A stretch of DNA of 29,433 nucleotides, from the IMG/VR virus record IMGVR_UViG_3300033151_000452, positions 1 to 29,433 of that record, one strand, 5' to 3'. A program made the position numbers and the translations under genes. The notes under the pieces are model-generated. The model made no database searches. It was not told where the DNA came from and saw nothing but the letters and a program-made list of their open reading frames with translations. This document shows, one piece after another, positions 1 to 29,433 of this stretch (the stretch's first letter is position 1; each line of letters starts with the position of its first letter). The stretch is from a virus.

Positions 1-2033
1 AATCCAGAAATTCCTCTTGTTATAAAATTACCTACAAACCCTGTTGCATTTCCTTCACGAATCGCTTGAACCAAATCCCATAAACCTGTTCCCACACCAA
101 TAATACCACCAGCTGCACCACCTGCAAGTCTTCCAGCTATTTTTCCTGCTCCTTTTAACATACCACCTTCGCCTAATGTAGCTGCAGATTTACCAAGACC
201 TACTGCACCTTTAGCTTTTCCAAATAAATTTTTAACACCGCCAGCAATTTTACCACCGAACCCTGTAATAGCTCCAGCAGCTCCACCAAGTCCTATACTA
301 GATAGTAAGGTCTTAAACATTCCCATTCCTTTAAAAAATATATCTTTGAAAAATGCCATAGCAAATAAAGTAATATCCCACAGACGACCTTTTAATTTTC
401 GTAAATGAGTTTTCATAGATTTCATATAATTTGATTGCATAACACTATTTTTCTTTATTTTAAACCATAAACTCAATGATTTATTTCTATGAATTTTATT
501 TTCTCCTGCTTCCTTTATAGCAACTTCAGCTTGAGCAGATATATTTTGTGCCATACTTGGGGAATGCGGTCCTTCTCGTTCTTCTTGATCGCTTTTCATA
601 CCAACAAGATTTTTTAAACTATTAGCTACAGAACTATAAAAATCTTTAGTTTTTGAAAAACTATCATCCTCAAGTACTTTACCTTTTAGATTGGCAAAAG
701 TCAATCCTGCACTTTTACCAATTCTACTTAAGTTTGCAAAATCTTTTAATGAAGTAATACCTGCATCTTTTAATGAAGCCTCATCTAATCCTAATTTAGA
801 TATAACATCTTGGAATAATGATTTAGACTTGCCAGGTAACGTTCTTGAAGTCAACTTAGCTTTGATTTTTTCAAACATGGTATATGTTGAATAATCTTTT
901 TTCGGACTTATTTTTTCACCAACTAATGCTTCTGCTGTTGCTCTTGTATATTGAATTATCTGATCAAATTTTGTCATTGACCCAGTATAAATTATTCCTA
1001 AAAGATTAGCTTGTTTTAGAAATACATTTGATGATGACATAGCAGTTGTAACATCGCCTTTATAGCTACCTCTCAACCCAAATAACCATTTGATTGGAGA
1101 TACAAAAGATTGTTTCAATATATCTTTAAATAACAGCATACTACGAAACGTTGGATGTTTAAGTAATGTTGCTTGCCATGCAACTCTTGTTCTATCAGCA
1201 GAACCAATTAAACCAGCTCTTAATTCATCAAATGATTTTATTAATTTATGTTGATCATCACTTTGAACTATTCGACCTCTTTTAAATTCTCTTATAAATA
1301 TGTTGGTCATAACAGTTTGTTGTTCTTTTTGTAATTCTAATATTTCACCAAATTGTTTATAAAGCTTATCAATTGGAGTAACTACTTCTGCTGCATGTAG
1401 TTGAGCTATACCACCTTCTTTAACATAACCACCAGCTTGAAGTTTTGGAATCCCTTTATCAAATGAAGCTTTTAAACTTTGTAAATCTTCAACTGATGCG
1501 GTTTTTTGACCAGCATAACTTGCAGCACCTTTTGCACTTTTAGTAAAAGCACTACTTGCTTTTGAAATTCCCGCGTGCATAGCTGTACCGATGTTTTGTT
1601 TGATTTTATTAGCAGAATCTTTAAATACATCTGTTTCCATAAACTTAGCAGCAAAGTAACCAAATATTGGTGTAGATTTAGAAAGAGCCATAGCAATAGT
1701 ATTAGATTTATTTATATTAATATCTTCTCCAACAGCTTTACCATATTGTCCAATAGCATCACTTGTTGCTTTACTGGTATCAAGTGTAATCTTTTTTACA
1801 CCTGTTGATAAATGTTCAACTGTACGTCCTAAACTTTTTAGAATTCCATTATAACTTTTTTCAGTTTCTGATGACAAACCAGCTTCTTTTATTTGATTGT
1901 TAGCTTGTATTCTTCTTCTATTTTGCTGTTGAACTACTTCATCAGCTGATCGATGCAAACTATTAATTTTTCTGGCACGGAGACTTTCTGATTCTTTTGA
2001 AACATCCCCAAGGTTGTCATTATTATTTGCCAT
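1..2033 (-). CDS. Tail tape-measure-like protein, N-terminal part (runs off left edge)
   Basis: The reading frame is open from an ATG at 2033 to the left edge, about 677 codons, with no stop, so the C-terminus is missing. The start is supported by GGAG 9 bases upstream. The N-terminal 100 residues are charged and helical. A Gly-rich stretch near residues 198-220 (GGYVKEGGIAQLHAAEVVTP) resembles the GG-x-V-x-x-GG-I-x-x-LHAGE-x-V-x-P signature common in tape-measure proteins. Further on, a hydrophobic patch is followed by Gly/Ala-rich sequence, as in the membrane-active region of tape-measure proteins. Such proteins set tail length and help DNA enter the cell. The gene lies downstream of the tail hub and large terminase genes. 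Internal virion or other large tail proteins can look similar, so the exact role is inferred. Confidence 0.65.
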   Translation of the reverse strand, partial: MANNNDNLGDVSKESESLRARKINSLHRSADEVVQQQNRRRIQANNQIKEAGLSSETEKSYNGILKSLGRTVEHLSTGVKKITLDTSKATSDAIGQYGKAVGEDININKSNTIAMALSKSTPIFGYFAAKFMETDVFKDSANKIKQNIGTAMHAGISKASSAFTKSAKGAASYAGQKTASVEDLQSLKASFDKGIPKLQAGGYVKEGGIAQLHAAEVVTPIDKLYKQFGEILELQKEQQTVMTNIFIREFKRGRIVQSDDQHKLIKSFDELRAGLIGSADRTRVAWQATLLKHPTFRSMLLFKDILKQSFVSPIKWLFGLRGSYKGDVTTAMSSSNVFLKQANLLGIIYTGSMTKFDQIIQYTRATAEALVGEKISPKKDYSTYTMFEKIKAKLTSRTLPGKSKSLFQDVISKLGLDEASLKDAGITSLKDFANLSRIGKSAGLTFANLKGKVLEDDSFSKTKDFYSSVANSLKNLVGMKSDQEEREGPHSPSMAQNISAQAEVAIKEAGENKIHRNKSLSLWFKIKKNSVMQSNYMKSMKTHLRKLKGRLWDITLFAMAFFKDIFFKGMGMFKTLLSSIGLGGAAGAITGFGGKIAGGVKNLFGKAKGAVGLGKSAATLGEGGMLKGAGKIAGRLAGGAAGGIIGVGTGLWDLVQAIREGNATGFVGNFITRGISG

Positions 2034-2048
2034 TAAATATTTCTCCGA

Positions 2049-2954
2049 TTATAATTTTTTAATCAATTTATATATTTTAGGGTTTGGTTGTTTAATTAAA
2101 GCTGGTAATGATATTACTTCGGATGGTGCATATAATTCTTGATAACACAATTCTTTAATGTGTTTAACAGTAATACCAAATGAATTTTTATAAGAATGAT
2201 ATAAAGGGTTTATTAAATGTCTTGAATCTAATATTACCTTTTCTATTAAAGTAGGATTGTTAGAATCCATTCCTTTCCAAATTAATTTAATCAAAACAAT
2301 ATATTCTTTTATTAAAGTTTGAATTTGTTTATTATTTAAAGTTGTAATATTTACACATAGGTTTAATAACATATTATTGTATGTAGATAAAACAGAATTA
2401 TTTCTTTTATTATTTTCTGTAGTATTAAATAAAAATTCTATAATATTTTGTATATCTTTATCTTTAATTTTATCTTTTTGTAAGCTAAAAATATTTGCCC
2501 AATAATTTTTGTAAAAAAGAGTTAACTCTGGTATAAATGTTTGATAAAATTGTTTTGGGAATTTTTCAGCGCTTTTATGAATTAGTTCATGTAATGTTGT
2601 AATAGCTAATTGTTCATTAGAAGCAAAACCAAATATGTTTGTATCATTATCAACAAATACAAAAATATATTTCCCCATTGACATTCCTACATAACCTTTA
2701 AACTCTGGAGGTTGTTTTCTCAATAAAGTTTTTAAAACCTTATCAGTTAAATAACAAGGCATAAATTCTTTGTTTTGTATTAACTTTAAAAGTACTGAAG
2801 CAATAGGAGCTGTTCTTGAATTTTTCGACATAGCTTTTAAAAATTTTTCTACTAAAGTTTGTGATGTATGAACTTTTATTCCACCAAAATTTGCAACTAT
2901 CTTTAAATCACCTCTTGGTGCAGCAAAAATTTCATTAACTTTTTTCTGTGTCAT
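2049..2954 (-). CDS. HELIH-motif protein, putative zinc metallopeptidase
   Basis: A 301-residue protein of unknown family. Near residues 122-126 it has HELIH, an HExxH zinc-binding motif, in the helical context TTLHELIHKSAEKFP. A more distal Glu in PSEVISLPAL, near the C-terminus, could be a third zinc ligand, but I cannot assign it. The middle is Lys/Asn/Ile-rich and helical. The ATG at 2954 has GGAG 7 bases upstream and begins just after the large terminase stop. The gene sits between terminase and the tape-measure-like gene, which suggests a virion-assembly or virion-associated protease. It does not look like a classic prohead protease (serine or U9/S78 type). One short motif alone does not prove enzymatic activity. 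Confidence 0.6.
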   Translation of the reverse strand: MTQKKVNEIFAAPRGDLKIVANFGGIKVHTSQTLVEKFLKAMSKNSRTAPIASVLLKLIQNKEFMPCYLTDKVLKTLLRKQPPEFKGYVGMSMGKYIFVFVDNDTNIFGFASNEQLAITTLHELIHKSAEKFPKQFYQTFIPELTLFYKNYWANIFSLQKDKIKDKDIQNIIEFLFNTTENNKRNNSVLSTYNNMLLNLCVNITTLNNKQIQTLIKEYIVLIKLIWKGMDSNNPTLIEKVILDSRHLINPLYHSYKNSFGITVKHIKELCYQELYAPSEVISLPALIKQPNPKIYKLIKKL

Positions 2955-2964
2955 TTAGAAACTC

Positions 2965-4617
2965 CTATACATTTTCATACATTTTTAAAATATCATTAAA
3001 ACCACCCATCTCACCTATATGTTCTTTTGCATGTTTTATAATGCCAGCATTTGTAAACTCATTACTTACATCAGAATTACTTCTTATGATACTGGACATT
3101 TCACTTGTAAGAGCTGCAGAAGCTTCTGTATTAATTAATAATGGTGGATCATATTTTCTAACATAAAAAGCACATGAAGTTGCGAGAGCTAAATCATCAT
3201 GAGCTCCCGTATCTGCTTCAACTCTTCCATTTGTTTTAGTTACCAACCCAGTTAATTCTAAAGCTAATCTTTCTGATTTAATAGATTCTGGATATTCTGA
3301 AACATAAGAATATAACGCATCAATCATTAATGGTCTTGTTTTACTATTATTTGATAACCCTGGAAATAACATTTCTTTACCACGTTTTTCTTTATACATT
3401 GAGAAGGCATATTCGCTATTATTTAATTGCTCTACAACTTGGTTGCCGTATGAATTTGATTCCACAACTATCAACCCTGGATATGTAGACGCCATAACTT
3501 TAACAGCTTTAACAAAATCTAATACTTTACATTTGCCTTGATATTCAGCAACTTGTTCTAATGTTTCATAATCCCAAACTGTTATTGCTGATTTATCTTC
3601 ACCATGTTCTGGCGCTGTATCAACCCCATGAATATAATATTTTCCAGACCTTGGTTCGGCAAATGTTAAAATCTCTCCATTGTATAACTTAGAAATTCTT
3701 TTTGGTTTTACTGTAGCGTTTTGTATTGCTTCTGCTGTATCAGTATCAAAGAAAGATCCTTCTGTAGGTAAGAACTTTAAATCAAGCTCCTGTGCTATTT
3801 TCTTTTTATCATTATCAAAAAGTAAACATTGAATTTTATACCAGTCTGGATCATCTGCTAATTCTGGAATCATTTTCCAATGTATAACAAATGGTGTAAA
3901 AATATCAGAACCCATAATAGCTTTTTGATATCGTTTAAAATACCATTCACCTACACCATTAGTTTTATTAGGTGTAGATAAAACAACAGTACCATAAGGA
4001 ACACCAACTTTTCTTGCTGCCATTTGGTTTGTTGCTAAAGCTGGAACTATTGCTGTCCACGCAGTATCAATATAATTAACAAAAGCCGCTTCATCAATAA
4101 CTAAAAATGTAAGAGCTTTACCACGCAATGTTTTTTCCGGAGCATTTGGATTTACTGGTGAAGCATAAACCTTACTTCCGTTAGTTAATATAAAAGATCT
4201 TTCTGTTCTTTTATTAAAACCTGGTCCTATAGCACCACCTGGTGGTTTCATCCATCTTGGAAGTTTTTCTATCATACCACGTATAACACGAGCAAAATCT
4301 GTAGCTTCTGCTCCATCTTTAGAAATAATACCAACAACTGTATTATCATAAAATATTGCTAACCAAGTTGCGTAAGCCTGAATAATAGTAGAGATTCCTA
4401 TTTGTCGACTCTTTAAAACAAACAAGTAATGAAATTTATCAATTAAATCAGTTAACTCTATTTGTTTTCTATATGGATTAAAATGTATATCTGCACCAGG
4501 AGCTTCTAATAGTATATACTTCTTGCAAAAAAAATTAAAATCATTTTTACATTTTAAATATAACGTAACATAATTATTCGCTTGTGTTTTTAATTTTTTT
4601 TCTTTTGTTATTATCAT
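2965..4617 (-). CDS. Terminase large subunit (TerL), T4 gp17 type
   Basis: This is the DNA-packaging motor that pumps DNA into the prohead and cuts the concatemer. The 550 residues show both domains. The ATPase has a variant Walker A, LKSRQIGIST (68-77), and Walker B FLVIDEA with D175/E176, followed by the coupling-motif-like VVLSTPN (211-217). The RNase H-like nuclease has GVDTAPEHGEDKSAI (D333 first), VVESN (E386) and GAHDDLALA (D474/D475), the usual acidic triad. The length is normal for the family. The ATG at 4617 follows the upstream hub gene's stop by two bases and has a weak AGAG ribosome-binding site. I saw no small terminase gene in the window. This is one of the most secure calls here. 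Confidence 0.95.
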   Translation of the reverse strand: MIITKEKKLKTQANNYVTLYLKCKNDFNFFCKKYILLEAPGADIHFNPYRKQIELTDLIDKFHYLFVLKSRQIGISTIIQAYATWLAIFYDNTVVGIISKDGAEATDFARVIRGMIEKLPRWMKPPGGAIGPGFNKRTERSFILTNGSKVYASPVNPNAPEKTLRGKALTFLVIDEAAFVNYIDTAWTAIVPALATNQMAARKVGVPYGTVVLSTPNKTNGVGEWYFKRYQKAIMGSDIFTPFVIHWKMIPELADDPDWYKIQCLLFDNDKKKIAQELDLKFLPTEGSFFDTDTAEAIQNATVKPKRISKLYNGEILTFAEPRSGKYYIHGVDTAPEHGEDKSAITVWDYETLEQVAEYQGKCKVLDFVKAVKVMASTYPGLIVVESNSYGNQVVEQLNNSEYAFSMYKEKRGKEMLFPGLSNNSKTRPLMIDALYSYVSEYPESIKSERLALELTGLVTKTNGRVEADTGAHDDLALATSCAFYVRKYDPPLLINTEASAALTSEMSSIIRSNSDVSNEFTNAGIIKHAKEHIGEMGGFNDILKMYENV

Positions 4618-4619
4618 AA

Positions 4620-5894
4620 TTAACTCTTTTTATTTGTTCTTATAAGGTTAATAGTTGCTGATGTTTCCCAGTTCCCATTATTAATAAAATTGATTGTGCT
4701 ACTCCATAAAATATATTTACCCTCAAGTTCTAAATACTCTATTGTTTTAGGTTTAAATTTAACACATTCACCTACATTTAATAAATTTAAAACTGGCAAA
4801 TTCCTTTCAATATCTAAAGAGATTGTAGCTGTATTAGAAACCGATCGTCCAAATCGAGAATTAAATAATGTTGGATCTATATCATGACCAGTATCTTCAT
4901 TATAATAACGAGTTCTATCTAAGATTTTATCTATAAATAATTTATTATTTAACCCTTTACTTTGATATTGTAATGAATAATTTTTAACGACCTCTTTTAA
5001 ATTTTGAGTTAATGTAGTTGATATTGTATTATGTGGCTTTACTATATGTTTTAAATTGGTTGCTATCTTAGCAAATTTAGCGTTCCCTGCATAATCAGTT
5101 TCAATTTCATTATAAGTATAAAATGTTTTCCCTTCAATACATTCTTCTAATATACGTTCAAGCTCTTTTTGATCTTTTAAAGCACCTAATTCATATACTG
5201 TAAATGTTTGAGCTTGTTTTAGTTTTCCTGATAAATTTTTAATATAAACTGTATCGCTATTACAAAAAACACCAGCGGTACCATTAAAAAGTCCAAATCT
5301 TTGATCCAAATAACCATCGAACATATTATCTGGGTCATTGGAGTATTCTTTTATTATATTATATAATGTAGATGGTGGTATACATAATTGTTTAATTTTA
5401 TTTGTATTTTGATCTGTTGTATCATATACAATTTTAGCTCCAGCATCTTTAGATAATTGTTCTATAACTTTTTTTAATGTTGTGCCGATAAAAACTCTAT
5501 TAACAAGAGTATTCATTATTTTATATGGTTGTCTTGCCACAGTTGTAATATTTAAAGGAACTCTATCTTTCTGAGTTAATTTAGATGATTCACCTTTCAT
5601 TGTTAATGGGAAATTTGCTGAAACATACATTAATTCCATGTCAAGTCTTGGACCAGGAAATTTATTTTCACGGATAAGAGTTATTCCTATATTGATTGGA
5701 TCTCCACCAAACAACTCCTCAATAATAATATCGTTCGGATCGATACTCAATGTTAAAGTAACAACATAGTATGCTGTCGATAATGATGAATTAATCATAA
5801 TATTAATAACATCATTTGTATAATCTAAGTCTTTAATTTTAACTTGTAGATCATATAACCGACTCGGAGTAAAAACTCTATCTTTTTCTGGCAT
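4620..5894 (-). CDS. Tail hub/baseplate protein, gp27/GpD-like (probable)
   Basis: A 424-residue protein, mainly predicted beta. The C-terminal part has the usual arrangement of phage tail hub proteins. A VGECVKFKPKTIEYLELEG stretch reads like the 'position-dependent parameter' strand (VGdvV.f). It is followed by GKYILWSSTINF and a last strand, WETSATINLIRTN, matching the family pattern Y/W-x-T-x-l-x-L-x-R at the end of hub proteins. The middle (IGTTLKKVIEQLSKDAGAKI) fits the helix that leads into the hub's second barrel. The start ATG has AAGGA 7 bases upstream. The gene directly precedes terminase and follows a terminator hairpin, so it is the first gene of the hub-TerL-HELIH-tape-measure run. 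The assignment is by pattern, not by close similarity. Confidence 0.6.
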   Translation of the reverse strand: MPEKDRVFTPSRLYDLQVKIKDLDYTNDVINIMINSSLSTAYYVVTLTLSIDPNDIIIEELFGGDPINIGITLIRENKFPGPRLDMELMYVSANFPLTMKGESSKLTQKDRVPLNITTVARQPYKIMNTLVNRVFIGTTLKKVIEQLSKDAGAKIVYDTTDQNTNKIKQLCIPPSTLYNIIKEYSNDPDNMFDGYLDQRFGLFNGTAGVFCNSDTVYIKNLSGKLKQAQTFTVYELGALKDQKELERILEECIEGKTFYTYNEIETDYAGNAKFAKIATNLKHIVKPHNTISTTLTQNLKEVVKNYSLQYQSKGLNNKLFIDKILDRTRYYNEDTGHDIDPTLFNSRFGRSVSNTATISLDIERNLPVLNLLNVGECVKFKPKTIEYLELEGKYILWSSTINFINNGNWETSATINLIRTNKKS

Positions 5895-5921
5895 TAAAGG
5901 TTCCTTTTTATTTTTTGTTCC

Positions 5922-5958
5922 AAAAAAAATAGGGTATAAGTAGTTTAAAACTATACCC
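5922..5958 (-). terminator. Rho-independent terminator after the DUF932-like gene
   Basis: Read on the minus strand, GGGTATA (5958-5952) pairs with TATACCC (5938-5932). The loop can partly fold further. The stem is followed by TATTTTTTTT (5931-5922). This is the typical stem plus U-tract. It lies between the gene ending at 6019 and the tail hub gene starting at 5894. Only 27 bases separate it from the hub ATG, and no clear promoter is visible there. Confidence 0.7.
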
Positions 5959-5978
5959 CATCTTCCATTATAGATTAC

Positions 5979-5998
5979 TTATTAATATATATTAATAA
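5979..5998. repeat. 20-bp perfect AT-only palindrome
   Basis: The sequence TTATTAATATATATTAATAA is its own reverse complement. It lies in the longest intergenic gap of the window (5895-6018), between the stop of the gene at 6019 and the terminator hairpin. It could be a dimeric-protein binding site or a weak hairpin. In AT-rich DNA such palindromes also occur by chance. No function is assigned. Confidence 0.6.
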
Positions 5999-6018
5999 CT
6001 AAGCTTGAGCTTTTAATA

Positions 6019-6960
6019 TTAAGCAGGTCTGATATTTTCCAACTGTTTTAATACATTAAACATTTGACCTGGTATAACTAGTGCGCTTTGAGCTGCATTC
6101 TCAAGCATTTTTTTAACATTCAAATTTGTTTCGAAACTACTGAATCTTACTATTGATAAAAAGACTTGCCATGATGATGGTAAAGGAATTGGTTGTCCTT
6201 CTATAACATCAGGTAACATTTCTTTAAGAAGATTTGAAATACTTTTCTTTCTGTTCTTGCTTATATTTTCTATAACATCCAGAGTACCAAACATCTCTTC
6301 TTCTGTTAATTGATTGTTAAAACTATCTGTTATCATTGTTCCTATATTTTGTGAAAATACTTCAAGGTATGATTCAATTGGAGCTTCCATATTAGTATTT
6401 GAATTGCTAATATGAATTTGTTTTATTTCTCCAAGATTAAAAGAAAAAGATATTCGCTCAGAGTTATGATTCATAGCTAATCCAAATGAAACTGAAGCAG
6501 CTTTAGTTCCATCATAACTATTATTTACAATAATGATTGGTATAATATCTCCCGCAATAGGGTTATGTTGAGAGCTACTAATAGTAATCTCATTTCTCAT
6601 TTTTGTAAAATTGTTATATAAAGTTGTATCTTCTTCAATGATTGGATTACCTGTATTAATAATTGATTCTTTAATTTTTTTAATTAAAATATCATTACCA
6701 ACAAAAGAATAAAGATCTGAAACTACTCCAACATATTGGAAGTTTTCATCTATCCTACCTGAATCTGCTGGTTTTGTGTAAACAGCTATTTTTGGAACAT
6801 CAGTTCTGTCAGTATCATCAGTTTCATCATCCTCTGCATAATCAGTCCAAAGTTTTCTATATATTACTTCGCTGAACCTGTCAGCGTATGAATACAACCC
6901 TTTATATGCTTTTGTTATATCTAAATCCATGCTAGCGGCTCTATCGTTAAAAGACGTCAT
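6019..6960 (-). CDS. DUF932-like phage protein (tentative)
   Basis: A 313-residue protein. Two stretches recall the DUF932/phage-plasmid TIGR03299 family: YVGVVSDLYSFVGND (family pattern vGvVSdrY.lv.N) and DIIPIIIVNNSYDGTKA, followed by a VSFGLAM segment (pattern D..p.l.i.NSHDGs.A......G). The family occurs widely in phages and plasmids. Its function is not settled, although membership near recombination and replication genes is common. The first 70 residues contain an acidic Asp/Glu/Thr stretch. The start ATG has a perfect AGGAGG 5 bases upstream and overlaps the preceding gene by 14 bases. A terminator follows the stop. The family link is my reading of two motifs and could be wrong; the gene itself is secure. 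Confidence 0.6.
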   Translation of the reverse strand: MTSFNDRAASMDLDITKAYKGLYSYADRFSEVIYRKLWTDYAEDDETDDTDRTDVPKIAVYTKPADSGRIDENFQYVGVVSDLYSFVGNDILIKKIKESIINTGNPIIEEDTTLYNNFTKMRNEITISSSQHNPIAGDIIPIIIVNNSYDGTKAASVSFGLAMNHNSERISFSFNLGEIKQIHISNSNTNMEAPIESYLEVFSQNIGTMITDSFNNQLTEEEMFGTLDVIENISKNRKKSISNLLKEMLPDVIEGQPIPLPSSWQVFLSIVRFSSFETNLNVKKMLENAAQSALVIPGQMFNVLKQLENIRPA

Positions 6961-7195
6961 TTTGGCCTCCTATTCCGTTTGGGAGTTTTTTATTTTTTTT
7001 TGATATTACTCCACTTTCTTCAAGTTCTTTTAAAAGTTTATCTATTGATACAAGTTCATTACATACAATATGTAACCATTGCATTAACCGAGGATCATCT
7101 TTTAAAACAATTTCTCTTTCTTTATCAGTTAAATGTTCAATTTCTATATTTTCCCACTTATCTTTTCTTTTTACTCTTAAATAAGCTCCAGTCAT
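6947..7195 (-). CDS. Small hypothetical protein
   Basis: An 82-residue, highly charged protein. The N-terminus looks like a short beta strand (GAYLRVKRKDKWENIEI), followed by a helical segment (LTDKEREIVL) and a Leu-rich helix (HIVCNELVSIDKLLKELEES). The start ATG has AGGAG 6 bases upstream. The end overlaps the DUF932-like gene by 14 bases, so the two are probably translationally coupled. No family is recognised. The overlap and ribosome-binding site make it a real gene. Confidence 0.6.
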   Translation of the reverse strand: MTGAYLRVKRKDKWENIEIEHLTDKEREIVLKDDPRLMQWLHIVCNELVSIDKLLKELEESGVISKKNKKLPNGIGGQNDVF

Positions 7196-7204
7196 TATTA
7201 TCTC

Positions 7205-7936
7205 CTATCTTAAAAATTCTATTGTTATACTTTTTGTAAATGGTTCTATATAAAATTTAAAATATTTTTCTTTATTAATATCTCTATGATCTAATACATT
7301 TAAAGTTTGACGAGTTGATTTAAGTTCGCCATAACCATTTAAATAAATAGTATACTTATCATCTGTAGTTGGAATTGCAAATAACATAACATCAGATGAT
7401 TCCATAAATTTATCTTTGATTTTTTGTAAGTTTCTAAAAACAGAACTTTTGTTTGCATAATTAATACGTAAAAGCTGTTCATATATTTTATTCATTTTGG
7501 GGTATTTAAAAGCAACTCCCTTTATTGATATTTTATAATTACTATCAATTGAAATATATTTTTTTCGATCTATTGATATAATAAATATCTGATAGTGTTT
7601 TTGTAAATCTAAAGGAACATGACCAATATTTGTTTCTTTTATTATTTTAGTAATGATAATCCCATCATATTGTCTAAGAATAATATCTTCTTCTTTAAGT
7701 TTGTTTCGCAAAATGTATTCATCAATAATTGATTTTGTTGTGTTTCTTAGAGATGATGTTAATTGTGGATTACGACGCATTAATTTTCCAATCTGAATGT
7801 TTCTCATTACTTTATCTTCTCGATTAATATTGGATACATCTAATCCTAATTTTTCCATAATGACATAATGACAAGCTACTATATCATATAAATAAACATC
7901 TCTTAAAAGTAAACTAACATCTTTATTAATGTTCAT
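7205..7936 (-). CDS. Hypothetical protein, conserved-looking, no Shine-Dalgarno
   Basis: A 243-residue protein with no family I can name. The N-terminal part is helical, with aromatic and basic motifs (DVYLYDIVACHYVIME, MRNIQIGKLMRRNPQLTSSL) that look constrained. The C-terminal half is beta-rich (KYTIYLNGYGEL, FKFYIEPFTKSITIEFL). Short pieces such as VYLYDI and RQYDGIII faintly recall family-B polymerase motifs, but the rest does not fit and I do not claim this. The ATG at 7936 lies directly after a hairpin and U-tract and has no purine-rich ribosome-binding site. No ATG, GTG or TTG is available upstream in frame before a stop. Either the start is unusual or a downstream ATG is used. The stop is 9 bases before the next gene. 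Confidence 0.6.
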   Translation of the reverse strand: MNINKDVSLLLRDVYLYDIVACHYVIMEKLGLDVSNINREDKVMRNIQIGKLMRRNPQLTSSLRNTTKSIIDEYILRNKLKEEDIILRQYDGIIITKIIKETNIGHVPLDLQKHYQIFIISIDRKKYISIDSNYKISIKGVAFKYPKMNKIYEQLLRINYANKSSVFRNLQKIKDKFMESSDVMLFAIPTTDDKYTIYLNGYGELKSTRQTLNVLDHRDINKEKYFKFYIEPFTKSITIEFLR

Positions 7937-7977
7937 AATAAAAAAAGAGGGTGAATATATTTTACTATATCCACCCC
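7937..7977 (-). terminator. Rho-independent terminator
   Basis: On the minus strand, GGGTGGATATA (7976-7966) pairs with TATATTCACCC (7959-7949) over 11 bp with one G-U pair and a 6-base loop. A U-tract follows (seven T, 7946-7940). It ends the transcript of the gene at 7986-8735 and lies immediately upstream of the ATG at 7936. That gene would therefore depend on read-through or an unseen start. Confidence 0.8.
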
Positions 7978-7985
7978 CACTTTAT

Positions 7986-8735
7986 CTAACCTTTCATAAT
8001 TTCAATTATAAGATTATCAATTTGTAATAAATGGTTAATATCGAGAATATCTTTTTGTCTACCAAGCAACCATTCTATAACACTTTTATTATCACTTAAT
8101 TTATCAACAACTTTAACACTTTGTTTATATAAAAGTTGTATTGCTTCTAAGTCAGCATCCTGACTTAGTATAGTATCTAAATTATCTTTATTTTCATTTG
8201 TGATAATTTCTATATTTTTATCTTTTCTTTTAATCCTTTTAATAACATAAGGAATTAATAAATCCCCATGATGACTGCAAAATATTGCTATCAATCCATT
8301 GTTAACGCTATAACATTTAACAAAGATATCTTCAATATTAGTAGGATACAATACTCTAAAATTATTATTTTTAAATATATTCATAGCTATTGCTTGTAAA
8401 TTTAAAAACGGAATTTTATGTGCATTTTCAAATCCTAAAATTATACGCATAATCTTTTTATCATCATTTTTTCTGCCTTCAAGATTTTGAACCGATAGAA
8501 TTAAATTATTCGGATCGCCATCTTGAATTTTTACTTTCACCGGTTTAAGATTTTCAAATGCAGTCTCATTATTCTCAAACCAATTCAAAAGACTTGTTAT
8601 ATTAATTGTATTATTATCTTTTGGTTCTTCTCTTTCAACAACATCTTCTTCTTCAACTATCTCTTCTAAATCTACCATCTCAGGCGAAGTAGATGGAGTT
8701 AAATTTTTAACCATTTCAGCTAAATTATCATTCAT
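7986..8735 (-). CDS. Hypothetical protein with acidic linker
   Basis: A 249-residue protein if translation starts at 8735. Three ATG codons in a row occur at 8741, 8738 and 8735, right after AAGGGAG. Only the last has a normal 6-base spacing, so I chose it. Residues near 25-45 form an acidic stretch (EEIVEEEDVVEREEPKD), probably a flexible linker after a short N-terminal helix. The rest is mixed alpha/beta, with KVKIQDGDPNNLILSVQNLE and MRIILGFENAHKIPFLNLQA as the most regular parts. No family is recognised. The start overlaps the end of the upstream gene by 8 bases. A terminator follows the stop, so this is the last gene of its transcription unit. Confidence 0.65.
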   Translation of the reverse strand: MNDNLAEMVKNLTPSTSPEMVDLEEIVEEEDVVEREEPKDNNTINITSLLNWFENNETAFENLKPVKVKIQDGDPNNLILSVQNLEGRKNDDKKIMRIILGFENAHKIPFLNLQAIAMNIFKNNNFRVLYPTNIEDIFVKCYSVNNGLIAIFCSHHGDLLIPYVIKRIKRKDKNIEIITNENKDNLDTILSQDADLEAIQLLYKQSVKVVDKLSDNKSVIEWLLGRQKDILDINHLLQIDNLIIEIMKG

Positions 8736-9111
8736 CATCATCTCCCTTATTCTTCCATTTCTGAATATCTTTTTCAGGGTCTTCTCTCCACTTAGCAACA
8801 TCAATATCTGTATATGTTTCTAAAGCGGCACCAGCTAAAGCTCGAATTTTAATAAGCTCTTCATATGCTTTTACTGGAGCGACCCCATGATTTTTATATT
8901 CAGCACAACCTTTTAACCAGGGCGGTAAGTCGCGCTGCCATTTTCCACTGTAAGCTTCTAAAGCTTTATCTACATATGTTTTAAGAAAGATTAAAAAACT
9001 TGGTAAACTTAAAGATTTATCATCTTCATATTTTCCAAATAGCATAGATTGATATTTTCTTTCTTTGATATATAATTCAATAGTATTTCTAATTTGTTTT
9101 TCATCTGTCAT
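8728..9111 (-). CDS. Hypothetical small phage protein
   Basis: A 127-residue, mostly helical protein. The centre (LPSFLIFLKTYVDKALEAYSGKW, PVKAYEELIKIRALAGAALE) consists of amphipathic helices with many Ala, Tyr and Trp residues. It ends in an acidic Asp/Glu tail. I cannot name a family. The ATG has AAGGAG 5 bases upstream and forms an ATGA overlap with the preceding gene's stop. Its own stop overlaps the next gene by 8 bases. This tight coupling on both sides marks it as a genuine member of the operon. Confidence 0.65.
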   Translation of the reverse strand: MTDEKQIRNTIELYIKERKYQSMLFGKYEDDKSLSLPSFLIFLKTYVDKALEAYSGKWQRDLPPWLKGCAEYKNHGVAPVKAYEELIKIRALAGAALETYTDIDVAKWREDPEKDIQKWKNKGDDDE

Positions 9112-9713
9112 AATAACTCCTTCGCTTGTTCGATAAACTTATCACGAGCTCTTTCATCTTCATCTAAAGGTAATATATTATTAAAAATATCTTTTAATAT
9201 AGGTTTGTTTGATAAATTTATATTAAATAAATCGTCATGAGGAAATTTTGATAACATCTTAAAATTGGCTGCACCATATTTTCTAAGATGCCCTTTTTTA
9301 GAACCACTAATCATCATAACAGTTGTTCCATAATTTCTAAAAGTTCCAAAAGATTTAACATTAAGCCACCGGTGGCGACCTACGACCATACCTAATTCTT
9401 CATTAGCATATCTTGGAACAAATTTATTTAATTTCCCATAAATTTTCTTATCCTCATTAGTATAATACCAGTCTCTATAATCATCAAATAACTTATAACT
9501 AGTTCCAAATAAAACAATATCACCTTTTCTACGATCCAATCTTGATGAATCTTTAACTTCTTGTTTTTTTCTTAACCGATACCAAGTTTTATTATTATGA
9601 TGTTGAAAGCAACATCTATCCCATGTTGCTTTTTGAAAACCAGCTTCTCTTAATTCTTTATCATTTAAAACTTCTTCCCAATCATTATGATGTTTAACAT
9701 CAGATAATAACAT
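9108..9713 (-). CDS. Hypothetical protein
   Basis: A 201-residue basic protein rich in Trp, Tyr, His and Arg (WDRCCFQHHNNKTWYRLRKK; VVGRHRWLNVKSFGTF; GSKKGHLRKYGAANFKM). Two adjacent Cys and several His in the N-terminal third could bind metal, but no complete motif is visible. The ATG at 9713 has no clear ribosome-binding site and starts two bases after the upstream stop, which suggests translational coupling. The end overlaps the next ATG by 4 bases. No family is recognised. Confidence 0.6.
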   Translation of the reverse strand: MLLSDVKHHNDWEEVLNDKELREAGFQKATWDRCCFQHHNNKTWYRLRKKQEVKDSSRLDRRKGDIVLFGTSYKLFDDYRDWYYTNEDKKIYGKLNKFVPRYANEELGMVVGRHRWLNVKSFGTFRNYGTTVMMISGSKKGHLRKYGAANFKMLSKFPHDDLFNINLSNKPILKDIFNNILPLDEDERARDKFIEQAKELL

Positions 9714-9714
9714 G

Positions 9715-10863
9715 TTATTTAACTACAAAATCTTTTGCCATTATTTCAGCTTTTAATTTAACTCTTTTTCTTAGTGCAGTTGAAAGATCTCCAACAAACA
9801 ATTGATCATATTTTAATCTATCCCATTCAATTTGTTTTCTTGGTAATTTAAAATTTCTATCCCATTTAGTACCACCTGATAACCAAGCTGGCATTTTTTC
9901 TTTACCATCCTGAGCCAATCCATGTTTATAAAAAGCATATTCAGTGATACGAGTTGCAAATCTCAAAGTTGGAATATCTGTACTGTTCCATTTTCTTCTC
10001 TGTTCAGTTAATTTAATTAAATTTTCCTGAGTACTTTTTAACTGTAAGTATTCTGTATCATTTTTAGGAAGATCAATTTCAACTTCAAGTGATTCAAATT
10101 TAACTGACTTACCAGCTTCTTTAGTAGACTTAGGCCATACTTTTTGAGCGCCTTCTCCAGTTTCTGGATATTCAATTCCCTCAGCAAGCATTCTTTTCAT
10201 CTGTTTAAAATTATCTTTTGCTTGTTCAGTTAATCTATTAACTAAAGCTTTAGTTACAAAATAATGTTTACCATAAAGACTTATCCATCTATTTGGATGA
10301 ACAAAATGCTTAAACACTACTTTACTTTCTGTCCATAATTTATTTTCAGTTAGAAACTGATTTTCTTTAGCAGATGGATCCCACTGGATTGTTTCCCAAC
10401 CATCATACCAGTTTCCATCTGGAGTTGTTAAAGAAAATGCTCGTGGTTCACCAACTGACTCAGAAGTCATCACGTTCATATCTAAAATCTTTAGAGAGAA
10501 ACTAAAAACATCTTTGTTGGAAACTAAACTGAGAATCTTTCCATGTCTATTTTCACCAGATGAGATTCTTTCCCCCTCTTTATGAGTTTTTGGTCTCATT
10601 GATTTATAAACAGGAAGATTTAAAACTGCTCCTCTTTCTGCTAATGCTGTTAAGAAACAAGCAAGATCTAAATCGGTTCCTTTAAATACTCCATCAACCA
10701 ATGCTGGTCCAGGTTTTCTAGTATACATATCGACTGTCCAATACTTTTTAACTTCTGCTATTGTATCAGTCATATCTGATTCTCTATCAAGAATCAATTG
10801 CATTGCTAAATTATTCCTTACCAAGTTTTTTAAAGTTTTCGCTACGTGTTTTTTCTTTGTCAT
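9715..10863 (-). CDS. Hypothetical protein, 382 aa
   Basis: A 382-residue protein with no recognised family. The first 25 residues are basic. The middle is rich in Trp and aromatic residues (DGNWYDGWETIQWDPS, FKHFVHPNRWISLYGKHYF), and the C-terminal third is basic and helical (LTEQRRKWNSTDIPTLRFA, KMPAWLSGGTKWDRNFKLP). The ATG has AGGAG 6 bases upstream and lies two bases after the stop of a small membrane protein. The next gene begins two bases before this one ends at the DNA level. Its position, between the FolE2/HNH region and a group of unknown genes, gives no hint of role. Codon use and composition look like the neighbours. Confidence 0.65.
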   Translation of the reverse strand: MTKKKHVAKTLKNLVRNNLAMQLILDRESDMTDTIAEVKKYWTVDMYTRKPGPALVDGVFKGTDLDLACFLTALAERGAVLNLPVYKSMRPKTHKEGERISSGENRHGKILSLVSNKDVFSFSLKILDMNVMTSESVGEPRAFSLTTPDGNWYDGWETIQWDPSAKENQFLTENKLWTESKVVFKHFVHPNRWISLYGKHYFVTKALVNRLTEQAKDNFKQMKRMLAEGIEYPETGEGAQKVWPKSTKEAGKSVKFESLEVEIDLPKNDTEYLQLKSTQENLIKLTEQRRKWNSTDIPTLRFATRITEYAFYKHGLAQDGKEKMPAWLSGGTKWDRNFKLPRKQIEWDRLKYDQLFVGDLSTALRKRVKLKAEIMAKDFVVK

Positions 10864-10864
10864 T

Positions 10865-11038
10865 TTATACTCCTATTAAATATCTTTTATCAATCATTTC
10901 TCTTATTGTTTCTTTTACCATATCTTCATAGAATAACCAATAACTAACATTTTTAGCTACCCAGTAACTTCCCCATACGAATAAACATAATGCTAAAATT
11001 CCGCCTATTATCATTAAAATATAATTCCAATCTTTCAT
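10865..11038 (-). CDS. Small single-pass membrane protein (57 aa)
   Basis: A short frame from ATG 11038 to TAA 10867-10865, missed by a 60-residue cut-off. AAGGTGA lies about 6 bases upstream of the ATG. After a short polar start (MKDWNY) comes one hydrophobic helix, ILMIIGGILALCLFVWGSYW, then VAKNVSYWLFYE and a charged C-terminal tail (DMVKETIREMIDKRYLIGV). This is a single transmembrane segment with a short N-terminus and a charged tail. The gene fills the gap exactly between its neighbours, with 4 bases on one side and 1 on the other. It could be a small lysis or membrane-associated phage protein, but nothing specific shows this. Confidence 0.65.
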   Translation of the reverse strand: MKDWNYILMIIGGILALCLFVWGSYWVAKNVSYWLFYEDMVKETIREMIDKRYLIGV

Positions 11039-11042
11039 TTTT

Positions 11043-11354
11043 TCACCTTTTCTTTATTCCATGTTTTATTAAAACTTTATCTATAGCCTCTTCTAGTTCT
11101 TCTTTTATTGGAATATTAAACATTGCAAATCTAGTTAATTTATCTGTAGTCTCAACATTATAATAATCTTTAATTATAAGATCCAAAACACTTGGTAAAT
11201 TAACAAACCCAAAATTTCCATATCTACTTTTACTAATAAATATATCAGATCCATATTGAAAAGTTGCTATATTTGAATATGATAATAACTCTCTGTTATG
11301 AACATTCCAATGTTTATTATTATTATTATCTATAACATCTTTTAACATTCCCAT
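11043..11354 (-). CDS. Hypothetical small protein
   Basis: A 103-residue protein with no recognised family. It has an Asn-rich turn near residues 9-15, a probable beta section (IATFQYGSDIFISKSRYGNFGFVNLPS) and a C-terminal helix (EELEEAIDKVLIKHGIKKR). The ATG has AAGGA about 7 bases upstream. The stop lies 4 bases before the start of the small membrane protein, so it belongs to the same operon. No signal peptide or membrane segment is seen. Confidence 0.6.
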   Translation of the reverse strand: MGMLKDVIDNNNNKHWNVHNRELLSYSNIATFQYGSDIFISKSRYGNFGFVNLPSVLDLIIKDYYNVETTDKLTRFAMFNIPIKEELEEAIDKVLIKHGIKKR

Positions 11355-11364
11355 AGTTTATTCC

Positions 11365-11919
11365 TTATTTTATCCACTTCCATGAAACACCATTTTTAAT
11401 ATTATATATAGTTGTTGAACTTACATTAAATTCTTTAGATAAGAAAACTCCACATTCTTCATTATCAAGTCTTTCTTTAATTTCTAAAACTTGTTTTTTA
11501 TTTAAGGGAGAAGTATTTTTATATCCGCTGTCTATAAATTGTTTCTTTTTTGTTTTTGATCTTTTTTGTTTAATAATATTCCATTCATTTTCTGTTAAAT
11601 TATCAAAATATTTTTTTAAATGATATTTAGAATGTAAAGATCTTGTTGTAATTTCTAAATTATCTGGATCATTGTTTAATTTATCTTCATCTTTATGATG
11701 TACTAATTCACCAGGTTTTAATTTACGACCTAATTTTTGTTCTATATTATATTTATGAACTTCAATTGGATTACCATCATCTCCAGTCATCATTTCATAA
11801 CCACCATGATACCAGGTTTTATAATTACCACAATATCTTTTATGAGTACTCAATCCTCTTTTTGTTGGAAATTTTCTACCACACGAACAATCAAAGGAAA
11901 TTTTTGTAACTGAAACCAT
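11365..11919 (-). CDS. HNH homing-type endonuclease
   Basis: A site-specific DNA endonuclease of the free-standing HNH type common in phage genomes. I chose the ATG at 11919 because GGAAAGGGG stands just upstream; an earlier ATG at 11976 lies deep inside FolE2 and has no support. The 184 residues show an N-terminal C2H2-like zinc finger (C11, C13, H26, C30). Then comes the HNH core KYNIEQKLGRKLKPGELVHH (56-75), with DEDKLNNDPDNLEI following and His residues at 96 and 100. The pattern is the usual LGR.L...E.VHH.d...NN.p.NLe. The C-terminus (LSKEFNVSSTTIYNIKNG) is a helix-turn-helix, probably for site recognition. The start overlaps the 3' end of folE2 by 29 bases, which suggests insertion beside that gene. 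Confidence 0.9.
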   Translation of the reverse strand: MVSVTKISFDCSCGRKFPTKRGLSTHKRYCGNYKTWYHGGYEMMTGDDGNPIEVHKYNIEQKLGRKLKPGELVHHKDEDKLNNDPDNLEITTRSLHSKYHLKKYFDNLTENEWNIIKQKRSKTKKKQFIDSGYKNTSPLNKKQVLEIKERLDNEECGVFLSKEFNVSSTTIYNIKNGVSWKWIK

Positions 11920-12733
11920 TGTCAACCCCTTTCCAGTTAACAGCAATAGCTTCTGAAGTATGAATAGATTCCTCATGAGAACATTTAACTATCCAATCAT
12001 TAACTGGCAACTTATCCAATTCAAAACTAATTTGTCTAATTGCATCTTCTACAAATATTGGATTCTCTGCTGCAATACGAGCAATCTCTTGTTCATCTAC
12101 TCTTTTAATAATAGGGTATGGTAAAGTTTTAATCGAGTGCTCAACACACTCTATAATATCTTCTAACCATATATAAGAATTATCCTCACCTTCAATTAAT
12201 ATTTCAGCAAATGATCTTTGAGCATGAGGAAATCCATTTGAACCTTTAGATCTAAGATCTTTTGATAATTCTGCAGAACATGGACAATATGATGCATACT
12301 GCACTGTTGCTCCTTGAAAGAATTTAAATTCATCTCCTCTCATTTGACCTTCAAATCTACAAGTATGAAATATTGGAAATTCATTATCTGATAATATAGA
12401 TTTTCTAATAATAGGAAGACGAAAATCAAATCTCATATAACTTTCTGTAGTACCAACATTAGCTTTTAAATTAATTAATATCTCTTTGATCAATGATTGT
12501 TTAAGTGGTAAATCTAAATATTTCTTTAAAGTTCTAATTAAACGAGACATAGAAATACCTTTAGTTAAACTATCTAAATTAGTTCTCATAGAAACATCAG
12601 CAATCATATTTCTCATTCCACCACTTTTACTTTCTAAATAAAATGGCACCTGTATATTTCCTACTCCAACCTCTCGGATAGGAATTTGGATTTTTGGTTT
12701 TGTATCTTGTATATCAGGTAGTGTATCATTCAT
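11891..12733 (-). CDS. folE2: GTP cyclohydrolase FolE2 (GCYH-IB)
   Basis: Converts GTP to 7,8-dihydroneopterin triphosphate, the first step of folate and of 7-deazaguanine (preQ0/queuosine) synthesis. In phages the second pathway often serves DNA base modification. The 280 residues match the family throughout: SMRTNLDSLTKGISMSRLIR (48-67; family pattern ends in MSRf), ASYCPCSAELS with C150/C152, FPHAQRS with H170, RVDEQEI...NPIFVEDAIR and HEESIH near 253-258. The length is normal. The ATG has AAGGAG 7 bases upstream. The last 28 bases overlap the HNH endonuclease gene, and the final dozen residues may have been changed by that junction. No queC, queD or queE is seen in this window, so the pathway must be completed elsewhere or by the host. 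Confidence 0.92.
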   Translation of the reverse strand: MNDTLPDIQDTKPKIQIPIREVGVGNIQVPFYLESKSGGMRNMIADVSMRTNLDSLTKGISMSRLIRTLKKYLDLPLKQSLIKEILINLKANVGTTESYMRFDFRLPIIRKSILSDNEFPIFHTCRFEGQMRGDEFKFFQGATVQYASYCPCSAELSKDLRSKGSNGFPHAQRSFAEILIEGEDNSYIWLEDIIECVEHSIKTLPYPIIKRVDEQEIARIAAENPIFVEDAIRQISFELDKLPVNDWIVKCSHEESIHTSEAIAVNWKGVDNGFSYKNFL

Positions 12734-12955
12734 TTATAAACTCCTTTTATAATATGTATCATAAGCTCCCTCGTTATTATCATAACCAAGAGCCATAGCA
12801 ACACATAATAGTTTTGAACGTCCATTATATTCTTGCATTTTATCCAAGGCTTCCCATAAAATATCAATTTTTTGTTGTGGTTTTAAATGATTATATTGGC
12901 GACTAATAAAGGTATCGGTATAATATTGTGTTTCATCTTCTTGAATATCATCCAT
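12734..12955 (-). CDS. Small hypothetical protein
   Basis: A 73-residue acidic, helical protein (HLKPQQKIDILWEALDKMQE; LLCVAMALGYDNNEGAYDTY). No family is recognised. The ATG at 12955 has AAAGGAAA just upstream. The stop directly abuts the FolE2 start region (the next ATG is one base away), so the two genes are co-translated. It follows rpoB and the hairpin behind it. No membrane segment or metal-binding motif is seen. Confidence 0.6.
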   Translation of the reverse strand: MDDIQEDETQYYTDTFISRQYNHLKPQQKIDILWEALDKMQEYNGRSKLLCVAMALGYDNNEGAYDTYYKRSL

Positions 12956-12975
12956 TTATGTTTCCTTTAATGTTA

Positions 12976-12998
12976 GGGGAGATCTTTTACAATCTCCC
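12976..12998 (-). terminator. Stem-loop after rpoB (weak terminator or processing site)
   Basis: On the minus strand, GGGAGAT (12998-12992) pairs perfectly with ATCTCCC (12983-12977), with an 8-base loop. The sequence after the stem (CTAACATTAAAGG) has no U-tract, so it may be a processing or mRNA-stability hairpin rather than a terminator. The next gene's ribosome-binding site follows closely. Confidence 0.5.
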
Positions 12999-13004
12999 TT
13001 TATA

Positions 13005-16000
13005 TTAATTTAAATCAACACCTAAAACAGTTAGATAAGAATTTAATAATTTAACTGTCTCTGGAACGGTATCTATATTTTCAATATCATCTGTAACACT
13101 TGCATCTATAAACTTTCTAATATATTCATTTTTTAGATCTGTGCAATCTGATTTAGTTGTTAAAAATTCATGTAAGTTAATAGGGGCGTCATGACCAAGT
13201 AAACACGCTGTTTCCATTTCGCCTAATCTTTGCCCACCTTTATTTTTTCTACCACCTAAAGGTTGCAATGTTCTTCTGGAATAAATACCAATACCTCTGG
13301 CAGCTAATTTTTCTTCAGCTATATGCACCATTCTAAAAAAGTATAGAAAACCAACAGCTATAGTATTTTTAATAAAGGTTTTAGAAATTGGTTCATATAT
13401 TTTATATTCATAATCAGTTTTTGTATATTTTAAAGCTGCTTCAATATGCTCTAACTTACATGATTGAAAAGGAGCTTGAATAATAGTAAATTCATTCATA
13501 AATTCTTTGGTAACTATCTTTGGTAATTGTTCTTTAAATTGTTTATAATACCAATGATCGGTTGTTTGATCTATAATTTTTATAAAACCCAATAGATAAT
13601 CTTTTATTGCTTTTTGATTTACCTTTCGATTTTTAGTTGTACTATCATCTATTAATTTATTTACATCTGAAATAACACGAGATGCTGCCATACTCAAATG
13701 AATTTCATATAATTGACCAATATTCATTCTTGAAATAACGCCCAATGGATTCATACAAATATCAAAGTGTCTACCATCAGGAAGCATTGGCATCTGTTCA
13801 TGAGGAATAACTCTTGATATTGTGCCCTTGTTTCCATGCCTATTAGCAATTTTATCACCAATCTGTATTCGTCTAAAATGAATAGCAAACATTTCTACAT
13901 TAATACCTTCAAGTTTTTCTCTTTTATGTTTATACTTTCCAGTATATTCAAATTTATCAATTTCTTGATCTCGTATAATCTTCTTGGCTTCTTTTTTATC
14001 CATTACTTTCATTAAAACTTTTTGTAAGTCTTTTGCATTATCCGCTTGTTCATCTAATCTTTTTTCTACCCATTCTTTATAAGAAGGAATATCTTGATTC
14101 CATTCATTGCCATATAAATTAACTTCAGCAATTAAGAATTTTTTATGTGATTCTAAAGTTCTTGAATCAGAATAAACTGAATAGTAATTATCAGAATTAA
14201 GTGTTTTTATAATTGCATATGGATCGCCTGATTCTATTGTTTCTAATTCATCAGGTAATGGTTTGTATATATCTTTTTTCAAAGATAATAATATTTTATT
14301 AGGCGGAATATTAAATGATAAATTTTCAAAATGAACTGATGTTAAAATATCATCTTCAACTAACCTATCTGAAATAACAATACTATCCTCATAGTTATGA
14401 CCTGAGTGTATCATAATTCCAGTTAATAAATTCCTACCAATATTAATATTGCCGTTTTTACAAAAATTACTTTCAGCTATTATTTCACCCTTCTTAAATT
14501 TATCACCTATTTTAACATAGATGTTCATAAAATCTACATGTTCAATATAAATTGGTCTGTAAGAAATATTAAAAAGATCAATTTGTTTATCAACATATGC
14601 AACAACAATATATTTTTTATCAATATAAATTACTTCACCATCATTTTTTGCCATTTTAATAAATTGAGTATACTGAGTATATAAACCCTCAGATCCTGAA
14701 CTAATAATAGGAGTATCAAAATTTCTTAACATGATAGCTTGTCTCATTTGTGAACAAGACATTTGTAATCTAGTTTGATCGTCATGTTTCAAAAATGGTG
14801 TCATTGAAACAGGAATAGATATTGGTAATTTATCTTCTATTTGATCTGTAAATTGACCATTTTCATCAAGGTGTACATTTGGAACTAAGCTTTCTAGTAT
14901 ACCACAGTTATCTCTATCAGGAGTATCAACAGGACATATACGACCGAACATACTATCATTAATATCTCTTAAATGTTTTGGTGCATTTTCTCTTTTAAAT
15001 CCACCTTCTCCAAGAATACTAATTCTTGATAATTTAGTTAATTCCTCAATTGGATTAATTGCAAAATTAAATTGTACAACTTCTGAAATATTACAATCAG
15101 ATAATATTTGTGTAGAGTTAATATTAAATTTTGGATTCCTTGTAGTTCTATTTGTATAACATAAATCAAATATAATTTTAGAAATCTTTGCAAGAACTAT
15201 ATATTCAAAAGTTCTAATTCTCTTATTGGTAGTTAATGTATCATCAATTTCTCCAACTTTAAGAATATCACAAATCTCTTCTAATACTGTATCATTTCTT
15301 AAAAACTTGGCGGTTATAACATCTACTTTTGGAATTAAATCTAAAGCGTATAATATATCTAACCCTTTTGATTTAGTATTATATTTAGTATAATATTTTC
15401 CAAGTTCAACAATAAAATCTTCTTCTGAATACCCCTCTGATTCTTCGATATAAAGTTTTAAATCACCACGAAAAATCTCAAATAAATTTTCAGAGTTTGA
15501 ATTTATTTCAGAATTTAATGTAAATTTTTCTTTAACAAATTCAACACCATGATAACAGATCATTATTAATGCTAATGGTACTTTCTTACCCATAAAACTT
15601 AAATGAATATGTGGGAATTCTTTATCTTTCGATATCATTAAAACTGCAACATTGGTTCTAAATTTGATTGAATCTCCTCTTGTTACAACAGGTGTATCAA
15701 ACAATTGAAAAATAGGAACTTTTTGTCTTCCATTAATATAAATATAATTGTTTTCTACCAACTTAGGTATAAAAACACTTAGATCTATTTCATTACGACC
15801 CTTTTGTAGTTTAATAACAATCTTTTCTTTTATTGTTTTTGCTAGCTCTCCAGAGGAAAACCGAGATTCTTTAAGTGATACTTCATTTATTTGAAAACCA
15901 ATCTCTTCAACTGGTTTAACAATCTTTTGTATTTCAGTTAATATATTATCATAATCAATTTGTCTCATTGTGAAAATATTTTTAATGTCATCTTGTATTA

Positions 16001-16025
16001 CTGCTTCGGGATTTATTATTTTCAA
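13005..16025 (-). CDS. rpoB: RNA polymerase beta subunit, undivided (phage multisubunit RNAP)
   Basis: Forms half of the catalytic cleft of a multisubunit DNA-directed RNA polymerase. The 1006 residues carry the main conserved beta blocks in normal order: FGRICPVDTPDRDNCGILES near 357-376, SGHNYEDSIVIS in the middle, NRHGNKGTISRVIP followed by the DGRHFDICMNPLGVISRMNI block near 725-770, and QPLGGRKNKGGQRLGEMETA near 920-938, before the LHEFLTTKSD stretch. Bacterial beta is longer (about 1150-1350 residues), so lineage insertions are absent. The start is TTG at 16025 with AGAGGA 8 bases upstream; the next Met is 19 codons in. The gene follows rpoC, the reverse of the bacterial rpoB-rpoC order. 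Unlike phiKZ or PBS1 type phage enzymes, the subunit is not split. Confidence 0.95.
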   Translation of the reverse strand: MKIINPEAVIQDDIKNIFTMRQIDYDNILTEIQKIVKPVEEIGFQINEVSLKESRFSSGELAKTIKEKIVIKLQKGRNEIDLSVFIPKLVENNYIYINGRQKVPIFQLFDTPVVTRGDSIKFRTNVAVLMISKDKEFPHIHLSFMGKKVPLALIMICYHGVEFVKEKFTLNSEINSNSENLFEIFRGDLKLYIEESEGYSEEDFIVELGKYYTKYNTKSKGLDILYALDLIPKVDVITAKFLRNDTVLEEICDILKVGEIDDTLTTNKRIRTFEYIVLAKISKIIFDLCYTNRTTRNPKFNINSTQILSDCNISEVVQFNFAINPIEELTKLSRISILGEGGFKRENAPKHLRDINDSMFGRICPVDTPDRDNCGILESLVPNVHLDENGQFTDQIEDKLPISIPVSMTPFLKHDDQTRLQMSCSQMRQAIMLRNFDTPIISSGSEGLYTQYTQFIKMAKNDGEVIYIDKKYIVVAYVDKQIDLFNISYRPIYIEHVDFMNIYVKIGDKFKKGEIIAESNFCKNGNINIGRNLLTGIMIHSGHNYEDSIVISDRLVEDDILTSVHFENLSFNIPPNKILLSLKKDIYKPLPDELETIESGDPYAIIKTLNSDNYYSVYSDSRTLESHKKFLIAEVNLYGNEWNQDIPSYKEWVEKRLDEQADNAKDLQKVLMKVMDKKEAKKIIRDQEIDKFEYTGKYKHKREKLEGINVEMFAIHFRRIQIGDKIANRHGNKGTISRVIPHEQMPMLPDGRHFDICMNPLGVISRMNIGQLYEIHLSMAASRVISDVNKLIDDSTTKNRKVNQKAIKDYLLGFIKIIDQTTDHWYYKQFKEQLPKIVTKEFMNEFTIIQAPFQSCKLEHIEAALKYTKTDYEYKIYEPISKTFIKNTIAVGFLYFFRMVHIAEEKLAARGIGIYSRRTLQPLGGRKNKGGQRLGEMETACLLGHDAPINLHEFLTTKSDCTDLKNEYIRKFIDASVTDDIENIDTVPETVKLLNSYLTVLGVDLN

Positions 16026-16052
16026 TTTTTATTTCCTCTTTAAAATTATTAA

Positions 16053-16086
16053 TATTATATGAGGGATTTTCACCCTCTACATAATA
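16053..16086 (-). terminator. Stem-loop between rpoC and rpoB (possible processing or attenuation site)
   Basis: GAGGG (16061-16065) pairs with CCCTC (16073-16077). The stem extends by about 8 further AT-rich pairs (16053-16060 with 16079-16086) around a one-base bulge. On the minus strand the following sequence (AATAATTTTAAAGAGG) has only a short T run and leads straight into the rpoB ribosome-binding site. It may tune the beta-prime to beta ratio. Confidence 0.45.
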
Positions 16087-16088
16087 AA

Positions 16089-18782
16089 TTAATCAACATA
16101 TTGCCCTTTTAATATTTTATCCATAGCTCCATTATATTGACCTTCATATAATATCCCATTTAGAATAGCTTTTTTAGGATTAGAAAATGCCATAGATAAT
16201 ACCCAACTTTCTTGATTAGGTACGCTTTGTATGCTATGATATTCTGGGGAAATATGTTTTCTATCTTCTATCAATCTCCATTTTTGATGTTTATACCACA
16301 TTAATTGTGCTACGATACATTCATAATGAACATGATATATATTTTTGTTGTAAACACCAAATAGCTTATCAACAATAATTGTATAATCCTTCTCTTCAAA
16401 TTGATGTAGTAATTTAGAAACAGAAGCTAACTCACCAATAATATCTTTTTGTTTCATATCAGAATCTTCACCTTTAATAACAGCTGCTCCTGATGTATGA
16501 AATGTTCTCAATACTAATTGTGTGCCTCTTTCTCCTAATGTTTGTGCAGCTATAATACCTATAAATTTACTATGTAAACTTATATGTAAATCTCCATAAC
16601 ATCTTTTACATACACCATTTGATTTACATAATATTGGAGAACGTATTTGAATTGTTTTATTAACAATATCTTTACAATTTTCTTTTGTTATTTTATATAA
16701 ATCAGTACCATCTTCTTTTAAACACCAGCGATTAACTAACATTCTTGCTTTTAATAAATCATGTACTTCAACTGTTAGTAAATCTTCTGTACCACAATCA
16801 TCTAATTCTGAATCTAATTGTAAATTTGACCCAGTGAATATTAATTTTCTAGATAAGTATCCACTAGTTCCTGTGTTTAAAGCTACATCTAATAAACCTT
16901 TCCTACAACCATAAGTAGAAGTAAAAAATTCTTTTTGATTTAAACCATGTAGTAAAGAATGTTTTATAGGAGTCGGTAAGATTTCCCCATCAAAATTTGA
17001 AAGGAACCCTCTTGCGAAGATAAGTTGTTTTACTTGATCCCAACTTCCACGAGCACCTGATTCAATCATATATGCATATGAAAAGTCTTTTTTTAATGCT
17101 TCAATTATTTTGGGATCTGAAAATGCAATTAATTGATCTCTTACATCTTTCTTTGAAAAAACTTCATCTAATAATTTTGTAGAACTATGTGCATGAAAAT
17201 CTTTCAAAGATAAAGTACAACCATAAAGTGTAGAATATTTAAATCCTACTTTTTTAATTCTATCTAATGTTAAAATTGTTTCTGAAATTGGGTAATTGTC
17301 TTTTATATCATTAAGAATGTCTATTAAACGAGAAGCATCAACAATACCTTCAACTACTGGATAGTCAGTAGGTAATTGTTGGTTAAATTTTGCTCGTCCA
17401 ATTAACATTTCTGTATTTTTATATTTGTATTTAACATCTGAAAAATCTTTAGAAGTAAGGAAATAAATCCCTAAAACTATATCTTGACTTGGTGTAGTTG
17501 TTAAACTCTCATTAGCTGGGCTACTAAGATGAACAGCTACTGATATTTTTTCAATTATTTCTTGTTTCGCTTCTTCTGTAATTGGAATATAAACCGCCAT
17601 TTGATCTCCATCAAAATCTGCATTAAATGGAGGACAAACTAATGGGTGTATTTTAATAACATGTGCTATAGTGACTTTAACTTTAAAAGCTAACATCCCT
17701 ATTCTATGTAAAGAAGGTTGACGATTCAATATACAATATTCATCTTTTGTTATTTCTTTACATAGATTTAATAATACTGGAGATTGTTTTTTAGCACAAT
17801 CTTCAACATAATCTATTGCTTTATTAAGAATTTTAAATTTTCCTAATTGCAATAATCTTTTAGCCAATGGTAATTTATAAAGTTCAAGAACCATTACATA
17901 TGGTAATTTACATTCTTCTAATTTTAAATATGGATCTGGAGATATTACTGCTCTACCAGAAAAATCAATTCTCTTACCAAGTATGTTTCCTCGTATTATT
18001 CCTTTTTTCTTTGCTAATTTTTTAAGCAATTCTGTATATAATTCTTTGACTTTATATTGTATTTGTTTAGAGTAATCGTAATATAATTCTTTATCACGAG
18101 ATACTTCTATAATTGTTTTTTCAATTATTATTTTTTTTGTAAGTATATATTTATAAAGTCTATTAATAGGATCTACCAAATGCCTTGACCCTTGTTGTTT
18201 GCTAGAAACTGGTCTAAGTTCTGGTGGTAAAACAATAACATCACTAATAAGAAAATTATCTATATTTTCAAGAATAATTTCCCATGATTCATTTTCTTCA
18301 GCCATATTAGCAGCAATATCTCCTACTAACACTTGAATAGCTTCTGTCTTTTCCCACTTTTCTGCACCTTGAGGGATATCAGAAGCATCTTTAGTTACAT
18401 GAAATGCCTCATCCTCAACATATAAAATACTTTTATCATTATTCATTAAATCATCTATCATTCTTTTAACTAATTTACCAGCTAATTCAACAAACAAATC
18501 ATATAGTATTGGATTAACTATTTTAATAGGTAATGTAATTTTAGCAAAAGTCGTTCTTCTCATATTACTATTAGTAATTTTTACATTACAAATTTCACAA
18601 ATACTATCTTTCTTAGAAGGACCATGATATATACCACATTGACAAGTATAATTTCTTAAAGGACCAAATATCTGTTCTGAAAATAATCCCTCATGATGAA
18701 ATTTTCTTTTATTAAAAGCTTTTAAAGATGTTACTTCTTCTAAGTTTTCACAAAACTTTTCATAATTTAAAATCTTAGGCAT
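16089..18782 (-). CDS. rpoC: RNA polymerase beta-prime subunit, undivided (phage multisubunit RNAP)
   Basis: Catalytic subunit of the polymerase. The 897 residues include, in order, the N-terminal GLFSEQIFGP and zinc-binding site (C47, C49, C62, C65), and GKRIDFSGRAVISPDPYLKL near 275-294. Next come NRQPSLHRIGMLAFK and the absolutely conserved NADFDGDQ near 387-394, whose three Asp hold the catalytic Mg. The bridge-helix and trigger-loop region runs from GARGSWDQVKQL near 575 to CRKGLLDVALNTGTSGYLSR. A second zinc site lies around CKSNGVCKRCYGDL, followed by IAAQTLGERGTQLVLRTFH near 740. Bacterial beta-prime is about 1200-1400 residues, so this is a compact form. The ATG has AGAGGAA about 9 bases upstream. 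No alpha, omega or sigma gene is visible in the window. Confidence 0.95.
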   Translation of the reverse strand: MPKILNYEKFCENLEEVTSLKAFNKRKFHHEGLFSEQIFGPLRNYTCQCGIYHGPSKKDSICEICNVKITNSNMRRTTFAKITLPIKIVNPILYDLFVELAGKLVKRMIDDLMNNDKSILYVEDEAFHVTKDASDIPQGAEKWEKTEAIQVLVGDIAANMAEENESWEIILENIDNFLISDVIVLPPELRPVSSKQQGSRHLVDPINRLYKYILTKKIIIEKTIIEVSRDKELYYDYSKQIQYKVKELYTELLKKLAKKKGIIRGNILGKRIDFSGRAVISPDPYLKLEECKLPYVMVLELYKLPLAKRLLQLGKFKILNKAIDYVEDCAKKQSPVLLNLCKEITKDEYCILNRQPSLHRIGMLAFKVKVTIAHVIKIHPLVCPPFNADFDGDQMAVYIPITEEAKQEIIEKISVAVHLSSPANESLTTTPSQDIVLGIYFLTSKDFSDVKYKYKNTEMLIGRAKFNQQLPTDYPVVEGIVDASRLIDILNDIKDNYPISETILTLDRIKKVGFKYSTLYGCTLSLKDFHAHSSTKLLDEVFSKKDVRDQLIAFSDPKIIEALKKDFSYAYMIESGARGSWDQVKQLIFARGFLSNFDGEILPTPIKHSLLHGLNQKEFFTSTYGCRKGLLDVALNTGTSGYLSRKLIFTGSNLQLDSELDDCGTEDLLTVEVHDLLKARMLVNRWCLKEDGTDLYKITKENCKDIVNKTIQIRSPILCKSNGVCKRCYGDLHISLHSKFIGIIAAQTLGERGTQLVLRTFHTSGAAVIKGEDSDMKQKDIIGELASVSKLLHQFEEKDYTIIVDKLFGVYNKNIYHVHYECIVAQLMWYKHQKWRLIEDRKHISPEYHSIQSVPNQESWVLSMAFSNPKKAILNGILYEGQYNGAMDKILKGQYVD

Positions 18783-18787
18783 ATTTT

Positions 18788-19009
18788 TTATTCCTCTGTT
18801 TTAAACTTCTTTAATAAGAACTCCCCCATTTCAACAAAATGTTTTTGCACTTGTTTGGCAATCATTTTGTCTAAATCTGGCATAAGATGTTGTACTATTT
18901 CTTCTAAATCTTTTTTAGCAATATTTGTTTGGGTTTCTTTTAAACAGTTTTCAACAATATTTAAAACTTCCATTTCTAAAGCAGATGTTTTATGTTTTTG
19001 ATTTTTCAT
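18788..19009 (-). CDS. Small helical hypothetical protein upstream of rpoC
   Basis: A 73-residue protein, almost entirely helical by composition (ALEMEVLNIVENCLKETQTN; DLEEIVQHLMPDLDKMIAKQ), with a basic N-terminus. No family is recognised. It overlaps the preceding small gene by 20 bases. The ribosome-binding site AAAGG is about 10 bases from the ATG, a longish spacing, so coupling is likely. The stop is 5 bases before the rpoC start. The place directly before the polymerase genes would suit a small RNAP accessory factor, but nothing in the sequence shows that. Confidence 0.55.
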   Translation of the reverse strand: MKNQKHKTSALEMEVLNIVENCLKETQTNIAKKDLEEIVQHLMPDLDKMIAKQVQKHFVEMGEFLLKKFKTEE

Positions 19010-19208
19010 TTATTGATAACCTTTCTTTTATCTTTTGTTTAATTTGATCAATATTTTTATCAAATAAATCTCCAATTGTTTGCATTGTTTTTTCATAAAT
19101 TAAATCAACTAATGATCTAGAATTATCTCTGCTTGTCTTAATTACATTATCAATTGTTTCGTCTATTTTTTTATTTATGTCTTCATTCGTTATTTGTTTT
19201 TTCTCCAT
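18990..19208 (-). CDS. Small helical hypothetical protein
   Basis: A 72-residue charged, helical protein (EDINKKIDETIDNVIKTSRD; IYEKTMQTIGDLFDKNIDQI). The ATG has AGGAG 7 bases upstream. It overlaps the E2-like gene before it by 26 bases and the next small gene by 20 bases. The composition is much like its neighbour at 18788, with long amphipathic helices, but I see no clear sequence similarity between the two. Function unknown. Confidence 0.55.
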   Translation of the reverse strand: MEKKQITNEDINKKIDETIDNVIKTSRDNSRSLVDLIYEKTMQTIGDLFDKNIDQIKQKIKERLSINEKSKT

Positions 19209-19551
19209 TAATAAACTCCTGTTTTTTATAGGTTATTTCGTGCCAAGGTGTAAAATAACAATCATCTAAATTAAAACAATATAATATACTATAAATCATT
19301 GATTTAGATTCTTTTGTTATTTTATGGTTTCTTAAAGAATCAGGAATACAAAGTTCCCTTGTTTCTGGGTTTACATTAGGATGCGGTGAGTCTAACAAAA
19401 TAGACTCAATTTTATCATTACATAGTTTAATTGTATAACCTTTAATATTATATTTAAAAGGTAATTCTAAAATTTCATATAATTGTTCTTTAAAAATTAT
19501 TTTTTTTGGCACAATATAAGATATAATTTTTTTATAATCAATTACTATCAT
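19183..19551 (-). CDS. Small E2/UBC-fold-like protein (tentative)
   Basis: A 122-residue protein. After two beta-strand-like segments (YNIKGYTIKLC, KIESILLD) comes SPHPNVNPETRELCIPDSL (55-73). This is laid out like the E2 signature: an HPN turn (H57-P58-N59) followed 9 residues later by a Cys (C68) and an Ile-Pro. In eukaryotic E2 enzymes the pattern is HPN......G.iCl..l. A helical segment follows (ITKESKSMIYSILYCFNLDD). It is translationally coupled (ATGA overlap) to the E1/ThiF-like gene before it, as an E2 would be. If right, C68 would accept a ubiquitin-like protein from that E1. The UBC fold is weakly conserved, so this call rests on one motif plus context. The gene itself is firm: ACAGGAG stands before the ATG. 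Confidence 0.55.
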   Translation of the reverse strand: MIVIDYKKIISYIVPKKIIFKEQLYEILELPFKYNIKGYTIKLCNDKIESILLDSPHPNVNPETRELCIPDSLRNHKITKESKSMIYSILYCFNLDDCYFTPWHEITYKKQEFINGEKTNNE

Positions 19552-20396
19552 GCTGCTCCTGTTTCTGGAATTAATTCTATACTTCTATTAGTTAATGATA
19601 CTACAAAATTATTATAATCTGTTTGTGTTTTTATAATATCAAGAAATTTAATTATAATATCATGACTACTATTGAAAGTATTTTGAGGGATAGTTAATTC
19701 TTCAATAGGATTTAATTTATTCCCAATAAACAATGTCATAGGATAGTTTTTATTAGCATCAATTATAGGAATCAACTTGTCTGATAAATTAACAAATTTA
19801 TTTCCATATTGATGGTTTTCATAAATAATATCATAAGAACTATCCTGTAATTGTTTAATATAATCTAACTCATATTTTTGTACTGTCTGATTTGAAATTA
19901 ATGTGTTAATCGTTTCACTATAAATTAACATAGCTATAATAGATGCAGCTTGTTTTAAATCATTCTTTGTTAATTGTGTTATATATTTTCCATCTCTTTC
20001 TTTTTCGTAAACCACTTTCTTGCGAAAATCGCCTATCAAATATCTTGAGGATATATAAAATCTGGCATTTATTTCTTTTTGTCTTGAGTATGTTACATCT
20101 CGACAATCAATAACCAAATCTGTTTTTGGTATTTCAGTTACACCTTCTTCATATTTATGAGGTGCTGCCCAGACTTGAAGTTCTGGTTTTTTATTTAATA
20201 GTATTTCTTTAAGTGCTAAAGCTTTTGATATATCAATATCAATTTGTCTATAAATAGAATTTTTTAAATTCTTTTGCTCAACAGTATCATGGTCTATAAT
20301 AACAATCTTTTCAATTCCTTCAATATCAGCTACAGCTTCTGCGGTATAACCACCAAGCGTTCCTAAACCAATAATTGTAACACTTTTGTGTTTCAC
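19548..20396 (-). CDS. E1/ThiF/MoeB-like adenylating protein, second copy
   Basis: An E1-superfamily (ThiF/MoeB/HesA) Rossmann protein that would adenylate the C-terminus of a ubiquitin-like protein. The 282 residues show the ATP-binding loop VTIIGLGTLGG (6-16), the acidic pair in IVIIDHDTVE (D35, D37), NLKNSIYR with N43 and R50, and KALALKEIL with K58. These are the usual GxGxxG, D-x-D, N-x-x-R and K of the family. TDLVIDCRD (92-100) fits the strand before the crossover, and C98 is one possible Cys nucleophile. No CxxC zinc pairs are seen. The start is GTG with AAGGAG 9 bases upstream, and the end overlaps the small E2-like gene. It differs clearly from the other E1 in the window (21506-22210), so this is not a recent duplication. 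Confidence 0.85.
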   Translation of the reverse strand: MKHKSVTIIGLGTLGGYTAEAVADIEGIEKIVIIDHDTVEQKNLKNSIYRQIDIDISKALALKEILLNKKPELQVWAAPHKYEEGVTEIPKTDLVIDCRDVTYSRQKEINARFYISSRYLIGDFRKKVVYEKERDGKYITQLTKNDLKQAASIIAMLIYSETINTLISNQTVQKYELDYIKQLQDSSYDIIYENHQYGNKFVNLSDKLIPIIDANKNYPMTLFIGNKLNPIEELTIPQNTFNSSHDIIIKFLDIIKTQTDYNNFVVSLTNRSIELIPETGAA

Positions 20397-20399
20397 TGT

Positions 20400-20951
20400 T
20401 TATTTCTCCTTCATAGATTCTTTTTCATCTGTAAAGAATTTGTTTTCTTCCCCATTAGCTACATTAGGTAAGTAACTTGATTTATATTTAAAAAATTTGT
20501 GAGCTTCAATCATTGGATAGCTAACAGGTAATTTAAAAGAATATAAAGTTCTATTATTAGCTTTGGATATACTAATTGGCATTTTTGGATTTATTTTAAG
20601 TAATTCAGGAATAATTGTAGCTTTAAATTCCTTTTCTTTATCAACCGTTTTAATTTTCATAACTCGAGTGACAAATTCTTCTTCTCTTCCTTCACTTTTA
20701 ATTTTATAAGAATTCGTTTTATGAACAGTAGCTTCAACTGCTCTACCGAATGCTTTATGTTTTCCTTTCTTTTTGATAAAAGAATCTCTAAGTGAACAAA
20801 TTGAAACACCTCTTGCCACTATTTGTTTTTTCTCAGTGTTTAAAAATAAACACGCTGTAAAGATATTATTAGTAAGAGGTGTTGTATATTGATAGAATTT
20901 TATTTTATCAATTTTGTTATTTTCTAAAATCTGATCGATTTCTTGTTTCAT
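20400..20951 (-). CDS. Hypothetical protein between the two ubiquitin-like modules
   Basis: A 183-residue basic protein if begun at ATG 20951, which has GGAG 6 bases upstream; an in-frame ATG at 20963 overlaps that ribosome-binding site and is less likely. The best conserved-looking part is ARGVSICSLRDSFIKKKGKH, continuing into KAFGRAVEA. That pattern, a strand ending in Cys-Ser, a basic turn and a helix with GRA, occurs in small phage proteins of unknown role. Beta segments lie on both sides. It has no E2 or Ubl signature that I can see. It directly follows the strong terminator behind the Ubl gene and is followed by the second E1. It may be a partner or substrate of that E1, but this is context only. 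Confidence 0.55.
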   Translation of the reverse strand: MKQEIDQILENNKIDKIKFYQYTTPLTNNIFTACLFLNTEKKQIVARGVSICSLRDSFIKKKGKHKAFGRAVEATVHKTNSYKIKSEGREEEFVTRVMKIKTVDKEKEFKATIIPELLKINPKMPISISKANNRTLYSFKLPVSYPMIEAHKFFKYKSSYLPNVANGEENKFFTDEKESMKEK

Positions 20952-20963
20952 TATTTTCTCCAT

Positions 20964-21005
20964 TAAAAAGTGAGAGTGAACTCACATTAAGTAAGTTCAC
21001 TCTCA
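20964..21005 (-). terminator. Strong hairpin terminator or attenuator after the Ubl gene
   Basis: A perfect 12-bp stem: TGAGAGTGAACT (20971-20982) pairs with AGTTCACTCTCA (20994-21005), with an 11-base loop. On the minus strand it is followed by CTTTTTA (20970-20964). It is the strongest hairpin in the window and sits 13 bases after the Ubl stop. The next gene starts within about 20 bases with no visible promoter. It probably terminates most transcripts after the Ubl and lets some pass. Confidence 0.85.
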
Positions 21006-21018
21006 TGTTAAATGTTAA

Positions 21019-21513
21019 CTATCCTTTCTGACCGGCTGGTTTAAGAAACTCAACAACATCGCCTTCTTTTAATATATATTCTGAATTAACTTCTTCACCA
21101 TTTACAAGTGGAGTAGATTTAATATCAGCATTCAAGATATCACCAAAGGTATTCAATGCTGCTGTAATAGTATTTCCAACAACTGTAAAGTTACCATCAT
21201 TAGCACCACAAGCCATATAACAAGTAGTTGAGAACTTGTTACCTCTTCTCTCATTAGGTTTGGTCAATCTACTTTTTGCAAAGAAGTTCATTTCATTAAT
21301 TGCTGCAGGACCCGTTTCTTCAACCACTGGTTCTGCTTTAGAAATGGTTACGGAAGCAACACTATTTCTTGTTTTTTGACTTACAAGAATTGCGGCAATA
21401 ACAACATCTTTAGGTTTCTTGGTCATACCAGGAATACCAAGTTCATTTACACATCTTCTTTTAAGTTCTTTTGCTGTGGTTGCCTCTAAATCTGCTTTTG
21501 TATAATTACTCAT
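21019..21513 (-). CDS. Ubiquitin-like beta-grasp protein (PRTRC-C/ThiS-like) with SAP-like N-terminus
   Basis: A 164-residue protein in two parts. Residues 8-46 (DLEATTAKELKRRCVNELGI, then a PGMTKKPKDVVIAAIL stretch) look like a SAP/HeH helix-extension-helix motif, which usually binds nucleic acid. After a linker (about 47-92), the rest is a beta-grasp domain like ThiS, MoaD and the PRTRC C protein. It has strands FTVVGNTI, a helix, LVNGEEV (136-142) and a last strand GDVVEFLKP (151-159), ending AGQKG. The chain ends in Lys-Gly after a flexible turn, as I recall for PRTRC C proteins, so it would need no processing to expose a terminal Gly. It overlaps the E1 gene by 8 bases and is followed by a terminator. 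It is most likely the modifier activated by that E1. Confidence 0.8.
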   Translation of the reverse strand: MSNYTKADLEATTAKELKRRCVNELGIPGMTKKPKDVVIAAILVSQKTRNSVASVTISKAEPVVEETGPAAINEMNFFAKSRLTKPNERRGNKFSTTCYMACGANDGNFTVVGNTITAALNTFGDILNADIKSTPLVNGEEVNSEYILKEGDVVEFLKPAGQKG

Positions 21514-22210
21514 TTCGATTTTTCTCCTGTTTCACTTTTCTAATTTTGGATAATGAAGCCATTGACACTATGTCAAAATAGACTTCGCCCGCTTTTACAT
21601 CATTGTTTATTACTACATTATAAAACGCCCAACACATAATTGTTGCTGCCCCCAAATTTGCAAAATACAACTGAGGTTCAGATTCCGAAAGTTCCTGACA
21701 ACTCATTTCTTCCGGTGATTTATCTGTCGGTGAAGCAATTTCTGGATGGTATGCACATAAGTCGGATGTTAATTCTTTTCCTCCTTGTTTGACATATATT
21801 TGAACATTTCCATCAGTAAAATCATTCCCGCCAGATATAATGGTTATATCATTTAAAGATTTACAATAATTTGATACAACATTTCTACTTTTGTGATTAT
21901 CAAGACATAGAAAAACAATAGATTTCTCTTTAATTATTTCATGAGCATTATTTTCATTGATAAACACGTTTTTATAATCATAAATAATCCTTGGAAATTT
22001 TATAGTAAGTTCACTATATTGCATTTCTGCTTTATCTCCAACACGATTAAACTCTTGTCTTTCGTAATTCTTAGCTTCGTAATAATCTCCATCTACTAAT
22101 AATACATTACATTCGAGATCTTTTGAAAAGTTAAGAAAACGTGATAAACGTCCAGTTAATATTGAACCGATTCCGCCCAAACCGATAATAACTATATTAA
22201 GTTTATTCAA
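21506..22210 (-). CDS. E1/ThiF-like adenylating enzyme of a PRTRC-type cassette
   Basis: Activates a ubiquitin-like C-terminus with ATP and probably passes it to a Cys. Numbered from a TTG at 22210 (234 residues), it has NIVIIGLGGIGS (5-16), VLLVDGDYYEAKNYERQEF with D40/D42, N48, R51 and Q52, and K60 in the position that contacts ATP. EMSCQELSE (C171), followed by PQLYFANLGAATIM, matches the SC...... then FANS/INS-like helix of PRTRC ThiF proteins and gives the likely catalytic Cys. I prefer TTG 22210 over GTG 22219 because AAAGG is then 8 bases away and the overlap with the JAB gene becomes 8 bases, as at the other junctions in this cassette. It has no zinc-binding CxxC pairs. Confidence 0.9.
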   Translation of the reverse strand: MNKLNIVIIGLGGIGSILTGRLSRFLNFSKDLECNVLLVDGDYYEAKNYERQEFNRVGDKAEMQYSELTIKFPRIIYDYKNVFINENNAHEIIKEKSIVFLCLDNHKSRNVVSNYCKSLNDITIISGGNDFTDGNVQIYVKQGGKELTSDLCAYHPEIASPTDKSPEEMSCQELSESEPQLYFANLGAATIMCWAFYNVVINNDVKAGEVYFDIVSMASLSKIRKVKQEKNRNE

Positions 22211-23588
22211 TATTAACACCTTTAGATTTAAATCTTTTTATTAATCCTTCCAACAACCCAGAATAAGTATTTCTTCTTTCTGCAGTTTCAACTGGGGGTT
22301 TAACTTCTGTTTCTTCATAACAAAATGGGCAAATTGGTTTAAATTCATCGAGCATAAAAGTATTTGCACATTTTTTACATTTAATATATATATCTTTTGG
22401 TTCTGCTGGATTAGCTGATTTAACAACTAATGTCGATTCAACCTTTCCAGAATCAAAATTATCTACTTTCTTTTTTTCTTTTTCAGTAATTTCAGATTGT
22501 TTATCTTCTTCTGAAATATCATCAAGTAATATTAAACCTGTTCCAATTAAACAATGTGGGCAAATTTGTTCTTCATCTTTATCAAGATCAACTACTCGCA
22601 AACAATCTTTACAATAATATGAAATAATATCATATTCATATTCATCAACTTTTTGATGAATACAATTCTGACACTTATCAACTTCTTCTGTAATGTCCTC
22701 AATTTTATCAGATTTATGAGAAGCAGCTATATTACGATTTGAATATGGATAACATGGTGTGTGAAGATCTCCACCCCACATCTTATCAATTTCTTTCTGG
22801 TTGTAACTATACATACCAGTATTATATCTTCCGCCATATCCTACATATCTACTAGAATAAGAATATGTTTTCTTTTCAACCAACTTCAACCAATTTTTAT
22901 TAAAAGTTCTTTTACTTGGCGGAACTTTAATTTTAACTCTGATTTTTGGTCCGGCATTATATGTATGATAAGTATAACCATAAGCATTTGTAACAGGAGG
23001 TTTCTCATATTTAAAATCTTCAATGCCAAGAATGTAATCAGTATTTGCATACATTTGTCTAAAACCACTGGCTACAACTGAAGTTGATACTGATGGGAAT
23101 TCATCATTCACATTACCTATTGTAATATGTAATCCATCAAATACTTTTTCATCGGTATCATCAATTCCAGAATGAAACGCTGACATATTAGCATGACTAT
23201 GAATAGTTCCTATCATATTCATATCTTTAAGAGTCATACCTTTATTATAATCACAAGCTGCGCCTGATACTTGCTGAGACGGAACTACAACTTTAAATTT
23301 TTGTGTTTCTTGATTATAGAATAAAAGAATTACAGCTTCTGATTTATGTTCATCATAAACTGCTTTAAAAAACTCATATACCTTTGCAAATAGTGTAGCT
23401 GGAAGTTTGGGTATATGTATTACTGCAGAACATGGAACGTCCTGCAAATCTGGTATTTTATCAACAGGAATTAAACTTTCCATTATACCTAAATTTTTTT
23501 TCATATATATACCGTCTTTACCAACAATATAATATATATCATCTTCGAGTGGGTTAGTTTTCCCATCATGTACTAGTATTTCAAACAT
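22203..23588 (-). CDS. JAB/JAMM peptidase with C-terminal zinc ribbons (PRTRC-A-like)
   Basis: A metal-dependent isopeptidase of the JAB/MPN family, expected to trim the Ubl or remove it from targets. In 461 residues the JAMM motif is complete: MIGTIHSHANMSAFHSGIDD gives H130, H132, S140 and D143 with exact H-x-H-x7-S-x2-D spacing. E84 (SEAVILLFY) is a candidate catalytic Glu. The block from H130 to FDGLHITIGNV (150-160) is also typical of PRTRC A proteins. A Tyr/Gly-rich stretch follows (about 250-275). Then come Cys pairs CQNC, CKDC, CPHC, CKKC and CPFC between about 300 and 430, forming two or more zinc ribbons that could bind target or Ubl. The ATG has GGGAG 8 bases upstream. Overlaps of 8 bases join it to the genes on both sides. 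Confidence 0.93.
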   Translation of the reverse strand: MFEILVHDGKTNPLEDDIYYIVGKDGIYMKKNLGIMESLIPVDKIPDLQDVPCSAVIHIPKLPATLFAKVYEFFKAVYDEHKSEAVILLFYNQETQKFKVVVPSQQVSGAACDYNKGMTLKDMNMIGTIHSHANMSAFHSGIDDTDEKVFDGLHITIGNVNDEFPSVSTSVVASGFRQMYANTDYILGIEDFKYEKPPVTNAYGYTYHTYNAGPKIRVKIKVPPSKRTFNKNWLKLVEKKTYSYSSRYVGYGGRYNTGMYSYNQKEIDKMWGGDLHTPCYPYSNRNIAASHKSDKIEDITEEVDKCQNCIHQKVDEYEYDIISYYCKDCLRVVDLDKDEEQICPHCLIGTGLILLDDISEEDKQSEITEKEKKKVDNFDSGKVESTLVVKSANPAEPKDIYIKCKKCANTFMLDEFKPICPFCYEETEVKPPVETAERRNTYSGLLEGLIKRFKSKGVNIE

Positions 23589-26178
23589 TTACAATACTCC
23601 CTTCATTTATTGGAAATTCAATATTAAATTTTAATTTTACTTTTTTATAAGTACCCAAATAATTTGGCACTAAATTATTACTATATTCTGTTTCTATTAT
23701 ATCTTTTTGAAGCATTCTTGGGCTCAAGAAATTATCAAAATGACAATAAGACTCTTCTTCTTTTGCTCTATTATAAGATATGTGCATTTCTGGAAATGGT
23801 TTTAAATGAGAATTTCTGGATGGATTACCTATTAAATAATGAGAATGGTTTATCATTATTAAATCTCCAGTCTGAACTTTAATTTTATCAACATCTAATC
23901 CAGCAGCAGATAATCTTGACCATGCTTTATGTTCAGATGTAAATATTTCGAACTTTTCTAAAACATCTTCATACCATAATGTACACCCATTAGAACACAA
24001 TACAAGAGGTTGCCCACCTGTATCTGTTAAAAATCCAATGATCATATTAATATCTTTCTTTGGAAAATTACAAATTCCAGGAACTTTTGATCTAATCTTA
24101 TCAGTGTACTTTAATTTATCAAAACCTTTAGTGATATGTCTTACTTTTCCTATTTTAATATTATTACCGATTATAAAAGGAACAATTTCCACTTTCCCAG
24201 ATTCTTCTTTTAATTTAAATGATAGTTTTCGATCTTGTATATTAATGATAAATTCTACAATCTCTTTATATACTAACATATTTTGTGGGTTTACCCAATC
24301 TGCTACAACAACCATATCTCCTTTAGAAAAATCTATATCAGAATTAAATCCAGATATATGAAGCTTCTTATCTTTAATTATTTGTTTTTCTAAATTTGAG
24401 AAGTTAATATTTCCAGAGATTCTACACTTATCATTATCATAGGTAAAACCTTCTGCTGTTTTGATAAGTTTTCCAACTTTAGAATCATCAACTCTGTTGA
24501 CGCAAACACACAATCTTCCTCCATTATAAAAATATGGGTTATCATCTATAACCTCAATATCTTCTAAATCAAATACATTATTTGATAATTTATCTAATGT
24601 TACTGGATTAGATTCTATTGCATCTATTTTTTTCATTTTAATGCTTAAATCATTTGCAAAAGTTCTGATAAGAAAATCATCAAACTTCATTACTAAGGAT
24701 GAAGTTAATATTGCATTATTCTCTGAACTATAAAAAGTAACTAAATAAGGTTTATCTTTTGATATTTTTGTACCTTCAAATACTACAGGCGCATTTGGAT
24801 CTCTTAATTCTCCTTCAATTTTATCTAAATTATAAAAATTTAAACCGATAAATTTAATCTCAATAGTATTATATGGAGTACGTCTTATATATTCAACTTG
24901 TTTATAAATATTATTATGGTCTATTAAAATATCACCAGTTTTTATAACAGTACCATTATTTAATTTAGCTTCGTCTATGTCTCTAACAGCTTTTGCTTGT
25001 TCAAGAATAAATTCACGAACTTTTTTTGTAAATTTATATTTAAAAAACTTACCGTCATTTCTTTCAACTTGCATATATTCAATTATGCCTGTCCCATTAT
25101 CCGTTCCGAGAAATGAACTAATAAAACAAAAAGCTGATTTATGTTTAATATAAAATGGATCTCCTACGTGTAAATAAATCTCATTATTATTTCTTGGTCG
25201 TATACCATTTGTAATATCATAATATAAAGGTTGAGATATATCAGCTCCATTTCTTCTTTTTTCAATAACAATTTCATCTGTTCTTACTGGTTGGTTCATA
25301 GCAATTTTAACTTTATTGAAAAAAGATGTTGTGGTAGATGAATTATACATTTCTTTAATATGATTTATTTTTTTACCAATAGTTCTCGTATCAGGAATCC
25401 AATCAACATTATATATAAAATTAGGTTCATTTTTTGTCATAACTTCCCATTCAACATATGAAGCTACTCCATCAACTTTTTTATTTTGATACTTTTGAAG
25501 ACCATACATATAATCTTGATTATAACTAGCATGCCAAAAAGTATCTATTACATTTTGTATAGCTTGTTGATCTGTGTTAGCTCTGCGTGATGCATGACTT
25601 CCCATGCAAATTTGTTCGCTATCATCTATATTACAAAAAGGTGCTGCTAATAAATAATCATCTTTGCCCACTAATGGTGCTAAACGAAGATAAATCCAAG
25701 TGCTTAAATATTGATTATTACGATCTAATGAAATAATAAATATTACATATGGCATAGATAATGAATATGATCTTATATTATCATATTCTTCTTTTTTCCA
25801 GTTATTTTGTTTTTCATTAAAATATTTACTTATATCTGGATCATTAAGTTTTCCAGCATTTTCTAAATAATTAAGTTCTAAACTAACTGGTAACATCATT
25901 TTTATAGTTCTAATTGAAGGTTGTTCTTCTATAACATAAAGCTTTTTATTGCCGAATTGTTCAAAATATTTACATTTATCAGGTAAAATTCTAAGTTGTT
26001 TTGAATAAAAGGAACGATCAAATTTTTCTTGAAAATTTCTCATTGGCATGCTTTTTTTCATTTGAACTGGTACAGAACAAGATTCTTCTTTATTATTATT
26101 TTCTTCATTTACATTAGAAGAAGAATATAAATGGATACGGTCATAATTAATTCTTATTTCATCATTCAATTCTCTCAT
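23581..26178 (-). CDS. Giant E2-like protein (PRTRC-B/Prok-E2 type) with long beta-rich C-terminus
   Basis: An 865-residue protein whose N-terminal quarter looks like the E2-fold PRTRC B family. Around 140-220 it reads MPYVIFIISLD..., YLRLAPLV, YLLAAPFCNIDDSEQICMGS (175-194), then a helix with DTFWHASYNQDY. This matches the family layout: a strand, aPf.Nv...g.iC.G, then W..f..S.f. N183 would stand in for the HPN Asn, and C191 would be the catalytic Cys. PRTRC B proteins are about 230-260 residues, so roughly 600 extra residues are unusual. They hold repeated 'GD(I/P/L)(F/I/M)' strands (HVGDPFYI, KTGDILID, SKGDMVVV, QTGDLIMI), suggesting several small beta-barrel modules, perhaps for target binding. 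It is the first gene of the cassette and overlaps the JAB gene by 8 bases. Confidence 0.78.
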   Translation of the reverse strand: MRELNDEIRINYDRIHLYSSSNVNEENNNKEESCSVPVQMKKSMPMRNFQEKFDRSFYSKQLRILPDKCKYFEQFGNKKLYVIEEQPSIRTIKMMLPVSLELNYLENAGKLNDPDISKYFNEKQNNWKKEEYDNIRSYSLSMPYVIFIISLDRNNQYLSTWIYLRLAPLVGKDDYLLAAPFCNIDDSEQICMGSHASRRANTDQQAIQNVIDTFWHASYNQDYMYGLQKYQNKKVDGVASYVEWEVMTKNEPNFIYNVDWIPDTRTIGKKINHIKEMYNSSTTTSFFNKVKIAMNQPVRTDEIVIEKRRNGADISQPLYYDITNGIRPRNNNEIYLHVGDPFYIKHKSAFCFISSFLGTDNGTGIIEYMQVERNDGKFFKYKFTKKVREFILEQAKAVRDIDEAKLNNGTVIKTGDILIDHNNIYKQVEYIRRTPYNTIEIKFIGLNFYNLDKIEGELRDPNAPVVFEGTKISKDKPYLVTFYSSENNAILTSSLVMKFDDFLIRTFANDLSIKMKKIDAIESNPVTLDKLSNNVFDLEDIEVIDDNPYFYNGGRLCVCVNRVDDSKVGKLIKTAEGFTYDNDKCRISGNINFSNLEKQIIKDKKLHISGFNSDIDFSKGDMVVVADWVNPQNMLVYKEIVEFIINIQDRKLSFKLKEESGKVEIVPFIIGNNIKIGKVRHITKGFDKLKYTDKIRSKVPGICNFPKKDINMIIGFLTDTGGQPLVLCSNGCTLWYEDVLEKFEIFTSEHKAWSRLSAAGLDVDKIKVQTGDLIMINHSHYLIGNPSRNSHLKPFPEMHISYNRAKEEESYCHFDNFLSPRMLQKDIIETEYSNNLVPNYLGTYKKVKLKFNIEFPINEGSIVNV

Positions 26179-26180
26179 TA

Positions 26181-26555
26181 TTATTCACCTATTAATATTT
26201 TATAATGTTTAGCGTAAGTTGTTAAAATTTTATCCGATCTACTATCATTGATTTCCCAAACTTTTTTTCTTTTAATTATTTGAGGATCTTCACTATCTAT
26301 ATTAATTTTTGTTGATGTGAATAAAATAACTAAATACACATCTTCACTTTCTCGTTCTAGCCCTAAAAAACCAACCTCACCCTGTAAACTACCAGGCACT
26401 TCTAAAACTAAAAATAAGTTTGGACCGAATGGTCTCTTATCTGGATATTTTTGGTTTGGTTTTTCTTCTTCATAAATTGTATCACACAAGACTCTAATTG
26501 TTTCCAAATTATCATCCGTTTTAATTTCATTTAATAATTCACGTAAAACAGTCAT
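26181..26555 (-). CDS. Hypothetical protein upstream of the E2-like gene
   Basis: A 124-residue acidic protein. An N-terminal helix (MTVLRELLNEIKTDDNLE) precedes a beta-rich centre (LFLVLEVPGSLQGEVGFLGL, DVYLVILFTSTKI). No family is recognised. The ATG has AAAGGA 7 bases upstream. The stop lies just before the E2-like ATG, so it is in the same transcript and may belong to the ubiquitin-like cassette. It has no Cys-based or JAB-like motif. Confidence 0.6.
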   Translation of the reverse strand: MTVLRELLNEIKTDDNLETIRVLCDTIYEEEKPNQKYPDKRPFGPNLFLVLEVPGSLQGEVGFLGLERESEDVYLVILFTSTKINIDSEDPQIIKRKKVWEINDSRSDKILTTYAKHYKILIGE

Positions 26556-26572
26556 TATTTATTCCTTTGTAT

Positions 26573-26914
26573 TTAATATTTTTTCTTTGAGATAACATAC
26601 CTCATGTTTTTGGTATCCATCCATTCAACTCTTTCAAATGGAACAGATCTCCAACCGTTTTTATCTAAATCATAAACGCGCATAATTTTACTTTTTTGAA
26701 TTAACTGTAAGATTCGTTTAATATCTACAGTGTTTGGTTTATGTTCATTAGGGATTTTAGTAAAATCTAAAGTACATCTCATAATACGAACACTCTTATC
26801 TAATTTAATAAACCTTATAACAACTTCTTTTTCATCAAATATCTTTTTCCAGAATTGAACTGCATTGGTTATTACCTCAGTTTCATCCTGTTCTTCTCTT
26901 GTCGGTTCTGCCAT
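26573..26914 (-). CDS. SH3 beta-barrel fold protein (DUF2693-like)
   Basis: A 113-residue protein. The run VVIRFIKLDKSVRIMRCTLD, followed later by KIMRVYDLDKNGWRSVPFER, matches the small SH3-like barrel proteins of phages annotated as DUF2693. Their pattern is v.f.K.dG..R.mrcTL....iP and later .vyDl...gWRsf....i. They are common in large phages and their role is not known. The first 20 residues are acidic (EEQDETE). The ATG has AAGGAG 7 bases upstream. It overlaps the upstream gene by 32 bases and belongs to the same dense run. Confidence 0.75.
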   Translation of the reverse strand: MAEPTREEQDETEVITNAVQFWKKIFDEKEVVIRFIKLDKSVRIMRCTLDFTKIPNEHKPNTVDIKRILQLIQKSKIMRVYDLDKNGWRSVPFERVEWMDTKNMRYVISKKKY

Positions 26915-27344
26915 CTATTTTCTCCTTAATGTATTTCAAATCTTCAAATAGTAAATCTGTAGTCCGTGTAAATGTTTGAGCTTTACCATAAATCTTTGGA
27001 TCTATTTGTTTAAGATAATAATGAAAAATATTTGTTTGTGATTTAGCTAAAGGTGTAAAAGCAACTATATCATATAATTTTTTAATTTCTTTTGACATCT
27101 GAGTTACAACTTCTTCATATTCTTCAACTCTTGGACTAACACAAGAATAAAAATACAATTTATCCAAAAGAGGTTTGAAATCTTTAAATGTTATTAATTC
27201 AGATATTCTATTTAATCTAAGTTTACTTTGCTTTCTCATTTTATCCACGGTACCAACTTTAAATAATTTAACTGGCTTATTATCAATTATTGCTTCATAA
27301 TATTTATCATGTTCTTTTATTAATTCAATTTTAATATCATTCAT
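26883..27344 (-). CDS. Hypothetical protein
   Basis: A 153-residue basic protein. I start it at ATG 27344, which has AGG 6 bases upstream and overlaps the GIY-YIG gene's end by 8 bases; a longer version from 27377 would lie inside that gene. An N-terminal beta stretch (IKIELIKEHDKYYEAIIDNK) is followed by helices (LRLNRISELITFKDFKPLLD; VTQMSKEIKKLYDIVAF). The C-terminus is basic. No family is recognised. Confidence 0.6.
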   Translation of the reverse strand: MNDIKIELIKEHDKYYEAIIDNKPVKLFKVGTVDKMRKQSKLRLNRISELITFKDFKPLLDKLYFYSCVSPRVEEYEEVVTQMSKEIKKLYDIVAFTPLAKSQTNIFHYYLKQIDPKIYGKAQTFTRTTDLLFEDLKYIKEKIDGRTDKRRTG

Positions 27345-28332
27345 CCCTAACCTCCCTCCATCTTTTCTTGGAAGCATTTCCTATTCTTTTTTTAGCTTCA
27401 TTAGTATGATTATAACCACAACCATGTTTATTACCTTTTTGAGCTTTTCCGATTTTATTCTTTTCTTCTTTAGTTTTGATTCTACCCATAGATGTAATTT
27501 TTAATTTTCTTCTTCTATTATATTCAATTAATAATTTTTTAAGACGAAGTAGATTTAATCTCCAGATAGTTATATCTCTAGTACCTTCTTTATAACAAAA
27601 CCATCCTTTATGATGGAAATTTTCACCCATTGCTACTCTTTGTAAAGGTTCAACAGATAAATTAAAATTTTTACAAAAGTTTTTTAACCTGTTAGTTTTA
27701 TATTCTTTACCATTTGGATTAATTAGTTCCCATGTTAAACTATGAGCTTTTATAGAAGCTTTACTTTTTTGTTTTTTAACATATTTTGTATGTTGAGATT
27801 TGATCCTATTTTTTCTTTTTGTGATATCAGACCATTCTTTCTTCATAAGAACACTCATCTTTTTTCTAATCTTCTTACTTCTAAAAGCATGTTTTAAAGA
27901 TTTACTTTGCTGAATATGATTTTCAATTTTAGACCATCTCTTTTTTAAACCTTCTTTATTTCTTTTTCTCCAATTTTCAGTTATAATCCACCCTGTAAAA
28001 CCTTCCCCGCCTGGTTGTATATTTGAAAGAGGCCCAGTTAAATTAATTATTCTGCCTATAGTTTTAATTAATAATTTTTCTAGTTCAAATGCTTCGTTTT
28101 CAAATAAATATTGTTTATATTTTATTATAATAGGTTTTAATTGAAGATTTAATAACTCTTCGATTATTTCTGTTTTAATAATATTACATTTATCTCGTTT
28201 TAAATGATCATGTAATCTAGTTCCACAACCTTTTCCTATATAAAAAGGTTCATATGAAAATTTATAACCTTTATAATCATATAAACCTGGTTTAATAGGA
28301 TTTAAATAAATATAAACATAATATTTATTCAT
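27337..28332 (-). CDS. GIY-YIG homing-type endonuclease (SegB-like)
   Basis: A free-standing homing endonuclease. The N-terminal GIY-YIG domain shows YYVYIYLNP (4-12), then FYIGKGCGTRLHDHL (30-44) with the conserved Arg (39) and His, and ELEKLLI with a candidate catalytic Glu. The rest is very basic. NUMOD-like DNA-binding repeats include WRKRNKEGLKKRW, a helix-turn-helix-like part ending in FHHKGWFCYKEG, and GRIKTKEEKNKIGKAQKGNK near the C-terminus. The 331-residue length fits SegB-type proteins. The start ATG overlaps the radical SAM stop by one base and lacks a close ribosome-binding site, so translation is probably coupled. It interrupts an otherwise unrelated gene run, as expected for a mobile gene. 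Confidence 0.92.
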   Translation of the reverse strand: MNKYYVYIYLNPIKPGLYDYKGYKFSYEPFYIGKGCGTRLHDHLKRDKCNIIKTEIIEELLNLQLKPIIIKYKQYLFENEAFELEKLLIKTIGRIINLTGPLSNIQPGGEGFTGWIITENWRKRNKEGLKKRWSKIENHIQQSKSLKHAFRSKKIRKKMSVLMKKEWSDITKRKNRIKSQHTKYVKKQKSKASIKAHSLTWELINPNGKEYKTNRLKNFCKNFNLSVEPLQRVAMGENFHHKGWFCYKEGTRDITIWRLNLLRLKKLLIEYNRRRKLKITSMGRIKTKEEKNKIGKAQKGNKHGCGYNHTNEAKKRIGNASKKRWREVRDE

Positions 28333-29369
28333 TATTTATTTCTTATCTCCTTATGTATTAGATTATCGATATTATCTTCTTGTTTTGAAATAATTAGGCT
28401 CATGATAGGGCAACTCCAATTACACCCTCTACAATGATTTCTTTTATCAATACTTAAAAACTCTTTATAAGCAAAATGTAATTCACCATTATCCATAATA
28501 GAATCATAAGCTTTCATGTTAGGTATCATAATTCCACGAATTCTCAAACACATGCGCAAGCTTCCATCTGCATCAATTGTCATATTATGAACATTGTTTT
28601 CTAGTCCACAATCTAAATTAGCTGGAAGGATATCATATATCTTTGGTAGCAATGTTTCCGCCATATGCACATTTAGTTTATCATCAACAATTTTTTGAAA
28701 TATCTCTTTAACTTTATCTGATTTGGGAACTAATATACTTTCATCTGTTATAGTTGAAAAATCATAATATTTACTCTTTGCTATATCAACAGTAGTTATA
28801 TCACTATTAATCCCCATGTCAGTTAACATTTTAACAAGATCATAAAGATAATCAATACTTTTATTATCAACTGTAATTTCAGCAACAATATCTTTTATCT
28901 TTCCTTTGAATTGTTGTAGTCTCTCTAAACCTGCAACACATTTTTTATATCTATCACTATCTTTATCTTCAGATTTATCTAAAATCATTGGATCAACTGA
29001 TGAAGTTATCCCTTCAATATGTTCTACATCATTTAATAATTTTTCAATTAATGGTTGTATTGCATCAGAATTATTTGTAATAATTGTATAATGAATATTT
29101 TCTTTATTACAAAAGTTTATAATCTCTGCTAAGTCTTTTCTAATTAAAGGTTCACCTCCATAGAAAATATGAAAAGCATCTGGGTTATGTAATTTAAGTT
29201 TCTTTAAAGTTTCAATCACATATTCAGTAGACATTTCTTGGTGATGGTAATGTTTCATATTAGGATAACTTAATGGTTTATCATAATCTTTAACTATTCT
29301 ACAATAAGAACAATGCAAATTACACTTGCGGGTTAAAAGCCAACTAACTATTTGTATTTTATTTTTCAT
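28332..29369 (-). CDS. Radical SAM protein with SPASM-like C-terminus
   Basis: A radical S-adenosylmethionine enzyme. Counting from ATG 29369 (345 residues), the iron-sulfur motif is CNLHCSYC (C16, C20, C23). The glycine-rich FYGGEP follows as expected near 65-70. The C-terminal part has CGLENNVHNMTIDADGSLRM, then CLR, and later HCRGCNWSC. That Cys distribution is typical of SPASM or twitch domains, which carry extra iron-sulfur clusters in peptide- and protein-modifying enzymes. It is not QueE, which has a different Cys spacing. ATG 29369 has AGGTGGAG just upstream; a GTG at 29378 is possible but overlaps that site. It overlaps the preceding gene by 11 bases. The substrate is unknown: a phage or host protein is the likely class. 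Confidence 0.88.
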   Translation of the reverse strand: MKNKIQIVSWLLTRKCNLHCSYCRIVKDYDKPLSYPNMKHYHHQEMSTEYVIETLKKLKLHNPDAFHIFYGGEPLIRKDLAEIINFCNKENIHYTIITNNSDAIQPLIEKLLNDVEHIEGITSSVDPMILDKSEDKDSDRYKKCVAGLERLQQFKGKIKDIVAEITVDNKSIDYLYDLVKMLTDMGINSDITTVDIAKSKYYDFSTITDESILVPKSDKVKEIFQKIVDDKLNVHMAETLLPKIYDILPANLDCGLENNVHNMTIDADGSLRMCLRIRGIMIPNMKAYDSIMDNGELHFAYKEFLSIDKRNHCRGCNWSCPIMSLIISKQEDNIDNLIHKEIRNK

Positions 29370-29433
29370 AATCTCCACCTAAAAATTTTATTAAAGATTC
29401 AGTTTTTTCTTCAGCCATTGAATATATAGTTGA
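29359..29433 (-). CDS. C-terminus of an unidentified gene (cut by the right edge)
   Basis: A frame open from the right edge to TAA at 29361-29359 encodes 24 residues ending IKFLGGDYEK. It overlaps the radical SAM start by 11 bases and carries that gene's ribosome-binding site. It is probably the end of the upstream operon member. Being directly before a SPASM-type enzyme, it could be a substrate, but too little is visible to say. Confidence 0.5.
   Translation of the reverse strand, partial: STIYSMAEEKTESLIKFLGGDYEK

Follow-up and report, generated by a model that had tools for sequence, protein, structure and literature searches.

A putative ubiquitin-like conjugation module co-inherited with RNA polymerase in large phages

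Introduction

Bacterial gene sets that combine E1, E2, a JAMM peptidase and a ubiquitin-like protein (Ubl) belong mostly to defence systems or to plasmid cassettes without known function. What, then, does such a set do in a phage, and does it belong to the phage's own machinery? The question is raised by the 29,433-nucleotide stretch of viral DNA analysed here as a whole (the window; IMG/VR record IMGVR_UViG_3300033151_000452), which encodes all four components next to RNA polymerase genes. A search of the open-licence literature, with subscription papers and preprints outside its scope, found no phage-encoded conjugation cassette, and a 2026 review of jumbo phage biology (PMC13282480) leaves ubiquitin unmentioned. 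If the module conjugates, phages have put ubiquitin-like tagging to use in their own life cycle.

Organization of the locus

The E2, JAB, E1 and Ubl genes form one coupled operon, as the first-pass annotation had described it, with four minus-strand ORFs (21019-26178) overlapping their neighbours by 8, 17 and 8 nt (Table 1). The phage setting, also claimed there, is confirmed by a terminase gene and two RNA polymerase subunit genes. The view of a stand-alone four-gene cassette had to be given up, as an E1b/E2b pair (19183-20396), its two genes overlapping by 4 nt, lies in the same conserved block. The block has the fixed order rSAM-WYL2-g26181-E2-JAB-E1-Ubl-E1b-E2b-RpoC-RpoB in about 45 distinct loci of uncultured phages, in records of up to 277 kb; a helicase search served as the control that searches of the records work. 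Relatives of complete size encode a second, larger RNA polymerase beta elsewhere. Four features had no place in the first-pass annotation: the second E1-like gene, the putative second E2, the Rho_N domain on the Ubl and the ~600-residue extension of E2a. The block also holds folE2 along with the radical SAM gene; neither a rhodanese nor a sulfurtransferase gene came to light there.

Table 1. Genes of the conserved block and their coordinates in the window
Feature	Position	Strand	Characteristics
RNA polymerase beta subunit (phage)	13005-16025	-	Pfam Rpb2 domains; synteny
RNA polymerase beta-prime subunit (phage)	16089-18782	-	Pfam Rpb1 domains; immediately downstream in every relative that carries the module
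E2b, compact second E2-like protein	19183-19551	-	H57-P58-N59 ... C68
E1b, second ThiF-type E1 with putative fused C-terminal Ubl-like domain	19548-20396	-	PF00899; end PETGAA
g20400, optional gene between Ubl and E1b	20400-20963	-	At the same place in about 1/3 of relatives
Rho_N-Ubl, 164 aa	21019-21513	-	N-terminal Rho_N helical domain, linker, beta-grasp-like C-terminal part; end ...EFLKPAGQKG
E1a, ThiF-type, 237 aa	21506-22219	-	PF00899; GLGGIG, DGD, RQ, K63, D107, invariant C174
JAB/JAMM peptidase, 461 aa	22203-23588	-	PF14464; E84-H130-H132-S140-D143; Cys-rich, zinc-ribbon-like C-terminal tail
E2a, family-D E2, 865 aa	23581-26178	-	PF14460; UBC-like ~114-234, N183 and catalytic C191; beta-rich modules ~300-865
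g26181, conserved small protein coupled to E2a	26181-26555	-	In almost every relative whose upstream flank is intact
WYL_2 / SH3-like small protein	26573-26914	-	PF10902, 27.4 bits; synteny, conserved in block
Radical SAM protein, head of conserved block	28332-29378	-	PF04055, 4e-13; synteny in nearly all relatives

The E2a-JAB-E1a-Ubl set

The catalytic residues of the four-gene set are invariant across 44-47 distinct homologues, and the JAMM, E1 and E2 motifs named in the first pass occur far beyond chance. E1a matches ThiF (PF00899) at 3e-16 and 59.7 bits (cutoff 28.1), and GxGGxG, D43-x-D45, R54-Q55, K63, D107 and C174 are kept in 46/46 E1a proteins. JAB reaches 25.9 bits with Prok-JAB (PF14464; cutoff 25), and all 47 of 47 JABs carry the complete JAMM set E84/H130/H132/S140/D143.

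Residues 134-234 of E2a match Prok-E2_D (PF14460) with 27.5 bits (gathering score 25), and N183 and C191 are unchanged in 44/44 homologues. The AlphaFold model (pLDDT 83) places a helix, three strands, the active-site Cys loop and a helix at residues 114-216, so that Pfam and the model both bear out the UBC fold predicted for this protein. The additional C-terminal part of about 600 residues consists of many beta-rich modules with weak, low-probability SH3/KOW/Tudor-like fold matches. Because this tail dominates the fold search of the entire protein, no E2 ranked first among PDB folds, and nothing beyond weak SPT5/Tudor-like similarity (prob 0.35-0.6) was obtained there; in a viral fold library the matches of E2a included several unnamed proteins and a phage protein of 241 aa (TM 0.58 by target length, prob 1.0).

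The Ubl-type protein ends in Lys-Gly, as had been noted, within an AGQKG terminus that follows the consensus (A/S)G-x-KG of its homologues. Its C-terminal part, a putative beta-grasp domain, resembles ThiS/TGS/MoaD weakly, below cutoff for the window protein alone (ThiS 0.0019); among homologues, profiles matched TGS in 34/45 and ThiS in 27/45. The N-terminus carries Rho_N in 41 of the 45 (best 3.4e-15). The KG is common to all homologues; further residues follow it in 13/45 (C, R, YK, VILTK or DRKGC), and the Ubl of one relative (L073) has a 16-residue C-terminal extension. Because some Ubls are extended in this way, the JAMM enzyme, whose gene is always present, probably matures them, judging from the sequences.

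The E1b-E2b pair

E1b scores above cutoff with ThiF PF00899 (9e-18, 64.7 bits), and Foldseek likewise returned ThiF (9.6e-9). Residues G10, G12, G15, D35, K58 and D97 are invariant in 48 sequences, the Arg-Gln motif is replaced (by Asn-Ser in most), and a separate invariant Cys is missing, so that E1b may merely adenylate or be regulatory. In its AF2 model (pLDDT 88.9), residues 220-277 run beta-beta-alpha-beta-beta (E-E-H-E-E, pLDDT ~88) and are followed by a near-invariant T-G-[AGS]-A tail that ends G-A-A rather than G-G. This extra C-terminal domain looks, in the model, like a fused Ubl; it shows no sequence similarity to any known Ubl. Fusions of a ThiS-type Ubl to the N-terminus of ThiF are known (PMC1779556) and share with E1b the arrangement in one chain, whereas the Ubl-like domain of E1b stands at the C-terminus, which leaves its tail free.

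In the HPN...C motif of E2b, H, N and C are found in 45/45 homologues and P in 43/45. The PDB profile matches at E<1 were three E2 enzymes only, all at the HPN..C loop (E 0.08-0.57, none significant alone), and profile evidence beyond the active-site loop is weak. Human UBE2D2 aligned with the E2b profile at the same loop (P 0.002, probability only 13%), which is no more than a lead. These matches suggest a candidate E2 enzyme. In profile-profile comparisons the Ubl matched neither E1b nor its tail domain, and E2a did not match E2b; by that test, recent duplication does not account for the paired domains. The E1 tree gives E1a and E1b separate ancestry.

Conservation, inheritance and distribution

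The module is core phage machinery, inherited vertically together with RNA polymerase. All relatives examined carry it in intact form, outside any variable accessory region; E1a and E1b always co-occur in the synteny among relatives. Median dN/dS values of 0.13-0.38 indicate purifying selection on the module genes, and their distances track RpoB distances (Mantel r 0.58-0.83). The synteny with RNA polymerase may merely be frozen gene order. A scan for E1a across 84,980 bacterial and archaeal genomes yielded a single contig, of 3.8 kb, from a metagenome bin assigned to Lentisphaerae; since this contig is probably a stray phage fragment, the scan demonstrates no cellular home or host. The E1b sequences diverge too strongly for their alignment to serve in such a scan.

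Proposed function

We consider it likely that the locus encodes a ubiquitin-like conjugation module that belongs to the core of a lineage of large phages with their own RNA polymerases and is passed on vertically; it would most likely serve to tag, reversibly, proteins of phage transcription or of the virion. In the mechanism we propose, the JAMM enzyme would cut any extension off the Rho_N-Ubl precursor and so expose its Lys-Gly end, E1a would adenylate the terminal glycine and hand the Ubl on, probably via C174, to C191 of E2a, and E2a would join it to target proteins. The C-terminal beta-barrel array of E2a and the Rho_N domain of the Ubl may help to select or hold the target, most likely an assembly of the phage transcription machinery or of the virion, and the JAMM enzyme would take the Ubl off again. 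E1b, which has a Ubl-like domain at its own C-terminus, would together with E2b form a second parallel branch or act as a partner of the first. Relative to defence or plasmid sets, the module stands out in that large phages of a wide lineage keep it as an invariable part of their core, beside RNA polymerase and with two E1/E2 pairs of separate ancestry.

A bolder version, which we hold to be doubtful, would have two independent E1-E2 branches, one using the Rho_N-Ubl and the other an E1 with its own C-terminal Ubl, as essential core machinery modifying phage RNA polymerase or virion complexes; if true, eukaryotic ubiquitin signalling would have a viral counterpart coupled to transcription.

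Alternative explanations and known systems

E1b could instead pair with E1a in a heterodimeric E1 of the eukaryotic NAE1-UBA3 kind, in which it would be the regulatory half rather than a second branch. We judge this unlikely: E1b retains the ATP-site residues without RQ and the separate Cys, and the two E1s always occur together, but E1b adjoins its own E2b, bears its own conserved Ubl-like tail, and E1a relatives in other phages and plasmids have no E1b nearby. A counter-defence role, with the module tagging a host defence protein or the JAMM enzyme reversing host CBASS/Bil conjugation, would fit the match of E1b to CBASS Cap2-type E1-E2 profiles (1.4e-11) and the same chemistry in bacterial defence described by Jenson et al. 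(PMC10097602). We nevertheless regard it as quite unlikely, because the set follows the RNA polymerase phylogeny, brings its own Ubl, and is neither patchy like usual counter-defence genes nor placed in variable accessory regions. Bil (BilABCD) and CBASS type II (Cap2/Cap3) share E1, E2 and JAMM peptidase with the module, and Bil also the Ubl; in contrast to the double E1 of BilD and the Cap2 E2-E1 fusion, both absent here, the phage E1 and E2 are separate single genes, E1a has a single domain, and it is a core gene rather than part of a defence island. None of the neighbouring genes scanned matched the CD-NTase family of CBASS. A sulfur-carrier or cofactor pathway, in which the Ubl and E1s serve thiolation (ThiS/ThiF, MoaD/MoeB), for instance to modify nucleotides or RNA in partnership with folE2 and the radical SAM enzyme, appears very unlikely. 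Although the Ubl and E1b most resemble ThiS/MoaD and ThiF/MoeB and the two putative partner genes sit within the block, such a pathway accounts poorly for two E2-type proteins with an invariant catalytic Cys plus a JAMM enzyme, for the apparent lack of a sulfurtransferase gene in the block, and for a JAB, which is missing from the thiamine and MoCo pathways and typical of E1/E2/Ubl operons (PMC1779556).

The set had also been related to the PRTRC cassette of plasmids and integrative elements (A, B, C and ThiF, with D, E, F and ParB), a relation that stands as kinship but fails as membership. The E2-JAB-E1 order of the window equals the B-A-ThiF order of an Azonexus plasmid, the Ubl lies in the operon, the best NCBIfam match of JAB is PRTRC_A (3.7e-11), and in the E1 tree E1a adjoins PRTRC-type and plasmid ThiFs, yet as its own clade. 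All PRTRC models remained far under cutoff, with 42.9 bits for PRTRC_A (TIGR03735) on JAB against 101.8, 25.6 for PRTRC_ThiF (TIGR03736) against 144.75 and 15.4 for PRTRC_B (TIGR03737) against 131.45, and PRTRC_C matched none of the 45 Ubl homologues. PRTRC_D gave no match in 11 large records, where controls were silent too, and the absence of a ParB-like partner noted earlier held in 11 large relatives, with two generic matches (24.5 bits against a cutoff of 278.6). Compared with PRTRC, the phage module lacks detectable E and F, possesses the second E1/E2 pair and a phage host, and has its Ubl after E1 and fused to Rho_N and its E2 extended by ~600 residues. Filing the module as a PRTRC system was rejected, with every PRTRC model tested below cutoff and neither PRTRC C nor ParB found; that a phage picked up a PRTRC-type plasmid or ICE maintenance cassette is thus highly improbable.

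Operon type 6d of Iyer, Burroughs and Aravind (2006, PMC1779556), with JAB, E1, E2 and a single Ubl with a C-terminal Gly, likewise has these as four separate genes, but combines them with a JAB-N domain and an alpha-helical partner, where the phage module has the Rho_N-Ubl, the giant E2 and the second pair. The same adjacent order is seen in the family-D E2-JAB-ThiF sets of Bacillota plasmids (e.g. Cytobacillus pN497-ZHONG and L085) and of the jumbo phages KLEB27-3, Arash and D69. Unlike the module in the window, these sets have a small E2 (~230-255 aa) and no E1b/E2b nearby, and no Rho_N-Ubl homologue was found in the five records searched (pN497-ZHONG, L085, KLEB27-3, Arash and D69). With Vibrio phage D69, Bacillus phage KLEB27-3 and Salmonella phage Arash, cultured relatives of the first half of the module exist, which makes the question of conjugation directly testable. 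The E1 and E2 of Arash are labelled 'structural protein'. In D69, E2-JAB-E1 adjoins a protein in which a repeat with the end TGTKG occurs three times in tandem; by its sequence, this protein is a predicted polyubiquitin-like precursor.

Composition of the proposed conjugation module

The first-pass annotation described a cassette of four genes, encoding an E2, a JAB/JAMM peptidase, an E1 and a ubiquitin-like protein (Ubl). All four are present on the minus strand of the window, a 29,433-base IMG/VR virus record, with successive overlaps of 8, 17 and 8 nt, but the set is larger than proposed, as a second E1-like/E2-like pair, E1b and E2b, also belongs to it. Searches with Pfam and NCBIfam assigned E1a to ThiF (3e-16), JAB to Prok-JAB, with a further match to PRTRC_A (3.7e-11), and E2a to Prok-E2_D (27.5 bits versus a cutoff of 25). 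The window Ubl by itself lies below the ThiS cutoff (0.0019); among its homologues, 27/45 match ThiS, 34/45 match TGS and 41/45 carry Rho_N at the N-terminus.

Coordinates of the module and other genes in the window
Feature	Position	Strand	Remark
Terminase	2965-4617
HNH gene	11365-11976		homing endonuclease-like
folE2	11891-12733		GTP cyclohydrolase IB
RNA polymerase beta (RpoB)	13005-16025	minus
RNA polymerase beta-prime (RpoC)	16089-18782	minus	897 aa
E2b	19183-19551	minus	122 aa; overlaps E1b by 4 nt
E1b	19548-20396		ThiF domain, 9e-18
Rho_N-Ubl	21019-21513	minus
E1a	21506-22219	minus
JAB/JAMM	22203-23588	minus
E2a	23581-26178	minus
g26181	26181-26555		small conserved gene
Gene before WYL_2	26883-27377
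GIY-YIG/NUMOD3 gene	27337-28332		homing endonuclease-like
Radical SAM (rSAM) gene	28332-29378

Conservation is complete for E84, H130, H132, S140 and D143 of the JAMM peptidase (47/47), for GxGGxG, D43, D45, R54, Q55, K63, D107 and C174 of E1a (46/46), and for N183 and C191 of E2a (44/44). The predicted model of E2a bears out the UBC-type region expected from the sequence: residues 114-216 form a helix, then three strands, the N183/C191 loop and a second helix, and ~560 residues of beta-rich modules follow, predicted with fair confidence. When the whole model was compared with the PDB, its best matches, all of low probability, were to SPT5, which has KOW domains, and to tandem Tudor proteins.

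The AlphaFold model of E1b (mean pLDDT 88.9) has a ThiF-like fold, with ThiF 1zud as top Foldseek match (9.6e-9). Residues G10, G12, G15, D35, K58, D97 and C98 are invariant (48/48) and the RQ pair is lost; because C98 aligns in a D-C-[RT]-D stretch common to MoeB and ThiF, it is not evidence for a catalytic Cys. After the ThiF fold, residues ~215-282 form a separate small domain ordered strand-strand-helix-strand-strand, which is highly variable, yet its extreme C-terminus, T-G-[AGS]-A, is almost fixed (G280 in 46/48; A or S at 282 in 48/48). These features fit a putative fused Ubl with a free tail, an identity that we infer, since sequence comparison found no known Ubl resembling this domain. 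In E2b, the H, N and C of the motif H-P-N-x8-C are invariant in 45 homologues, with identity to the window protein down to 17%. Its profile gave only three matches at E<1 among PDB sequences, all E2 enzymes aligned at this loop and none significant singly; matches exclusively to E2s would not be expected by chance.

Conservation and inheritance

Scanning viral contigs with E1a and E1b yielded 70 loci, some sharing one contig. All sufficiently long loci have the order rSAM, WYL_2, g26181, E2a, JAB, E1a, Ubl, (optional gene), E1b, E2b, (short genes), RpoC, RpoB, and folE2 adjoins the RNA polymerase in most relatives. The most distant locus, L073, contains JAB, E1a, Rho_N-Ubl, E1b and RpoC/RpoB, together with an unlabelled 808-aa ORF upstream with the E2a-type N...C.G pattern; no clear E2b was seen there. 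Protein distances of every module gene correlate with those of RpoB (Mantel r 0.58-0.83, p 0.001; 44 distinct loci), and median dN/dS ranges from 0.13 (E1a) to 0.38 (E2a), compared with 0.12 for RpoC, although these ratios are rough, with dS close to saturation. From this conservation we conclude that the module is old, functional and passed on vertically.

In five large relatives, another RNA polymerase beta, larger than the one beside the module, is encoded elsewhere, so the module adjoins one of two phage polymerases. The two betas of this lineage have ~1000 and 1370 aa, and the window beta-prime only 897 aa; having two betas recalls phages in which the early and the late polymerase are distinct.

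Relationship to PRTRC and to cultured phages

The proposed kinship with PRTRC, a plasmid and integrative-element cassette, held in part. The Azonexus plasmid order is E-C-F-B-A-ThiF, of which B-A-ThiF is the E2-JAB-E1 order of the window. In the E1 tree, E1a forms a clade (99/94), and a well supported branch (98/97) puts it on one side with PRTRC-type, plasmid and other phage ThiFs. Gene order, tree position and the PRTRC_A match thus make the first half of the module a relative of PRTRC, but not a member: all PRTRC models tested scored far under cutoff, and searches for PRTRC C among 45 Ubl homologues and for ParB in 11 large relatives found neither, so we rejected a PRTRC system as the identity of the module. 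On the MoeB/ThiF side of the tree, E1b makes up its own clade (100/99), and the phage lineage therefore combines two E1s of separate ancestry.

E2-JAB-E1 is also carried by the cultured phages KLEB27-3, Arash and D69. Three ORFs upstream of E2, Vibrio phage D69 encodes gp307 (L075:3262-4053), annotated as hypothetical, with three tandem repeats of ~60 residues, each ending TGTKG; by eye, it reads as a polyubiquitin-like precursor.

Bacterial E1, E2, JAB and Ubl cassettes have been known since 2006, with phages included only for tail-assembly Ubl and JAB (PMC1779556), and we found no paper on phage-encoded E1-E2-Ubl sets in the open-licence literature. The novelty here lies in the fixed position of the module within the core genome of a phage, in the Rho_N-Ubl, in the long-tailed E2 and in the second E1/E2 pair, whose E1 bears a putative Ubl at its C-terminus.

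Proposed mechanism and targets

Ubl tails in this lineage read (A/S)G-x-KG, with residues past KG in 13/45 (C, R, YK, VILTK, DRKGC) and sixteen such residues in L073. Because some Ubls extend past KG and the JAMM peptidase is always present, the simplest reading is that this peptidase would mature the Ubl; presumably it would also deconjugate it. E1a would activate the Ubl, and E2a would then transfer it. The Rho_N on the Ubl, the SH3-like neighbor gene and the adjoining RNA polymerase make phage transcription an attractive candidate for the target. The other candidate is a virion target, because E1 and E2 of the related cassette in Salmonella phage Arash (L076:1519-4539, gp246c-248c) are annotated 'structural protein'; this label, given without stated basis, hints at virion association. 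The targets, the Ubl on E1b and the E2 identity of E2b are all predicted, with decreasing to moderate strength.

Neighboring genes

The radical SAM gene heads the block in nearly all relatives; it is matched best, though always under cutoffs, by viperin profiles and by PapB/PqqE-type peptide maturases, and it may encode a peptide or nucleotide modifier beside the Ubl module. The GIY-YIG/NUMOD3 gene is probably a recent insertion, since only in the window does it lie between rSAM and WYL_2. The protein encoded before WYL_2 in the window lies between Ubl and E1b in other relatives (L027:11243-11854, L063:9449-9922); is it a moved partner of the module? In some relatives, Rho_N-domain proteins without a Ubl part directly precede E2a (L063:4352-4714, L066:4236-4676, L071:4240-4677, L028:6277-6603), possibly as a decoy or anchor for Rho_N-Ubl.
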